DNA from: an uncultured Saprospiraceae bacterium
Lineage (GTDB): Bacteria; Bacteroidota; Bacteroidia; Chitinophagales; Saprospiraceae
Reading direction: 5' to 3'
Assembly: GCA_937921775.1 (NCBI GenBank)
Contig: CAKZUK010000018.1
Span: 26,345 to 90,344, forward strand
DNA length: 64,000 bases
A program made the position numbers and the translations under genes. Below the pieces are notes generated by a model. It did no database searches, was not told the origin of the DNA, and saw nothing but the letters and a program-made list of their open reading frames with translations. Each line of letters opens with the position of its first letter. Positions within the stretch are counted from its first letter, which is position 1. Below are positions 1-64,000 of this stretch, one piece after another.

Positions 1-2923
1 CAGTTACAATTTTTTCGATTATTTTAGAACCGCCGCCAGAGATTTTGAAACCATCGTTCATCACATCTTGGTAAGCTTTTTTAGTCGGAGCAGAAACGTA
101 ATTATTTCCGCTTAGTTGTACTGTTAATTTTGATTTAGGAGGAAGTGGTGTCAATTCCATTTTGTAAGGATCCAAGTTACTGATTGGTAAGCCTAGAACC
201 TGCATTTGAACTGCAGCTTGACGGAATTGAAGGTCACTATCTTTTTTAGCAGAAGCGTTGACCGCAATGGCAACGTGCTCCTTGTCTTTCAAAATATTTT
301 TAACCAAGTTTGTTAACACTCCTTTTGGTCCAAATTCAATAAAAATTCGGCCACCAGCTTGATGAATATTTTCAACCTGATCTTTAAATAAAACCGGATT
401 TAGAATCTGGTTTTTCAAAATTGATTTTAAGTCATTCAGGTTTTCAGGATAAGCCTGACCCGTTGTATTTGAATAAACTGGAATCTGAGGAGTATTAAAA
501 TTCTGCTTGCTTACAAAAGCAGAAAAAGGTTGCTGTGCATGTTGAACAAACTCCGTGTGGAATGCCGCAGATACAGGAAGTGGTACAATGGAAAAACCTT
601 GTGTGCTCAATTGTTGTTCAGCCGCTTTTATAGCAACTGTTGAACCTCCGAGGACGACCTGATTATTGGAGTTCACGTTAGCGATAACCACACCTGGCAT
701 ATTTGCAATTGCTCTCATGACTTGCTCTTGTCCAGCTCTAACAGCTAGCATTGCGCCAGTGTCTGCATTTGGATTTTGAATTGCCATTGCAGCTCCACGA
801 GTTTTAGCTAAAGCTAAAAAAGTATCTTCATCATAAACGCCAGCTGCCCAAAGTGCGGTCAACTCACCAAAGGAGTGTCCAGCTGTAAATTGTGCTTTGA
901 AACCTGCTTGCTGAAAGGCTTGATATTGGCCCATACTGAAGGTACCGATAGCCGGTTGAGCAAATTGAGTTTGTGTAAGATGCTTTTGTTGTGCTGTTTT
1001 TTCTTCTTTTGTAAAAACAGGAATTGGGAATATTTTGCTTGATAAAGCAGCTTCGCCATCCTTTAGGAATTGTGCATCTGCCTTTTGGAATGCTGCTGCC
1101 ACTGCAGGGAAAGCATTGGCGAGTTCAGCCCCCATTCCAATATACTGAGAACCTTGTCCTGCGAAAAGAGCCACTACTTTTTGAGTGTTGGTATCTATTC
1201 CATTTGGACGATAGTATACACCTCTAGGGTGTGACCATTCATCAGAAGTAGCTTGTAAGCTTTTCATGGAGATCTCTAACAAATCAATGCATTCTTCAAT
1301 GCTATTTGCTACAAATCCCAGTCGAGGTTGTTGTTGATTGAGTGTGATTGCTTTGGTCGCTTTAGCTAAATTTTGATAAGCGATATCAGCATCTTCACTT
1401 TTTAAATTATTTATAGCCGATTGGCAATCTTGTATTAATTGAGCAGGTGTTACTGCTTGAAGGAGTACCGTTTTAAATGGTTCGTGTAAACGATATTCGG
1501 TTAGCTTTTTACCGTGGTATTCTTCCATGGTAATGTGTACGTTGATTCCACCAAAACCAAAGGCAGAGACACCAGCACGACGAGGATATTCATTGTTGAA
1601 CCAAGGACGGGTTTCTGTATTTATGTAAATAGCAGAATCCTCAATATCGAATTTAGAGTTAGGTTTTTCTACGTTAATGGTTGCCGGCAAAACCTTGTGA
1701 TGTAATGCTAGAACAGCCTTGATGATTCCAGCGGCACCTGCAGCAGCTTTTGTGTGTCCGATTTGGGACTTAACAGAACCTAAAGCGATGTGTTGTTTTA
1801 TCGGATTATTTGCTCCGAAAACCATTTGCATAGAAGTGAACTCTGTTGGGTCACCTGCTCCAGTACCCGTACCGTGTGCTTCAAGCAAACCAACGGTAGA
1901 AGGAGCATAACCAGCATCTTCGTAAGCACGATTCATGGCGAGTGCCTGACCTTGCGGGCGAGGTGCATATACAGATTTGAAACGTCCATCTGAAGAAGTT
2001 CCCACACCTTTTATAACAGCGTAAATACGATCACCATCGCGCTCAGCATCTTCTAATCTTTTAAGTACCATCATACCTAGACCTTCACCAATCAGCATAC
2101 CATCTGCCTTGTCGCTAAACGGGCTAATGTTACCAGATCTAGAGAAGGCTGGCGTTTTGGAAAAAGACATAAACATGAAAGGGGAATTGTCGGTATCTAC
2201 ACCACCGGTCAACATCATGTCGCAACGTCCTTCTACCAATTCGCTTAAAGACATTTTGATGGCGCTGAGTGAAGCGGCGCAGGCTGCATCAACAACTGAG
2301 TTGATACCACCAAGATCGAAACGGTTGGTGATACGACCAGAGATAACGTTTCCTAGAAGGCCAGGGAAAGAATTTTCATTCCAACCGATGTAAGCCTTCT
2401 TCATTTTGTCCACGATATTTGGAATGTCTGATTCAGCAATGCCAGAGCTGCGCAAAGCTTTTTCCCAAATTGGATATTGCAAACGTGCAATGAGTGGTGT
2501 GATTAACTTTTGGCCACCGCCAACACCTAATAAGCAACCCGTTTTTTCTTTTAGTTCTGTTGTGAAGCGATTAGATGCTTTGGAATAGCCAGCGTCAGCA
2601 AGTGCGTCACGCGCTGCTACTAAACCAAGCAATTGAGATGCATCAGTTACTTCAAGGATGTTGGGTGGTAAACCAAATTCCATGGGATTGAAATCTATTT
2701 CCGGTAGGAAGCCGCCGCGTTTGCAATAAGTTTTATCAGGCGCGGTCATATCTGGGTCGTAGTAATCTTCGATTAACCAACGATTAGCAGGTACATCTTT
2801 GATACTATCTTTTGCAGAAATAATATTAGTCCAAAATTCTTCAACGTTTTTAGCGTCAGCAAAAATAGCGGATAAACCGATGACAGCTATAGGCGTTTTT
2901 TGGAGGGAGGAATTTAGATTCAT
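1..2923 (-). CDS. pfaA: PfaA-type polyunsaturated fatty acid synthase, N-terminal KS-AT part (cut by left edge)
   Basis: The open frame starts at the ATG complementary to 2921-2923 and has no stop before the window ends, so about 974 residues are seen. The ketosynthase comes first, with active-site Cys about residue 215 (DAACAAS), then EAHGTGTGAGD and the KSQIGHT histidine motif. A malonyl acyltransferase follows with catalytic Ser about residue 684 (AGHSFGE). The opening (CKRGGFLPEIDFNPMEFGLP, then LPPNILEVTD) is very close to marine PfaA proteins, as is the link after the acyltransferase, where PfaA goes on to tandem ACPs and a ketoreductase; those would lie off the left edge. The role is iterative, oxygen-independent synthesis of long-chain PUFAs in the cytosol. 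It lies 25 bp downstream of a TetR gene on the same strand. A related heterocyst-glycolipid-type synthase is less likely because the match to PfaA extends past the KS core. Confidence 0.93.
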   Translation of the reverse strand, partial: MNLNSSLQKTPIAVIGLSAIFADAKNVEEFWTNIISAKDSIKDVPANRWLIEDYYDPDMTAPDKTYCKRGGFLPEIDFNPMEFGLPPNILEVTDASQLLGLVAARDALADAGYSKASNRFTTELKEKTGCLLGVGGGQKLITPLIARLQYPIWEKALRSSGIAESDIPNIVDKMKKAYIGWNENSFPGLLGNVISGRITNRFDLGGINSVVDAACAASLSAIKMSLSELVEGRCDMMLTGGVDTDNSPFMFMSFSKTPAFSRSGNISPFSDKADGMLIGEGLGMMVLKRLEDAERDGDRIYAVIKGVGTSSDGRFKSVYAPRPQGQALAMNRAYEDAGYAPSTVGLLEAHGTGTGAGDPTEFTSMQMVFGANNPIKQHIALGSVKSQIGHTKAAAGAAGIIKAVLALHHKVLPATINVEKPNSKFDIEDSAIYINTETRPWFNNEYPRRAGVSAFGFGGINVHITMEEYHGKKLTEYRLHEPFKTVLLQAVTPAQLIQDCQSAINNLKSEDADIAYQNLAKATKAITLNQQQPRLGFVANSIEECIDLLEISMKSLQATSDEWSHPRGVYYRPNGIDTNTQKVVALFAGQGSQYIGMGAELANAFPAVAAAFQKADAQFLKDGEAALSSKIFPIPVFTKEEKTAQQKHLTQTQFAQPAIGTFSMGQYQAFQQAGFKAQFTAGHSFGELTALWAAGVYDEDTFLALAKTRGAAMAIQNPNADTGAMLAVRAGQEQVMRAIANMPGVVIANVNSNNQVVLGGSTVAIKAAEQQLSTQGFSIVPLPVSAAFHTEFVQHAQQPFSAFVSKQNFNTPQIPVYSNTTGQAYPENLNDLKSILKNQILNPVLFKDQVENIHQAGGRIFIEFGPKGVLTNLVKNILKDKEHVAIAVNASAKKDSDLQFRQAAVQMQVLGLPISNLDPYKMELTPLPPKSKLTVQLSGNNYVSAPTKKAYQDVMNDGFKISGGGSKIIEKIVT

Positions 2924-2948
2924 TAAAGGATATTGTGCGAATTTATTT

Positions 2949-3566
2949 TTAAATAGAAACTTTAAAAAGTTCCTCTTGAATTTGTAATAATTTGATTCCT
3001 TTGATTGTACAAAGGCCTCTTAAATATGGAACCAGAATACCGAAGGTTAGCCTTTCTTTACTAAACTCGGTGACTGGAAATTGATTATTGTCTTTTAATA
3101 GTTTGAGCATAGCAAGAACCGTTTTGCCAACGACCTCTATGTCCATATCAGCTTGGTAGATACCATCATTGATACCCCACTCAGCAAGTTGAATCAGCTG
3201 TTTGTGTGCAAAATTATCATTTAGTCGATATGATTCATTTAATAAGCCAGGATAGTAGCGAATAATGTCTCCAAAGAAGTTTGGGTTGACCTGATATGAC
3301 CTTCTAATGATCATCTGGTGCATAAAAGCCATGGCTTCGATGACGTTATCAGCTGATTTGATAATCTCTTCGTTTTCCTTGCTAACTTTCTTGTGATATA
3401 CGTCGAGACAGGCTTTGAGGAGTGTAATTTTATCTTCGAAATGGTTATAAATGGTTCTTTTTGAAGTATGTAACTCTTTGACTATTCGATCAATAGTGAT
3501 AATTTTCACTCCGTGTTGGATGAAAAGCTTGGTGGCGGTGTCTATTATCAGATTTCTTGTAATCAT
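2949..3566 (-). CDS. TetR/AcrR-family transcriptional regulator
   Basis: This is a 205-residue protein, the usual length for the family. The N-terminal helix-turn-helix covers about residues 5-50, with the recognition helix around TSKRTIYNHF (34-43). The rest is an all-helical, variable ligand-binding and dimerisation domain with no recognisable ligand signature. It is the first gene of a leftward pair with pfaA (25 bp gap), so it most likely controls the PUFA synthase and itself, perhaps sensing an acyl-CoA or membrane fatty acids. The promoter must lie in the 3567-3922 intergenic region shared with the divergent phosphopantetheinyl transferase. The family is secure; the target is inferred from position only. 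Confidence 0.9.
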   Translation of the reverse strand: MITRNLIIDTATKLFIQHGVKIITIDRIVKELHTSKRTIYNHFEDKITLLKACLDVYHKKVSKENEEIIKSADNVIEAMAFMHQMIIRRSYQVNPNFFGDIIRYYPGLLNESYRLNDNFAHKQLIQLAEWGINDGIYQADMDIEVVGKTVLAMLKLLKDNNQFPVTEFSKERLTFGILVPYLRGLCTIKGIKLLQIQEELFKVSI

Positions 3567-3922
3567 GGTTAATTTCAGAAGTTTAGAGTTGGTTAAACTG
3601 AAAGAAGAATCATGTTATCGTACTGGTGGTAATATTTTTGTTTCCCTAGTACCACAAAGAAAGGAATAATAAGTTTAGTATCCAAGCTTTTTTTAATTCT
3701 TGGTTTATAGTTAGAGGAATGGAGGGATTCAACTTTGAGTTTAAGATGGGAGATATAGAGGGATGAGCTTGGTGGCCTTAGTATGCTTTGGCGATTTTAG
3801 AAAAGGTGTCCTCTAATTAAGGTACATGCATAAAAACAGAAATGTTTTATTGAATTGTAAAGTGACCAAAGCTATTCGCTTATTGAATTTGGATTATATT
3901 GCGGTCTAAAAAATTGATAATA
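3567..3922. promoter_or_regulatory. Divergent intergenic region between the tetR-pfaA operon and a phosphopantetheinyl transferase
   Basis: This stretch of about 356 bp has no convincing reading frame of its own. It must hold the leftward promoter for tetR-pfaA and the rightward promoter for the transferase. I looked for a clear Bacteroidota promoter (TTTG, about 19 bp, TAnnTTTG) and did not find a good match. Short dyads near the tetR start (AGTT-AACT type, around 3585-3600) are too weak to call as an operator. Confidence 0.45.
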
Positions 3923-4558
3923 ATGGAGGTGCATATTTCTTGGGCTAAGACGGGTGAATATTTGAAAGGCAGGAGTCTGGAGGATTTATTATTGCTTTTA
4001 CCAGAAAGTTTGCATGAACGTGCGAAGCGGTATAAACGCGAGTCAGATGGAATAGACTTTTTGGTAGGGAGGTTGTTGCTAAAAGAAGCACTGGAAGCAC
4101 ATGGAGTGGAGGAGGGGATAGAAGACATCCAATATAATGAAAAGGGGAAGCCGTTTTTGAATAAAGTGTTTTTTAATATTTCGCATACAGAGGATATGAT
4201 TGTTTGTGCTTTTTCTAAAGAAGTAGAGATGGGAATCGATGTTGAAAAAAGGAAGTTAGTAGATTTGGAAAATTTTAAAGACTTCTTTAATGAAACGGAA
4301 TGGGAAAACATAATCGCTGATCCAGATAATAAGATGCAGCAGTTTTATTGGTACTGGACTCGAAAGGAAAGTATTATAAAAGCAAAAGGGCTTGATCTTA
4401 GTGATTTGAATAAGCTGGAAGTAGATCTTGATTTGGATGTAGTGGAATTGGGAGATGAGAAATGGGTATTGGATCAACTGGGATTTGATGAAGCCTATGA
4501 TATCGCAATTTGTGTTAAGAATGGAGAGGGCGTTCGATATTCTTTTTATCGAAGGTGA
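3923..4558 (+). CDS. Sfp-type 4'-phosphopantetheinyl transferase, probably serving the PUFA synthase (PfaE role)
   Basis: The enzyme transfers 4'-phosphopantetheine from CoA to the conserved Ser of carrier proteins. Three family motifs are visible: FNISH (84-88), MGIDVE with the Mg-binding acidic residues (103-108), and WTRKESIIKAKG (145-156). I chose the ATG at 3923 (211 aa) over an in-frame TTG at 3899, because the typical start region (MEVHISWAK) begins there and the extra eight residues look non-coding. It is divergent from tetR-pfaA, matching the frequent placement of pfaE near pfa genes, so its main substrate is probably the tandem ACPs of PfaA. A second family member lies at 7629-8387 next to the NRPS. 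The gene ends just before a perfect hairpin shared with a convergent sigma factor gene. Confidence 0.9.
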   Translation: MEVHISWAKTGEYLKGRSLEDLLLLLPESLHERAKRYKRESDGIDFLVGRLLLKEALEAHGVEEGIEDIQYNEKGKPFLNKVFFNISHTEDMIVCAFSKEVEMGIDVEKRKLVDLENFKDFFNETEWENIIADPDNKMQQFYWYWTRKESIIKAKGLDLSDLNKLEVDLDLDVVELGDEKWVLDQLGFDEAYDIAICVKNGEGVRYSFYRR

Positions 4559-4567
4559 AACACAGAC

Positions 4568-4610
4568 TTATAGACAGATCCGTTTGCTTGTGCTTGAGAT
4601 CTGTCTATAA
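4568..4610. terminator. Bidirectional hairpin terminator between convergent genes
   Basis: There is a perfect 13-bp inverted repeat, TTATAGACAGATC at 4568-4580 and its complement at 4598-4610, with a 17-nt loop. It sits between the stop of the phosphopantetheinyl transferase (4558) and the stop of the leftward sigma factor (4619), the expected place for a shared terminator. There is no strong T-tract on either side. Confidence 0.8.
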
Positions 4611-4618
4611 ATCGTATT

Positions 4619-5215
4619 CTAAGAGGGAAAAGTTAGAAATACAAAAAGTATGGGTAACAAATTTTGAGTGAACTCATTCGCTAATTTTACTCTTAAATGT
4701 TTAATTGCCCCTCGAATTCTGGTTTTAACTGTCCCTAAAGGAATGTTTAATTCTTTTTCAATCTCCTTGTGGGTATATCCTTTGAAATAAGCTAAGTCAA
4801 TGAGTATGCTGTGTTTTTTATCGAGGCTTTGAATAACCGTTTGGAGACCTGAGTCCAGTACATTCGATTCTTCATACAAAGATGGTAAATTGGAAGCAAT
4901 CTCTAGACCTTCGGTCTTTTTTATTTGTTTGTAGGAGGCAGATCGAATTTTATCAATAGCTGTGTTACGAGCAATATTAATAAACCAGGTGAAAAGCCGT
5001 GCTTTAGAAGCATCGTACTTATCCGCATTTTTCCAAATTTTCATAAATGTATCTTGAAGTGCTTCTTGAGCAACTTCGGAGGAAGGTATGATTTGTAGGA
5101 TGTACCCATAAATCGTTTCTGCATAATGCTCATAAATAAGAGCAATTGCTTCTTGGTTCTTTTCCCCCAAAAGAGCCGAAATTTTTTCCTCTAAAAGGCC
5201 TTGTTCCTTTCTCAT
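4619..5215 (-). CDS. ECF-family RNA polymerase sigma factor, without an adjacent anti-sigma gene
   Basis: This is a 198-residue sigma-70 family protein. Region 2 spans about residues 26-92 (ALQDTFMKIWKNADKYD, then FTWFINIARNTAIDKIR). Region 4 spans about 130-176, with the helix-turn-helix YTHKEIEKELNIPLGTVKTR. It is clearly paralogous to the sigma factor at 6448-6993. After region 4 the protein ends in a hydrophobic tail of about 15 residues (LLPILFVFLTF) that such sigma factors normally lack. Sigma factors of this type are usually followed by an overlapping anti-sigma gene, but here only a hairpin follows. The tail might tether the factor to the membrane or mark a lost fusion or frameshift with an anti-sigma gene. 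Confidence 0.92.
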   Translation of the reverse strand: MRKEQGLLEEKISALLGEKNQEAIALIYEHYAETIYGYILQIIPSSEVAQEALQDTFMKIWKNADKYDASKARLFTWFINIARNTAIDKIRSASYKQIKKTEGLEIASNLPSLYEESNVLDSGLQTVIQSLDKKHSILIDLAYFKGYTHKEIEKELNIPLGTVKTRIRGAIKHLRVKLANEFTQNLLPILFVFLTFPS

Positions 5216-5637
5216 TGTGTTTTCAAATAGTAGTATGTCCTAAAACTGCAAGGTATCAGGCGCTTAAAGAAACAGAAAAATAAAGGAAGAAGAAAACAAA
5301 CATTACTATTTCTTAAAAAAAAGACAAATTAAGGTTCTTTTCATAAGGATTTCGAAACTTCGAAATCCACTTTGTAGCTAATACCGTATGTATTAATGTA
5401 TACTAGTTTTTTCTTTGAATTCAATTTATTACCACAAGACCTAGATGGTATGTTATTCTTAGGAAATAATCCTAGTGCTGCTTCTTTTTCTCTGTGACTT
5501 CATGCCTTTTTTGTAGGCAAATGCATTTAATTTAAAATTAAACGAGCTTTTTAATAACCAATCAGTTGCTCTTCGCATACTTAGTCAGTAAGGGAATTTA
5601 TTGCCGACATTGATCATCTACTAAAAACAAAAATATC
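5216..5637. promoter_or_regulatory. Divergent intergenic region with an operator-like palindrome
   Basis: These 422 bp separate a leftward sigma factor from the rightward CpsB-like gene. No gene is supported here. A near-perfect palindrome lies at 5347-5368: arms GGATTTCGAA and TTCGAAATCC around a 2-bp AC centre. There are also A+T-rich dyads near 5520-5545. The palindrome is listed separately. No obvious TTTG/TAnnTTTG promoter pair was found. Confidence 0.5.
5347..5368. promoter_or_regulatory. Perfect 10-bp-arm palindrome, candidate operator
   Basis: Arms GGATTTCGAA (5347-5356) and TTCGAAATCC (5359-5368) are exact reverse complements with only 2 bp between them. This geometry suits a dimeric DNA-binding protein better than an RNA hairpin, since the loop would be too small. 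It lies about 130 bp upstream of the leftward sigma factor start and about 270 bp upstream of the rightward CpsB-like start, so either gene could be the target. Confidence 0.5.
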
Positions 5638-6375
5638 TTGTTCTCATTTTTCAAAAGCAAGACAAAAAAAATAGCTGATTTTTCATTCCTACAAACGGAT
5701 ATGCATTCGCATTTAATCCCAGGAATTGACGATGGAGCAAAAGAGATCAAAGAAGCTGTGGTACTGGTTCGTAAATTGAAAGAATTGGGCTACTCTAAAC
5801 TTATCACGACTCCTCATGTCATGGGAGAGTATTATCTCAATACACCAGAAATCATAGGGGCTGGCCTAGCGAAACTACAAAAAGCTTTAGCAGAAGAAAA
5901 AATTGACATCACTATATCTGCTGCCGCAGAATATAATATCGACGAACATTTTGAAGCTCTAATCCGCAACAACGAAAAGTTACTCACTTTCTCTGATAAT
6001 TACTTATTGATTGAGTTATCAACTTTTGCTATGCCAGGGAGATTACATGACATTATTTTTCAATTAAGGGCAAAAGGATACAAGCTTGTCTTGGCCCATC
6101 CGGAGCGCTATCTATATCTCTCAAAGCAGCTTGATTCCTTTAAAAAGCTAAAAGATCTAGGTGTTTTCTTTCAAGTTAACCTACTGTCTTTGGCAGGACA
6201 TTATGGTCAGGAGCAAAAGAAGTTAGGAATAAAGATGCTCGAAGAAAACTGGATCGAGTTTCTAGGAACTGATACACATCGCCTGCAGCACATAGACAGG
6301 TTGGCTTCTGTTTTTTATGATCGTAAGGTTGACAAACTACTGAGCAACAGTACGTTTATGAATTTAAACTTATAG
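5638..6375 (+). CDS. CpsB/CapC (YwqE)-type PHP-domain tyrosine-protein phosphatase
   Basis: This 245-residue manganese-dependent phosphatase belongs to the PHP fold and removes phosphate from the tyrosine-rich tails of polysaccharide co-polymerase kinases. Visible metal-binding motifs are DMHSHLIPGIDDG (21-33), TTPH (57-60), Glu98 in AAAEYN, HPERY (154-158) and TDTH (211-214). There is no ATG near the N terminus; TTG at 5638 is the only plausible standard start, since the first Met lies inside the first metal motif. Its likely substrate is the Wzc protein encoded 25 kb away (30538-32889), which has a Tyr-rich C terminus. It stands between two sigma factor genes rather than in the polysaccharide locus. 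Function is strong by motif; the partner is inferred. Confidence 0.9.
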   Translation: MFSFFKSKTKKIADFSFLQTDMHSHLIPGIDDGAKEIKEAVVLVRKLKELGYSKLITTPHVMGEYYLNTPEIIGAGLAKLQKALAEEKIDITISAAAEYNIDEHFEALIRNNEKLLTFSDNYLLIELSTFAMPGRLHDIIFQLRAKGYKLVLAHPERYLYLSKQLDSFKKLKDLGVFFQVNLLSLAGHYGQEQKKLGIKMLEENWIEFLGTDTHRLQHIDRLASVFYDRKVDKLLSNSTFMNLNL

Positions 6376-6447
6376 CAAAGGCACAAGATATTCCTCTGCT
6401 GAACGGGGCTTTACTAGATAAATGCTAAAATATAAAAACCAATAACA

Positions 6448-6993
6448 ATGAGAAACAACACCAAATCGTACACAGATGAAGAGATTGTGCATCTTCTTTT
6501 AAGTAAAAACGTACAAGGAATTGAAGTTTTATACGCTCAATATGGGGCATACTTAAACGGTATGGTGCGCGAAATTGTAAAAGTCGAATATTTTTCTGAA
6601 ATTGTGCTCCAGAACGCCTTTTTAAAAGTGTGGAACAATATTGATTCATATAACAAAGCAAAAGGTAGATTTTTCACTTGGGTTCTAAATATTGCTCGCA
6701 ACTCAGCGATCGACATGATGAGGTCTAAGCATTACAAACAAAGTATGAAGATGATTAGTCTTGATGCTGTACAGTATGAAAGGTCTTCTCTTGGCTCTGA
6801 TGTTATTGTTGAAAATATGGACCTGAAAGATATTGTAGCTAAGTTAGATGGCAAATATCAAGAGTTAATTGAGTTGGTGTACTTTAAAGGATATACGCAC
6901 ATTGAGATTGCCGATGAACTAGGCATTCCACTTGGAACCGTAAAAAGTAGAATTAGAAAGGCCTTTAAAGACCTTAGAGATATATTAGGATAA
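6448..6993 (+). CDS. ECF-family RNA polymerase sigma factor
   Basis: This is a 181-residue sigma-70 family protein. Region 2 covers about residues 25-93 (LQNAFLKVWNNIDSYNKAKG, then FTWVLNIARNSAIDMMR) and region 4 about 128-175 (YTHIEIADELGIPLGTVKSR). It is a paralogue of the 4619-5215 protein. Its stop overlaps the start of the next gene by one base (TAATG), so sigma and putative anti-sigma are translationally coupled, the classic arrangement for this group. It directs RNA polymerase to a set of stress or envelope promoters that cannot be read from this window. Confidence 0.93.
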   Translation: MRNNTKSYTDEEIVHLLLSKNVQGIEVLYAQYGAYLNGMVREIVKVEYFSEIVLQNAFLKVWNNIDSYNKAKGRFFTWVLNIARNSAIDMMRSKHYKQSMKMISLDAVQYERSSLGSDVIVENMDLKDIVAKLDGKYQELIELVYFKGYTHIEIADELGIPLGTVKSRIRKAFKDLRDILG

Positions 6994-7619
6994 TGATTGA
7001 TATAAAAGCATATTTGGAAACTGGAATTGTTGAAAGCCATTGTTTAGGACTAGCTAGTCCTGAAGAGTCTGAAGAGTTATTAGCACTATGCCAGCAATAT
7101 CCACTGATTAAAGAAGAGCTTGTTCGAACCGAATTGGCACTTGAAATCTATGCAAAAAGCTTTAAAAAAGAATTACAAACAGAAAGAAGCAAAACGATAA
7201 AAAGCAATATTTTAGAAGCCATTCAATTTGAAGATCTTGAGCTCAAAAATGATGGTACACTCAATAAATTTATTGATATTTCAAATTGCTCAAATTTAGA
7301 AAAATTAGAAGCTATTTTGAGTCCGCTTCAAGCTCCTGAAGATTTTGAAAGCGTTCACATGGAAGTTATTTTTTCTGATGGAGCAAAAGAGCTAAACCTC
7401 GTCTGGGTAAAAGATCTGGTGCCTATGGAAGAACATCCACATCTTGATGAAAGTTTTTTAGTACTGGAAGGCACAGCAAATTGCAATATAGACGGAGTCA
7501 TCACCAAAATGAAAAGGGGGGATTATATGCGAATTCCACCAGAGAGTCATCATGAAGTAGTCATTACATCTTCGACAAGAGCGAAAGCTATTCAATCCCG
7601 CATTGCCTTAGCCACCTAA
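6993..7619 (+). CDS. ChrR-like cupin anti-sigma factor
   Basis: This 208-residue protein is coupled to the preceding sigma gene by a 1-base overlap. The N-terminal 80 or so residues are acidic and helical (GLASPEESEELLALCQQYP), as in soluble anti-sigma domains of the Bacteroidota. The C-terminal part, about residues 100-205, is a cupin with a metal-binding-like core (HPHLDESFLVLEG near 148-160 and PPESHHEV near 180-187). No membrane segment is present, so it is cytosolic. By analogy with ChrR, the cupin would sense an oxidant or metal and release the sigma factor. The family is likely; the signal is unknown. Confidence 0.85.
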   Translation: MIDIKAYLETGIVESHCLGLASPEESEELLALCQQYPLIKEELVRTELALEIYAKSFKKELQTERSKTIKSNILEAIQFEDLELKNDGTLNKFIDISNCSNLEKLEAILSPLQAPEDFESVHMEVIFSDGAKELNLVWVKDLVPMEEHPHLDESFLVLEGTANCNIDGVITKMKRGDYMRIPPESHHEVVITSSTRAKAIQSRIALAT

Positions 7620-7628
7620 GTTCGTCCA

Positions 7629-8387
7629 TCAAAGTTTAAAATACCTCAGCTGCTTCAGATTAGTTGTTCTACAGGTAAGCGCTCCAACAAAATTCTGCTT
7701 TACATCAAAAGAAACAAAGTCCCACTCCTTAGCTTCATGGTCATCCCAAGCCACTCGTCGTAGTGCTACTTGCTCTCCATCCAATATGCTTACTTCAAAT
7801 TGATCCAATGGCAGGCTCATTCCTTGCCCATGTCCTTTTATGAAAGCTTCCTTGCGTGTCCAACATTTGAAAAATGAATTTAGCTGATCTTTTGGAGCTA
7901 GTTGCAAAATGGTTTTAGCTTCCTCTTTTGAAAAGAACCGATCCGCTAATTTTGCCACTTCAATTTCTTTTTTGACTTGTTCTATATCTACTCCAATCTC
8001 TGCCTCTTTTACAAATCCAAAGAGTCCCATTCCTCCTGAATGAGAAATATTGAACTGTAGCGATTGATTCTCTTGAGCTAATGATGGTTTACCAAATGAG
8101 CTGTAAGTGAACTGAATAAAGGAAGGAGAAATTTTTAAATAGCCAGCAAGTAATTTCCGCAAAGTTCCTCTAGCTGTTATGTAGCTAATCCTATCTTTCT
8201 CAAAACGAAATAAGTTGGATCGATCTTTTTCTTCCTTTGACAAGTAAGTCCAAAATTGTGCTAAAGGCAAGCCGGAAGATTCCAAATTTGCACACCATAG
8301 ATGTGCTTCCTGTTTTTCTAAAACAGGGAAAGTACTCGGTTCTGTTTCCCAAATATTATCAGCTAATGACTGGTGTTGACGATGCAT
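7629..8387 (-). CDS. Sfp-type 4'-phosphopantetheinyl transferase of the NRPS cluster
   Basis: This 252-residue enzyme has the family motifs FNISHS (112-117), IGVDIE (131-136) and WTRKEAFIKGHG (176-187). It would convert the carrier domains of the two NRPSs and the stand-alone carrier at 23754 to their active holo forms. It overlaps the 3' end of the upstream NRPS gene by 25 bp (8363-8387), so it is the last gene of a leftward operon (ABC exporter, HupE, NRPS, transferase) and is translationally coupled to it. It is larger than the transferase at 3923-4558 and clearly distinct, which suggests one dedicated enzyme per carrier-protein system. Confidence 0.93.
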   Translation of the reverse strand: MHRQHQSLADNIWETEPSTFPVLEKQEAHLWCANLESSGLPLAQFWTYLSKEEKDRSNLFRFEKDRISYITARGTLRKLLAGYLKISPSFIQFTYSSFGKPSLAQENQSLQFNISHSGGMGLFGFVKEAEIGVDIEQVKKEIEVAKLADRFFSKEEAKTILQLAPKDQLNSFFKCWTRKEAFIKGHGQGMSLPLDQFEVSILDGEQVALRRVAWDDHEAKEWDFVSFDVKQNFVGALTCRTTNLKQLRYFKL

Positions 8388-11300
8388 TCATTTATTTTTT
8401 CTGACAAGCCTTCTACTTCTGGTTCTTCAAAAAGACTGGTGTGGTGGCCTTCCACTACATGGAGTTTAACTCCTTTTTTTGCAAGTTTGTTCCATTGTGT
8501 AAGATGGTATTTTTTATCTGTTCGGTTATGGAATTCACTACTTCTAATAAAATGAATTTGACCATCAAAAGGTTTCCAGTCGTACATCGCATACATATTG
8601 TTGAGTGATTCGATCGTTAAACGAAGGTTTCTCTCTGAAGCGCTTTCTTCTTTTGTGTCAACTGGTGGAGTCTGTTCTTTGTTGGGTAAAAAACGTCTCT
8701 TGATTTTGCTAAAAATACGGCTGTAGTCTCCCCGTTTTAGCATGTCTGCAAAGCGTACAAATGTTTTAGACTTACCATCCTCATCATCACCAAAAAGATG
8801 CACTGGAGCAGAATCAATAATAAATAAGCGAGCTATTTTCTCGCCAGCTTCTAAAAGTTGATTGCCCATTTCTAGCGCTACTGCGTTGCTAAAACAAGTA
8901 CCCAGAATATGATAAGGGCCGCTAGCTTGAACCTTTTTAATTTCTTTCAGGTAATGACTAGCCATCTCTTCAATCGATTGATGTCTTTTTGTTTTTCCAT
9001 CTAGTCCTACAGGTTGGAGGCTATAAACAGGCTGAGCTTTACTTAAGTATTTGCTCAAGCCTTGATAAAAGAAAACATGGGCACCACCTCCATGCAAACA
9101 AAATAATGGAGCCCGATCGCCCGTAGGGCGCAACGCCACGAGGGTGCTCGAGGTCGCTGATTCGGGCTCCACCTTATCTATAATTGCTGCTAATTGAACA
9201 ATCGTTGGATGCTTAATTAATGTTACTGGAGGAAGAATAGTATCTAATTGAGTTTCAATTTCTGCAAATAATTGAATGGCCATTATCGATCGGCCACCCA
9301 ATTCAAAATAATTATCCTTGCTACCAATTGGACTAAAATTGAATAGCGTTTCCCAGATTTTTGTGAGAGTAAGTTCCGTTTCAGTTTGCGGAGCTCGATA
9401 GTTTTCCTTTGATTTAACCTTGGCATGTTTAGAGACTTTTGTCAAAATAGCTAAAGAAGCCAAGCGGTTCTTTTTGGTCGGAAGATCTATCTGCTTAAAA
9501 TTATTTTGAATGAGAGGAGTCTCAATTTTTTGAATATTTTGCAATAAATTCCGCAAAGCTAATTCAAACCAATGTATCGTTTCCTTTGATATTGAGCTTT
9601 GATCATATCTTAGTTGAATGTCGATGGCCGCAATCGGGTTTACTCGAATGGTAAGTTGATAGGCAGATGAAAAACCACCTTTGAAATCTTTGACATTTAG
9701 ATCGCCGACTTTCATACCGTCTTTTAGGAAATTTCCAAAAACGAATAGACTATCAAATAGTTCAATACTTGTCGGCCATTTTGTAAAGCGTTTGATTTCT
9801 TCAAGAGAACTATCCTCAAATTTGTTTTTTTGCCCCTGTGATTTTTGGATATCTTTTAGCCAGTTGGAGAAAGAAATATTTTCGTCAATAGAAATCCGAT
9901 TTGGAATGACATTCATAAATAACCCACTAAGTGATTCAATTGCTGGAAAGTCTACAAATCTTCCAGTCACCGTTAATCCATAAACGACATCTTTGGTGCC
10001 AAAATATTGACTGAGCAGCATTGCCCAAACACCTTGGAACAAACTACTTAAACTGACTTGGTTTCTTTTTGCAAAAGCACGAAGTTCTATACTGTCTTCT
10101 TTTGTTAGTCCAATTTTTAGATCATTAAATTGCGCTATTGGAATTTGATTTGATTCGTCATTGTGAAAAAGTAATGGATAATCAAAATCCTTTAATTCAC
10201 TTTCCCAGAATTGCTCAGCGTTTGTATTTACTTGATTCGCTTTCCAATTTAAAAAAGAAGGATAATTGGAAGTATTTCTGAACTTAATCTCACGATCTAA
10301 AATTAAGTTTTCATAAAATGCTAAAGCATCTTTTAAAATAATACCACAAGACCAACCGTCTAGGTAAATATGATGACAGACCCAAACTAGTACGTGATCA
10401 TTCTTAGAAAGGCAAACCAATTTTAGTCTTGAATTTGGATAGGCTGAAAGGTTGATCTTGTTATTTATAGCACCTTTTTGGAGATTCGAAAAAGCTATTT
10501 TTTGTTCTTGCTTTGACTTAGAGGTCCAATTTAATACCTCCCAATCTAGCTTGGTTTCTTTTGCAATAATCTGAATGGGAGCTTTACCCGTTTCATGGTT
10601 TATGAAGGTCCTCATAACCTCATGTTGCTCACAGGATAAAAGCCAAGCTTTTCGAAAGGTATCATGTTCTATTGCACCTTCCAAACAAAATTCCAATAAT
10701 AATTGACCGTGATCGAGGCCTTCTCTTTTGCTATTAAACAGAAAAGCTTGTTGTAGTGGCGTAAGTGAATACCGGTCTTTAAAATCTATTACTTTGGTAA
10801 TTTGATCATCTGAGATACTATCAGTCTTAGATTCAATACTTAGCACTAATGCTTCAATAGTCTGATGCTCAAATAACTGATTAGCTGCTAAAGTGATTCC
10901 TGCATCTCTTGCTCTTGAAACAACTTGGATACTCAATATAGAATCTCCGCCCAGGGCAAAGAAATTATCAGTGATTCCAATTTTATTTAGGTTCAGAACT
11001 GTTTTCCAAATTTCTGCTAAACTTATTTCTAGTTCCTTTCTCGGAGCAACAAAAGTAGTTGACTTAGTTATGAATTGTTGTGAAGGTTCAGGAAGTTGAT
11101 GGCGATTAAGCTTTCCATTAGGCAAGCGAGGAAATGCGTCTAATGGGATCATGATGGCAGGCACCATATAGTCGGGCAATTTGGCGCTTAGATACTTTTT
11201 CAAGTCCGATAAATGTGATTCCTCAATACCCGAAATATAAGCGACCAGCTGTTTTTGATGATCTGTTTTTTTTGTATAAACTTCAACTAAAGCTTCCAGT

Positions 11301-14038
11301 ACAAGATTATGTTGTAAAATCACTTTTTGAATTTCCTCTGGCTCTACTCGAAAACCTCTGATCTTTACCTGATGGTCTACACGTCCTAAAAATTCAATCA
11401 GTCCATCTTCATGAAAGCAAGCTAGGTCTCCGGTTTTATAGAGTAAAGAATTTTCATCAAAGGGATTTGTGACAAACTTCTCCTTAGTTAATTCAGGGCG
11501 ATTGAGGTAAGCTTTTGAAAGACCAAGTCCACCAATGAAAAGTTCTCCTGAAACACCTACTGGTACAGCTTGTGCGTATTTATCCAAAATATAAGCCTGC
11601 GTATTTGGAATCGCTTTACCAATAGGAACAAATCGTTTTTCGTTCCCTGTGATTTGATGTGCTATACACCAGACACTGGCTTCAGTTGGTCCATATTCAT
11701 TGTATAGCTCCGTAGTTGGAAGAATTGAAAAATGCTTGTCAATTAATGACAGTGGACAGGCTTCTCCGGCGACCATCACATTTACTAGAGATTGTAGTTG
11801 CTCACTCTTTGCATGATTTAAGATGACAGTGTAAAGGGATGGAAGAAGAAGGGTATGGCTGACTTGGTGTTTTGAAATTAGTGTCGCCATTTTTTCTATG
11901 TCCTGCTCGATTCTTCTTGGAGGAATGACCAATTTACCACCACTACATAAAGTCCAAAATATTCCAACGATGGAACTGTCAAACGAGAAAGAGGAGAGCA
12001 ATAAGAATGCAGATGGATTGGAAGGATAAAAGGAAAATCGAGAGAGGGTAGAGTGCAATAAATTTTCATGCCTAATCGGTACCCCTTTTGGTTTGCCAGT
12101 ACTACCTGAGGTGTAAATTACATAGGCTGTTTGTGAAGGATTTACCTCCGGCAATGGGATGCTATTTCCCTTATTCGAGTTTAACGATAATTCAATTGAT
12201 ATCACCTCTGCATTAAGGTGAACTAGATTGCCCTTGATCCCTTCTTGACTTAAAATAATGTTGGCCCCCGAGTCTTCAACCATGTATTCAATCCGATCAG
12301 CGGGATAAGTCGGGTCGAGTGGGAGGTAAGCTCCACCAGCTTTTAAGATGGCCAATAAGCCGACTATTAGATGAGTACTTCTATCAGCATACAGACCAAC
12401 ATATTGTCCTTTTTGTAAGTTGTTTTTTAGTAATTCTTGAGCAACACAGTTGGCTCGATCATTTAGTTCGGCATAAGTTATTTCGTCATTTTCAAAAACT
12501 ACGGCGCTGCTGTTGGCTTGCTTAATCGCAAATTCTTCAATGAGCTGATGTATCGAAAAATAGGAGGGCATATCCCATTTTGTCTGATTCCAATCGCTAA
12601 CAATCAATTTTGTTTCTTCCACATCCAATAAGGGGATATGGCTAATTTTTTGATTTATATTTTTAACTACAGCACTTAATATATTTTCAAGATGTTTGAG
12701 CATTTTGTGAATCTTTTCTGGAAGGAAAAGATCTGTCGAAAACTCCATAGTCGTTTCTAAGTAATCTTCTTTTTCGGTCACAAAAAGTGTCAAGTCAAAT
12801 TTTGAAACACCAAGGTCTATGCTTGAATCGTCAATGGCGAGATCAATGTTGTTAAAAGCTGGAGCGGCCATATTGTTGTATAAAAACATGGCTTGAAAAA
12901 GGGGGTTAATATTGTCGTGTCGCTCAGGATTCAAAATACGAACGAGCTCATCGAATGCTAAGTTTTTATGCTCGAGGGCTTTTAGAGTAGTTGTTTTTAG
13001 AGATTCGACTAAATCCTTAAAAGTCCAACTTTCATTTATTTGTGTACGAAGCACCAGTGTTTCATTGAAGAAACCAATGAGTTTTTCAAGTGCTACTTTA
13101 TCTCTGTTACTAAAGGGGCTGCCAACTAAAATATCTGTTTGATTGCTATATCGATACAATAGTATTTTAAATGCTGATAGTAGTAAATTATAAGGAGTTG
13201 TTGCGAGTTCTTTGGCTAGCTTAGCGATGTCTTTTGATAAACTTTTTGAAAACTTTCTTGCAATATTTGCTCCTTTGTAAGAGGCATTTTTTTGTCTTGC
13301 AAAATCATTCGGAACCGATAAGATCGGTAATTCTCCAGCTAATTGATTTTTCCAATATTCGATATCAACAGCTTTGGTTTTTTGCTCTTTTTGCCAAATG
13401 GAAAAGTCAGGATATTGAATATCAAGAGCTGTGACTTGAATCTCCTTTTTCTCAACTAGAGATTGGTAATTGGCAAAAACTTCCTGGTTAAGTAATAGGA
13501 GAGAAGCACGATCCCCGATGATGTGGTGTATTGATAAAAGTAAAATATGTTTCTGCTCCGAAAGCTTGACTAGACAAATTCTAAGCAATACATCTCGATT
13601 AAGGTCAAAGGTTTTTAATGCAAATTCCATTGACAAAGATTCAGCTTGCTCATTTTGAGTTACTTCATCTAAGTTACTGATATCTAATGTGTTAAAAGGT
13701 ATTTTATAGGTTTTGTTAATCTTTAACTGAATATTGTTTTTTGAAATTTCATAATTACTTCGTAAAATTTCATGACGATCCATTAAGCCTTGAAAGCTTT
13801 GAATTAGATAATCCTCGTGAAGCCTACCACTTATTAGGTAACGATGTGCATACTGATAAAAAGGACGATTCGGATACAACTGTTGCAAAAAACACAAGCG
13901 TTCTTGACCGCTAGATAACTGCAGTTCAGCATCTAACGATCTAGGGACGATAGAGGTTGACACAGCAGTTTTTTGCTTTCTATTTTTCCATTGGTTTAAG
14001 ATGGAAGGTGTACCTGTATTTTTTATTTTATCCGACAT
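8363..14038 (-). CDS. Nonribosomal peptide synthetase, C-A-T-C-T-TE
   Basis: The 1891-residue protein has, in order: a condensation domain (about 38-480, HHIIGD at 171-176); an adenylation domain (about 500-1000, YTSGSTGKPKG from 642); a carrier domain (Ser1033 in GGDS); a second condensation domain (about 1085-1510, HHIYLD at 1222-1227); a second carrier (Ser1584 in GGRS); and a thioesterase (about 1640-1891). The second module has no adenylation domain, so its carrier is loaded in trans, used iteratively, or acts only in release. The thioesterase nucleophile motif reads GTCFS with Cys1715 where most have Ser; a His follows in EGHHTS. My manual reading of the specificity residues is D-S-V-L-M-A-E-V-W-K, which I cannot match to an amino acid. 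The gene starts 19 bp after hupE and overlaps the transferase gene downstream. It is probably the terminating synthetase of the pathway. Confidence 0.95.
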   Translation of the reverse strand: MSDKIKNTGTPSILNQWKNRKQKTAVSTSIVPRSLDAELQLSSGQERLCFLQQLYPNRPFYQYAHRYLISGRLHEDYLIQSFQGLMDRHEILRSNYEISKNNIQLKINKTYKIPFNTLDISNLDEVTQNEQAESLSMEFALKTFDLNRDVLLRICLVKLSEQKHILLLSIHHIIGDRASLLLLNQEVFANYQSLVEKKEIQVTALDIQYPDFSIWQKEQKTKAVDIEYWKNQLAGELPILSVPNDFARQKNASYKGANIARKFSKSLSKDIAKLAKELATTPYNLLLSAFKILLYRYSNQTDILVGSPFSNRDKVALEKLIGFFNETLVLRTQINESWTFKDLVESLKTTTLKALEHKNLAFDELVRILNPERHDNINPLFQAMFLYNNMAAPAFNNIDLAIDDSSIDLGVSKFDLTLFVTEKEDYLETTMEFSTDLFLPEKIHKMLKHLENILSAVVKNINQKISHIPLLDVEETKLIVSDWNQTKWDMPSYFSIHQLIEEFAIKQANSSAVVFENDEITYAELNDRANCVAQELLKNNLQKGQYVGLYADRSTHLIVGLLAILKAGGAYLPLDPTYPADRIEYMVEDSGANIILSQEGIKGNLVHLNAEVISIELSLNSNKGNSIPLPEVNPSQTAYVIYTSGSTGKPKGVPIRHENLLHSTLSRFSFYPSNPSAFLLLSSFSFDSSIVGIFWTLCSGGKLVIPPRRIEQDIEKMATLISKHQVSHTLLLPSLYTVILNHAKSEQLQSLVNVMVAGEACPLSLIDKHFSILPTTELYNEYGPTEASVWCIAHQITGNEKRFVPIGKAIPNTQAYILDKYAQAVPVGVSGELFIGGLGLSKAYLNRPELTKEKFVTNPFDENSLLYKTGDLACFHEDGLIEFLGRVDHQVKIRGFRVEPEEIQKVILQHNLVLEALVEVYTKKTDHQKQLVAYISGIEESHLSDLKKYLSAKLPDYMVPAIMIPLDAFPRLPNGKLNRHQLPEPSQQFITKSTTFVAPRKELEISLAEIWKTVLNLNKIGITDNFFALGGDSILSIQVVSRARDAGITLAANQLFEHQTIEALVLSIESKTDSISDDQITKVIDFKDRYSLTPLQQAFLFNSKREGLDHGQLLLEFCLEGAIEHDTFRKAWLLSCEQHEVMRTFINHETGKAPIQIIAKETKLDWEVLNWTSKSKQEQKIAFSNLQKGAINNKINLSAYPNSRLKLVCLSKNDHVLVWVCHHIYLDGWSCGIILKDALAFYENLILDREIKFRNTSNYPSFLNWKANQVNTNAEQFWESELKDFDYPLLFHNDESNQIPIAQFNDLKIGLTKEDSIELRAFAKRNQVSLSSLFQGVWAMLLSQYFGTKDVVYGLTVTGRFVDFPAIESLSGLFMNVIPNRISIDENISFSNWLKDIQKSQGQKNKFEDSSLEEIKRFTKWPTSIELFDSLFVFGNFLKDGMKVGDLNVKDFKGGFSSAYQLTIRVNPIAAIDIQLRYDQSSISKETIHWFELALRNLLQNIQKIETPLIQNNFKQIDLPTKKNRLASLAILTKVSKHAKVKSKENYRAPQTETELTLTKIWETLFNFSPIGSKDNYFELGGRSIMAIQLFAEIETQLDTILPPVTLIKHPTIVQLAAIIDKVEPESATSSTLVALRPTGDRAPLFCLHGGGAHVFFYQGLSKYLSKAQPVYSLQPVGLDGKTKRHQSIEEMASHYLKEIKKVQASGPYHILGTCFSNAVALEMGNQLLEAGEKIARLFIIDSAPVHLFGDDEDGKSKTFVRFADMLKRGDYSRIFSKIKRRFLPNKEQTPPVDTKEESASERNLRLTIESLNNMYAMYDWKPFDGQIHFIRSSEFHNRTDKKYHLTQWNKLAKKGVKLHVVEGHHTSLFEEPEVEGLSEKINECIVNTSH

Positions 14039-14057
14039 TTAGTTGAGACTTAAGAAC

Positions 14058-15305
14058 TTAAATTAATCCCAGTACACCATTGTACATTTTCCAAAAGTAA
14101 GCACCTAGAGGAAGGTCTACTTCAAATGCGCGCTCGATAAACCAATAGATAGAAATGAAGATCAGTACCATGGAACCATACTTGATCAAAGCAGGGTATA
14201 ATTTTAGCTTTCGAATTAAATACAAGATTGGAAAAATCATACAAATGATAAGCACCTGTCCTAATTCAACTCCTACATTAAAACCTAACAAAGACAGTGT
14301 CATATAATCACCACTCAAACCTTTCTCACCTAATACACTCGCAAAACCAAATCCATGAAATAATCCAAAACCAAAAACGATTAGCCATTCCTTCGACTTG
14401 ATGATTGGCTTAATATTATGGAAAGCCGCTAATGCAATCGATAGTGCAATGATAGATTCTACAAACCAAGATGGCAAATTGACATAACCAAAAGCTGCTA
14501 AAGCTAGGGTAATGGAATGCGAGATGGTGAAGAATGTTACGATCTTTAAAATGTAAATGAACGCAGGTTTAAATCGCTCGACTGGCAACCAATTGTCATT
14601 TGCAGTTGAAAGTGAGAGTGGAATTTCTGCATCATTTCGGCGGCGAACAACGGCAGGTAAAATCAATGCCACGATAAACAAAATATGGTCTAGTCCTATC
14701 CAAATATGCCAAATACCTAATCTTACTAAAGCAACGAACCCCTTCCAAATAGAAGCATCAGCTAATGATAAAGATTGCTGTGTTTTGTCTGGACTATAAA
14801 TGTTGGAAATCAATGCTTCATTGTCAACAATACCTAATTTCCAATTGTATTCAATAATTAACATCCCTCGATGCTTGTCGTCTTTGTCAAAAAGGACATT
14901 GTAAAAAATATCTAATTCTTCGGGCACTTTGCTTACCCCTTCTAAATCAAAATGAAATCGAACAAAGTCTTCCATCTCTTCCAGATTCAAAACAGTAGGC
15001 TCAGTGAACTTTACAACATACTGTTCTCCTAAGTTCGATTTAATATTGGAGCGACTTATTAAATATTGGTTGACCATAGCTAGATGTGGCTGAACCAATT
15101 CCATGGTTAATTTATCCGGGAGGTTTAATCCCAAAGCCTTATTCATATCCTTTGCTGTCATCTCAAATCGTCCGCCAATAGCGTCCTTATAAATCCTAAG
15201 GTAAAGATAACTCTGATCAGGGGAGTGAGCCTCTATCGTCGACGGAAAAAGAAAGCAAGTAATTAATGAAAAGAGAACTAGTGATTGTTTAAAGTAGGCA
15301 TTCAT
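14058..15305 (-). CDS. HupE/UreJ-like membrane protein, putative metal permease
   Basis: This is a 415-residue protein with an N-terminal signal peptide (about 1-26, cut near TIEAHS). A periplasmic domain of about 170 residues follows, then six or seven membrane segments from about residue 190. The membrane part has the HupE/UreJ_2 hallmarks: WHIWIGLDHILF near 198 and FGLFHGFGFASVL near 315, with several His and Asp residues able to bind metal. Relatives are linked to nickel or cobalt handling and often lie near TonB receptors of the type at 17592. It sits in an operon between the ABC exporter (14 bp upstream) and the NRPS gene (19 bp downstream). This supports, but does not prove, a metal-related product. 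Confidence 0.82.
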   Translation of the reverse strand: MNAYFKQSLVLFSLITCFLFPSTIEAHSPDQSYLYLRIYKDAIGGRFEMTAKDMNKALGLNLPDKLTMELVQPHLAMVNQYLISRSNIKSNLGEQYVVKFTEPTVLNLEEMEDFVRFHFDLEGVSKVPEELDIFYNVLFDKDDKHRGMLIIEYNWKLGIVDNEALISNIYSPDKTQQSLSLADASIWKGFVALVRLGIWHIWIGLDHILFIVALILPAVVRRRNDAEIPLSLSTANDNWLPVERFKPAFIYILKIVTFFTISHSITLALAAFGYVNLPSWFVESIIALSIALAAFHNIKPIIKSKEWLIVFGFGLFHGFGFASVLGEKGLSGDYMTLSLLGFNVGVELGQVLIICMIFPILYLIRKLKLYPALIKYGSMVLIFISIYWFIERAFEVDLPLGAYFWKMYNGVLGLI

Positions 15306-15319
15306 TGGTGTACAACGTT

Positions 15320-17038
15320 TTATGAAAGTTTTACCATCGTTTTGAAAGTTTCACTTGATTCGACTAAGTCTTCGTAAGTACCTTTTGCAGCTATTTTTCC
15401 TTTGTCTAAAATATAGATACAATCGGCATGTTTGACTGTAGACAAACGATGGGCGATAATAATAGTGGTTATATCTTTTGGTAATGTTTTGAGTGATTCT
15501 ATGACACTTTTTTCAGTAATGCTATCTAGAGCGCTGGTCGCTTCATCTAGAATTAAAACAGAAGGGGAGGCATAAAGTGCTCTCGCCAAACCTAGTCGCT
15601 GACGTTGGCCTCCACTTATTCGAACACCTCTATCACCGATGTTTGTTTCAAATCCTTCAGGAAGTGTTTTATTTATAAACTGGTAGATATCAGCTAGTTG
15701 ACAGACCTTTTTGAGTCGATCATAGTCAATATCTTCCTTGTTATCTCCAAGGGTAATGTTTCGGGCAATACTATTGTCAAACAAAAAAACTTCCTGAGGA
15801 ACATAAGCTATTTGCTTTTGCCATCCATTCATATTAGCAGCAGAGAGTCTTGCCCCATCTACTTTTATGTTGCCGTTGGAAGGTTCAAGTAAACCAACAA
15901 TCAGATCGATGAGGGTCGTTTTTCCAGATCCAGTAGAACCGATAAAAGCAATGGTCTGCCCTTTTTCTATTGAAATATTTAAATTGTCAATGATGGGATC
16001 TTGCGTCGTTTCGTATTTGAATTGGATTAAGTCTATTGTTATCTCATTCTTGAAAGGAATAGCTTTTATGTTAGAATTATTTTCAAATGTTTCGAAGGAC
16101 GATGATTCATTCTCCAAGTCTAGATCACTATAAAGCTTATCTACGATGGGGAGATTGTGCTTCAATTTAGCAAGGGCAGCAAATATTTTTTGCAAAGCGG
16201 GGAGTAGTCGATATCCAGCCACAGCATACAAACTCAAGCGAGGTAAAGCTAACTGTATATCACCGGATGAAATGAAAAGATAGATGGTAACTCCTAGTAT
16301 ACTTCCAAATGCAAGAAACTCTAGTAAGCTCCGAGGAATGGCAAGTAAGAGATTGTATTTTGGTTGAATATTAGAAAATTCTTTGGAAGCATAAGCGTAG
16401 CGTTGGTAAAAGAAGTCGTGCTTGTTATAGACCATTATTGTTTTGATTCCATCAAATGCCTCTTTTAAAGTTTTATAACGAAGTAAGTTCATCTCAATTC
16501 GGTGTTTGCCAATTTTCTTGAGATAATTTTTTTGAGATAGATAAATCAAAACATAAGCACTTCCAAGGCCTCCAAACATAACCATTGCTATGCTAGGGTC
16601 GACCATCACAAGGAGTGATAAAATAATGATGGCTACAAATGATCTGGAAAATATTTCGATAATAGGAACTATTACACCGCCAGTTAAACTTCCAACTTCA
16701 TTTATAATGTAGGCCTGTAGTTTAGAAGTATTGGTATACAAATAAAAGGAGTAAGGTTTGTTGAGATAAGAAGCTAAGAGGCGCGTACTCAAATTATGGG
16801 CAATCTCCCAAGAGAATTTATATTGTAGCCACGTTGTAAAAACAGATAATATATTGGTTAGTGCAATCAGGACGATGATACTCACACCAGAGTATATCAA
16901 CATTTGCTTCAAGCTTTCAAACTCAAAGAATGTATAGGCCCCTGACAACCACCTGTTCTCAACTATGGCATTTGGTTCAGCCATTAACTGCATGAAGGGA
17001 AGAATAGAAGCGACTCCAATTACTTCCAGAAATCCCAT
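15320..17038 (-). CDS. ABC exporter, fused membrane and ATPase domains (5' end uncertain)
   Basis: A half-size exporter of 572 residues from the first ATG. The membrane domain has about six segments up to residue 310. The ATPase domain has Walker A GSTGSGKTT (about 367), the signature SGGQRQRLGLARAL (about 475), Walker B LILDEATSAL and an H-loop IIAHRLSTV. It would dimerise in the inner membrane and export the peptide or an intermediate. The frame stays open upstream to a stop at 17180-17182, and the extra residues (such as KRLLHIFTTGEKIKFVWL) look like the normal start of this family and complete the first membrane helix. That extension contains no ATG, GTG or TTG. Either a rare start codon is used or the start has been damaged. 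It leads the leftward operon. Confidence 0.9.
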   Translation of the reverse strand: MGFLEVIGVASILPFMQLMAEPNAIVENRWLSGAYTFFEFESLKQMLIYSGVSIIVLIALTNILSVFTTWLQYKFSWEIAHNLSTRLLASYLNKPYSFYLYTNTSKLQAYIINEVGSLTGGVIVPIIEIFSRSFVAIIILSLLVMVDPSIAMVMFGGLGSAYVLIYLSQKNYLKKIGKHRIEMNLLRYKTLKEAFDGIKTIMVYNKHDFFYQRYAYASKEFSNIQPKYNLLLAIPRSLLEFLAFGSILGVTIYLFISSGDIQLALPRLSLYAVAGYRLLPALQKIFAALAKLKHNLPIVDKLYSDLDLENESSSFETFENNSNIKAIPFKNEITIDLIQFKYETTQDPIIDNLNISIEKGQTIAFIGSTGSGKTTLIDLIVGLLEPSNGNIKVDGARLSAANMNGWQKQIAYVPQEVFLFDNSIARNITLGDNKEDIDYDRLKKVCQLADIYQFINKTLPEGFETNIGDRGVRISGGQRQRLGLARALYASPSVLILDEATSALDSITEKSVIESLKTLPKDITTIIIAHRLSTVKHADCIYILDKGKIAAKGTYEDLVESSETFKTMVKLS

Positions 17039-17182
17039 GATTAATATAGCTACGGATAGCCAGACGAATTTGATTTTCTCTCCTGTGGTAAATATATGTA
17101 ATAAGCGCTTGATGATTTCTTCTTTTAAGTTTTTTCTGTAATGAGCACTTTGGACGCTACTACCGAAATAACTGTTTTGTCA

Positions 17183-17591
17183 ATATAGACCAGCCTGGAG
17201 TTGTCTATTAAGTAGTTTGAGCTACTTATAACTTATTCTCTTATCTAATTACGTACAAAACCCTTTGTTTGGATTGAATTTTTCATTTTAATGTATTCTT
17301 ATTATGAAGAACTTTTACTAAAAATGTTCCCAAGGAGATCCTCATGCTTGTGTGCTTGGTACTGAATAAAAACAAAAATTATTAAATCACTCTTTATTCA
17401 ATCCAAATAATACCTTCATTGCGTATATATTTAATGTTGAAGCAATTCAATAACCGTCTCAATTTAAGATTACAGATTGCCTTAGAAATTGCTAGGAATG
17501 TTTTGAAAGCGACAACTTGTAAATTTCAATTAGGAAAAGTAATACTTACATCAATGATGAAACTTGTGATAGACTAAAACCAAAACTTAAA
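17183..17591. promoter_or_regulatory. Divergent control region of the NRPS cluster
   Basis: These 409 bp separate the leftward exporter operon from the rightward TonB receptor operon and must drive both arms. A 12-bp sequence, TTTGGATTGAAT, occurs at 17268-17279 and its exact reverse complement at 17396-17407, one copy in each half of the region. Such facing copies suit a regulator acting on both promoters. The rest is A+T-rich with no gene and no hairpin I can support, and I found no clear Fur-box or NikR-type site. Confidence 0.55.
17268..17407. repeat. Widely spaced 12-bp inverted repeat in the divergent promoter region
   Basis: TTTGGATTGAAT (17268-17279) and ATTCAATCCAAA (17396-17407) are exact reverse complements separated by 116 bp. 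The spacing is too wide for a terminator. Two oppositely oriented binding sites for one regulator, each near one of the two divergent promoters, is the simplest reading. A chance match is possible in A+T-rich DNA. Confidence 0.45.
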
Positions 17592-19802
17592 ATGAAAGTT
17601 GTTTTTACAGTTCTTCTTTTTTTTTACCTACCTCTTCTTTTAAATGGCCAAAATTTAATAGGCCTAATTGTCGACGAATCCAATGAGCCAATCGTTGGCG
17701 CATATGTGATTAACCACAGTAAAGATTTTCATACACACACCAACGATCTCGGACAGTGCATCCTCAAAGATGCCGACATCGGTGATACATTAAAAATAAT
17801 GCATCTCGGATATGAGACGCTTGATTTTGTCATTGATAATTCTGATGGGAAAATTAAAATCACATTGATCGAATCATTTTTTGATTTGGGAGAAGTTGTT
17901 GTTGGGCAAAACGCTAAGAAAATTAATATCATCGCAGCAATCGATATTAACACCGCTCCTGTTCGTTCTTCTCAAGAATTTTTACGCAAAGTACCGGGCC
18001 TTTTTATTGGTCAACATGCCGGAGGAGGTAAAGCTGAACAAATCTTCCTAAGAGGTTTTGATATTGATCACGGTACCGATGTTTCGATCTCTGTAGATGG
18101 GATGCCAGTCAATATGGTCTCTCATGCACATGGACAAGGATATGCCGACATGCATTTTATTATTCCTGAAACTATTGATGAAATCGACTTTGGGAAAGGA
18201 CCATATTACTCTGATAAAGGGAATTTTACTACTGCTGGTTATGTTGGATTCAAAACCAAAGACAAGTTAGAAAACTCACAAATTACCATCGAAGGAGGAC
18301 GATTTAATTCGCTTAGAACGGTTGGTTTGCTAAAACTATTAGACAGTGAAAAACACGATATTTATCTAGCCTCAGAGTATATGTTATCTGATGGACATTT
18401 TGAGTCTTCTCAAAATTTTGTTCGCAATAATTTCATGCTCAAATATGCTGGAGAACTTCCGGACAAAAGTCGAATCTCAGCCTTAGTTTCTAATTTTTCA
18501 AGTAAGTGGGATGCATCGGGACAAATTCCACAAAGATCTGTAGATCAGGGTGATATAACTAGGTTTGGCGCCATTGACGATACCGAAGGTGGCAATACAG
18601 GAAGAACCAATATAGCGGTAACTTACAATCGACCACTTAGCGACAATACCTATATTAAAAACAATATTTACTATTCTCTTTACGATTTTGAACTTTACTC
18701 AAATTTTACATTTTTTCTTAATGATTCGATCAACGGCGATCAGATCAGACAGAAAGAAAATCGTAAGATTTTTGGATTTGAAAGTGTGTGGAATCATTCC
18801 ACATTTATTAAAAATGCAAGTACACTTTTTCAACTTGGGGTAGGACTGCGAGCGGATCAAATAAATGACAACGAACTCTCAAGCACGCTCAATCGAAAGA
18901 CTACATTAAAGAGCCATCAATTGGGAGATGTCGATGAAAAAAACCTTTATGCTTTTGCGGATATTTCCTTTGATGTAGGAGATTGGCTATTTCAACCATC
19001 TGTTCGATTTGATTATTTTAAGTTTAATTATGTCAATGACCTAATTGGTATTTATAAGAACGACGGTCAATCAAAAGGATTTATTAGCCCCAAGTTTAGT
19101 ACGGTTTATAACTTGAATAATAAAGTACAATTATATTTCAATACTGGAGTTGGATTTCACTCCAATGATAGCCGTGTTATTATTGAAGAAGTTGAGAAAT
19201 CAATTATTCCTGCTGCTTATGGAGCGGATTTAGGTGCTTTTATCAAGCCAATACCTCGGCTATTCACAAACCTTGCAGTATGGTGGTTAGCATTGGAGCA
19301 GGAGTTTGTATATGTAGGTGATGAAGGAGTTGTAGAGCCTAGCGGTAGTACTCGTCGTTTGGGTTTGGACTTTACATTTAGATATCAACTTAACGATTGG
19401 ATCTTTGCCAATGGAGATTTTAATTATGCCTTTGCGCGTAGTAATGTTTCTGAAGACAATCTCATCCCCTTGGCTCCAGTTATCACAACTACTGGAGGAC
19501 TTATTTTCAACAGGAAAAAGATAAATGCTGCTATTAATTTCCGATTCCTCAAGGATAGACCAGCTAATGAAGACAATAGTATTGTCGCCCAAGGCTACTT
19601 TATAACAGACCTAAACGCAAATTATAATTTTGAAAAAATAAGTATTGGATTCTCTATTGAGAATTTGCTTAATCAGAGTTGGAATGAAACTCAATTTGCT
19701 ACAGAAACTCGTCTTCAGTTCGAACCAACTCCTACGGAAGAAATTCATTTTACTCCAGGTACTCCTTTCTTTATCAAAGGAATCATGAAGTATCATTTTT
19801 AG
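17592..19802 (+). CDS. TonB-dependent outer-membrane receptor with histidine-rich plug
   Basis: This is a 736-residue receptor. A signal peptide (about 1-19) is followed by a CarboxypepD_reg-like domain (about 20-105) typical of Bacteroidota receptors, then a plug domain (about 115-240) and a 22-strand-type barrel ending in Phe (KYHF). The plug carries RGFDIDHGTD near 154, then GMPVNMVSHAHGQGYADMHF, a His-rich segment typical of a receptor subfamily often found beside HupE/UreJ genes and proposed to import nickel or similar metals. It opens the rightward arm of the NRPS cluster, 18 bp before the cyclodeaminase-like gene, so the natural product is likely a ligand re-imported through it, or the cluster responds to the same metal. 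Substrate is inferred. Confidence 0.92.
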   Translation: MKVVFTVLLFFYLPLLLNGQNLIGLIVDESNEPIVGAYVINHSKDFHTHTNDLGQCILKDADIGDTLKIMHLGYETLDFVIDNSDGKIKITLIESFFDLGEVVVGQNAKKINIIAAIDINTAPVRSSQEFLRKVPGLFIGQHAGGGKAEQIFLRGFDIDHGTDVSISVDGMPVNMVSHAHGQGYADMHFIIPETIDEIDFGKGPYYSDKGNFTTAGYVGFKTKDKLENSQITIEGGRFNSLRTVGLLKLLDSEKHDIYLASEYMLSDGHFESSQNFVRNNFMLKYAGELPDKSRISALVSNFSSKWDASGQIPQRSVDQGDITRFGAIDDTEGGNTGRTNIAVTYNRPLSDNTYIKNNIYYSLYDFELYSNFTFFLNDSINGDQIRQKENRKIFGFESVWNHSTFIKNASTLFQLGVGLRADQINDNELSSTLNRKTTLKSHQLGDVDEKNLYAFADISFDVGDWLFQPSVRFDYFKFNYVNDLIGIYKNDGQSKGFISPKFSTVYNLNNKVQLYFNTGVGFHSNDSRVIIEEVEKSIIPAAYGADLGAFIKPIPRLFTNLAVWWLALEQEFVYVGDEGVVEPSGSTRRLGLDFTFRYQLNDWIFANGDFNYAFARSNVSEDNLIPLAPVITTTGGLIFNRKKINAAINFRFLKDRPANEDNSIVAQGYFITDLNANYNFEKISIGFSIENLLNQSWNETQFATETRLQFEPTPTEEIHFTPGTPFFIKGIMKYHF

Positions 19803-19820
19803 AAAATAGTCAAACTAGCA

Positions 19821-20942
19821 ATGAGCGCAAAAAAATTGAAAACCTTAGTTCTTTCGGCATCAGATATTGAAGAGATTGTGAGATCTGTTGGTATTGATGA
19901 AATCATGGATGAGTTAATAGAAAAGATGACTATTGCATTCAAAACCTATAATAAAGACAAAACTAAGATTCCAGTCCGCTCAGGTTTTAATTATGAGCAA
20001 CCCCAAAAAGGACTGATCGAATGGATGCCACTTTTTGACAAAGAAAAAAATCAGGTTATAGTTAAAATGGTGGGCTACCATCCAGACAATCCTAATGACT
20101 TTCAACTTCCTACTATCGTTTCTACCATTTCTTGCTACGACACCAAGACTGGCCATTTAAAAGGCTTGACCGACGGTGTCTTCCTCACGGCCTTACGGAC
20201 GGGAGCAGCATCTGCAATGGCGACCAAAGTAATGTCCCATCCAGAAAGTTCCACCTTGGGTTTGATTGGTTGCGGTGCGCAATCGATTACTCAACTACAT
20301 GCTATTTCAAGAGTTTTTAAGCTCAAAAAGGTATTGTATTATGATAACGACATAGAGACTAGGGAATCTTTTTCTAGTAGGGTAGCCATGCTGAATTTGG
20401 ATATCGAATTAGTTTTCACAAACATAAAAGAGATTGTAAAAGACTCAGACATCATTACCACAGCTACTTCTATTAATATTGGAGAAGGACCACTTTTCGA
20501 TCAAATTGAGAGCAAATCTTGGTTGCATATTAACGCTGTTGGATCTGACTTTCCGGGTAAAACGGAACTACCTTTAAGCTTCCTAAAAAACAGTTTTGTT
20601 TGTCCTGACTTTTTAGCACAAGCTGTTGTAGAAGGTGAATGCCAACAATTAGATGCCAGCGATATTGGACCCGAGTTTTTTGAATATATTCAAAATAAAG
20701 AAAAATATAGTGAGGCAGTCAGACAGTCAAGTGTTTTTGATTCTACTGGTTTGCCATTGGAAGACCAAGTGGTGATGGAGATGTTTTTAGCTTATGCAGA
20801 AAAGATGAAATTAGGCCAAGAGATAGGTATAGAACAAGTCCCGATGGATGCCAAAAGTCCATATGATTTTATGTACATGCAAGATGCGATTGTTATTAAA
20901 CAAACAGTCCCATTGGAAGATTTAAATAAGAAAGTTCTTTAA
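19821..20942 (+). CDS. Ornithine cyclodeaminase / mu-crystallin family enzyme
   Basis: This 373-residue NAD(P)-binding protein has the family substrate-site segment (VKMVGYHPDNP), the RTGAASAMATKVM helix near 127-140, and the dinucleotide-binding loop LGLIGCGAQSI near 145. Members cyclise ornithine to proline, reduce ketimines, or (SbnB) take part in 2,3-diaminopropionate synthesis. Here it precedes PltE-, PltF- and PltL-like genes that act on prolyl groups, so supply of L-proline or a cyclic imino acid from ornithine is the best guess. No SbnA-like PLP enzyme is present in the window, which argues against diaminopropionate. It lies 18 bp after the receptor and 89 bp before the dehydrogenase. 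Confidence 0.82.
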   Translation: MSAKKLKTLVLSASDIEEIVRSVGIDEIMDELIEKMTIAFKTYNKDKTKIPVRSGFNYEQPQKGLIEWMPLFDKEKNQVIVKMVGYHPDNPNDFQLPTIVSTISCYDTKTGHLKGLTDGVFLTALRTGAASAMATKVMSHPESSTLGLIGCGAQSITQLHAISRVFKLKKVLYYDNDIETRESFSSRVAMLNLDIELVFTNIKEIVKDSDIITTATSINIGEGPLFDQIESKSWLHINAVGSDFPGKTELPLSFLKNSFVCPDFLAQAVVEGECQQLDASDIGPEFFEYIQNKEKYSEAVRQSSVFDSTGLPLEDQVVMEMFLAYAEKMKLGQEIGIEQVPMDAKSPYDFMYMQDAIVIKQTVPLEDLNKKVL

Positions 20943-21031
20943 AATCATCAACTGAAGTAAAAAGCACAACAACTTATTTGCAATCAAAGAACCATAAGTT
21001 TTAATAGTAAAAAAAGTCAAAACAAACGCAA

Positions 21032-22183
21032 ATGGATTTCTCCTGGCCAGAAGAATATTTAAAATTCAAAGAAGAAACAATTCAATTTGCAAAAAGCGAA
21101 CTAAATGAAGGGACCCTTGAACGAGATGAAGCTCAGCTATTCTCTGTAGAGCTTTGGAAGAAATGTGCTGCATTTGGAATACAGGGTTTGTCCATTCCAA
21201 AAGTCTATGGCGGAGCGCTGGAAGAAGTTGATTTTTTACGCTCAATGTTGGCAATGGAAGGCTTGGGCTATGGTTGTAAGGACAATGGTTTACCTTTCGG
21301 GCTAAACGCACAAATGTGGACTGTGCAAACACCAATAGTGCACTTTGGTAACGAAGCACAAAAACAAAAATACCTTCCAAAAATGGCTGCTGGCACCATG
21401 ATCGGTGCGCATGCATTGACAGAACCTGAAGCGGGCTCAGATATTTTTAGCATGCAAATGACAGCCACGAAAGTAAAAGGCGGTTATTTATTAAACGGGA
21501 AAAAACATCTAATTACTTTTGCGCCAATTTGCGATATGGTACTCGTTTTTGCTAATGCAAATCCTAAACTGGGACGTTGGGGTGTTTCTGCATTTTTAGT
21601 AGACAAAGGTACGCCAGGCTTTACTGCAAGTGATAAAAAAAGTAAAATGGGACTGCGTTCGATTCCTATCGGAGACCTTGAGTTCAAGGACTGCCTCGTA
21701 CCTGAAGAAAACATGCTTGGAAAGATGGGTTTAGGCTTCAGTATTTTAAATCACTCACTGGAATATGATCGCTGTTGCATTCTCGCATCTCAGCTAGGAG
21801 CAATGGAACGGCAGCTCGACCAAACGATTGAATACTCGAAAAAGAGACACCAATTTAAGCAACCAATAGCTTCTTTTCAATCCGTTTCTAATCGAATCGT
21901 TGATATGAAATTACGGCTAGAAACTTCCAGATTGCTTTTGCAAAAAACAGCCTGGCTAAAGAAAAATGGCGACTCCGCTATGCTGGAAGCAGCTTTACTT
22001 AAGCTTCAACTAAGTGAATCATTTGTAACTTCTAGTTTGGACGCCATGCGTACTTTTGGAGGTCAAGCATTCTTAACCGAAAACGGTATCGAAAAGGATT
22101 TAAGAGATGCCGTTGGTGGTGTCCTTTATGCAGGAACCTCTGATATTCAACGCAACATTATTGCAAAATTATTAGGCCTTTGA
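21032..22183 (+). CDS. PltE-like acyl-CoA dehydrogenase, probable carrier-bound prolyl oxidase
   Basis: This 383-residue flavoprotein has the acyl-CoA dehydrogenase fold and FAD-binding segment (ALTEPEAGSDI near 129-139, GTSDIQRNIIAKLL at the C terminus). Its middle and end resemble PltE of pyoluteorin biosynthesis strongly: MGLRSIPIGDLEFKDCLVPE, then GAMERQLDQTIEYSKKRHQF. PltE oxidises L-prolyl-S-carrier to pyrrole-2-carbonyl-S-carrier. The gene's stop overlaps the start of the adenylating enzyme by four bases (TTGA), and the carrier follows, giving the same E-F-L set as in pyoluteorin and prodigiosin loci. Two-electron oxidation only, as in anatoxin biosynthesis, is the main alternative. 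Confidence 0.85.
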   Translation: MDFSWPEEYLKFKEETIQFAKSELNEGTLERDEAQLFSVELWKKCAAFGIQGLSIPKVYGGALEEVDFLRSMLAMEGLGYGCKDNGLPFGLNAQMWTVQTPIVHFGNEAQKQKYLPKMAAGTMIGAHALTEPEAGSDIFSMQMTATKVKGGYLLNGKKHLITFAPICDMVLVFANANPKLGRWGVSAFLVDKGTPGFTASDKKSKMGLRSIPIGDLEFKDCLVPEENMLGKMGLGFSILNHSLEYDRCCILASQLGAMERQLDQTIEYSKKRHQFKQPIASFQSVSNRIVDMKLRLETSRLLLQKTAWLKKNGDSAMLEAALLKLQLSESFVTSSLDAMRTFGGQAFLTENGIEKDLRDAVGGVLYAGTSDIQRNIIAKLLGL

Positions 22184-23751
22184 TCTACTTATTACCACAT
22201 ACCATCTCTAACTCTGCTAAGCAATTTCCTGACAGAGATGCCTTCTCTTGCGGCAATTCTAGTTTAACCTATTGTCAAATGGAGCAGCGAATGAATCAAG
22301 TCGCTAATGTTCTTCATCAAGTGGGGATTAAAAAAGGAGACCGCGTTGGCATCTATCTCAATCGATGTATCGAAACGGCTATTGCGATGTATGGCATCAT
22401 GCAAGCAGGCGCTGTGTATGTTCCCATTGATCCAAAAGCTCCAGCTTCTAGAAGTCGTTTTTTAATTGAAGATTGTGAAATTGATATTTTAATAAGTCAA
22501 ACCACTCAAAAAAGAAATCTTGAAAAAATTGTTGAAGGACCAACAAGGATTAAATCGATTATTGGTTTTGACAAGGAACTAGAAGCGGTGAATTGTATTT
22601 CATGGAAACAAGTATTTGAGCATTCAGATCAATTCAAATTGCCTTTCCGATTACTCGAAAAAGACCTGGCCTACATTATTTACACTTCTGGTTCTACTGG
22701 GCAACCAAAAGGAATCATGCACAGCCATTATAGTGGATTAAGTTATGCTCGTCTTGCTGCATCTGTTTACAATCTTAATGAAAACGATCGAATTGGCAAT
22801 CATGCTCCCATTCATTTTGACATTTCAACATTGGGTTATTTTGCGAGTCCTTTTGTGGGAGCTTGTACAGTAATTGCATCAGATGCACATACTATTTTTC
22901 CCGCAAGTCTTGCTAGCCTGATCGAAAAGGAAGCAATCACAGTTTGGTACTCTGTCCCTTTGGCTTTAATTCAATTATTGCAAAATGATGTACTACGAAA
23001 TAAAAAAATAGATAGCTTAAGATGGGTATTATATGGAGGGGAACCCTTTCCTCCAAAGTATATAAAAGAACTGATGGAAAGATGGCCTAATGCTCGTTTT
23101 AGCAATGTGTATGGCCCTGCAGAAGTCAACCAATGTACTTATTATCATTTCGATACACCGCCCATTAATGATGAGCCTATTCCAATTGGAGAAGTCTGGG
23201 ACAACACAGATTTCCTTATTTTGAATGAATATGATGAACCCGTAATTCCGGGTGAAATAGGTTTGCTACTCATTCGAAGTGCCACACAAATGAAAGGCTA
23301 TTGGAATAATCCTGACTTAACTGAGAAGTCACTTTATAAATCAATATCTGGACATGAGACTCAATTGTTTTACCGATCAGGTGATCTAGTTAAAATGGAT
23401 CAAGATGGTAAAATGCATTTTCTTGGCAGAAAAGATTTTCAAGTTAAAATAAGAGGACATAGAGTGGAACTGGATGCGGTGGAGGCATCTTTACTTGCGC
23501 ATAACTTAGTATCTGAAGCTGCGGTATACGCTGTTCAGATTTCTGCAGAAAGCAAACAAATTGAAGCTGCTGTGATACTAAAGCCACAGGTCAATTTATC
23601 AGAAGATGAGCTTAAATTTTTTCTAAAAGATAAATTGCCTTTATATGCAGTTCCTGAAAAAATAACTTTTGTTGAGGAATTCCCTAGAACAACTTCTGGC
23701 AAAATAAAGAGGTCAGCTATCGCTGCCACCTTATCAAACGCGAATAATTAA
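22180..23751 (+). CDS. PltF-like stand-alone adenylating enzyme (prolyl-AMP ligase type)
   Basis: This 523-residue ATP-dependent ligase activates an amino acid and loads it on a carrier protein. It has the ATP-binding YTSGSTGQPKG near 168, the GPAEVNQCT region, YRSGD and the C-terminal Lys in TSGKIKR. The segments NHAPIHFDIST, VWYSVPLAL and GGEPFPPKY are characteristic of PltF-type prolyl ligases. My manual specificity residues read D-I-L-Y-L-G-V-Q-C-K, close to the PltF set D-L-L-Y-L-A-L-V-C-K but not identical, so proline or a close analogue is expected. The start is TTG at 22180, overlapping the dehydrogenase stop as TTGA; no nearby ATG is in frame. The carrier gene follows after 2 bp. Confidence 0.85.
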   Translation: MIYLLPHTISNSAKQFPDRDAFSCGNSSLTYCQMEQRMNQVANVLHQVGIKKGDRVGIYLNRCIETAIAMYGIMQAGAVYVPIDPKAPASRSRFLIEDCEIDILISQTTQKRNLEKIVEGPTRIKSIIGFDKELEAVNCISWKQVFEHSDQFKLPFRLLEKDLAYIIYTSGSTGQPKGIMHSHYSGLSYARLAASVYNLNENDRIGNHAPIHFDISTLGYFASPFVGACTVIASDAHTIFPASLASLIEKEAITVWYSVPLALIQLLQNDVLRNKKIDSLRWVLYGGEPFPPKYIKELMERWPNARFSNVYGPAEVNQCTYYHFDTPPINDEPIPIGEVWDNTDFLILNEYDEPVIPGEIGLLLIRSATQMKGYWNNPDLTEKSLYKSISGHETQLFYRSGDLVKMDQDGKMHFLGRKDFQVKIRGHRVELDAVEASLLAHNLVSEAAVYAVQISAESKQIEAAVILKPQVNLSEDELKFFLKDKLPLYAVPEKITFVEEFPRTTSGKIKRSAIAATLSNANN

Positions 23752-23753
23752 TT

Positions 23754-23993
23754 ATGGATCAAACAATTATAAAATACATCATAGAAAACCTTCACGGAGG
23801 AAGAAAGGATTTAGAAATCGAAGCTGAAGATGATCTACTGGGAGGTGGTTTGATAGAGTCTATGGCCATGATGAGACTCATTCAATTTATTGAGACGGAG
23901 TACGAATTAAAAATCCCTCCTCAGGATATGACTATCGAAAATTTCATGACGGTCTCAGCTATGGTTGATTATATTCAGCGGGTGAAAGTGTAG
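23754..23993 (+). CDS. Stand-alone peptidyl carrier protein (PltL-like)
   Basis: This small acidic helical protein of 79 residues has the phosphopantetheine attachment Ser36 in GGGLIESMAMMRL. It would carry the amino acid loaded by the adenylating enzyme encoded 2 bp upstream, present it to the dehydrogenase for oxidation, and hand the product to the condensation domain of the downstream NRPS. It is activated by one of the two phosphopantetheinyl transferases, most likely the one in the NRPS operon. Family assignment is firm; the acyl cargo is inferred from the neighbours. Confidence 0.93.
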   Translation: MDQTIIKYIIENLHGGRKDLEIEAEDDLLGGGLIESMAMMRLIQFIETEYELKIPPQDMTIENFMTVSAMVDYIQRVKV

Positions 23994-24104
23994 TTGCGAA
24001 AATGAAATTATCTTACTGGAATTGATCCAGAGTCAATAGAAAATACGTAAGATATTGTAGTAGATGAATCTTTCAAGGGTCTAAAATTTATTTCGTAAAA
24101 ACAA

Positions 24105-27100
24105 ATGAACCAGTCAGTTAAAAATATAGACACAAGCTTTGAGTTAACTAAAAGTCAGCTCTTAATGTGGATGGGTCAAAAATTGAAACCAGCGTCTCCG
24201 ATGTACAACATGGCGACTTCTTTCGATATCCATGCATCTATCGATGAGTCTGCTTTCGTAAAGGCATTTCAACTGCTTTTGCAACAATGCGATGCCATGC
24301 GCACCGTTTTCTTTAGTGTAGACGAGGTCCCTCAACAAAAGATCATCGCCAACTTTCAATTCGAAATGGAAGTTCTCGATTTTTCACAAAATACAAATGC
24401 ACTTTTAAATTTAGCTGCTTGGAAAAAATTAAGAAGTCAAAAAATATTTGATATCTCCGACTGCTTATTTGATTCAGTGCTCATAAAGTTAAGTCCCGAT
24501 CATTATATCTGGTATTTCAACCAACACCATCTAATCACCGACGCTTGGGCTGTAACCGTACAATTTCAAGCAATGGCTAAATTGTATCAGGCTCAATTGA
24601 ATGAAATAGACTTAACTCATTGGTCCTTGCCAAAATTCCAAGACTACTTAAGCCAAGCGAATGAGTCCTGTAATGATCCCGCTCAGCAGATGGCACAGGC
24701 TCACTGGAAAGAAAAGGTTTCGACAATGCCTGATTTTTCAAAATTCTACCAAGAGTCAAATCTTGAATTGGAAAGTAAGTCAATTCGAATTAGTGTCCGT
24801 CTAGGTAAAGAAAAATCTGACCAATTGAGAGCGATGACAATGGAGTCTGATTTAAGAGCATGGACACAGCACCTTTCTTTATTTTCTGTTTTCCAAACCA
24901 TCCTGTATACTTACATTTACCGGATCACTGGGCAGCAAAAATTAGCTATAGGAGCTCCAGCTCATAATCGATCAACCTTATCGTTCAAACAAACACCAGG
25001 GCTATTTATCGAATTGTTTCCGCTTGTGGCGGAAATTGAAAACGATGAATCCTTTAGCTCCTTATTTCAGAAAGTAAGAAACGAATCGCTTAGCTTTCTA
25101 AAATATGCACAAGCCAACACTAGTACACCTGAACTCAATCGGAGCTTCAATGTAGTTTTGAATTATATCAATGCGGCTTTCTCTGATTTCAATGACATTC
25201 CAACGAGCACCGAATGGGTGCATGCCGATCACGCTGACCCTGGACATCATATGCGGCTACAAGTGCATGACTTTAATGCATCCGGTGACATTGAATTGTG
25301 TTTTGATCTAAACACCGCCGTATTTAATTCAGCTCAAATTTCCGCAACACCGCAACACTTTATACGTCTACTGGATGGATTTATAGAAGATCGTTTTCAA
25401 TCCATTGAAAAACCTCCTTTACTTATTTCAGAAACGAATGCAATTCTTGCAAAATCAGATAGCTTCGTTTTTGAATCATCGAAATCAGTCATTGACTTGT
25501 ATCATCAATCAGTAAGCAAGTCGACGGATAATATTGCCATTCGCTACCAAGAAATAGCTCTAAGCTACCGTGAATTGGATGCTCATGTAAATCAACTAAG
25601 CAATTACCTTAAGGACAATGGCTTAGTGAGCAATGATCGTGTCGCTATCTACCTCAATCGTTCGCCAGAATTTGTGATCAGTGTTTTGGCAGTGCTGCAA
25701 TTGGGCGCAACTTTTGTGCCTATCCCTGTGAACTATCCTTCGGGAAGAGTGCTTGGAATTATTGAAGATGCACAAGCGAAATTCATTCTAAGTAATTCGG
25801 TTTTACTAAAGAAACTTCCCGTAGATTTCAAAAATAAAATTGCTCTAGATAAAGAATCTGCATTTATCCAGCAGCAAAACATCGCATTCGATAAGCAAGA
25901 AATAGCTCCAGAACAATTAGCTTACCTCATGTATACTTCCGGTTCTACCGGAAAGCCGAAAGGTGTAATGATTGGGCATGCTGCCTTATCTCATTATATT
26001 CAATGGGCTGCATACAAATATGTTGACGGGATTTTACCGGTGATGCCTTTGTTTACTTCTACTGGTTTTGATTTAACAATCACTTCACTGTTTCTACCTT
26101 TGATTTCAAATGGTGTGCTCGTTACTTATCCTGAAGCAGAGGAAGGTCCAGACTTTTCCTTGTTTAAGGTCATGGAAGACAACTTAGTTAATCTAATAAA
26201 ACTAACTCCTTCCCATATTGAATTGCTTAGAAGTGGCAACTATAAAAGTTCATCCATTCAAACAATGATCGTTGGAGGAGAGAATTTCAAAACAGATCAA
26301 GCAGAACTAATTCATAGCCAATTGAATGATTCGGTCGCCATTTACAATGAGTATGGTCCTACAGAAGCAAGCGTTGGTTGTGTGGTACATCAATACAATC
26401 CAAAGCTTGACAAAGATAATTCTTCTGTTCCAATTGGTTTACCCATTTCAAATGTTCCGGTTTATATTTTAGATAAATTTTTGAATGTAGTTCCAAAGGG
26501 CGTACCTGGCGAATTGTATATCAGTGGACTAGGCTTGGCAAAAGGTTATTGGGGACAAGAGGAATTGACTAGTGCTCAGTTTATAGCGAATCCATTTGAT
26601 GCCAACACAAGCTTGTATCGATCGGGTGATTTAGTTCGTCAACATCCGGATGGTCATATCGAATATTTTGGTCGAAAAGATTTACAAGTAAAAATTCGAG
26701 GACGTCGAGTAGAACTCGCTGAAATAGAAACAGTACTAAATAAGCACCCTGAGCTCAAACAAGGAGTTGTTGAATTACGGGAAAGACGAAAGGCGAAATA
26801 TACCGAAGCGATTCACAATTGTAGTGCCTGTGGATTGCCCTCTAATTATCCAAATGCTAGCTTTAATAAAGAGGGTGTTTGTAATCTTTGCCAAGACTTT
26901 GAAAGTTATCAGCAAAAGGTAAGTAAGTACTTTAAAACAGAGGAGGACTTAACGAAATTATTCAATAGTGTAGCTCCAGTTGACAAAGGAGAATACGATT
27001 GTTTGGCGCTTTTAAGTGGAGGTAAAGACAGTACTTACGTACTAGGGCAGTTGGTTGAATTAGGATTTCGTCCATTGGCATTTACCTTGGATAATGGTTA

Positions 27101-28289
27101 CATTTCAGAAGAAGCTAAAGAAAATGTTAGACGAGTGGTGACTGACCTTGGAGTGGATCATGTATTTGGAAGTACACCTGAAATGAACGCCATTTTTGTG
27201 GACAGTTTACAACGACATTGCAATGTTTGTGATGGTTGCTTTAAAACCATTTACACGCTCAGTGTACAATTAGCGCTGGAGAAAAACATTCCCTTTATCG
27301 TAACGGGCTTGTCAAGAGGTCAGTTTTTTGAAACACGTTTGACCGAAGAATTGTTTAGAAAAGATGATGTAGATATAGATAAAATTGATGCAACGATCTT
27401 GAATGCTAGGAAAGCTTATCACCAAGTAGATGATGCGGTGAAAAAATTGTTGGATACTTCAATGTTTGAAGATGAAAGTGTTTTTGAGAAAATACAGTTT
27501 GTAGATTACTATCGCTATACCGATGTTAGTCTTGCTGAAATGTTAGAATATTTAGACAGCAAATTGTCATGGGTTCGTCCTTCAGATACAGGACGTTCTA
27601 CGAATTGTTTGATTAATCAGGCGGGGATTTATGTACACAAAAAAGAATTAGGCTATAGTAATTATGCTTTTCCATATAGTTGGGATGTAAGAATTGGACA
27701 TAAAACCAGATCGGCATCACTAGACGAAATCAACGAAGCAATTGACGAGCCTGAAGTTGAAAAAATACTAAAGGAAATAGGGTACACTGCTGCACAGACT
27801 GCAACTAATCGCGACGAGCAATTAGTTGCCTATTATGTTGGTTCAGCTGAAGTGACAGAAATAGAATTAAGATCTTATTTGCTTAAGTATTTTCCTGATT
27901 ATATGGTTCCTGTTCAATTCATCCAACTTGAGCATATGCCACTCACCGTTAATGGTAAAATCAACCGAGAGGCACTACCAGAACCAGACCGCATCCGACC
28001 TGTATTGGAGATGGAATACGTCGAGCCAGAAACAGAATTTGAAGTAATGATCCGCGACATTTGGTCTGAGGTGATGCAAATTGACCGGATAGGTGTGCAT
28101 GATAATTTTATTGATATAGGTGGTGATTCACTGAGTGGTATTCGTGTCGTTAGTCGTATAAATGAAGGAATGGAATTGGACTTACCAGTTAATATTATTT
28201 TCCAACATACTACCATCGCCCAATTGGCAGAATATGTACAGGGAGTTATAATGAAGCTATTAGAAGAATTAGAAAAGTCTGATTCTTAA
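24105..28289 (+). CDS. NRPS module C-A-T with a PP-loop amidotransferase-like domain inserted in the adenylation domain
   Basis: The 1394-residue protein starts with a condensation domain (about 10-440, HHLITD at 141-146). The adenylation domain follows (about 460-1300) with YTSGSTGKPKG from 610. Specificity residues read D-L-T-K-I-G-E-V-G-K, the classical asparagine code. Between core motif A8 (GRRVELAEIE, 866-875) and the return of adenylation sequence (QLVAYYVG, from 1239) lies an insert of about 340 residues. It holds a Cys4 zinc ribbon (C906, C909, C926, C929), a PP-loop SGGKDST (971-977) and a CNVCDGC cluster (1039-1045), an arrangement like N-acetyl-sugar amidotransferases (WbpG/PseA type). 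The adenylation domain then finishes normally (FPDYMVP, NGKINREALP), followed by a carrier domain with Ser1342. The insert may modify the Asn side-chain amide, for example to amidine or thioamide. The gene lies 111 bp after the carrier gene. Confidence 0.95.
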   Translation: MNQSVKNIDTSFELTKSQLLMWMGQKLKPASPMYNMATSFDIHASIDESAFVKAFQLLLQQCDAMRTVFFSVDEVPQQKIIANFQFEMEVLDFSQNTNALLNLAAWKKLRSQKIFDISDCLFDSVLIKLSPDHYIWYFNQHHLITDAWAVTVQFQAMAKLYQAQLNEIDLTHWSLPKFQDYLSQANESCNDPAQQMAQAHWKEKVSTMPDFSKFYQESNLELESKSIRISVRLGKEKSDQLRAMTMESDLRAWTQHLSLFSVFQTILYTYIYRITGQQKLAIGAPAHNRSTLSFKQTPGLFIELFPLVAEIENDESFSSLFQKVRNESLSFLKYAQANTSTPELNRSFNVVLNYINAAFSDFNDIPTSTEWVHADHADPGHHMRLQVHDFNASGDIELCFDLNTAVFNSAQISATPQHFIRLLDGFIEDRFQSIEKPPLLISETNAILAKSDSFVFESSKSVIDLYHQSVSKSTDNIAIRYQEIALSYRELDAHVNQLSNYLKDNGLVSNDRVAIYLNRSPEFVISVLAVLQLGATFVPIPVNYPSGRVLGIIEDAQAKFILSNSVLLKKLPVDFKNKIALDKESAFIQQQNIAFDKQEIAPEQLAYLMYTSGSTGKPKGVMIGHAALSHYIQWAAYKYVDGILPVMPLFTSTGFDLTITSLFLPLISNGVLVTYPEAEEGPDFSLFKVMEDNLVNLIKLTPSHIELLRSGNYKSSSIQTMIVGGENFKTDQAELIHSQLNDSVAIYNEYGPTEASVGCVVHQYNPKLDKDNSSVPIGLPISNVPVYILDKFLNVVPKGVPGELYISGLGLAKGYWGQEELTSAQFIANPFDANTSLYRSGDLVRQHPDGHIEYFGRKDLQVKIRGRRVELAEIETVLNKHPELKQGVVELRERRKAKYTEAIHNCSACGLPSNYPNASFNKEGVCNLCQDFESYQQKVSKYFKTEEDLTKLFNSVAPVDKGEYDCLALLSGGKDSTYVLGQLVELGFRPLAFTLDNGYISEEAKENVRRVVTDLGVDHVFGSTPEMNAIFVDSLQRHCNVCDGCFKTIYTLSVQLALEKNIPFIVTGLSRGQFFETRLTEELFRKDDVDIDKIDATILNARKAYHQVDDAVKKLLDTSMFEDESVFEKIQFVDYYRYTDVSLAEMLEYLDSKLSWVRPSDTGRSTNCLINQAGIYVHKKELGYSNYAFPYSWDVRIGHKTRSASLDEINEAIDEPEVEKILKEIGYTAAQTATNRDEQLVAYYVGSAEVTEIELRSYLLKYFPDYMVPVQFIQLEHMPLTVNGKINREALPEPDRIRPVLEMEYVEPETEFEVMIRDIWSEVMQIDRIGVHDNFIDIGGDSLSGIRVVSRINEGMELDLPVNIIFQHTTIAQLAEYVQGVIMKLLEELEKSDS

Positions 28290-28295
28290 ATCGAT

Positions 28296-29660
28296 ATGGC
28301 AAAGATAATTTGTGCGACCAGCGGATTGACTGGAATTTTAAATGCAAGCTATCACCTGCTTGCTCGTTTAGAAAAGGCAGGTCATGAGGTGATTTATGCA
28401 TCCCCAAGACCTATTGAAGAAAAAGTAATTGAGCAAGGAATTCACTTCGTTCAACTACCAGAAATAATCAATGAGGAAGAAGCTGATATACCAGACTTTA
28501 AAGGGACGCTTCGGAAGTTCATGCGATTGAAGTATAAAATTGAAAATGCTGCGATAAGAAGGAGAAATGCATTAGAAAGAATTGATCCAAAAGCCTTTGA
28601 AAAGTTAATAATAGACGAGCAAGCAGACTTGCTAATTGTTGACATTGAATTGCATGAATATATTTTTAAAGCCTTTGGCAGAAAGTTACCAATGTTATTG
28701 TTGAGTCAATGGTTTTCTGTATGGAATCGAAAAGGCTTGCCCTATTTGTTGCATGATAGCATTCCTGGAAAAGGATGGCAAGGGCAAAGCTGGCGGATAC
28801 GTTTTTCATGGCAATGGATAAAACTAAGTCGATGGATAAAGTTTGCTAAAAAAGACTTTTTATCAGCTGGAACCAATAGGAGAACGGTCTTATTGGCATT
28901 GGCAAAACAAGAAGGTTTTCCGACTGAATATATCAAAGAAAATTATTGGCCAGGCCCCTTTACTTATGATCAATTGCCTGTGCTAAGTATGACAAATTTA
29001 GAAATGGAATTCCCACATGACCTGAGACCAAACTTACATTATATCGGTGCTATGGTTTGTGAAAGCAGAAAGGAAGTAAAGTTGAAGAAGGAAGAGAGGA
29101 CTAAATTGGAAGCGGCCTTCAATTACAAGCAAAAGAATAATGCGGCATTGATCTATTGCTCAGTGAGTACGCTACATAAAGGAGATCATCGTTTTATCAA
29201 AAAAATAATTAAGGCGGTTGGCTTTCAGAAAAAATGGGTTTTGATCATAGGATTGGGTGGTTTGATTGAGGATTCTTTCTTCGAAGAATTACCTAATAAT
29301 GTTTTTGCATTTAGTAAAGTTCCGCAATTGGAAGTCTTACAGAATGCAGACTGTTCAATCAACCATGGAGGGATTCATACCATCAATGAATGTATACATT
29401 TCAAAGTACCTATGCTGGTGTATTCTGGCAAAAGGTCTGATCAAAATGGATGCGCAGCAAGGGTGGAGTATCACCAACTTGGGATGATGGGAGACAAGGA
29501 CTTAGATGATCCAAAAGCAATGACTGAAAAGATAAATGAAATTTTAACAAACCCATTATATCAAAATAAAGTCGAGCAAATGCATCATCATTCAGTCAGG
29601 TATAAGCAAGATGCCATTTTGGAAAGTATAGTTAATGATATATTGAAAAAGACTAGCTAG
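28296..29660 (+). CDS. GT1-family (UGT/MGT-like) glycosyltransferase
   Basis: This is a 454-residue GT-B enzyme. The C-terminal half has the UGT-type donor-binding signature NHGGIHTINECIHFKVPML, and the N-terminal half has the ligand-binding Rossmann fold beginning AKIICATSGLTG. Relatives glycosylate natural products, carotenoids or lipids using UDP- or dTDP-sugars. It starts 6 bp after the NRPS stop, so it is co-transcribed and probably decorates the peptide. It could instead belong to the polysaccharide locus that begins 100 bp downstream, but GT1 enzymes are uncommon there. Confidence 0.85.
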   Translation: MAKIICATSGLTGILNASYHLLARLEKAGHEVIYASPRPIEEKVIEQGIHFVQLPEIINEEEADIPDFKGTLRKFMRLKYKIENAAIRRRNALERIDPKAFEKLIIDEQADLLIVDIELHEYIFKAFGRKLPMLLLSQWFSVWNRKGLPYLLHDSIPGKGWQGQSWRIRFSWQWIKLSRWIKFAKKDFLSAGTNRRTVLLALAKQEGFPTEYIKENYWPGPFTYDQLPVLSMTNLEMEFPHDLRPNLHYIGAMVCESRKEVKLKKEERTKLEAAFNYKQKNNAALIYCSVSTLHKGDHRFIKKIIKAVGFQKKWVLIIGLGGLIEDSFFEELPNNVFAFSKVPQLEVLQNADCSINHGGIHTINECIHFKVPMLVYSGKRSDQNGCAARVEYHQLGMMGDKDLDDPKAMTEKINEILTNPLYQNKVEQMHHHSVRYKQDAILESIVNDILKKTS

Positions 29661-29763
29661 TTTTTCTTTTTCAAAGAAACTGACCGCTGATAAATAGTTG
29701 GACGAAATAATTTTGAACCCTCTAATTATGGTGTCAAAATAAAAAGATAAAAAATAATTTACT

Positions 29764-30525
29764 ATGAAGAAATACGCTTTCGTGATTTTACTTTGTTGTC
29801 TAAGTATGTTGATGAGTTGTACCTCATACAAATCTTTGGTTAACTACAATGAATCACCACCAATTCCAAGTCAGCCACAAAAAATAAACAATTACAAACC
29901 AATTACTATTCAAGCAAGTGACATTTTGCAAATCAAAGTGTTGAGTACTAATCCTATTGCTGTACAGCCTTTCAACTTATCAAGTGGAGAGAGCGGAGGT
30001 GGTGGGCTTAGTGGTTTTTTAGTAAACAGCGAAGGCTTTATTGACTTTCCAACGATTGGTAAAATCGAATTAAAAGGACTTAATATAGAAGGTGCAAAAA
30101 GTAGAATTGCAGAGCTATTATCTCCATATTTTGAGCAGACCCCTATTGTTCAAGTTCGACTCACCAATTTTAAAATAAATGTAAATGGCGAAGTAAATAA
30201 CCCGGGTTCTTTTGGAGTGACAAACGATCGAATATCTCTGATTGACGCAGTTACCTTGGCAGGTGATTTTACTACTTATTCATCTAGAGATAGTATTTTG
30301 ATTATACGAGAACAGGACGGAATGAGGACCTTTGGTTATGTCAATTTTAATTCTCCCGATGTTTTCAACTCGCCATATTTTTATCTTCAGCAGAATGATG
30401 TACTCTACGTTCGTCCAGACAAGGCAATTGTAAATTCAGTTAGAGATCCGGCGACTCGTTTTTTACCTTGGATTTCCGCAGCAGTTTCCATTACTGCCTT
30501 ATTTATCACTTTAAGCAAAATTTAA
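29764..30525 (+). CDS. wza: Wza-like polysaccharide export lipoprotein
   Basis: This 253-residue protein has a lipoprotein signal peptide with lipobox LMSC and lipidation Cys19. The polysaccharide export domain (about 50-140, SDILQIKVLSTNP) is followed by an SLBB domain (about 140-225, INVNGEVNNPGSF) and a C-terminal hydrophobic segment (FLPWISAAVSITALFITL). It forms the outer-membrane or periplasmic export channel that pairs with Wzc encoded next (13 bp gap). It is shorter than enterobacterial Wza, as is usual for Bacteroidota. It opens the polysaccharide locus; a 103-bp gap with a short TTTCTTT/AAAGAAA dyad near 29680 separates it from the NRPS cluster. Confidence 0.93.
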   Translation: MKKYAFVILLCCLSMLMSCTSYKSLVNYNESPPIPSQPQKINNYKPITIQASDILQIKVLSTNPIAVQPFNLSSGESGGGGLSGFLVNSEGFIDFPTIGKIELKGLNIEGAKSRIAELLSPYFEQTPIVQVRLTNFKINVNGEVNNPGSFGVTNDRISLIDAVTLAGDFTTYSSRDSILIIREQDGMRTFGYVNFNSPDVFNSPYFYLQQNDVLYVRPDKAIVNSVRDPATRFLPWISAAVSITALFITLSKI

Positions 30526-30537
30526 GACATCAATAGT

Positions 30538-32889
30538 TTGGAAGGGAATAAACAAATAAATAAATCGGAAGGTCTCGCAAAAGATGCGATCATAGTGGAT
30601 GTGCAAAAACTGTTTAGAAGGATTCTTTCTTTCTGGTGGTTGTTTATCCTGTGTTTTATTGTCGCGATTGCGCTTGGGCGTTTTTATTTGCGCTACACGA
30701 CTTTTGAATATGCTTCAAAGGCTACTTTGCTTATTAAAGATGCAGGACAGAGTGGGGGGATTTCAGAACAAAGCATTCTATCCGACAACCTTTTGTCAGG
30801 AGGTGGAAAAGCTATGGATAATGAGATTCAAATTCTGAAATCTTTGACACTTATGGAAAAGGTAATAGAGCGATTAAATCTACGAGTGGAATATTACCGG
30901 ATAGGAAAACTAAAAGACACTGAGCTGTATTTGGATACCCCCTTTATTCTAGATTCTTTTGAACTCAAAAGCGATAATGGCTATGGGACTAGTTTTTGGA
31001 TTGAACAAGAAGATTACAAAAGTTTTCTTTACAAGGAGAATGAAGATACTCCAGCAAATCGATACAATTACAATGAACCTTTTGAAACCCAAAAAGGTCG
31101 ATTTTTAATCAGCTTAAGTTCTAAAGTTGCTGTTTTGCCAGGACTATATCGAGTGGTCGTATATTCAGTCGAAGCAAGTGCTAGGAAGAATAAAAACAAT
31201 CTCAGCGTAGAGCGAATTGGAAGTCATTCAGCATCCAGCGTTTTAAATTTAAAAAAAATAGATCCTGTTCCTGAAAAGGCAAGAGATATTCTAAACACAT
31301 TGATTGACATTTACAACGAAGAGGAAGTTAAAGATGAGAATACCGTACTTAGAAATACACTAGAATTCATTGATCGGAGAGTCGCCGATTTGGTAGGCGA
31401 ATTAGACTCGGTTGAAGGTGGAATACAACGCTTTAAAAGCGCCAACGAAATCATCAATGAGAATGCTTCCGCAAGTATGAACTATACCCTTGGCGAAATC
31501 AGATCTTCCTTACAAGATGTCTCTAGCTATGAAATTCAAAAAAATCTATTAGAATCCCTTGAAGGATTTCTTCTTATTGATCAAGCGAGTTTTGAACTCA
31601 TTCCTGCTAACCTCATTGCAGAAAATCCAGTTCTATCAGGATTTGTCAACCAGTACAATGCCTTGGTTTTACGTAACAAGCAGATATCAAAGACTGCTAC
31701 TGACAAAAATCCAATAAGAATAGATTTAGAAAGTCAAATGACAGACTTGAAAAGATTGATTTTGGAAACCATTCAAAATTTGAAAAAAGATATTCAAATT
31801 CCTATCGCTGAAATTGAGAAAAATATTCAAGCGCTCAGAAGCAGCATGAATAGTATTCCGGCCATAGAGAAAAAGTTGATTGAAAAAATGAGAACGCAGG
31901 CAGTGAAAGAAAATTTATTCAATTACCTGTTACAAAAGAGAGAAGAAACAGCTCTGTCCGAAGCAGTTACAACTGCAAAAACTCGGACCATTGATCGAGC
32001 TCGTTTGTCGAAATCACCAATTTATCCCAATCGAAAGATGGTCAATATGTTCAGTGGCGTTTTAGGATTGATGGTGCCCTTACTACTAGTCAGCATACTA
32101 GGATTTTTTGAAAACAAGGTTGACAGCGAAGAGACGATTAATCAATTAACAAGTATTCCTGTTTTAGGTAGAATTGGATTGCATAAAGGTGGAGATCAAA
32201 TTATCGTCAAGCAAGGCAATCGATCTGCAATCAATGAAATGTTTCGACTCCTTCGTACAAATCTCAACTTCCTAAACCACAGCAAAGAGAAACAAACCAT
32301 CTTATTTACTTCTTCTATTTCCGGAGAAGGAAAAACGTTTATTGCCATTAACCTTGGAATCACTTTAGCACTTTCTAATAAAAAAGTTGTCATACTTGGC
32401 CTTGACTTGAGAAAGCCTAAAATGGGAAAATATCTAGGTGATATTCCTGATAAAGGCATTACCAATTACTTAATCGGTCAAAGTCCTATTTCGGAAATAA
32501 TACAAACCTACAAGGAGAATCCAAACCTCTCCTATATTACTTCTGGACCTGTCCCACCGAATCCAGCTGAATTAATTCTATCCGATCAGATGGAGCAAAT
32601 GCTAAAAGAATTGGCAGAAGAATTTGACTACATCCTCATTGATACTCCTCCAATCGGTTTGGTTTCGGATGCATTGTTACTTCGGAAATATGTGGATAAT
32701 ATCTTAGTGATCGTTCGCCAGAAGTACACTCGAAAGGTCATGCTGAAAAACCTAGAGCATATGTATAGCAACAATGAACTAGAACGAGCAAATATCATTT
32801 TCAACGGTGTAAAGAACGGAGGAAGTTACTATGGCTATGGAGGTTATCAATACGGTTATCATCAAGAATATTACGTAGATGAAGAATAA
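30538..32889 (+). CDS. wzc: Wzc-like polysaccharide co-polymerase and tyrosine autokinase
   Basis: This is a 783-residue inner-membrane protein. A first membrane helix (about 30-50) is followed by a large periplasmic Wzz-type and coiled-coil region (about 55-500) with the GNVR-like part before a second helix (about 505-525). The cytosolic BY-kinase domain has Walker A SSISGEGKTF (near 593), Walker A' LGLDLRKPKMG, Walker B ILIDTPP and a Tyr-rich tail (GGSYYGYGGYQYGYHQEYY). It controls chain length and export with Wza. The only plausible standard start is TTG at 30538. The CpsB-type phosphatase at 5638 is the likely antagonist. Its 3' end overlaps neuB by 11 bp. Confidence 0.94.
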   Translation: MEGNKQINKSEGLAKDAIIVDVQKLFRRILSFWWLFILCFIVAIALGRFYLRYTTFEYASKATLLIKDAGQSGGISEQSILSDNLLSGGGKAMDNEIQILKSLTLMEKVIERLNLRVEYYRIGKLKDTELYLDTPFILDSFELKSDNGYGTSFWIEQEDYKSFLYKENEDTPANRYNYNEPFETQKGRFLISLSSKVAVLPGLYRVVVYSVEASARKNKNNLSVERIGSHSASSVLNLKKIDPVPEKARDILNTLIDIYNEEEVKDENTVLRNTLEFIDRRVADLVGELDSVEGGIQRFKSANEIINENASASMNYTLGEIRSSLQDVSSYEIQKNLLESLEGFLLIDQASFELIPANLIAENPVLSGFVNQYNALVLRNKQISKTATDKNPIRIDLESQMTDLKRLILETIQNLKKDIQIPIAEIEKNIQALRSSMNSIPAIEKKLIEKMRTQAVKENLFNYLLQKREETALSEAVTTAKTRTIDRARLSKSPIYPNRKMVNMFSGVLGLMVPLLLVSILGFFENKVDSEETINQLTSIPVLGRIGLHKGGDQIIVKQGNRSAINEMFRLLRTNLNFLNHSKEKQTILFTSSISGEGKTFIAINLGITLALSNKKVVILGLDLRKPKMGKYLGDIPDKGITNYLIGQSPISEIIQTYKENPNLSYITSGPVPPNPAELILSDQMEQMLKELAEEFDYILIDTPPIGLVSDALLLRKYVDNILVIVRQKYTRKVMLKNLEHMYSNNELERANIIFNGVKNGGSYYGYGGYQYGYHQEYYVDEE

Positions 32890-33898
32890 TATGAAAGCAA
32901 CAGATATCATCGTTGAAATTGGTCAAGCACATGAAGGCAGCCTAGGAATATTGCACTCCTATATCGATGCCATTGCGGATACTGGTGCCAATGCCATCAA
33001 GTTTCAAACGCATATTGCTGAAGCAGAAAGTAGTGCACTAGAACCTTTTAGAATTAATTTCTCTTATGAAGATGCAAGCCGATTTGATTATTGGAAGCGA
33101 ATGTCTTTTACTAAAGAACAGTGGATTGGAATCAAACAGCATTGTGATGAAAAAGAAATAGAATTCATTTCTTCTCCCTTTTCGCAAGCAGCAGTGGACC
33201 TACTGGAATCTATAAATGTCCAACGCTACAAAATTGGATCTGGAGAAGTGAACAATTTTTTGATGTTGGAAAAAATTGCCAAAACGGGGAAACCCATCAT
33301 TCTCTCTTCTGGCATGAGTTCTTATGAAGAACTAGATAAAGCAGTGCAATTTATCGGAGAGTTTGGAAACGATCTAAGCATTCTCCAGTGCACCACAAGT
33401 TATCCAACACCAGCAGAGCGAATTGGCCTCAACGTAATTGGAGAATTAAAACAACGATATCCAGATCATGAAATTGGATTATCTGAACATACAGGACGCA
33501 TTGCAACTTGTACAGCAGCTATTGCACTCGGAGCTTCGATATTAGAGTTCCATGCTGTATTTGATCGAAGAATGTTTGGCCCAGATGCTGCTTCTAGTTT
33601 AACCATTGACGAAGTCAAAGAACTGGTAACTGCTGTTCGATTTTTGGAAAAAGCATTGCAACATCCAATTGACAAAACGGATATAGGTCCTTATGTAGAA
33701 CTCAAAAAAATATTCGAAAAAACATTGGCAATAAATAAAGATCTCAAAAAAGGTCATGTACTCACCTTTGATGATTTGGAGGCAAAGAAACCTGCTCTTC
33801 AGGGAATTGCTGCCAGTTCTTTTCGCAGCGTACTGGGGAGAAAACTTAGTAAGGACAAACAGCAATTTGAATTCTTAAAAGAAATAGACCTAGCATAA
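32879..33898 (+). CDS. neuB: N-acetylneuraminate synthase (NeuB family)
   Basis: The 339-residue enzyme condenses phosphoenolpyruvate with N-acetylmannosamine or a related sugar to form a sialic acid. The TIM-barrel (about 5-270) shows EIGQAHEG, IKFQTH, SSPFS and KIGSGEVNN. The C-terminal SAF (antifreeze-like) domain (about 285-339) contains KKGHVLTFDDL. It is followed directly by neuC and then neuA, giving the complete route UDP-GlcNAc to ManNAc to Neu5Ac to CMP-Neu5Ac. No LegB/LegC- or PseB/PseC-type dehydratase and aminotransferase pair is nearby, so Neu5Ac is favoured over legionaminic or pseudaminic acid. It may also start at the in-frame ATG at 32891 (residue 5, MKATDI). Confidence 0.92.
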   Translation: MKNNMKATDIIVEIGQAHEGSLGILHSYIDAIADTGANAIKFQTHIAEAESSALEPFRINFSYEDASRFDYWKRMSFTKEQWIGIKQHCDEKEIEFISSPFSQAAVDLLESINVQRYKIGSGEVNNFLMLEKIAKTGKPIILSSGMSSYEELDKAVQFIGEFGNDLSILQCTTSYPTPAERIGLNVIGELKQRYPDHEIGLSEHTGRIATCTAAIALGASILEFHAVFDRRMFGPDAASSLTIDEVKELVTAVRFLEKALQHPIDKTDIGPYVELKKIFEKTLAINKDLKKGHVLTFDDLEAKKPALQGIAASSFRSVLGRKLSKDKQQFEFLKEIDLA

Positions 33899-33900
33899 TT

Positions 33901-35058
33901 ATGGCGAAGCGAAAAATATGTGTTGTTGTGACGGCTCGCCCAAGTTATAGTCGAATAAAGACAGCTTTATCTGCTATTCAAGCGCATCCCGACCTGGAAC
34001 TTCAATTGGTCGTGGCAGCATCAGCATTGCTGGGGCGCTATGGAACCGCAGTTCGAGTTATGGAGCAAGATGGCTTCGAGATAAAAGCTAAAGTGTACAA
34101 TGTGTTGGAAGGCGGCGGTCTGACGGCTCAAACTAAAACAACTGGACTGGGAATAATTGAATTGTCCAATGTTTTTGAAAATATATCTCCGGATGCGGTA
34201 GTTACCATCGCTGATCGCTACGAAACAATGTCAACAGCCATAGCGGCTTCATATATGAACATCCCGCTCATTCACATCCAGGGAGGAGAAGTTACTGGAA
34301 ATATAGATGAAAAAGTACGCCATGCTATTACCAAGTTGGCAGACATACATTTTGTTTCTTCTCGAAGAGCACATGAACGAGTGATCCGTCTGGGAGAAGC
34401 CACCGATAAAGTTTTTCAAACGGGATGTCCTTCTATTGATTTAGCAAATGATATTTTATCAGACACATCATTGGATTTCAATCCATATCAAAAATACGGA
34501 GGAGTAGGAGGTAAGCCGGATTTTGAAAAAGGATACTGTGTAGTGATGCAACATCCAGTGACTACGGAGTATCAGGCATCTCGTGAAAATGTAGAGGAGA
34601 CCTTATTCGCCATGAAAAATTTGGACATGCCTACTTTTTGGTTTTGGCCAAATGTAGATGCAGGATCTGATGGTACTTCAAACGGCATTCGATCTTTTAG
34701 AGAAAATCATGAAGTAGATAATTTTCATTTTTTCAAAAACATGGACCCTTCTGACTTTTTAAAATTACTATTTAATAGTAAATGCTTAGTAGGCAATTCC
34801 AGCGCAGGAATCAGAGAATGTTCTTTCCTTGGTGTGCCAGTTGTTAATATTGGAACCAGACAAACAGGTCGAGAGCGAGGTGATAATGTTTTAGATACAG
34901 AATACGATCGATTGTCTATTCAACAGTCGATACAAAAGCATCTAGACAATGGTCGATACAGTCGAAGTCCTATTTATGGCGATGGGACTGCGGGAATACA
35001 AATTGCAGACTTAATAGCTTCATTGCCTTTGACTTACAGCAAGGTTTTAACCTATTAA
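33901..35058 (+). CDS. neuC: UDP-N-acetylglucosamine 2-epimerase, hydrolysing (NeuC type)
   Basis: This 385-residue GT-B-fold enzyme hydrolyses UDP-GlcNAc to ManNAc plus UDP. It has the family opening CVVVTARPSYSRIK, the HIQGGEVTGNIDE segment, MQHPVTTEY and the UDP-binding GNSSAGIRECSFLGVP. It lies 2 bp after neuB and is distinct from the non-hydrolysing WecB-type enzyme at 51122. A gap of 118 bp without a clear gene separates it from neuA. Confidence 0.92.
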   Translation: MAKRKICVVVTARPSYSRIKTALSAIQAHPDLELQLVVAASALLGRYGTAVRVMEQDGFEIKAKVYNVLEGGGLTAQTKTTGLGIIELSNVFENISPDAVVTIADRYETMSTAIAASYMNIPLIHIQGGEVTGNIDEKVRHAITKLADIHFVSSRRAHERVIRLGEATDKVFQTGCPSIDLANDILSDTSLDFNPYQKYGGVGGKPDFEKGYCVVMQHPVTTEYQASRENVEETLFAMKNLDMPTFWFWPNVDAGSDGTSNGIRSFRENHEVDNFHFFKNMDPSDFLKLLFNSKCLVGNSSAGIRECSFLGVPVVNIGTRQTGRERGDNVLDTEYDRLSIQQSIQKHLDNGRYSRSPIYGDGTAGIQIADLIASLPLTYSKVLTY

Positions 35059-35176
35059 ATGGCATTTGTAATCGCAAAAATATTTACCATCATTATGATA
35101 ATGACGGAATTGAAACTACTTGCAACTAAAGTCTTTTCTAGTAGCAATACAAAAGACTGTAATAAATTTTAAGTTT

Positions 35177-35878
35177 ATGAAAATACTTGGTTTGATTCCC
35201 GCGAGAGGAGGTTCCAAAGGAGTGCCTCATAAGAACCAGCGTTTACTCGCAGGACGACCCTTGATTGCCTACACCATTTCAGCAGCCTTGGCTTCTTCCT
35301 CAATTCATACACTTGCAGTATCAACCGATAGCGAATCCATTGCTGAGCTGAGTCTTGAAGCTGGTGCAACAATTCCTTTTCTTCGTCCAGCAAAACTGGC
35401 AACCGACACTTCTCCAACGATTGACACGGTGCTACACGCACTTACTTTTTATGAACAAGAAGGGCAGTTTTTTGATGCGGTTTGTTTACTTCAGCCTACC
35501 TGTCCACTTCGAAGTACAGAAGATATTCAAGAAGCGATTAATGCATTTGAAAAGTGCGATGCGGATAGTCTTATTTCAGTAAGAGAAGTCCCGCACACCT
35601 ATAATCCACATTGGGTTTTTAAGCAAAAAGAAGGGGAGCCTTTTCTCGAAATTGCAACTGGTGAGAAACAAATTATTTCCAGAAGACAAGACCTTCCCAA
35701 AGCTTATTGTCGTGACGGTTCAATCTACATTACAAGAACAAGTGTATTGAAAAAAACAGGCTCACTCTATGGAGAAAAGATTGCGCATTATAAATCAACT
35801 AACCCACACCAAGTAAATATTGACACACTAGAAGATTGGGAAGGAGCAGAGTTGATTATAAAAGGTTTAAAGCTTTAG
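35177..35878 (+). CDS. neuA: CMP-N-acetylneuraminate cytidylyltransferase (NeuA type)
   Basis: This 233-residue enzyme activates sialic acid with CTP. The nucleotide-binding motif ARGGSKGVPHKN lies near the N terminus, followed by LQPTCPLR and CRDGSIYI. I chose the ATG at 35177, where the conserved start MKILGLIPARGG begins; an upstream in-frame TTG at 35120 would add 19 residues unlike the family. It supplies CMP-sialic acid for a sialyltransferase in this locus, which I could not identify by motif. The next gene starts 154 bp downstream. Confidence 0.92.
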   Translation: MKILGLIPARGGSKGVPHKNQRLLAGRPLIAYTISAALASSSIHTLAVSTDSESIAELSLEAGATIPFLRPAKLATDTSPTIDTVLHALTFYEQEGQFFDAVCLLQPTCPLRSTEDIQEAINAFEKCDADSLISVREVPHTYNPHWVFKQKEGEPFLEIATGEKQIISRRQDLPKAYCRDGSIYITRTSVLKKTGSLYGEKIAHYKSTNPHQVNIDTLEDWEGAELIIKGLKL

Positions 35879-36032
35879 TTTTAAACTAAAACAAATTTTT
35901 TATAGGGTTAAATCCACGCTTTACTAGTTCCTGTTATTTCAATCTAAAACACCATTTAAATACGTATATAAGTTAGGAAGGATTTTGAACTTCAATGCAT
36001 ATCAAAATCGCCATCCTCAAGAAGCTTGCAAA

Positions 36033-37472
36033 ATGAGTAAATTAAAGAACAAGGTTGATATTTGTTACGTAATCTCACATGGCTTCGCCGCCAGAATGTT
36101 GCTGCAAACCCGACTTATTGAGCGGCTAACAGAACAAGGTAAAACGGTAGCTATTATCACCCCTGACGCAAGTGATGAAAACTTTAAAACCTTAGCTACT
36201 AATGAACGAGTCCAAATCTACTCTGCAAATATTGATCAGACAATTTGGGATGATGACTATGGCGTCAAGCGAAGGTATTATTTAGAAGATATTCATTCCA
36301 ATCCTGTTTTTTGGGAGAAGCATATTTATAGTATGCTGTATACCAAAAGTAAACACCCATGGAAGCGGATTCGTCCCTTCATTTACTATCCGATTTACCG
36401 TTTGATTCCTTTTTTTCCAAGTATTAGAGAACGGTTTAAACGAAAAGAAAGTAGCTACCTAAAAGACCAAAGAGCTACAGACTTAATCAAGAACTTAAAC
36501 CCAGAACTAGTAGTATCTACTTATCCCATTAACTACCTGGAGTCAAAGTTTTTGTATGCTGCAAAAGAAGCTGGCGTTCGTACCTTGATTCATTTATTGA
36601 GTTGGGATAACATTACCAGTAAGGGAATTTTTCCTGTAATTCCTGATCAATTTATTGCTTGGGGCCCAATCATGAATAATGAGTTAAAAGAATACTATAA
36701 ATTAAATGACGATCAAATTCATGTTTGCGGAGTTCCTCATTTTGATCAGCATGTGGAGATAAAAGGGACGGATGGATATAAAGAATTATTGAAAGATTTA
36801 AAACTTGATTCGGAAAAGCCTTACATTTTTGTTGCCATGAGTGCGCCACGTTTTGCACCACATGAGATCGACATAGTAGAATGGTTGAGTGAAGCTATTG
36901 CTAAAAATGTATTTGGTGCAGATCTACAATTGGTAATTCGACCTCATCCACAAAATGTGCAAGGATCTTTAGGGGACAAAAGTTGGTTGAAGCGATTGGA
37001 CAAACTAAAGAGCGATCGAGTAGCGATTGATTATCCGAGTTTAATAAACAGCAAAGTTCGTTGGAGTATGCGAAAGTCCGACATGCTGCGCTTATCAAAT
37101 TTACTTGCGGGTTGCAAGGTCTGCCTAAATTCGGGGTCTACTGTTTCAATTGATGCACTGATGGTAGGCAAGCCAGTAGTAATGACTTCATTTGATGGAG
37201 ATGAAAAATTATATTATTGGAAATCTGCACGTCGTTTGGTCGACTATATACATCTCAAAAAGTTTACAGAAATGGGTGGTGCAAAAGTGGTCTATAACTA
37301 CGAGGAACTTCAAACAGAATTGATGCGATATTTACTGTACCCTAATCAAGACAATGAAAAGCGAGAATATGCACTTGAAATGGAATGTTATAAAAACGAT
37401 GGAAATTCCACTACAAGAGTAGTAAATGCTATGCTCAAAATTTTAGCACGTACACCTGCCGTTCATGTATAG
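36033..37472 (+). CDS. Glycosyltransferase-like protein of the CDP-glycerol/polysialyltransferase fold
   Basis: This is a 479-residue protein of GT-B type. Visible landmarks are GVPHFDQH, VIRPHPQN and, near the C terminus, CLNSGSTVSIDALMVGKPVV, the nucleotide-sugar binding region seen in capsule glycosyltransferases and CDP-glycerol transferases. The family cannot be set more precisely. Its position just after neuA makes a sialyltransferase or polysaccharide polymerising role possible. I chose ATG 36033 (MSKLKNK) over an in-frame TTG at 35985. It overlaps the next gene by 8 bp. Confidence 0.75.
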   Translation: MSKLKNKVDICYVISHGFAARMLLQTRLIERLTEQGKTVAIITPDASDENFKTLATNERVQIYSANIDQTIWDDDYGVKRRYYLEDIHSNPVFWEKHIYSMLYTKSKHPWKRIRPFIYYPIYRLIPFFPSIRERFKRKESSYLKDQRATDLIKNLNPELVVSTYPINYLESKFLYAAKEAGVRTLIHLLSWDNITSKGIFPVIPDQFIAWGPIMNNELKEYYKLNDDQIHVCGVPHFDQHVEIKGTDGYKELLKDLKLDSEKPYIFVAMSAPRFAPHEIDIVEWLSEAIAKNVFGADLQLVIRPHPQNVQGSLGDKSWLKRLDKLKSDRVAIDYPSLINSKVRWSMRKSDMLRLSNLLAGCKVCLNSGSTVSIDALMVGKPVVMTSFDGDEKLYYWKSARRLVDYIHLKKFTEMGGAKVVYNYEELQTELMRYLLYPNQDNEKREYALEMECYKNDGNSTTRVVNAMLKILARTPAVHV

Positions 37473-38721
37473 CAATGGTCAAATAAAAATTGATATAGAC
37501 AAGACACTCTATATTTTGTTTTGCCTGTATGCTTTTTCAATGCCATTTGAATTAGTTTTGGAGAAGCTATTTTATATTGATACTATTTTAAAACCATTTC
37601 GAGTTTTTTCTTTGTTGATTATTGGTACTTATGTCATTAGAAGTTTGAGAAAAGGCTTACAACTAAGAACTGATGAACGTGCTGATTTGTTTTTATATCT
37701 TGTTTTCATATTTGGCATAATAGTATCCTGTGTTCAAGTGATGTTGAATTCATTTAATGCTAAGTTTTTTTACAGTGACCTATTTTTAATCGGTCTTCAT
37801 GTGCTTACTTTTTTTGTGTACAAATCTATTCATATTTCTAAAAGTCAAGCACTACAGATTCTACATTGGTTTATTATGGGGATAGTAATAAATGCACTTT
37901 ATATTTTTATAAATTTAGCATTGCAAATAAACTGGGGTCGTCAATCAGGATTTATTGACAACCCTAATTACGCATCTCTTGGACTGGTGGCTGCGATGTT
38001 ATATTTTTTGTTGCGATCTGGATTTGACAACAAGCTATTCTTGCAAGTTATTTATTTCATTCTCCCTGTTTTTTTGATGTATATCTTTATTGTCACTGGT
38101 AGTAGGACCGGCTTAATAATGTTTGTCATCTCTCTATTTTTTCTTTTTCTATTCTCTTCTTTAAGACGAAAATTTTCATTGTTGCTGGTTGGTGGTTTTA
38201 TGATGTTCTACTTGACTACAGGTAGCTCAAATATTTCTACAACTGGAATTGGTTCACTCGTTTTAGTGAACCGGATAAATAAAAAAATGAATGAAGAGAA
38301 GCAAGATGTACGTTTTGTAATATGGCGGGGAATGTTCAAAATGTTTGAAGATAGAGGCTATTGGGGATTGGGAATAGGTCAATTCAAATCAAATTTTAGT
38401 AAGTACTATGCAGATGAATCTAATACACTGATTTTAGAAATTGTAAATCGAGGTTATTTTTTATCGCCGCACAATGATTACTTAGCAATCCTCGCAGATT
38501 ATGGACTGGTCAGTTTGTTGAGCTATTCTATATTCTTATTCTTCGTCATGCGAAAACTAATTCGACGATTATTACACCCAATTGATAATAATAAAGACCG
38601 CTTTTTATACCAATACACTTTTATAATACTTTCCTGCTTAATCGTTTTCGGAATGACCGCAGAAAATTTTCCACATCAGTTGTTTTGGTTTTTATTGATG
38701 TTTACCACAAAAAGTTATTAG
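37465..38721 (+). CDS. O-antigen/capsule polymerase-like membrane protein (Wzy type)
   Basis: This 418-residue protein is very hydrophobic, with about ten to eleven membrane segments. It has the O-antigen ligase/polymerase region VTGSRTGLIMFVISLFFLFL near 210-230 and, after it, a long periplasmic loop containing GLGIGQFKSNF and SPHNDYLAILADYG, the conserved His-containing part of the Wzy_C family. It would polymerise lipid-linked repeat units at the periplasmic face. It overlaps the upstream gene by 8 bp and abuts the next start codon. Confidence 0.88.
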   Translation: MYSNGQIKIDIDKTLYILFCLYAFSMPFELVLEKLFYIDTILKPFRVFSLLIIGTYVIRSLRKGLQLRTDERADLFLYLVFIFGIIVSCVQVMLNSFNAKFFYSDLFLIGLHVLTFFVYKSIHISKSQALQILHWFIMGIVINALYIFINLALQINWGRQSGFIDNPNYASLGLVAAMLYFLLRSGFDNKLFLQVIYFILPVFLMYIFIVTGSRTGLIMFVISLFFLFLFSSLRRKFSLLLVGGFMMFYLTTGSSNISTTGIGSLVLVNRINKKMNEEKQDVRFVIWRGMFKMFEDRGYWGLGIGQFKSNFSKYYADESNTLILEIVNRGYFLSPHNDYLAILADYGLVSLLSYSIFLFFVMRKLIRRLLHPIDNNKDRFLYQYTFIILSCLIVFGMTAENFPHQLFWFLLMFTTKSY

Positions 38722-39651
38722 ATGTCAAAACTAGGAAGAATAATAAGAAAAGTTGCTGAATCGCCTGTGGTGCCGGATTCATTTTTTGACTATTATTTTC
38801 AAGTCAAGAACAATAGGAATAAACAAAATCTGTTGCAACAAATAGGGGAGGGACAGGAGATTGCAAATCTTCTGAATGAGAAAAATAGACAACATTGGCA
38901 ACCGCGAATTCAAAACGTTATGTCAAGTGATGACAACAAATACATCCCCAGACATGATAATGCCGGACAAATTATTGATCAATCATTAATCATGCATAAT
39001 GGCCTGAGAGTAGAGCCACTTAGTTATTACAACTATGGTATGCTCAAAATGCTAAAAGACAACAAAGGAGTTCACGAACCACAAGAGGAAAAAATATTTC
39101 AAGAAGTACTCCAATCAATTGGTCTGGCAAAACCCAAGGCCATGTTAGAATTAGGAGCTTACTGGTCCTTTTATTCTATGTGGTTTTTGAAGCATTTTCC
39201 TGAGGCTAGTTGTTATATGGTAGAACCCGAACGGATGAATTTATTTTATGGTAAAGCCAATTTTAAATTAAATGACTTGAAAGGAACATTCATTCAAGCA
39301 GGAATTGGAAAAGAAGTTGACAAAACAAATAGTGTCTCGACCGTTGATGAAATTTGCCAGCAAAACAATATTGAATTCCTAGATATTTTACACTCCGACA
39401 TTCAAGGATTTGAAGCTGATATGCTGGAGGGAAGTCATCAAATGTTATCCCAGAAAAGAGTCGGTTATATTTTTGTTTCAACACACTCAAACGAACTGCA
39501 TGACACTTGCTTTCAAGTACTCAAAGATAAATACCATTACGAGTTAGTCGCTTCCGCAAATATAGATGAATCATTTAGTTGGGACGGAATACTTGTAATG
39601 AAACAAGCCGGTTACCCCGGAATTTCAAAAGTTGAGATTTCAAAAAGATAA
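38722..39651 (+). CDS. FkbM-family methyltransferase
   Basis: This is a 309-residue protein with an N-terminal extension of about 110 residues, then a SAM-dependent methyltransferase domain (MLELGAYWSFYSMWF near 140-154, MVEPERMN, and LDILHSDIQGFEADML, the FkbM acidic motif). It would O-methylate a sugar of the polymer. The usual glycine-rich SAM loop is altered (LGAYWSFYS), so activity is not certain. It starts directly after the polymerase stop and ends 4 bp before the sulfotransferase start. Confidence 0.85.
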   Translation: MSKLGRIIRKVAESPVVPDSFFDYYFQVKNNRNKQNLLQQIGEGQEIANLLNEKNRQHWQPRIQNVMSSDDNKYIPRHDNAGQIIDQSLIMHNGLRVEPLSYYNYGMLKMLKDNKGVHEPQEEKIFQEVLQSIGLAKPKAMLELGAYWSFYSMWFLKHFPEASCYMVEPERMNLFYGKANFKLNDLKGTFIQAGIGKEVDKTNSVSTVDEICQQNNIEFLDILHSDIQGFEADMLEGSHQMLSQKRVGYIFVSTHSNELHDTCFQVLKDKYHYELVASANIDESFSWDGILVMKQAGYPGISKVEISKR

Positions 39652-39655
39652 GCTA

Positions 39656-40375
39656 ATGAATCTTAAAATAATCTTAGCTCGGGCAAAAAAGAAGACTTTG
39701 CAAAAGGTGTTTAAAGTCACAGATAAGCTGCTGCAAACAGATCATTATTGGCGTTACAAAATGCAAAACAACGGCTATCATATCTCAAGCTATGCATTTA
39801 GAAAAGACCAAATAGCCTTTGTTCATATGCCAAAAACTGGAGGGACTTCTTTTCAGAAGATATTAAAAAACCATACAACGGATAGATTTATAAATGTCAA
39901 AGTACATCGACCTATTTCGAAATCTTGTCCTGTAGAAACTTATAAATATGTAACGATTTTACGAAACCCCGTTGATCGAGTTTGGTCATATTACCAAATG
40001 GTATTGAGAAATCCAGATGGTTACCCTTATAAAAAGTACGCGGTAAAGGGGCTTGAATCTTTTTTACAAAAATGCTGGGCGGCACAGGACATGAGCTGTC
40101 AATATTATACGGCTAGAGTTTATGAAAAAGTAAACCAGGGAATATATGAAGAGGCCCTGAATAAGCTAAGTAAATTTCATGACATCCTACTATTTCAAAA
40201 CTTTACAGAGGACGTTTCTCTATTTGTAGCAAAACACAATATTTCCTTCAAAAGTGACATTCCACATGAACGAAAAGTGAGCTACAAGCAACCTACAGAT
40301 TCAGAAATAGCACTTATCGAAAAATTTAATCATTTCGACATCCTACTTTTCAAGCATTTCACCAATAAGAAATAA
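39656..40375 (+). CDS. Sulfotransferase-family protein
   Basis: The 239-residue protein has the PAPS 5'-phosphosulfate loop HMPKTGGTSF (near 57) and the 3'-phosphate motif ILRNPVDRVWSYY (near 101-113). It would transfer sulfate from PAPS to a sugar hydroxyl. I chose ATG 39656 over an in-frame TTG at 39632. The N terminus is a basic amphipathic helix (LKIILARAKKKTLQKVF), almost repeated at the start of the next gene's product, which suggests a shared membrane or complex anchor. It is one of three sulfotransferase-like genes in this locus. Confidence 0.85.
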   Translation: MNLKIILARAKKKTLQKVFKVTDKLLQTDHYWRYKMQNNGYHISSYAFRKDQIAFVHMPKTGGTSFQKILKNHTTDRFINVKVHRPISKSCPVETYKYVTILRNPVDRVWSYYQMVLRNPDGYPYKKYAVKGLESFLQKCWAAQDMSCQYYTARVYEKVNQGIYEEALNKLSKFHDILLFQNFTEDVSLFVAKHNISFKSDIPHERKVSYKQPTDSEIALIEKFNHFDILLFKHFTNKK

Positions 40376-40376
40376 A

Positions 40377-41147
40377 ATGGCAAACTTAAGAACCATACTA
40401 GCAAGAGTGAAACGGAATATTTTGAAAAAACCGTTTATAAAAGATCCCAGTTTACCTGCCTTTTGGTTTGACAAAAAACTGTCTACTCAAAGCGCATTTA
40501 TTGTTCAAATTGGTTCTAACGATGGAAAAACAGGAGATCCTATTTTTCCTTTACTCCAAAAAAATAAAAGCTGGAAGGCCCTTTTCGTAGAACCCGTTCC
40601 TTATAGTTTTGAAAAGCTAAAAGCGAACTATCCAAATGAAGATCGATTCTCTTTTGAAAATGTAGCCATTAATCAAGGAGAACCCTTAACTTTTTACTGG
40701 GTGGATCATTCTGCCAAAAGTAAACTACCTGATCTACCTTATTGGTTTGATCAATTGGGCTCATTTAATCGTCAACATATTCTCAATCATTTTGATGGAG
40801 CACTCGAACCATTTATTCGTTCAGAAGTACTCGAAGGACTTACTTTACCGCAGCTTCTTGAAAGGAATAAAGTTGAGAAAATCAACATTCTTCACATTGA
40901 CACAGAAGGTTATGATTGGAAAATATTACAACAACTAGATCTCAATAAATATCAATCCGATTTTATTTTGATGGAATACAATCATCTTTCAAAAGATGAA
41001 CTGTCACAGACATTTTCTTTCTTAAAAGATCAATACCGTCTTTTCAATCTAGGAATTGATATGTTGGCCGTTCATAAGGAAGTTGGGCAAGATCTAATGA
41101 AAGGAATTGCAAAAAGCATGACGCCATTAGCAGAACCTAAAATCTAA
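40377..41147 (+). CDS. FkbM-family methyltransferase
   Basis: This 256-residue SAM-dependent methyltransferase has the loop FIVQIGSNDGKTGDP (near 42-55), FVEPVPYSFEKL and the FkbM motif INILHIDTEGYDWKIL. It would methylate a sugar hydroxyl in the repeat unit. The N-terminal helix (NLRTILARVKRNILKK) resembles that of the preceding sulfotransferase although the domains are unrelated. It starts 2 bases after the upstream stop codon's G-adjacent end and is in the same transcription unit. Confidence 0.88.
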   Translation: MANLRTILARVKRNILKKPFIKDPSLPAFWFDKKLSTQSAFIVQIGSNDGKTGDPIFPLLQKNKSWKALFVEPVPYSFEKLKANYPNEDRFSFENVAINQGEPLTFYWVDHSAKSKLPDLPYWFDQLGSFNRQHILNHFDGALEPFIRSEVLEGLTLPQLLERNKVEKINILHIDTEGYDWKILQQLDLNKYQSDFILMEYNHLSKDELSQTFSFLKDQYRLFNLGIDMLAVHKEVGQDLMKGIAKSMTPLAEPKI

Positions 41148-41176
41148 ATTATAGCGCAAGTATTAGAAACACATTC

Positions 41177-42052
41177 ATGATAATAACACGATTAAAAGGA
41201 GGGATGGGCAATCAAATGTTCCAGTACGCTATGGCCTTAAATGTTGCCACAAAATTAGGTGTCGAATTGAAAGTGGATCTATGTTCTTTACTTGATCGCA
41301 GTAAAGGGGATTTCGTTTACCGAAACTACGATTTAAGCATTTTTGAATTGGATGCTCAATTTGTAACTAATCCTAGTTTGGTCAAAAATTTAAGCAAATT
41401 TAAATCTGCCAGTATTACCAAGCTCTTGCGGAATAAAGTAAATAGAGGACGGACTTATTTAAAAGAAATCGAATTTGGATTCCAAACTAAATTTATAGAT
41501 GACACACAAGATAATTCCATTTTTGAAGGATGGTTTCAGAGTTATAAATACTTTGAAGAAATCACTCCACAAATAAGAAAAGCATTCACTTTTAGAAACC
41601 CAATCTTGCCAAGTTCTCAAGAATTATTAAATAAAATTCAATCAAGTAAGGCCATTTGCCTCAATGTACGCCGAACAGATTTTTTAAAAGTAGATAATCT
41701 GAACACAACAAATAAAGCCTATTTTTTGAATGCTGCAAAAGAGATGGTGAAGTTAGTAAAAGATCCCGTTTTTTTTATTTTTTCAGATGATGTAGAATGG
41801 TGTAGAGAAAACATATTATTTGATTACCCAAGCATCGTAGTTGCTCACGAGCATAAAGGGGAAAAATTCGGTAACTATATGCAGTTGATGATCGCCTGCA
41901 AACACTTCATTATTCCCAATAGTTCTTTTGCTTGGTGGGCTGTTTGGCTTAATCAAAACGCCTCTAAAAATGTAATTGCCCCTAAGAATTGGTTCAATGA
42001 TCCGACTATAAACACCTCTGACTTAATACCACCTAATTGGTTGCGAATTTAA
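41177..42052 (+). CDS. GT11-family alpha-1,2-fucosyltransferase-like glycosyltransferase
   Basis: This 291-residue protein has GT11 hallmarks: [11 protein letters not shown] at 9-19, [10 protein letters not shown] near 163-172, and [15 protein letters not shown] near the C terminus. GT11 enzymes add fucose (or galactose) from a GDP- or UDP-sugar in alpha-1,2 linkage. No GDP-fucose synthesis genes are visible in this window, so the donor must come from elsewhere. It lies between an FkbM methyltransferase and a sugar epimerase gene. Confidence 0.9.
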
Positions 42053-42114
42053 CCGAATTATTGCAATCCAAACCCATCAGTTTTTACGTAAGTATAACAA
42101 AGAGAACTTCTAAT

Positions 42115-43170
42115 ATGAAAAAACTTTTGGTTACAGGATCGTCGGGATTAATAGGCTCCGAAGTCGTACGTTATTTTAGTAAGCTAGGCTGGAAAATTAT
42201 CGGCCTAGATAATAATATGCGAGCCGATTTTTTCGGACCTCGAGGAGATACACGCTGGGTGCAGGAACAATTGAGTTTGGAATGCCAAAGTTTCGAACAT
42301 CTTGAATTGGATATTCGAAACAGAGCAGGCGTATTAACTATGATGCAGGAAATTAAGCCTGATTATATCTGCCATACCGCTGCACAACCTAGCCATGACC
42401 TTGCAGCAAGTCGACCATTTGATGATTTTGATGTAAACGCAGTTGGCACCTTAAATCTGCTTGAAGCAGCCAGAAGACATTGTCCTGAATCACCTTTCGT
42501 ACATATGAGTACCAACAAGGTTTATGGCGACGGCCCCAATCATCTCAACCTAAAAGAAGGGGCTACACGTTGGGATTTCGCTGATGCTAAATATCACGAT
42601 GGAATCAATGAAACTTTTTCAATTGACCAGTGTAAGCATTCTCTCTTTGGCGCTTCCAAAGTTGCTGGTGACATAATGGTGCAGGAATATGGTAAATACT
42701 TTGACATGCCAACTTGCGCTCTTCGAGGTGGGTGTTTGACCGGACCAAATCATTCAGGTGTTGAATTACATGGTTTTTTAAGTTACTTGATAAAAGTGAA
42801 TTTAGAAGAGCGTGAATATACTGTTTTCGGTTATCAAGGCAAACAAGTCAGAGACAATATCCATTCCTACGATGTGGCTCGTTTTGTTCATGCATTTTTT
42901 GACAATCCAAGATCTGGCGAAGTATATAATATAGGTGGAGGTCGAGAGAATTCAACATCAATTTTAGAAGCATTCAAACGAATTGAAGGGATTAGTGGCA
43001 ATAAAATGCGCTATACTTATAGTGAAGAGAATCGCATAGGAGACCATATTTGCTACATCTCCAATCTAGATAAAATGAAAGCACATTATCCCCAATGGCA
43101 AATAAGCAAATCCTTGCAAGATGTATTTGAAGAGATCACAGAAAGCTGGGAGAAACGATTAGTTCTATGA
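42115..43170 (+). CDS. NAD-dependent sugar epimerase, CDP-paratose 2-epimerase-like
   Basis: This is a 351-residue extended SDR protein. The NAD loop [10 protein letters not shown] lies at about 7-16, and the family segment [18 protein letters not shown] is typical of proteins annotated as CDP-paratose/tyvelose 2-epimerases. Where the SDR active site normally has YxxxK, the sequence reads FGASK, so the Tyr is replaced by Phe. I chose ATG 42115 because [11 protein letters not shown] begins the fold; the longer in-frame start at 42037 would overlap the upstream gene and add residues unlike the family. Its stop overlaps the next start (ATGA). Confidence 0.83.
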
Positions 43171-44339
43171 AAATACTATTGGTAAGTTGGAGTACATTGC
43201 CTAACAAAGGAGGCTCAAGCATCATTGTTGAAAATTTATCTCAAAATTTCAGCAAAGATGAATTGGTCGTTTTGGGTAGTAAAACACTTTTTCAAAACAC
43301 CAGTATGAAACGCCCTGCAGGTGGTCCTGAATTCCTGTACTTCTTTAGCGAGATGTATCTACTTGGGCGAGGCTATCGTTATTTTTCTTGGTTTAGAAAG
43401 TGGAGATTTCGTCCATTGGTAAAATACATCAAGTCCATTATTACTTCTCAGAAAATAGAACATGTTATAGGCGTGTATCCCAACGAAATTTATTGCCATG
43501 CGGCATGCATCGCAGCTAGAGAACTAGACATCCCTTTTAGTTCTTACTTCCACAATACCTATACTGAAAACGTTGAAATTACAGATCCCAAAAAAGACGA
43601 AATTCAACAAGAAATATTTGAAGCTTCAAAAAATATTTTTGTAATGAGCGAAGGAATGCAGCGCTTTTATGAGCAAAAATATAAACTCAATAAATTCCAC
43701 CCGCTAATTCATACCTTCAATAAATTTCCTGTTTCTAAGACCTTAACTGGCATTCCCGGTGAAAACAAAAAACAATACAAATTAGTAGCCATTGGTAATT
43801 TCAACGAATCCAATATGGACGCGACGCTTCGTTTCGCAGCAGCGATCCGAAAGCATCCCAGATATAGTTTAAGTCTCTTTACGCATGTCCCCAAAGTCTT
43901 GCTTAAAAGACGTGGAATGACATTAAGTGATATTGAATATGAAGGTTTCGTAAAGCCGGATGAAGTACATCGAATTCTGCAACATTATGACATCTGCGTG
44001 CTAACACACGGATTTACAGGTGGTTACGGTGATGTCGAATATCAAACAATTTTCCCAACCCGAACAATTCCTTTGCTGCTATCTGGCAAACCCATCATTG
44101 CACATTCTCCAGATGGATCATTCCTCAATGATTTTATCAAAAAAAATAAATGCGCTGAACTGGTTGATGAGCCATCCGAAAAAGCAATACTAGAAGGACT
44201 TGACCGTATTGCGAATAGCTTAGATTATCAAAATAAATTAGTTGAAGCAAGTAGACATACTGCTCAGAAATTTCATGGCGTCAATGTAGTTAAAGCATGG
44301 AAATCAATTTTAAAAAATGGCCATGAAGTTAAAATATAA
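43167..44339 (+). CDS. GT4-like glycosyltransferase
   Basis: This is a 390-residue GT-B protein that starts with [18 protein letters not shown]. The C-terminal half has [18 protein letters not shown] and a donor-binding segment around [20 protein letters not shown]. It is translationally coupled to the epimerase (4-bp overlap) and overlaps the acyltransferase downstream by about 23 bp. The sugar is unknown. The canonical ExxxxxxxE motif of GT4 is degenerate, so the exact family is not certain. Confidence 0.78.
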
Positions 44340-44874
44340 ATCTTTTTGGTACAAAAGCATAGCAGCTTGTAGATACTTAATACTTCGCTTGTATTATCCA
44401 ATGAAATTCAAATGTCCTAAGTTGTCAATGATAGGAGAGCGCTGTGGAATTTACATATTCAAAGAAGGTTCCATTCATTGTAAAGAGCGTATTATCTTGG
44501 ATGATGATGTGATGCTTTTCGCAAAAGGAAAACTGACTATTGGCAATAGATTTGGAATCAATAAATACAGTCGAATTGTAGCGCATGAAAAAATTGAGAT
44601 TGGAGATTATGTTACTATTGGTCAGATGGTGAGTATTCTAGACCACGACCACAAATACTCAATGAAAGATAATAAGTTAAGTCTTGATGATTATACCACC
44701 GCTCCAATAAAAATTGGTAACAACATCTGGATCGGCGACAAATGCACCATACTAAAAGGAGTAACAATAGGAGACAATGTTGTGCTAGGAGCCAACACTT
44801 TAGTAAATAAAGATGTACCCTCCGGTACTGTTGTGGCTGGCGTTCCTTTTAAAGTAATAAAAAAAATAAGTTAA
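44317..44874 (+). CDS. Hexapeptide-repeat acyltransferase (LbH family)
   Basis: This 185-residue left-handed beta-helix protein has hexapeptide repeats (IGNRFGINKYSRI, IGDYVTIGQMVSI, IGNNIWIGDKCTILKGVTIG) and a DHDH motif near 109-112 with the likely catalytic His. It would O- or N-acetylate a sugar of the polymer using acetyl-CoA. Two close ATG codons (44317 and 44323) are possible; both overlap the upstream gene. Confidence 0.9.
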   Translation: MAMKLKYKSFWYKSIAACRYLILRLYYPMKFKCPKLSMIGERCGIYIFKEGSIHCKERIILDDDVMLFAKGKLTIGNRFGINKYSRIVAHEKIEIGDYVTIGQMVSILDHDHKYSMKDNKLSLDDYTTAPIKIGNNIWIGDKCTILKGVTIGDNVVLGANTLVNKDVPSGTVVAGVPFKVIKKIS

Positions 44875-44888
44875 ACCAATACAAAACT

Positions 44889-46796
44889 ATGTGTGGCATT
44901 TGTGGCATTATTGACTGGAATAAAAACTTATCCGACTCAGATCGGAAAAGTGAGGTCCTTGCTATGAATAAAGCATTGAATCACCGAGGACCTGATGAAG
45001 CGGGTAATTACTCAGAAGGAATCGCAAGCCTGGCCATGAGTCGACTCGCAATTATCGATCAAGAAGGTGGAAGTCAACCTATTTTTAATGCGCAAAAAAC
45101 ATCCTGTATTGTTTTCAATGGAGAGATTTATAACTACAAACAACTGAAGGAATTATTAATAGAAAAAGGCCATTCTTTTAAGACCGAATCAGACACAGAA
45201 GTTTTACTTGCACTGTACGAATTGTATGGATTCACTATGCTGCATATGTTGAAAGGAATGTTCAGTTTTTGTATTTACAATATCCAAAATCAAACTTGTT
45301 TTCTTGCAAGAGATCCTTTTGGCGAAAAACCACTGTATTACCAATGGGACAAAGGCACGCTTGTTTTTTCAAGTGAGATTAATTCCTTGTTGCAATCAAG
45401 CCAAGTTGAGCGAAACTTGAACCATGAAGCTTTACCTTATTATCTTCGAACATCTCTTGTCCCTGAACCGATCACATTACTTAAAAATGTGATGACTCTA
45501 CGTGCCGGACATTACATGATCGCTGGGGATAAACAAATAAAGGAGGAGCCATATTTTGATTCAACTTATCCGGCAAAATCGACTATTACAGACGAGGTAG
45601 AAGCTATTGAAACGATCCGCCCATTTTTAGAAAATGCAGTTAAGCGTCAAACGGTAAGTGATGTCCCAATAGGTGCCTTTCTTTCGGGAGGAATAGATTC
45701 AAGTATCGTGGTGGCATTATTACAGCAAAGTAGTAGCAAAGCGATCAAGACTTTTAACGTAAAATTTGAACAACAAGAATATGACGAAAGTTCGATTGCT
45801 CGCAAAGTAGCAGATTTTTGTGGTACAGATCATCACGAAATTACAATACCTAACTTAGATTTTGATGAATCAATTTTTTGGAAAATAATTGACCATGTAG
45901 GACTACCATTTAGAGATAGTTCTGCAATTCCTTCATTTATGATCAGTCAGGAAATTTCTAAGCATGTCAAAGTTGCACTCTCTGGCGATGGCGGTGATGA
46001 ATTATTTGGTGGCTATGATTTATTTCAATGGTATCAAAAAATAGTTGACTTTAAAAAGGTTCCACGTCCCATTCGTCAAACAATAAATGCAGGATTAAGT
46101 CTTGGACAAAATATTCCCATACTCCGAGATTCATCGGCCCTCCGAAAAGTTAAACGTGGTGTAAATACCTCCTTGTTAGCTATTCCTGAAATACCGATTG
46201 CGTTGAATGAAATGTTTATTGAATCTGAAGTAAACAAACTATTGGGAGCAGACAACAATGCCTATCCACTATATCACAGGAGCCCAGAACAATTTGAGTC
46301 TTGGTCACCGCTAAGAAAAATCATGCACTATCGATTGATGCATACATTGCCAGGGAATATGTTGGTCAAAGTGGATCGAATGAGTATGGCTAATTCATTA
46401 GAAGTTCGAGCGCCATTTTTGGATGCGGACTTGTTTGCGGTTTCCACTAAACTCTCAGATGAATTATTGATTAAAGAGGGGAAAGGTAAATATATTTTGC
46501 GTAAATTGATGAAAGATGCTTTGCCCTCAGAAGTTTTTTCGCATCCAAAAACGGGTTTCAATATGCCTCTATACAAATATCAAAATGAAGCCTTTAATAA
46601 ATTAGCCTATCGCTTATTGTTTGATGAAAATCCATGGCCTGGTTTTATTGATCATAAATACTTAGAACAAATTTACCATAGGGGTATACATACAAAAACA
46701 GACAACGCCCAGCAAACGGTCTTTCAAGCTTCACACCAATTGTGGATGTTGATGCAGTTATTTGGCTGGGCAACACGATTCAATATTAAAAACTGA
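44889..46796 (+). CDS. asnB: Asparagine synthetase B-type glutamine amidotransferase
   Basis: This is a 635-residue protein. The N-terminal class II glutaminase domain has the catalytic Cys2 (MCGICGI) and RGPDEAG. The C-terminal synthetase domain has a PP-loop FLSGGIDSS near 267. Copies inside polysaccharide loci usually amidate sugar acids or related groups rather than make free asparagine, and that is likely here. An alternative is supply of Asn for the nearby NRPS, but 17 kb and a different operon make this weak. It begins 14 bp after the acyltransferase stop. Confidence 0.92.
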   Translation: MCGICGIIDWNKNLSDSDRKSEVLAMNKALNHRGPDEAGNYSEGIASLAMSRLAIIDQEGGSQPIFNAQKTSCIVFNGEIYNYKQLKELLIEKGHSFKTESDTEVLLALYELYGFTMLHMLKGMFSFCIYNIQNQTCFLARDPFGEKPLYYQWDKGTLVFSSEINSLLQSSQVERNLNHEALPYYLRTSLVPEPITLLKNVMTLRAGHYMIAGDKQIKEEPYFDSTYPAKSTITDEVEAIETIRPFLENAVKRQTVSDVPIGAFLSGGIDSSIVVALLQQSSSKAIKTFNVKFEQQEYDESSIARKVADFCGTDHHEITIPNLDFDESIFWKIIDHVGLPFRDSSAIPSFMISQEISKHVKVALSGDGGDELFGGYDLFQWYQKIVDFKKVPRPIRQTINAGLSLGQNIPILRDSSALRKVKRGVNTSLLAIPEIPIALNEMFIESEVNKLLGADNNAYPLYHRSPEQFESWSPLRKIMHYRLMHTLPGNMLVKVDRMSMANSLEVRAPFLDADLFAVSTKLSDELLIKEGKGKYILRKLMKDALPSEVFSHPKTGFNMPLYKYQNEAFNKLAYRLLFDENPWPGFIDHKYLEQIYHRGIHTKTDNAQQTVFQASHQLWMLMQLFGWATRFNIKN

Positions 46797-47895
46797 AATT
46801 ATCAATACAAAAATTAAAATAATACTCATCGGACCTGTTACAAACGTAGCAGCAAGTCTTATTGGTGGTGCTACTATATCATTTGGCTATTTAATTGATT
46901 ATTTTAAAAAACATCAAGAGCATTTCAATCTAATAAATACACAGAAAATACCAAAGGGTGTTGGTCGCTTATTAAATCCGTTTTATGTTCTGATAAAAGT
47001 CTTGTTGCATGCACCTTCTTCAAATGTTATTTTTCTGAATTCTAGTAGAGGAGGGACTAAATATCTTGTTCCACTTGTTTTTCTTATTGCCAAGTTGTTT
47101 CGACTCAAATTTGTATTCCGCCCATTCGGAGGTGATATAAAAGATTACACAGCCTTGTACAGTAATTTTCAAAAATACTTATTCCAGAAAACAGTTTTAC
47201 AAGCAGACATATTCTTTCTTCAAACCAAAGAGTTAATGCAATACTATGCAAGTCAAAACGCGAATACCATTCAGCTACCTACTTCAAGAGTAAAGCCACC
47301 TCAGGAATTACAACGCCCGAATCGTCCTTATCAAAAACGATTCATTTTTCTTGGATTTATCAATGAGCCAAAAGGAATTGAACAATTGTTGGAGGCAAAT
47401 AAAATACTTGGACCGGATTACACGATTCACATTTATGGGCCGATAAAAGAAGCCAAATATGAGCAGATATTCAATGACGAAAATGATTTATATAAAGGTG
47501 TGCTAAGTAAAGAAGAAGTTTTGCCGACGCTTCAAAAATACGATGTACTAATCCTTCCTACTTACTATCGCGGGGAAGGTTACCCGGGCTCTATTCTCGA
47601 AGCCTATAGTTTGGGCTTACCCGTTATTTCAACGAATTGGAAAGCTATTCCTGAAATTGTTGAGCACAAAAAAACGGGTTATTTAATTGAGCCAAAATCA
47701 ACCGAAGAACTAGTATCTGCGATTCAATATTTCAATCAAAATAACTATCCTTCATTTAGTCAAAATGCGATCAAATACTTTGAACAAAATTTTGATACGG
47801 AACAGGTTACAAATCGTGTCGTCAACAAGATTAAAGGACTTTTTGAAAATAAAAAAGTGACACCGAAAATTGTACAAGAACTTAAAAACAACTAA
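46762..47895 (+). CDS. GT4-family glycosyltransferase
   Basis: This is a GT-B enzyme of up to 377 residues with the typical GT4 C-terminal donor site: GEGYPGSILEAYSLGLPVIS, including the ExxxxxxxE arrangement, then EIVEHKKTGYLI. The start is uncertain. TTG at 46762 would overlap asnB by 35 bp; the conserved fold begins only near IKIILIGPVTNVAAS (about 46816), and no ATG precedes it. A non-ATG start just after the asnB stop is possible. Its stop overlaps the next start by one base (TAATG). Confidence 0.88.
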   Translation: MAGQHDSILKTEIINTKIKIILIGPVTNVAASLIGGATISFGYLIDYFKKHQEHFNLINTQKIPKGVGRLLNPFYVLIKVLLHAPSSNVIFLNSSRGGTKYLVPLVFLIAKLFRLKFVFRPFGGDIKDYTALYSNFQKYLFQKTVLQADIFFLQTKELMQYYASQNANTIQLPTSRVKPPQELQRPNRPYQKRFIFLGFINEPKGIEQLLEANKILGPDYTIHIYGPIKEAKYEQIFNDENDLYKGVLSKEEVLPTLQKYDVLILPTYYRGEGYPGSILEAYSLGLPVISTNWKAIPEIVEHKKTGYLIEPKSTEELVSAIQYFNQNNYPSFSQNAIKYFEQNFDTEQVTNRVVNKIKGLFENKKVTPKIVQELKNN

Positions 47896-48857
47896 TGCAA
47901 CATATACTTATTACAGGAGGAGCTGGCTTTATTGGTAGTACATTAGGTGATCAACTGATTGCTGAAGGACACCAAGTGACGGCCATTGATAACTTCGACC
48001 CTTTTTATGATGAATCAATTAAGCGAAAAAATATCTCCAACTTGTTGGATCAGCCTAATTTTAAGTTCCTAGAAGTTGATATTTGCAACATGGAAATGCT
48101 GACTGAGCAGCTGCAAGACGACTACGATGCAATCGTTCATATAGCGGCTAAAGCAGGTGTGCATGCTTCTATTCAAAATCCGATCGGTTGTCAACAAGCT
48201 AATGTAATGGGGACGCAACACATGCTAGAAATTGCTAAAATTAAAAATATAACGCAATTTGTTTTCGCTTCATCCTCTAGTGTTTATGGTGTCAATCCAG
48301 ATGTGCCTTGGCTAGAGTCGGATCAAAACATGATGCCGATTAGTCCTTATGCTAGTTCAAAGCTCTCTTGTGAATTATTGGGACATGTATATACTAAACT
48401 ATACGGAATACGATTTTTAGCGCTACGGTTCTTTACTGTTTATGGTCCACGACAGCGACCAGACTTAGCCATTTATAAGTTTGCAAAAATGATCGTCAAC
48501 AATCAAGCAATTCCAATGTATGGTGATGGCAGTACACGCCGTGACTACACTTATGTTGATGATATTTTGAAAGGGATCAAAGCTGCAATAAAATACAAAG
48601 ACACTGAATATGAAATCATCAATTTAGGTAACTTCAAAACAGTCTCACTAATGGAAATGATCAACACTTTAGAAGAAGTGTTTGAAACCAAAGCAATTAT
48701 CAATCAATTACCTATGCAACCGGGCGACGTACCTCAGACCTATGCAGATATTTCAAAAGCGAAACGTCTTTTGGGCTACGAACCAAATACAAGCTTTAAG
48801 GAAGGAATTGTACAGTTTAGAGAATGGATGTTGGCAAGTCAAATTGATAAGGCATGA
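47895..48857 (+). CDS. NAD-dependent UDP-sugar epimerase (UDP-glucuronate 4-epimerase-like)
   Basis: This 320-residue extended SDR protein has the NAD motif TGGAGFIGST (7-16), the catalytic YASSK (near 153-157) and RFFTVYGPRQRPDLAI, the last being typical of UDP-glucuronate or UDP-GlcNAc(A) 4-epimerases. It would supply a 4-epimerised UDP-sugar, for example UDP-galacturonate. It is coupled by overlap to the glycosyltransferase before it (1 bp) and the sulfotransferase after it (4 bp). Confidence 0.9.
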   Translation: MQHILITGGAGFIGSTLGDQLIAEGHQVTAIDNFDPFYDESIKRKNISNLLDQPNFKFLEVDICNMEMLTEQLQDDYDAIVHIAAKAGVHASIQNPIGCQQANVMGTQHMLEIAKIKNITQFVFASSSSVYGVNPDVPWLESDQNMMPISPYASSKLSCELLGHVYTKLYGIRFLALRFFTVYGPRQRPDLAIYKFAKMIVNNQAIPMYGDGSTRRDYTYVDDILKGIKAAIKYKDTEYEIINLGNFKTVSLMEMINTLEEVFETKAIINQLPMQPGDVPQTYADISKAKRLLGYEPNTSFKEGIVQFREWMLASQIDKA

Positions 48858-49909
48858 GCAAAACATTTTTCATAGCGGGGGTACAACGATCCGGGACCAC
48901 CTTATTATCTGTCATGCTGAGTAAGCATCCTGATGTTTTTATGGAACAAAAGGCAACTGGATTTCGAATCATTACTGGCTTCAAAAATCTTTATGAATTG
49001 TGGCCTCATAATTTGCAACACGACAAAGTATCCTTTCTCAAATGGCTTATAAAAAACGATATTCAAGGGCGCTTGGCGGAGTTAATTGATTATGAAAATT
49101 TAAGCAAATACAAAAGTGTTCGAGAATTGATTAATGGTTCTATTGAAAAGAAATTAAGCGGAAAAGATAAAATAATATGGGGAGATAAAGTCCCTAATAT
49201 GCAGCATTTTATCAACGACCTTTTATTACTCATACCTGATGCAAAGATCATTCATATTGTTCGAGATGGAAGGGCAAATGCAAGTAGTATGTCAAGTCGT
49301 TCTTATCGAAATCTAGAATTGAGCGCGCAACAATGGCTTGATGGGAATATGTACGGCTTAGTCAACCAAGAGTTCTTAAGTGAAGACCAATATAAGATCA
49401 TTCATTATGAAAATTTATTAAAACAACCTGAGCTAGAAGCAAAGGCTGTTTGTGATTTTTTGGACATTCCTTTTGCTCATGAAATGATTGACCTAGCTGA
49501 TAAGCAATTAGAAAAAGAAAAAAGCTACGTCAAAAGTTATTTTGATACCTCAAAAATAAATAAGTGGCAATCCGATTTGAGTAAAAATCAGATTGCAAAG
49601 GTTGAAAGAATACAAGGGCTATTACTCCAGAAGTTAGGATATGAATTGATAACTCCTTTGGATGAATTAGATTTCAAACAACTTTCGCTTCGTCGTCAAA
49701 TTTGGTACAACCAAAAAGACAATATTCGTCAATTGTTTCGTAGCGAACAAACGGGAATGACTAATAAGGAAATGGTAACTCTCCGCATTCCTTTTAAGAA
49801 GCGAGTGTACACATTTTTTCGATTCCTCATACAAGATCTGTTTTCGAGAGCGATTTTCAAATCTTTGTTTCCCAAGTTTTTTTATACGACTAAGTATTAC
49901 AAAAAATAA
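48854..49909 (+). CDS. Sulfotransferase
   Basis: This 351-residue protein has the PAPS-binding loop AGVQRSGTTLLSVML (about 8-22) and the 3'-phosphate motif IHIVRDGRANASSM (near 135-148), as in Sulfotransfer_3 proteins. The last 80 residues are basic and may sit at the membrane. Coupled to the epimerase gene by a 4-bp overlap, it would sulfate a sugar in the polymer. The next gene is separated by a strong hairpin at 49921-49959. Confidence 0.9.
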   Translation: MSKTFFIAGVQRSGTTLLSVMLSKHPDVFMEQKATGFRIITGFKNLYELWPHNLQHDKVSFLKWLIKNDIQGRLAELIDYENLSKYKSVRELINGSIEKKLSGKDKIIWGDKVPNMQHFINDLLLLIPDAKIIHIVRDGRANASSMSSRSYRNLELSAQQWLDGNMYGLVNQEFLSEDQYKIIHYENLLKQPELEAKAVCDFLDIPFAHEMIDLADKQLEKEKSYVKSYFDTSKINKWQSDLSKNQIAKVERIQGLLLQKLGYELITPLDELDFKQLSLRRQIWYNQKDNIRQLFRSEQTGMTNKEMVTLRIPFKKRVYTFFRFLIQDLFSRAIFKSLFPKFFYTTKYYKK

Positions 49910-49920
49910 AACAAGAAAGG

Positions 49921-49959
49921 CTAGTACACTGTAATTAATTTTATGTTACAGTGTACTAG
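49921..49959. terminator. Hairpin terminator inside the polysaccharide locus
   Basis: A perfect 14-bp inverted repeat: CTAGTACACTGTAA at 49921-49934 and its complement at 49946-49959, with an 11-nt loop. It begins 12 bp after the upstream stop. There is no T-tract, as in the other hairpins here. It probably ends the long transcript starting at wza or partly attenuates it. Confidence 0.75.
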
Positions 49960-50018
49960 GGTAGTTCGAAAAATAGTTGAACTAAAATGAAAGAAAGAAA
50001 CAGTTCTGTTTCAATGAA

Positions 50019-51008
50019 ATGTTAGCTATCAACTCATTCAATCTTTACAAGTCCTACCTAAGGAAAAATATCATGATCAAAGTGAAAAAACCAAAGTACG
50101 TTTATGTTCTTTCTCAGCGCTATTCTGGGTCCACATTGCTTAGCTTCTTGTTAGCTACACATCCTGAAATTGCTACAATTGGTGAGCGAAGAAAATTTTA
50201 TAATAAATCGATTAAGACTAGCGAGTTTCTGCATCATAAAGCCAGAAATTGTTCCTGCGGAGAATTGTTCGAAAATTGTGATTACCTAAACACAATCAAA
50301 GAAAAAACGCTCGCTCGTATAGATCAAAAAACACTGCGCACGAATACAACCGAGTTTAATATTTTTAACAATAAATATATTAATCGTATTGCTTACGAAT
50401 ACGTGAAATTTTGTACCATTCAAAAGATACCTTTAAAGTATACACTCTTTGGAAATCGAGTCAAGGAACTTTGCGAGTTTAATGAAATTTTAGCTACTGA
50501 AATATTAAACCATAGTCAAAGCAAAGCATTTCTGGATACCTCAAAAATCATAGATCACACCTTGTACTTGTCAATGATTCCTTCCTTTGATTTTCATGTT
50601 ATTTGGCTAGTACGTGATCCAAGAGCACAGGTTAATTCTGCGCTTAAATACAACAAATTAACTTTAATTCAAGCGGTGAATAACTGGAAAAAGGAGATGG
50701 TAGATAATGAAAAGCTACTTACTAAATTAAACTTGAATTATATTAAAATTCGCTATGAAGATATTTGTAGCAGTCCTAAAGATGAAATGCAAAAAATTTT
50801 TCAGTTTATCAAAATGGATTATAAAGACTTCACCCTTGATTTTAGGTCCAAAGAACAACACATCATAGGTAATGCTAGTATGCGACTCGGCAATGATAAG
50901 ACAATCTCAGAGCGTAAAGATTGGATGACCCAGCTCTCCTCAGAGCAGATTAATACCATTGAGAAAATGACTAGCTCTTATCAGCATTTGTACTCAAAAA
51001 GCGTTTAA
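50019..51008 (+). CDS. Sulfotransferase-family protein
   Basis: This protein of up to 329 residues has the 5'-phosphosulfate loop VLSQRYSGSTLLSFLLAT and a 3'-phosphate motif VIWLVRDPRAQVNSA, so it is the third sulfotransferase-like protein of the locus. A CSCGELFENC-type cluster near residue 75 may bind metal or form a disulfide. The ATG at 50073 (MIKVKKPKYVYVLSQ), preceded by AAGGAAAA, is an equally good or better start and would give 311 residues. It stands alone between the 49921 hairpin and a 113-bp gap. Confidence 0.83.
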   Translation: MLAINSFNLYKSYLRKNIMIKVKKPKYVYVLSQRYSGSTLLSFLLATHPEIATIGERRKFYNKSIKTSEFLHHKARNCSCGELFENCDYLNTIKEKTLARIDQKTLRTNTTEFNIFNNKYINRIAYEYVKFCTIQKIPLKYTLFGNRVKELCEFNEILATEILNHSQSKAFLDTSKIIDHTLYLSMIPSFDFHVIWLVRDPRAQVNSALKYNKLTLIQAVNNWKKEMVDNEKLLTKLNLNYIKIRYEDICSSPKDEMQKIFQFIKMDYKDFTLDFRSKEQHIIGNASMRLGNDKTISERKDWMTQLSSEQINTIEKMTSSYQHLYSKSV

Positions 51009-51121
51009 TTTCGAATTCTCACTCAAGTGTAAAATATCTACACCAATTCCTTATTAAAATCCATTCTTAGGAAATCCAGAACAAGCAGTTTGTACGTATA
51101 TAATTACGTAAAACAAACTCA

Positions 51122-52264
51122 ATGAAAGTACTAAGTGTTGTAGGAGCTCGACCAAATTTTATGAAAGTTGCCCCCCTCCATAGGGCCTTTTCAAGACAGC
51201 TCAATGTCGTGTCAAAAATAGTCCATACTGGTCAGCATTATGATGAGCGAATGAGTGATATCTTTTTCAATCAACTTGAACTTCCAGAACCCGATTATTA
51301 TCTCGGTGTTGGTAGTGGTTCTCATGCAGTTGTGACAGCTAAAATCATGATAGCATTCGAGGAAATAGTCTTGAAAGAACAACCTGACTTAGTATTGGTC
51401 GTTGGTGATGTCAACTCAACTTTGGCTTGTGCATTGGTCGCTAAAAAGTTAAACATAAAGTTAGCCCACGTAGAGGCAGGATTGAGAAGTGGTGATCGTG
51501 AAATGCCAGAGGAGCTAAATCGAATTGTGACAGACAGTATTTCCGACCTCTTGTTTGTGACGGAACACAGCGGAATGGTTCACCTAGCGAGAGAGGGAGT
51601 TGACCCAGATAAAATTTTCTTTGTCGGTAATGTCATGATTGATTCTTTATGTGACTATCGGGAGAAAGCTGAGCGACTCCGATTGGTTGAATCATTAGGC
51701 TTAGAGCACAATAAATTCGTCTTGATGACCATGCATCGACCATCCAATGTAGATGCTGCTGATAAAATAGCGGTCATTCTTGATTTGATTGAAGGACTAT
51801 GCGAGAAGATGCCTGTTGTCTTTTCTATGCACCCTAGGACCGCTAAAAACATTCGACATTTTGGTTTCGAGGAACGACTTAATAATATTTCAGACTTAAA
51901 GATTTTACCTCCACAAGGCTATATAGAATTTTTAAGCTTGATGAAAAATAGTCGCATCATTGTAACCGATTCTGGTGGGATTCAAGAAGAATCAACTTTT
52001 CTTAAAATCCCTTGCCTGACGATTAGAAGCACGACCGAGCGACCTATTACCATCACAATGGGTACTAATGTTTTGATTCCAAAACTGGATGCTAAATTAA
52101 TTCTTAGTCATTTTAATAAGAGAATTGAGGAAGTTGCTCTTCCTACTGGGACGCCACCTTTGTGGGATGGAAAAACGGCGCAAAGAATTACAGATATTAT
52201 CTGTTCCAAAAGTTTATTGAAAGCCAAGTCGAATGGAGCATCTAAATTAAATATCGATGCTTAA
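51122..52264 (+). CDS. wecB: UDP-N-acetylglucosamine 2-epimerase, non-hydrolysing (WecB type)
   Basis: This 380-residue enzyme interconverts UDP-GlcNAc and UDP-ManNAc. It shows SVVGARPNFMKVAPLHRAF, HTGQHYDERMSD, HVEAGLRSGD and TDSGGIQEE. It supplies UDP-ManNAc, a different precursor from the free ManNAc made by NeuC upstream. No WecC-like dehydrogenase is visible. It overlaps the next gene by 8 bp and follows a 113-bp gap that holds a TACGTATATAA sequence (51093-51103). Confidence 0.93.
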   Translation: MKVLSVVGARPNFMKVAPLHRAFSRQLNVVSKIVHTGQHYDERMSDIFFNQLELPEPDYYLGVGSGSHAVVTAKIMIAFEEIVLKEQPDLVLVVGDVNSTLACALVAKKLNIKLAHVEAGLRSGDREMPEELNRIVTDSISDLLFVTEHSGMVHLAREGVDPDKIFFVGNVMIDSLCDYREKAERLRLVESLGLEHNKFVLMTMHRPSNVDAADKIAVILDLIEGLCEKMPVVFSMHPRTAKNIRHFGFEERLNNISDLKILPPQGYIEFLSLMKNSRIIVTDSGGIQEESTFLKIPCLTIRSTTERPITITMGTNVLIPKLDAKLILSHFNKRIEEVALPTGTPPLWDGKTAQRITDIICSKSLLKAKSNGASKLNIDA

Positions 52265-53846
52265 GCTTGCATTGAAATACTACCACACGCTGAAATATTT
52301 ACAGTGGACGCAAGTAAAACATCGTTTATTATATAAGCTAAGCTCTTCAGTTGTTCCAGTTTCTGTTCCAAAAGAATTAAACACCAAAAGTGAGACGCTC
52401 TTCGCTCAAACATCTATGAGCGCTGAGCAAAGTCTACTGAGTCTGAATACCTTTATTTTTTTAAATATTGAACATCAGTTTAAGAACGGAATCGACTGGA
52501 ACTTTTCAGCATATGGAAAACTATGGACCTACAACCTGACTTATTTCGACTTTTTGTCACAATTAGATATTAGCAAAAAACAAGGGATTGACTTAATTCA
52601 AGACTTTATCAAAAAAATAGTAATTATAGAGGACGGAATGGAGCCATTTCCTATTTCGCTCCGCTGCATGAACTGGATTAAGTTTTTGTCCAAACATCAA
52701 ATTGAAGATAGTCAAATCAATCAGTCACTTTATCAGCAACTATATATTCTAAGTAAAAGACCTGAATATCATTTACTAGGCAATCACTTACTCGAAAATA
52801 GTTTCAGTCTTCTATTTGGAGCTTTCTATTTCAATGACGATAGCTTATTCCAACAGGCAAAAACAATTCTAATTACTCAACTAAATGAACAAGTGCTCGC
52901 TGATGGTGCGCACTTTGAGTTGAGCCCAATGTACCATCAAATCATGCTATTTCGCGTCTTGGATGCGATTAACTTGTTCGACAATAACACTAAAATTACT
53001 GAAGCAAATCTGTATGAAGTATTGTCTAAAAAGGCAAGTATTATGCTTGGCTGGCTCAAGCAAATAATGTTTAGAAATGGTTTGCTTCCACAGGTTAATG
53101 ACAGTGTCGAAGGAATTGCTCCAAGTCCTCAACAACTCTTTGAATATGCTCATAAACTAGGCCTCGAACCCAAAGTAAATCCACTAAACGAATGTGGCTA
53201 TCGAATGGTTCGGAATGCAAGCTATGAAATTCTAGTTGATGTAGGTCAAATAGGGCCGGACTATATTCCAGGGCATGCACATAGCGACACCTTCAACTTC
53301 GTCTTACAACATCAAGAGCAGGCGCTAATTGTAGACACCGCTATTTCAACCTATGAAAAAAATAAGCAAAGAAACAAGGAACGATCAACCGCAGCTCACA
53401 ATACAGTCATGATTGATGGACTAGAGCAGTCTGAAGTCTGGGGCGGTTTTCGAGTAGCACGTCGAGCTGGAATCATAGACTTGCAAGAAGGCATTAATTA
53501 CATCAAAGCTACGCACAATGGCTACCAAAAAATCAATAGTGAACATCAAAGAATATTTGTGTTCCATGAAAATGAAATTGAAATAACGGATCAAGTTTCT
53601 GGAAAGAAAGAAGCAAAAGCCTTTTTACATTTTCATCCTAATGTACGCCCTGAAATAAAAGAGAATCAGATCATTGGCACTTTTGGAAGTATCCAATTCG
53701 AGGGTCAGTATCAATTACACTTAGAGCCTTATGTACTAGCTATAGGCTTTAATAAAACACTTGAATCAATGAAGGCAGTCATTGCTTTTTCAGATAAGTT
53801 GCATACTAAAATAAAACTAAATGAAAATATTATTTCTAACAGATAA
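52257..53846 (+). CDS. Heparinase II/III-fold protein
   Basis: This is a 529-residue protein with an N-terminal helical toroid (about 60-330, including NHLLENSFSLLFGAFYF) and a C-terminal beta-sheet domain (about 340-525, with GHAHSDTFNFVL and NTVMIDG). Heparinase II/III-like proteins are found in many Bacteroidota polysaccharide loci, where they may trim or modify the polymer as polysaccharide lyases. No signal peptide is visible, so a cytosolic or non-classical role must be considered. It overlaps the genes on both sides (8 bp before, 26 bp after). Confidence 0.87.
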   Translation: MLKLALKYYHTLKYLQWTQVKHRLLYKLSSSVVPVSVPKELNTKSETLFAQTSMSAEQSLLSLNTFIFLNIEHQFKNGIDWNFSAYGKLWTYNLTYFDFLSQLDISKKQGIDLIQDFIKKIVIIEDGMEPFPISLRCMNWIKFLSKHQIEDSQINQSLYQQLYILSKRPEYHLLGNHLLENSFSLLFGAFYFNDDSLFQQAKTILITQLNEQVLADGAHFELSPMYHQIMLFRVLDAINLFDNNTKITEANLYEVLSKKASIMLGWLKQIMFRNGLLPQVNDSVEGIAPSPQQLFEYAHKLGLEPKVNPLNECGYRMVRNASYEILVDVGQIGPDYIPGHAHSDTFNFVLQHQEQALIVDTAISTYEKNKQRNKERSTAAHNTVMIDGLEQSEVWGGFRVARRAGIIDLQEGINYIKATHNGYQKINSEHQRIFVFHENEIEITDQVSGKKEAKAFLHFHPNVRPEIKENQIIGTFGSIQFEGQYQLHLEPYVLAIGFNKTLESMKAVIAFSDKLHTKIKLNENIISNR

Positions 53847-55092
53847 TTTTCCACCGGAAAGTAATGCCCCTGCCACACGGACATATGAGCACTGCATAGA
53901 GTGGTTGAAAAAAGGAGCAGAGGTCACTGTAATTACCTGCGCTCCAAATTATCCCAAAGGGGAACTTTTTCCTGGCTACAAGAATAAGTGGAAGCAGGAG
54001 GAAATAATGGATGGAATAAAAGTGATCAGAGTTTGGACTTATATCACACCTAATCGTGGACTGGTACGAAGAATTTTTGATTATTTGAGTTTTTGCATAA
54101 CTGCCTTTATTGCAAGCTTGTCCGTTTCAACGGATGTTATCATTGCTACATCACCTCAGTTGTTTACAGCACTTGCTGGATACCTAGCGAGTAAGTTTAA
54201 ACAAAAACCATGGATACTAGAGATTCGTGATTTATGGCCAGAATCAATAAGTGCGGTTGGTGCCATGAAGGAAAGCAAGCTATTGAAGTTATTGGATCAG
54301 CTTGTAATGTTCCTGTACCGAAATGCAGATCAAGTGGTAGTTGTGACCGATGCCTTCAAACGTAGAGTGCATAGCTGTGGCGCTGAGCTAAATCGCATAC
54401 ATGTTGTTAAGAATGGCGTCCATCTTCATAAATTTCAAAATCAACTAAAAGATCATTCGATCATTAGTGCACACCAATTGCAAGGAAAATTTATTGTGGC
54501 TTATATAGGAACGCATGGGATGGCTCACAATTTGGATTTCATATTAGATTGCGCGGCGGAAGTAAAGAACGATAATATTCACTTTCTGTTTGTAGGTGAA
54601 GGTGCGATGAAAAGCCGTTTATTGAAGCAATTAAAAGCGCTCGAATTAACTAATGTGACTATGCTTGATGCGGTGTTAAAACCAGAAGTTCCGCGTTATA
54701 TCAGTGTAGCAGATGTGGCTCTAATTCCACTTAAGAAAAAGAATACCTTCAAAAAAGTATTGCCATCAAAGATATTTGAAAATGCTGCGATGATGAAACC
54801 GATATTGTTAGGAGTGGAAGGGGAGGCAAAAGAAGTGATTGAATCTTATCATGCAGGCCTTTGCTTTGAACCAGGAAATAAGACCGACTTCTTGTCTAAA
54901 TTAAATTCAATTTATGAAGACAAGCAACAATATAAAGCTTTCCAAGAAGGATGCATTCGATTAGCGGAGGACTTCGACAGGGAGAGTTTGGCTTTAAAGA
55001 TGTATGGAGTAATAGAAATGATGACCATGAAAGAAAGGCAGCAAAAGCAAGTTGATTTAGATGTTGGATTAGAGGTCGAGTCTGGTGAATAG
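53821..55092 (+). CDS. GT4-family glycosyltransferase, WbuB-like
   Basis: This is a 423-residue GT-B enzyme. Its N terminus (FLTDNFPPESNAPATRTYEH) and mid-region (EIRDLWPESISAVGAM) match the WbuB group of L-fucosamine or N-acetyl-sugar transferases. The C-terminal donor site is AYIGTHGMAHNLDFIL followed by LPSKIFENAAMMKPILLGV. It starts inside the end of the heparinase-fold gene (26-bp overlap) and is the last gene before a 414-bp gap. Confidence 0.9.
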   Translation: MKILFLTDNFPPESNAPATRTYEHCIEWLKKGAEVTVITCAPNYPKGELFPGYKNKWKQEEIMDGIKVIRVWTYITPNRGLVRRIFDYLSFCITAFIASLSVSTDVIIATSPQLFTALAGYLASKFKQKPWILEIRDLWPESISAVGAMKESKLLKLLDQLVMFLYRNADQVVVVTDAFKRRVHSCGAELNRIHVVKNGVHLHKFQNQLKDHSIISAHQLQGKFIVAYIGTHGMAHNLDFILDCAAEVKNDNIHFLFVGEGAMKSRLLKQLKALELTNVTMLDAVLKPEVPRYISVADVALIPLKKKNTFKKVLPSKIFENAAMMKPILLGVEGEAKEVIESYHAGLCFEPGNKTDFLSKLNSIYEDKQQYKAFQEGCIRLAEDFDRESLALKMYGVIEMMTMKERQQKQVDLDVGLEVESGE

Positions 55093-55506
55093 GGGACTGC
55101 CAATTGCATTTTAGATTCGCATAAAATGTCGAGGATGAATGCTATGCTTAAAGAATCAAGGACTCAACCAAGCTTCTACGAAACCACTATTTCTACTAAG
55201 CCCTGAAGTTTCATTTATATGCTTTAATAAGCTAACGCAATATTCTCAGAAAGTAACTAAGGCCTTAAATGATGAAATTTTACATTTAGTTCCCTACCAT
55301 GAAAAGGGTAAATTGCTTAAGTAAACCCAAATAAACCCACCAAATTGGTGAGCTCAATTGAATCTTATAAACTTAATACTTATATTGTGGCAGGTATAAA
55401 TTCTCCCTCCCTGTACCTAATCATTTCTGCAACATTCCACCAAAATTTAGTAATTGAAACCTAGTTTCAATACTCAAATATTTCGTCATTCTTAATACTT
55501 AAAACT
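55093..55506. other. Intergenic region with two small dyads; no firm gene
   Basis: This 414-bp gap breaks the otherwise tight polysaccharide locus. An open frame at 55139-55324 would encode 61 residues that I do not recognise; it has no family match by eye and no clear ribosome-binding site, so I do not call it. Two dyads are present: CACCAA-A-TTGGTG at 55338-55350, and ATTGAAAC-CTA-GTTTCAAT at 55453-55471. The second lies 36 bp before the next start codon and may be an operator. A new promoter for the downstream epimerase is likely. Confidence 0.5.
55453..55471. promoter_or_regulatory. Operator-like dyad upstream of the epimerase gene
   Basis: Perfect 8-bp arms ATTGAAAC (55453-55460) and GTTTCAAT (55464-55471) flank a CTA centre. 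It lies 36 bp upstream of the ATG at 55507. It could be an operator or a short hairpin in the 5' untranslated region. Confidence 0.4.
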
Positions 55507-56454
55507 ATGAGTTTTAAAAAAGTACTTATTACTGGTGGTGCAGGATTTATTGGTAATCATCTAGCTTCAAATCTAATTAGCTTGGGGTGGAACGTATCTG
55601 TTCTTGACAACTTCTCATCAAACAATAAACTTACAAACGGTCTACTGTCTAACATTCACCTTATTGAAGGTGATGTCCGAGACGAAAAAGTAGTTATGCG
55701 AGCAGCGATCGGTTGTAGCGTAATCATTCATCTTGCAGCAGTAGTTGGTGTGGATGAAGTGATCAAAAGAAACATAGAAATGGTGGAAACTGAAACCATT
55801 GGAACCTTCAACGTTGTCAAGGCGGCAATCGAGCATAAAGTAGAAAAAATAATCTATGCCTCTTCCAGTGCTGTATACGATGAAGTGCAAGGAAGGTCAA
55901 GCAAAGAAGAAGATTTACTGGGACCAGTCAGCACTTACGCTATAGCAAAGCGACTCAATGAAAAATACTTAGAGTCAGTTACATCTATGTACGGAATCGC
56001 AACCAATTCACTGCGATTCTTCAACGTTTATGGTGACAAGCAGGATACACGAATGGTCATCCCTAGATTCTTTGAACAGGCTATGAATGATCAAGCTATT
56101 CAGGTGTTTGGAAACGGTAGCCAAACCAGGGATTTTACACATGTCAATGATGTGGTAACTGCGATTACTAAATTAGCATTTAAAAAAGATTTAAGTGGGA
56201 CATTTAATATATCAAGAGGTATTGAAACTCCAATAGTTGAGCTTGCCAAATTAGTTAAGCGACTATGTATGTCTAGTTCCAAGATTGACTTGATTGGTTT
56301 TCCGGAAGATCGACTTTCATTCAAGGTAGATCGACGAGTTGGTTGCTCTGAAAAATTGTTTGAGCAAGTTGGCTTCAAGCCAGAAATTGTTCTTGAATAT
56401 GGTCTGCAACAATATCTGCAAAACTTGCGTAGACCACTTCGAAAAGCAATTTAA
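55507..56454 (+). CDS. NAD-dependent sugar epimerase/dehydratase
   Basis: This 315-residue extended SDR protein has the NAD loop ITGGAGFIGNHLAS (8-21), the catalytic YAIAK (near 149-153) and RFFNVYGDKQDTRMVIPRF. The overall pattern is that of UDP-glucose/UDP-GlcNAc 4-epimerases and UDP-glucuronate decarboxylases; by eye I cannot separate these. It is followed after 11 bp by a glycosyltransferase-like gene, so the two probably act together. Confidence 0.88.
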   Translation: MSFKKVLITGGAGFIGNHLASNLISLGWNVSVLDNFSSNNKLTNGLLSNIHLIEGDVRDEKVVMRAAIGCSVIIHLAAVVGVDEVIKRNIEMVETETIGTFNVVKAAIEHKVEKIIYASSSAVYDEVQGRSSKEEDLLGPVSTYAIAKRLNEKYLESVTSMYGIATNSLRFFNVYGDKQDTRMVIPRFFEQAMNDQAIQVFGNGSQTRDFTHVNDVVTAITKLAFKKDLSGTFNISRGIETPIVELAKLVKRLCMSSSKIDLIGFPEDRLSFKVDRRVGCSEKLFEQVGFKPEIVLEYGLQQYLQNLRRPLRKAI

Positions 56455-56465
56455 GTTGACTAGTC

Positions 56466-57362
56466 ATGGCTGAAGAAGTAATTAACTATTCTGAAAAGAA
56501 AGAATCTAGCTGGCTGCAAAATAAGTGGCGAGGCTTTACAAATCGATATCATAAGTTCAAGCGATACTTGTTGTGGGATATCCATACGATCTTACACCGC
56601 ATTGAACCTGACTATTCAAAAATTGCTAAGGATTCAATTCCTGTACTGATAAATAACTTTAATCGATTGGAGCTTTTGCAAAAGCAAATTGACTGGTTAC
56701 TTTCACTTGAAGACAAGGTGTCGATTATTATCATCGATAACTTATCTACCTATCCACCTTTACTTGAGTATTATGAAAACATAAAACACCCTCAAATTCA
56801 AGTGGTCTATTTGAATTTTAATTCTTGGCGAAAAGGTGCAGAATATTTGGGTGAAAAGAAATTAGCCGATTTTGAAAAGTATATCATAACTGATTCTGAC
56901 CTCTTAGCATTTGAGTCAACTCCAAGCAACTTAATTTCACATATTTCAAAATTGATGGACAAGTATCCTCAATACAACCACATCGGCACCTCACTTGAAA
57001 TCAATGATTTGCCAGATTACAACCCTTTAAAGAAAAAAATAATCCAGCACGAATCTCAATACTGGACTCCAGCTGCCAAGGTGATTGATAATGAAGTAAG
57101 CATCGCTCTGGTAGATACGACATTTGCGATGTATCGAAATACCTCTAGAGTTTTACCAACAGGTCCAGCTTTAAGAACGCTCCGACCTTTTACTTTAAAA
57201 CATGTAGATTGGTATTTAGACCCTAATCAAAATTCATCGGAATATCAATTTTATCTTGACTCTTGCAAGAGCTTCGCCACCTGGGCACATGAGGCTAAAA
57301 AGAAAGAAAATGCAAGCCAAGAAATGACATCTAAACAAAAAACAGGCATAGAAGCGAGTTGA
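56466..57362 (+). CDS. GT2-like (GT-A fold) glycosyltransferase
   Basis: This 298-residue protein has a GT-A-like core: PVLINNFNRLELLQKQIDWL near 58-77, VSIIIIDNLSTYPP and the metal-binding TDSD (near 141-144). The N-terminal 45 residues are basic, and the last 30 are lysine-, glutamate- and glutamine-rich. Similar proteins in polysaccharide loci transfer sugars to the growing repeat unit. It is the last recognisable gene of the locus. Confidence 0.78.
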   Translation: MAEEVINYSEKKESSWLQNKWRGFTNRYHKFKRYLLWDIHTILHRIEPDYSKIAKDSIPVLINNFNRLELLQKQIDWLLSLEDKVSIIIIDNLSTYPPLLEYYENIKHPQIQVVYLNFNSWRKGAEYLGEKKLADFEKYIITDSDLLAFESTPSNLISHISKLMDKYPQYNHIGTSLEINDLPDYNPLKKKIIQHESQYWTPAAKVIDNEVSIALVDTTFAMYRNTSRVLPTGPALRTLRPFTLKHVDWYLDPNQNSSEYQFYLDSCKSFATWAHEAKKKENASQEMTSKQKTGIEAS

Positions 57363-57511
57363 AAAATAGTTATTTAGAGTCAGCAAGCCAGAGATAATAA
57401 TTGGAGCTTTTTTATTGGGAACACCCAAACTCCATGACTGATCAACAGGTTTTGATTATTGGCTTATACGATACTGTTTTCTTTGCTTCCCAAATAAATA
57501 TAACGTTTACA

Positions 57512-58876
57512 ATGACACAACAAACTATGCTACCTCCGCGCGCTCCGAGGTATAGATCCATATTGCGTCTTCAGCGATTCATGGACAATCCCATCCCTTT
57601 CATGAATGAAAATTTAGAAAAGTATGGAGACACTTATTGCTTTAGTTTGCGCTACAGCAAGACTAATATTCTTACCGTTGATCCAGACGTAATTCAGCAC
57701 ATTTTGCGTAAAAATGCAGCTAATTATGAAAAGCCAGTGGAAGGTACTGACGCTTTGGCTCGCTTTGTTGGAACAGGACTTTTACTGGCAAGTGGTGAAG
57801 AACATACTCGTCAACGAAAGTTAATGGCTCCCGGTTTTCGCCCGAAGAAACTCTCCAAGCTGATCTCCTTGATGGATCGTGAAATTGATACGTATTTTGA
57901 TGGCTTTGATAATCGAGTGCAGGAGAATCCAGAATTTACGATTGATGATGAAATGCGTGCGCTGACCTTTAGAGTAATGTCTAAGGCTATTTTTAGTGAT
58001 GATATGTCTGCTGAAATGATTGATGCTTTTTCAAAGCGTTTTCAAACACTGCAGGATTTCTTAATGAAATTGGTACGTGTTCCTGCTTTGATGAAATGGT
58101 ATAACATTAATGGAAAAACAAAGCACTATGAGCAGTTGGCGAGCGAAAACAATCAAGTAATTTTAGACATTGTTGCCAAGCGCAGAAAGCGAGCATTAGA
58201 GGATGACTTACTAGGGATGTTGATGGGCTGTACTTATGAGAATAGTGAAGATGGTATGTCCGACAAACAATTACAAAATGAGAGTTTGATTCTCTTTGTT
58301 GCAGGTCATGAAACGGCTGCAAATATTCTATCCTGGATTTTTTATATACTTAAGAAGCACCCTGAATGCATTGAAAGAATCAAGGCTGAGTCGGCAGAAA
58401 TACTAGAAGGGCGTCTACCTGAGTTTGAAGATTTATTAAAAATGGAATACCTGAGTCAGGTAATCGATGAATGCTTGCGGCTTTATCCACCATCTTGGAT
58501 AACATCACGAGTAGCTTTGGAGGATGATGAAGTGAATGGGTTTAAAATTCCAAAAGGGGCACGTGTTATTCCATTTATTTATGGCTTGCATCATTCGGAG
58601 AAGCTATGGCCTAATGCAGAAAAATTTGACCCTAGTCGCTTCACTAAAGAGGGGAGAACAGGAAGACATAATTTCGCGCACATGCCTTTTGGAGCTGGTC
58701 CGAGAATGTGCTTAGGACGTAATTTTGCCATGATGGAAATGAAGATGATCATTTTGAAATTTCTTGATCGATATTCCTTTGACTTGGTCAAAGATCAGAA
58801 GGTATCGATATTGCCTGGAGTTACCTTAAAGCCTAGAGGTGGAATCCGATTTCGTATCAATGGAGATGCAAAATAG
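57512..58876 (+). CDS. Cytochrome P450 monooxygenase
   Basis: This is a 454-residue P450. The oxygen-binding I-helix motif AGHETAAN lies near 264-271, then ExxR in DECLRLYPPS, and the haem loop FGAGPRMCLGRNFA with Cys400 as the haem ligand. I chose ATG 57512 (MTQQTMLPPRAP) because the proline-rich start is typical; the longer in-frame start at 57401 would add 37 residues unlike the family. The pattern resembles CYP4/CYP102-like fatty acid hydroxylases, so a fatty acid or PUFA substrate is plausible, but nothing in the sequence shows it. It ends before a shared hairpin. Confidence 0.93.
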   Translation: MTQQTMLPPRAPRYRSILRLQRFMDNPIPFMNENLEKYGDTYCFSLRYSKTNILTVDPDVIQHILRKNAANYEKPVEGTDALARFVGTGLLLASGEEHTRQRKLMAPGFRPKKLSKLISLMDREIDTYFDGFDNRVQENPEFTIDDEMRALTFRVMSKAIFSDDMSAEMIDAFSKRFQTLQDFLMKLVRVPALMKWYNINGKTKHYEQLASENNQVILDIVAKRRKRALEDDLLGMLMGCTYENSEDGMSDKQLQNESLILFVAGHETAANILSWIFYILKKHPECIERIKAESAEILEGRLPEFEDLLKMEYLSQVIDECLRLYPPSWITSRVALEDDEVNGFKIPKGARVIPFIYGLHHSEKLWPNAEKFDPSRFTKEGRTGRHNFAHMPFGAGPRMCLGRNFAMMEMKMIILKFLDRYSFDLVKDQKVSILPGVTLKPRGGIRFRINGDAK

Positions 58877-58925
58877 GATAGATTCTTAAACGATAATATT
58901 TTTAGTTAGACGCGTTTTTTAAGAA

Positions 58926-58968
58926 CATAGAGTACCTAGTTCGATTGTTTTGATTTATGTACTCTATG
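58926..58968. terminator. Bidirectional hairpin terminator after the P450 gene
   Basis: CATAGAGTAC (58926-58935) and GTACTCTATG (58959-58968) are perfect reverse complements with a 23-nt loop. An outer pair TAGACGC (58907-58913) and GCGTCTA (58968-58974) nearly extends the stem. It lies between convergent genes (P450 stop at 58876 and deacetylase stop at 59030). Confidence 0.7.
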
Positions 58969-59029
58969 CGTCTATATGACAATCCACGATAGAAGTAAAT
59001 CAAGTATTTGGATGCCAGAACAGTAGCAA

Positions 59030-59800
59030 TTATTTCAATGCTGAAAATGATCCGAATTCCAAATTCAATTCAAGCAAAGCATCAATAATGGCATTAAAAT
59101 CCTGATTCGTTTCCTCGTGGTCATGAAGGAGGATGACTTCAGCAGAAGCTGAGGCTAGCCATCGTTTTTCGAAACCGAGAAAGCCACGACAATCGGAGGG
59201 ACGTTGTTTTTGCATTCGCTTAAGGACACTTTGTAAGCTACTAATCCCAAGCGTTGGTTTTTTCTGATTGATGGACCATTCCATTATGTCAAATGTCCAA
59301 GACCAATCGATATCCAAAAACAGATTAGACTTCCGCATAAAATTGTAATTGACATCATCAAAAGAAGGTTGAGTGTAACCCAATTTCTGCAATACATTTT
59401 GAATGTAATCTTTTCGTTTTTTATCACTTCTTCTCCATATGCTGAAGACCTTTCCATGCTTTAAATCTCCTTTATCTCCATAGGGGAATCGAAACCATTT
59501 TGCAGGTCGTTTAATGCCCGATTTCTGATAAAGTGATTCTATTATTTCATCCGTCTTTTCAATTTCATCTTTAGCTTGCTCTAATGATATTTTCGAAAAA
59601 GCAGGATGACTATAGCTATGATTTGCAATGATGAACCCTTTTTGAATACATTCAATTATCTCATCAGGGCGCTCCTCCATGAGTTGTCCAATACAGAAAA
59701 AAACAGTAGGAATATGCTTCTCTTTAAGATATGACATCTTATCTCGAAATCCTGAAGTAGGTGAGTCGTCTATAGTAAGATAAGCGGTCTTGTTATTCAA
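59030..59800 (-). CDS. Polysaccharide deacetylase (NodB homology domain)
   Basis: This 256-residue protein has the NodB fold motifs: TIDDSPT (9-15) with the catalytic and metal Asp residues, the metal-binding NHSYSHPAF (near 61-69), and WFRFPYGDKG (near 102-111). A C-terminal LLHDHEE provides the last His motif. It would remove acetyl groups from N-acetylated glycans. No signal peptide is visible, so it may be cytosolic or act on a precursor. It stands alone on the leftward strand. Confidence 0.88.
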   Translation of the reverse strand: MNNKTAYLTIDDSPTSGFRDKMSYLKEKHIPTVFFCIGQLMEERPDEIIECIQKGFIIANHSYSHPAFSKISLEQAKDEIEKTDEIIESLYQKSGIKRPAKWFRFPYGDKGDLKHGKVFSIWRRSDKKRKDYIQNVLQKLGYTQPSFDDVNYNFMRKSNLFLDIDWSWTFDIMEWSINQKKPTLGISSLQSVLKRMQKQRPSDCRGFLGFEKRWLASASAEVILLHDHEETNQDFNAIIDALLELNLEFGSFSALK

Positions 59801-59851
59801 AATAAATTAGGCGTTTGTTAGCTGTTTTTTACGATTCAATTACTTAAAAAA

Positions 59852-60277
59852 TTACCATCTAAGCTGATAAGGATAACGTTCGTAATAAGCATTATCCTCA
59901 TTAATAGTGTACCCATCTTTGCCATTTTTTGTTGCAATTTCTATTAACTCAAGCGCCTTTTCCTTATTACCTAATCGACCGATACACATCGCTTTGTAAT
60001 ATTGTGCATCAGCAAACTTAGGATATAACTTCAGCGATTTATCAAAATATTCAATGCCTTCCTCGTACTTATAGTTTTCATATTTACTGACACCAAGATA
60101 GAATAAATCGAGGTGATGCACAAAACCTTCGCCGTGGGTTTTGATTTGAAATGCTAAGTCTCCTTCAAAAGTTCGTTCAGCTTTATCAAATTGATTAAGC
60201 TGAAGCCTTTTCTTTGTTTGGAAATTGTAAACTATATCTACTTTGAATGGTGTAATTTTTATTTTCATAGAAACCAT
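59852..60277 (-). CDS. TPR-repeat protein, possibly the 3' half of a frameshifted gene
   Basis: This frame of up to 141 residues has tetratricopeptide-like helices (LFYLGVSKYENYKYEEGIEY, then AQYYKAMCIGRLGNKEKALE). It ends ERYPYQLRW. The predicted start at 60277 lies 83 bp inside the upstream gene (60195-60581) in another frame, which is unusual. The first 30 residues read like continued coding sequence rather than a true start. One possibility is a single gene of about 243 residues broken by a frameshift around 60195-60277. I do not recognise a function beyond protein-protein contact. Confidence 0.6.
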   Translation of the reverse strand: MVSMKIKITPFKVDIVYNFQTKKRLQLNQFDKAERTFEGDLAFQIKTHGEGFVHHLDLFYLGVSKYENYKYEEGIEYFDKSLKLYPKFADAQYYKAMCIGRLGNKEKALELIEIATKNGKDGYTINEDNAYYERYPYQLRW

Positions 60278-60581
60278 CTATTTCAGGTTGAAAGAGATGT
60301 TCACAGGCTGCTTCTTCAAGTCCAAAGCCACTTAAATTTTTCTCCAATCTGGTCTTAAACGAAGCTTGAGCGCAATCTATTTTGAGTATCGAAGCGCTTC
60401 TATTAAAAAACTTCCACAATTGACTTTTAGTTCTAACTTGAAAATCAGGGAGACGAAGTCCATGTGTAAAATCACAACAAACAGTTGCTACATTACTATT
60501 CCCAAATTCATTGACAATAGTAATCTTACAATCTTTGTAATTAAAAGTTAATTGGTGAATGCTTACAGGAAGTCTTGACAT
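60195..60581 (-). CDS. Hypothetical protein, possibly the 5' half of a frameshifted gene
   Basis: The frame encodes 128 residues (MSRLPVSIHQLTFNYKDCKI) with no family I recognise and no signal peptide or membrane segment. It overlaps the TPR frame by 83 bp on the same strand. If the two are one gene, this part is an N-terminal beta-rich region before the TPR helices. If separate, the overlap would be unusually long. There is no promoter signal I can support. Confidence 0.5.
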   Translation of the reverse strand: MSRLPVSIHQLTFNYKDCKITIVNEFGNSNVATVCCDFTHGLRLPDFQVRTKSQLWKFFNRSASILKIDCAQASFKTRLEKNLSGFGLEEAACEHLFQPEIDGFYENKNYTIQSRYSLQFPNKEKASA

Positions 60582-60744
60582 GCCAAGGCCATAGTATTTT
60601 CTATCCTCAAAAACATAATGCCATTTTCGATATCCGCTACTTTTTGAAATGCTTCTTTCATTTTCCTATTTTTTGTAAAATAGAAATATTTAGTTTAAGT
60701 AAGCGAAAAATTCGACGATTGCCAGTATATACCAGAGCAAAGAA

Positions 60745-61191
60745 TCAAATATCAGCATCTAAAACATCATCATTGTTTGTTACTGAGCTAGTCTTTTCTT
60801 TTGATGAAAAAGTAGCCGGTATGATTAAAGATAAAATGATACTCACGGGCAACATTAGCATGCCATTAGTCACCACGATTGGTAGATTCAATATTGGATT
60901 AAACTGCCCAAATACGATCATCGGATTTATGAAATTGTAAAGGATAACTCCTAACATGGTAGCGCAAAAACTTATCACAACACCCTTCCAATACCGATAG
61001 TTTTTATCTTGATTATGGTTCTTTAGATAATGATTGATTGCAAAGAGCATGACGGCACCAATAGTGATAAAACGCAAAGAATTACTTATGCTATCATCAA
61101 AGTACAAATTCAGATATGGAATGGATGAAAGGTGTCGAACGGCCAATAGCAACATGGAGCAAATGATACCAAACCTAATTATAGTATTCAT
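60745..61191 (-). CDS. Small membrane protein of unknown function
   Basis: This 148-residue protein has about four membrane helices (IIRFGIICSMLLLAVRHL, ITIGAVMLFAINHYL, GVVISFCATMLGVILY and MLMLPVSIILSLIIP), with a short charged C terminus. I chose ATG 61191 over a TTG at 61221. It resembles small four-helix proteins common in Bacteroidota, such as DUF4199 or DUF4293-like ones, but I cannot place it. Confidence 0.65.
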   Translation of the reverse strand: MNTIIRFGIICSMLLLAVRHLSSIPYLNLYFDDSISNSLRFITIGAVMLFAINHYLKNHNQDKNYRYWKGVVISFCATMLGVILYNFINPMIVFGQFNPILNLPIVVTNGMLMLPVSIILSLIIPATFSSKEKTSSVTNNDDVLDADI

Positions 61192-61392
61192 GTTTGTTGA
61201 ATTATTATTTTTGAAAAACAAATCTGCTTGTCCAAATCGCGACTTGCGTTTTGATTGCTGTCGTATTGACTAGACCATTCATTGTATGCTTTTTTGATGC
61301 TCATTATTTTGGTATTCACAAGTTATAGCTTGGTCTATTGAAGAGTGGCAGACTCTTGGTCAGCGGATGTATCTAGCTGTCCAAGCACTTAT

Positions 61393-63120
61393 TTATAATT
61401 GTTCCATCTCAACCAGGCTCGCTTTTTTCATCCGTTTCAATGAACGTTTAATTTTTCGTTTTAATCGCCTCGAGGCATCTTTGCTAAGTACATCTCTTAC
61501 TGTTGGCAAAGCAGCTAAGTACCAATCTTTCCAAGCTCTGAGAATTATCTTTTCATCTTCTATTGTCGATTCTTTAGTTTGGATATTATTACGCGATAAG
61601 CGACCTTCAATTTTAATTCTTTTCAAAGCGGCATATTCTGTCATTCGCAAAAGATCCTTTGCCGTTTTTTCAGAATCATTACATAGTACCAGACCAGAAG
61701 TCAGGGCACTAATTCCCACATTCGAAAGGGTAGTGGCTGAAACTTTATCAATTCGATCCGCATCAGTATGATAAAACACATCGGTAAAATGCCAGAGCAG
61801 TAAGCCAGGAATATTTGCATTCAAAAAAGGCTGATGATCACTACCTCCTTCAAAAGGATTGGTATTAACCTTCCAATTGGAAGTGAGTGCCTGGCGGCGA
61901 CAAACGTATTCGATAAAGTCATTAAAATAATGTGGATTAAAACTACGTTCATCAACTTCGCTAGCGCCCCATTCACTGTGCTTGTCATCACCACGTGTCC
62001 AAATAGCAGAAGGGTCAGGCATCTTTTCGATTAAGAAGGTTCCGCCAGTTTTCTCCGTATCCTCACCTACCATATCTAGGCTCATTCCCCAGCGAATATT
62101 TGTTGCGCGCAAACTGTCTTGTTGGATGTAGCGGTTTGTTGATTTTATTTCAACTCCCCACAAGAAAGTAAGCGTCCGATCTGGATTGATAGCTTTTTCC
62201 TTAAATAGCTCAGCAGTTACCCTGGCCATTTCGGCTTGAGCTCCTACACCGCTTGCATTGTCGTTAGCGCCGGGCTCTTGTACATGCGCGCTGTACACAA
62301 AACGTTGATCGGGATGTTTACTACCTTTAACTTCTGCAATAAGTGTCAATTCTTCTGAAGGATATATTTTCGTATCAATTTCAACTTTTACTTTTAGTGC
62401 TCCTTTTTCCAACTGTTCATGCAAAGCTGTTCGTGCAGCATAAGACAGATTGATGCACCATGTTTTCAAGGCACTATTGAAGGGAATTCCTGTAAAAGGA
62501 ATTGAGTTTTGATATTTTTCCGGTTGGTTATAATCGGGGATACCATAAGCTAATATTCCTATTGCACCTTTTTTCTCCACTGCAACTTTAAATAAACTGT
62601 ATGGATGATAATCCGCTAATACTATTTTGCCTTTTAAATTGATGCTGTCAAGATATTCAGGTTCTAAAGAACTCAAGTATACCACTTCCATTTCAAGTCC
62701 TTCACTCGGGGTTGAAAAGCTATTAATCGCAATCATGTTGCGATTGGTTCTGAATTGAAGTAATGGTGTTTTTGCTCCAGCTATTGAAAGTTTAGCGTCC
62801 ACTGGCTCCCAGGCAGGTGTGCGCAAAGGGTAGTGTTCTAGTCGATATGTTAGTCTTGCATTTGGAGCCTCACTTTCTTTTTGGTAACCAGCTTTTTCAA
62901 GAATTTTTTGGACGTAATAAATACTGGAGTCGAAATCGGCATTGCCTGGAGATCGCCAAAGTTCAGAAACGTAAGCGGTGGTGTTATATGCATTTTGCCC
63001 TTTGTATGCACTTCGGACGAGTTCTAGATAGCGGTCTGTTTTTTTACTTGCCTTTTGAGCTTGCATGGGTAGACTAAAGGCGATTGTTAGGACTAGGGCG
63101 AGTAGATATCTTGGTTTCAT
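61393..63120 (-). CDS. Secreted M28-family zinc peptidase
   Basis: This 575-residue protein has a signal peptide (about 1-22, ending MQAQ). A PA-like insert (about 170-240, KGKIVLADYHPYS) is followed by the M28 catalytic domain with metal-ligand motifs SAHVQEPGANDNASG (near 285-299), GVEIKS, DMVGED and, near the end, HTDADRIDKVS. M28 enzymes are aminopeptidases or carboxypeptidases using two zinc ions. One ligand region reads AHVQEPG where many have an Asp at that spacing, so one site could be altered. I chose ATG 63120 because the signal peptide starts there; the open frame goes back to 63222. Confidence 0.88.
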   Translation of the reverse strand: MKPRYLLALVLTIAFSLPMQAQKASKKTDRYLELVRSAYKGQNAYNTTAYVSELWRSPGNADFDSSIYYVQKILEKAGYQKESEAPNARLTYRLEHYPLRTPAWEPVDAKLSIAGAKTPLLQFRTNRNMIAINSFSTPSEGLEMEVVYLSSLEPEYLDSINLKGKIVLADYHPYSLFKVAVEKKGAIGILAYGIPDYNQPEKYQNSIPFTGIPFNSALKTWCINLSYAARTALHEQLEKGALKVKVEIDTKIYPSEELTLIAEVKGSKHPDQRFVYSAHVQEPGANDNASGVGAQAEMARVTAELFKEKAINPDRTLTFLWGVEIKSTNRYIQQDSLRATNIRWGMSLDMVGEDTEKTGGTFLIEKMPDPSAIWTRGDDKHSEWGASEVDERSFNPHYFNDFIEYVCRRQALTSNWKVNTNPFEGGSDHQPFLNANIPGLLLWHFTDVFYHTDADRIDKVSATTLSNVGISALTSGLVLCNDSEKTAKDLLRMTEYAALKRIKIEGRLSRNNIQTKESTIEDEKIILRAWKDWYLAALPTVRDVLSKDASRRLKRKIKRSLKRMKKASLVEMEQL

Positions 63121-63260
63121 TTTTTTATGTCCCCAAAAGAAAAGGAATTTCATTTTATCTCCTCTTTCATACATTTCTATGGTGTCTTTTAAATTGTATT
63201 TCATTTTGATTAGGGGCAGCACCCCAAGTGTTTTGAAGAAAGATTTAAGGCCTTTCTTGG

Positions 63261-63839
63261 TTAGGTAATTTTAGTTTGTGAACGCCAGGCTCTTTTTTCA
63301 ATTTTACGGACATCTGTCAAATCTTTGATGCTCGATAAATATTGAGCTAAATATATTAATTCATCGTCATTTTTTTTGCCCAAATATTCACTTGGGTAAA
63401 TGGCGTTTCCGTAGTTGTCTTGAGACTTGCTTGGCGTGTCATCTACAATCAGTATTTGATTTAGATCAAAACCTTTGCGTTTTAATTTTTTTAATGGTTT
63501 TATGTAGTTATAGTGATCCCTATATTCTATTGCTCCATTTCTTAAACTAGATCGATAGGTGCATTTTGTACGAGCCCATACAAATGCTAATTTGATATCA
63601 ATTGGTATCAAATGCTTTACAGCTTCCAAAACATAATTATCTGATGCAGACGACCATATTGCTAGTTGGAAATTATTTGAGACTTCATACAGAAAATCAT
63701 TCAAGCCAGGTCTTTTGTAAACAAAGTAGGGACCTATCTTAAAATCAAAATCGCGATGAAGTTCTTTGTCCGAAGCATGCATCAATGTTTCGTCTATGTC
63801 CAATATTAGGAGGATTTTTCGATTGCCTGCTTTTTCCAT
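63261..63839 (-). CDS. HAD-superfamily phosphatase of the FCP1/CTD-phosphatase type
   Basis: This 192-residue protein has the HAD catalytic motif LDIDETL (near 13-19, DxDxT), the threonine/serine motif IWSSAS and the acidic motif LIVDDTPSK, with FVYKRPGLNDFLYEV between the first two. This set resembles the eukaryotic FCP1/SCP CTD phosphatases more than ordinary bacterial HAD proteins. The substrate in bacteria is unknown; it might be a protein phosphatase or a repair enzyme. It is followed by a short GGGG-CCCC dyad at 63213-63225. Confidence 0.85.
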   Translation of the reverse strand: MEKAGNRKILLILDIDETLMHASDKELHRDFDFKIGPYFVYKRPGLNDFLYEVSNNFQLAIWSSASDNYVLEAVKHLIPIDIKLAFVWARTKCTYRSSLRNGAIEYRDHYNYIKPLKKLKRKGFDLNQILIVDDTPSKSQDNYGNAIYPSEYLGKKNDDELIYLAQYLSSIKDLTDVRKIEKRAWRSQTKIT

Positions 63840-63861
63840 TTTAATAAGTTAATAGCTCAGT

Positions 63862-64000
63862 CTAATGCTCAAAATTTTCCTGAAAAGGAAGTATAAACTT
63901 CTTGTTACTCGAATAAATTGCAAACACAATCTTCTTAAACACTCCAGCATAATGAGTACTGATGACTTCTTTAAAATAAGCAGCAATGTCAATCGGATTA
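63862..64000 (-). CDS. C-terminal fragment of a TIGR02452-like (PARG/macrodomain-related) protein, cut by right edge
   Basis: The last 46 codons of a leftward gene are seen, ending at a TAG at 63862-63864. The peptide contains NPIDIAAYFKEVISTHY and AGVFKKIVFAIYSSNKKF. This resembles the C terminus of TIGR02452 (PARG-like, macrodomain-related) proteins, which typically end with a segment of the type DPxxVAxxF and FAI. The match is short, so the family is a cautious guess. Confidence 0.5.
   Translation of the reverse strand, partial: NPIDIAAYFKEVISTHYAGVFKKIVFAIYSSNKKFILPFQENFEH

What the first reader, a model, noticed from the sequence alone, without database searches (positions are those of the whole stretch)
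26781..27815. PP-loop amidotransferase-like domain inserted inside an asparagine-specific NRPS adenylation domain
Seen: between adenylation core motifs A8 (GRRVELAEIE, residues 866-875) and A9/A10 (FPDYMVP, NGKINREALP) there is an insert of about 340 residues with a Cys4 zinc ribbon (C906/909/926/929), SGGKDST (971-977) and CNVCDGC (1039-1045). Its order of motifs matches stand-alone N-acetyl-sugar amidotransferases (WbpG/PseA; TIGR03573), which adenylate an amide carbonyl and replace it with an amidine. The host adenylation code reads D-L-T-K-I-G-E-V-G-K, the textbook Asn code. Inference: the insert acts on the Asn side-chain amide while it is bound to the carrier, giving an amidine, or a thioamide if sulfur is the donor. 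The A8-A9 site is where methyltransferases are usually inserted; I know of no characterised case with a PP-loop enzyme.
Basis: partly seen in the sequence, partly recalled or inferred. Interest (0 to 1): 0.93.

Follow-up and report, generated by a model that had tools for sequence, protein, structure and literature searches.

The report
AMDH-type nitrile-forming domain in NRPS
A bacterial peptide-making enzyme carries, inside its asparagine-selecting domain, an ATP-using insert that, judging by published relatives, likely turns the bound asparagine side chain into a nitrile; such inserts are already known from the antibiotics cystobactamid and albicidin, but this one sits in a recurring gene cluster that seems uncharacterised and may make a metal-binding peptide.

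Summary
In detail: NRPS 24105-28289 is C-A-T with a ~340-residue PP-loop (AANH) domain between A8 and A9; the A code is DLTKIGEVGK (Asn). It is no assembly artefact: 2047 proteins of NRPS-like length match the insert; the 120 listed are 64-100% identical. Amidine formation and lack of precedent are not supported. By site, length, code and motif the insert matches the AMDH domain of cystobactamid CysH, which dehydrates carrier-bound Asn to beta-cyanoalanine (PMC7966384), and the AANH insert of albicidin AlbIV (PMC12283262). I infer a nitrile; isoasparagine is the main rival. HisH/HisF genes are absent from 13 of 13 Bacteroidota cluster loci. New here: three invariant cysteines (C1042, C1045, C1168) match the [4Fe-4S] pattern of CtaC and could explain the brown colour reported for CysH. 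The cluster recurs (prolyl ligase, carrier, prolyl dehydrogenase, HupE, often a TonB receptor); in 115 of 120 long homologues the next module could be read, always DS[AV]xVGEVW, closest to His. Likely product: (pyrroline/pyrrole)-cyanoalanine-X, perhaps a metallophore. A new member of a known domain family in an uncharacterised pathway.

The parts
24105..28289 (+). NRPS module C-A(AMDH-type insert)-T, 1394 aa
   Evidence: C 12-445, A 468-889 + 1238-1297, T 1316-1378
24138..25439 (+). condensation domain
   Evidence: PF00668 4.5e-55
25506..26771 (+). adenylation core, code DLTKIGEVGK (Asn)
26781..27824 (+). PP-loop/AANH insert, AMDH-type; inferred Asn amide dehydratase
   Evidence: PMC7966384
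26820..26891 (+). tetracysteine (zinc) ribbon C906/C909/C926/C929
   Evidence: each Cys 129 of 129; zinc in LpNASAT 8wex (PMC10607449)
27015..27032 (+). PP-loop SGGKDS 971-976
   Evidence: 129 of 129
27228..27239 (+). CxxC C1042/C1045, two of three candidate [4Fe-4S] ligands
   Evidence: 129 of 129; aligns with a CxxC of LarE 8cnz
27606..27608 (+). C1168 in GRSTNC, third candidate [4Fe-4S] ligand
   Evidence: 129 of 129, 120 of 120
27816..27995 (+). A-domain C-terminal part with A9/A10
   Evidence: PF13193 weak, below cut-off; 1amu alignment
28050..28238 (+). carrier (T) domain
   Evidence: PF00550 5.6e-15
23754..23993 (+). free-standing carrier protein for the starter
   Evidence: PF00550 2.1e-05; 12 of 12 other loci
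22180..23751 (+). free-standing adenylation enzyme, L-prolyl-carrier ligase type
   Evidence: 6o6e 1.8e-75 among its PDB relatives; code DILYLGVQCK
21032..22183 (+). prolyl-carrier dehydrogenase
   Evidence: best PDB relative 4irn prolyl-ACP dehydrogenase 2.4e-114; below the NCBIfam cut-offs
19821..20942 (+). ornithine cyclodeaminase family, inferred proline supply
   Evidence: PF02423 2e-57
17592..19802 (+). TonB-dependent receptor
   Evidence: PF07715; TonB-hemin model below cut-off
15320..17038 (-). ABC transporter, inferred exporter
   Evidence: PF00664/PF00005; homologue in 3 of 11 loci
14058..15305 (-). HupE/UreJ family protein
   Evidence: PF13795 1.4e-46; 11 of 11 other loci with flank
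8363..14038 (-). second NRPS C-A-T-C-T-TE, A code DSVLVGEVWK (His-like)
   Evidence: PMC12283262
7629..8387 (-). probable phosphopantetheinyl transferase
   Evidence: by reading the translation, no profile run; homologues near the G394, G444, G563 clusters
28296..29660 (+). MGT-type glycosyltransferase, possible tailoring
   Evidence: TIGR01426 5.4e-27, below cut-off; 6 of 12 loci

Best explanation
The insert is likely an AMDH-type ATP-pyrophosphatase domain, predicted to convert carrier-bound L-asparagine into beta-cyano-L-alanine, a nitrile, during assembly of a small peptide. Inferred steps: the A domain loads Asn on its own carrier; the insert adenylates the side-chain amide oxygen with ATP; AMP is eliminated, leaving the nitrile; the condensation domain joins it to a pyrroline- or pyrrole-2-carbonyl starter made from proline on the free carrier; the second NRPS adds a residue with a His-like code, and its thioesterase releases the peptide. 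The three invariant cysteines would hold a [4Fe-4S] cluster near the ATP site. The HupE protein and the TonB receptor suggest that the product binds a metal. Shown here: architecture, Asn code, invariant residues, predicted fold, gene content. Inferred: the reaction, the cluster, the product, its role.
Against: CysH and AlbIV sequences were not compared directly, so membership rests on published description, site, length, code and motif. Without CysJ, CysH also made some isoasparagine in vivo. The Cys triad recalls sulfur transfer as much as dehydration; and 5 of 26 stand-alone relatives also have it, 2 of these beside HisH/HisF genes, so it is not specific for nitrile formation. The Streptomyces relative has the domain outside an A domain, next to an A domain whose code, read by eye, is not Asn. 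The Roseovarius stretch lists no TonB receptor.
Confidence: 0.6

Rival explanations
1. Aminomutase: the insert isomerises carrier-bound Asn (possibly hydroxylated) to isoasparagine.
For: CysH AMDH does this in cystobactamid biosynthesis, weakly even without CysJ (PMC7966384).
Against: Efficient aminomutation there follows CysJ hydroxylation; no TauD-family gene in 8 of 9 genomes, and in the ninth not on the cluster contig.
Confidence: 0.2
2. Thioamide synthetase: adenylated amide attacked by sulfide held on a [4Fe-4S] cluster, giving thioasparagine or a backbone thioamide, a soft ligand suited to a copper or nickel metallophore.
For: CxxC...C triad invariant with spacing like CtaC, which thioamidates carrier-bound substrates with [4Fe-4S] (PMC6772006); CxxC aligns with LarE 8cnz; TtuA and NcsA among fold matches.
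Against: The closest described relatives by site and host (CysH, AlbIV) make nitriles; no sulfur-mobilising gene among the window's core genes that were scanned (CtaC's cluster also has none).
Confidence: 0.12
3. Amidine formation as proposed by the first reader.
For: Predicted fold and zinc ribbon closest to N-acetyl sugar amidotransferase 8wex.
Against: No HisH/HisF in 13 of 13 Bacteroidota cluster loci nor as extra strong copies in the own genome, whereas 15 of 26 stand-alone relatives have at least one nearby; the Roseovarius locus has a pair, but in a separate sugar amidotransferase operon. TIGR03573 score below cut-off; nitrile precedent.
Confidence: 0.05

Closest known systems
AMDH domain of CysH (cystobactamid)
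   Same: insert in an Asn-specific A domain, SGGKD ATP motif, works on carrier-bound Asn (published)
   Different: CysH is a stand-alone module that feeds CysK through the shuttle CysB and works with CysJ/CysQ; here a C-A-T module with a prolyl-type starter, and no TauD-type gene in the own genome; sequence not compared here
AlbIV insert (albicidin)
   Same: 342-residue AANH insert, code DLTKIGEVGK, cyanoalanine product (published statement)
   Different: pABA-type product with no HupE/prolyl starter (recalled); sequence not compared here
N-acetyl sugar amidotransferase (WbpG/WbuX/PseA; LpNASAT 8wex)
   Different: stand-alone, sugar substrate, often HisH/HisF nearby (15 of 26), 21 of 26 lack the Cys triad
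CtaC thioamide synthetase (closthioamide) and TtcA/TtuA/NcsA
   Same: PP-loop plus CxxC...C triad; CtaC also uses a carrier-bound substrate
   Different: CtaC is a separate protein and inserts sulfur; its sequence was not compared here
Interrupted A domains with methyltransferase (TioS 5wmm)
   Same: A8-A9 insertion site (PMC11355689)
   Different: unrelated inserted enzyme

Membership tests
AMDH domain (CysH/AlbIV type) | inserted in an A domain with Asn code | tested here: met
   125 of 129; 115 of 120 long homologues, 5 unreadable; the Streptomyces relative is an exception
AMDH domain (CysH/AlbIV type) | ~340-residue AANH domain with SGGKD | tested here: met
AMDH domain (CysH/AlbIV type) | sequence homology to CysH/AlbIV and the seven core regions | not tested
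   neither sequence was fetched; the supplementary figure was not available
AMDH domain (CysH/AlbIV type) | dehydration or aminomutation of carrier-bound Asn | not testable with these tools
   needs intact-protein MS
N-acetyl sugar amidotransferase (TIGR03573) | score over curated cut-off 203.2 | tested here: not met
   122.7 bits
N-acetyl sugar amidotransferase (TIGR03573) | CXXCXn[GN]XCXXC and SGGXDS | tested here: met
   definition in PMC10607449
N-acetyl sugar amidotransferase (TIGR03573) | HisH/HisF-type genes nearby (typical, not strictly defining) | tested here: not met
   0 of 13 Bacteroidota cluster loci, one of them a short contig
[4Fe-4S]-dependent AANH enzymes (TtcA/TtuA/CtaC) | three conserved Cys, CxxC...C, after the PP-loop | tested here: met
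   CtaC C154/C157/C284
[4Fe-4S]-dependent AANH enzymes (TtcA/TtuA/CtaC) | bound [4Fe-4S] cluster | not testable with these tools
peptide metallophore cluster | uptake and transport genes with the NRPS | tested here: met
   HupE 11 of 11, TonB-receptor homologue 8 of 11, two of these only 28-29% identical; none listed in the Roseovarius stretch
peptide metallophore cluster | metal binding by the product or metal-regulated expression | not testable with these tools
   product unknown; no regulatory site examined

The most novel reading that the evidence does not exclude
The AMDH family is a [4Fe-4S]-dependent branch of the PP-loop enzymes in which the cluster chemistry of tRNA thiolases and CtaC has been turned to amide dehydration; it makes cyanoalanine in a widespread, unrecognised family of proline-Asn*-His-like nitrile peptides that carry a metal back into the cell through TonB receptors and HupE, shared by Bacteroidota, marine Rhodobacterales and, for the two-module enzyme, Actinomycetota.
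Probability: 0.3. Interest if true: 0.78.

Novelty: new member of a known kind. Interest (0 to 1): 0.5.

Why it matters
The AMDH reaction has no known mechanism: its discoverers saw a brown protein, did not find the CxxCxxxC motif, and left the metal open. The invariant CxxC...C triad gives a concrete, testable cofactor hypothesis. The domain also marks a conserved two-module pathway in environmental bacteria; its product would be a nitrile peptide and perhaps a metal carrier, and the gene set is compact enough for heterologous expression.

Tried and rejected
Amidine: rejected as default (see rivals). Assembly join or frameshift: rejected. Role in the neighbouring polysaccharide: Wza, Wzc and NeuB homologues follow the cluster in 1 of 11 other Bacteroidota loci with flank (G444), so not part of the core; polysaccharide genes also lie near the Roseovarius cluster, unexplained. 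Cys triad as proof of sulfur transfer: rejected, because 2 of the 5 triad-bearing stand-alone relatives have HisH/HisF genes beside them. In that count 28 loci were fetched; L008 and L011 were dropped because the wrong frame was taken, leaving 26, five of which (L013, L017, L023, L025, L029) are 609-680 aa and may not be ordinary sugar amidotransferases; one search had first missed several by reading one strand. PDB sequence searches with the insert gave partial matches only; one search used rows with flanking A/T sequence and mostly found NRPS chains. The whole-module fold search was filled by A domains; the insert was therefore modelled alone. Sampling: phylum 62 of 392 genomes had any match, 2 of them NRPS-type by frame length and identity; family 11 of 199, another family 2 of 92, class 1 of 295, the own one, the last three at E<=1e-60. 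Downstream A codes: the first attempt read only 19 of 120; with looser thresholds read 115. The identity of residue X as His is tentative: the published His code DSALIAEVWK differs at positions 299 and 301. Cluster context was examined for 12 loci besides the window: of the 11 matching genomes, G571 and G581 were not fetched and G493 (fetched) was not analysed; G576 is the contig of L001, and L005 and L007 lie in the G563 and G203 contigs. Literature: (HupE/TonB or metallophore NRPS) listed two papers each, titles and abstract starts only, none evidently about this; searches found none; one search listed two off topic.
Full report
What is there. The gene at 24105-28289 encodes a 1394-residue NRPS module: condensation (12-445), adenylation (468-889 and 1238-1297) and carrier (1316-1378) domains. 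Between A8 and A9 lies a ~340-residue domain that matches TIGR03573 (N-acetyl sugar amidotransferase) over residues 905-1224 with E 2.2e-35, but at 122.7 bits against a cut-off of 203.2. The A code, read by motif position, is DLTKIGEVGK; across 129 proteins (120 listed plus 9 from fetched loci, some possibly the same protein) it is DLTKIGEVGK in 109, DLTKVGEVGK in 13, DLTKLGEVGK in 3, and one each of DLSKIGEVGK, DLTKIGEVGE, DLTKIGEIGK and one with the last position unreadable. The mapping of the ten positions onto GrsA was done by eye and from memory.

It is real and widespread. Searching with the insert, at the length range of the whole NRPS, gave 2047 proteins at E<=0.001; I saw only the 120 listed, at 64-100% identity and mostly ~1390 aa (the first is the window's own). 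Searching with the insert alone gave 541; the 120 listed look like fragments of the same modules, most with carrier or A-domain C-terminal matches, some labelled Chloroflexota, Gemmatimonadales, Actinomycetota, Pseudomonadota and Myxococcota (labels are the sources' own). The own genome has one match. At E<=1e-60 it is in 11 of 199 genomes of its family, 2 of 92 of another family and 1 of 295 of a class sample: scattered. A maximum-likelihood tree of 49 rows puts the 20 embedded domains and one Streptomyces relative on one side of a strongly supported branch (100/99; root at midpoint only, and the Streptomyces row is long).

What it is. The literature describes this kind of domain. In cystobactamid biosynthesis the stand-alone module CysH has an insert named AMDH that dehydrates carrier-bound Asn to beta-cyano-L-alanine in vitro, the shift disappearing when AMDH is deleted; after hydroxylation by CysJ it isomerises Asn to the isoasparagine form; [quoted passage not shown] A 2025 survey states that the Asn/cyanoalanine A domain of albicidin AlbIV, code DLTKIGEVGK, has a 342-residue insertion probably of the adenosine nucleotide alpha-hydrolase superfamily, suggesting that AlbIV turns Asn into cyanoalanine in situ (PMC12283262, passages). 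Site, length, host code and ATP motif agree with the window. I did not align CysH or AlbIV, so membership is strong but not sequence-tested.

Against reading that triad as a sign of one nucleophile: of 26 readable stand-alone relatives (28 fetched, 2 dropped), 5 have the triad, and 2 of these have HisH and/or HisF genes within about 1.5 kb of the match; of the 21 without it, 13 do. The Bacteroidota NRPS-type loci have none in 13 of 13 (one, L001, a short contig); the Roseovarius locus has a HisH/HisF pair, in a separate sugar amidotransferase operon. The own genome has one strong HisH match and one strong WbuZ/HisF match, on one contig as in a his operon.

The pathway. In 12 other Bacteroidota loci (one, L001, a short contig) the free adenylating enzyme and free carrier are present in 12 of 12; HupE in 11 of 11 with enough flank; the prolyl dehydrogenase and the ornithine cyclodeaminase homologue in 10 of 11; a TonB-receptor homologue in 8 of 11, two of them at 28-29% identity; the glycosyltransferase in 6 of 12; the ABC transporter in 3 of 11. 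The second NRPS, often cut by the fetched stretch, is seen in 11 of 11. The dehydrogenase's best solved relative is prolyl-ACP dehydrogenase 4irn (2.4e-114) and the ligase's relatives include L-prolyl-carrier ligase 6o6e (1.8e-75). In the exception, L002, the cyclodeaminase and dehydrogenase are both missing from the stretch held and the ligase code is DPFYLILACK against D[IM][LMF]YLG[VI]QCK in the other 12 of 13, which ties those genes to the starter unit and leaves the Asn module and HupE as the shared core. A Roseovarius plasmid has ligase, carrier, dehydrogenase, HupE and a single C-A(insert)-T-C-A-T-TE protein, but no TonB receptor listed in the 41 kb seen. Among 120 listed long homologues of it (of 725), 115 could be read at the insert-bearing A domain, all DLTK[VI]GEVG, and 115 at the next A domain, all DS[AV]xVGEVW (5 unreadable in each count). 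In the Bacteroidota loci the second NRPS reads DS[AV][LM][VL]GEVW in 10 of 10 readable, 1 unreadable. The nearest published code is His, DSALIAEVWK (PMC12283262), so His is my tentative reading. HupE context could not be checked for those 120 except the Roseovarius one.

How it most likely works. Asn is loaded, its side-chain amide is adenylated by the insert and AMP leaves to give the nitrile; the module then extends a pyrroline- or pyrrole-carbonyl starter and passes it to the second NRPS. No TauD-family gene is found in 8 of 9 genomes, and the ninth has it on other contigs, which by analogy with the cysJ deletion favours dehydration over isomerisation. The metallophore role rests on HupE and TonB genes alone; that HupE proteins carry nickel or cobalt is recalled knowledge.

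Verdict. The finding is real, but the arrangement is already known; the amidine reading is unlikely. What remains interesting is the iron-sulfur hypothesis for AMDH and the conserved, apparently uncharacterised pathway.

Noticed in passing
window 29764-57362: Large exopolysaccharide locus directly downstream with Wza, Wzc, NeuB, NeuC, NeuA and an asparagine-synthase-like gene (44889-46796); Wza, Wzc and NeuB homologues follow the cluster only in G444 among the other Bacteroidota loci.
   Followed up: partly
L062:18062-22112 (Streptomyces sp. NBC_01216 plasmid): AMDH-like domain at the N-terminus of a condensation-domain protein instead of inside an A domain, beside an A-T protein and asnB; the Cys triad is kept, by eye.
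   Followed up: partly
L009, L010, L016, L020, L030: A class of stand-alone sugar-amidotransferase-like proteins with the CxxC...C triad, two with HisH/HisF neighbours; possible iron-sulfur members of that family.
   Followed up: partly
L002 (Poritiphilus flavus): Cluster variant without cyclodeaminase and prolyl dehydrogenase in the stretch held and with a changed ligase code, so probably a different starter.
   Followed up: partly
window 57401-58876: Cytochrome P450 at the end of the polysaccharide locus; no link to the NRPS cluster shown.
   Followed up: no
L004:11477-11947 and L002:11500-11937: Related small proteins between the NRPS and the TonB receptor; the L004 copy has no Pfam match and an HQHE stretch.
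   Followed up: no
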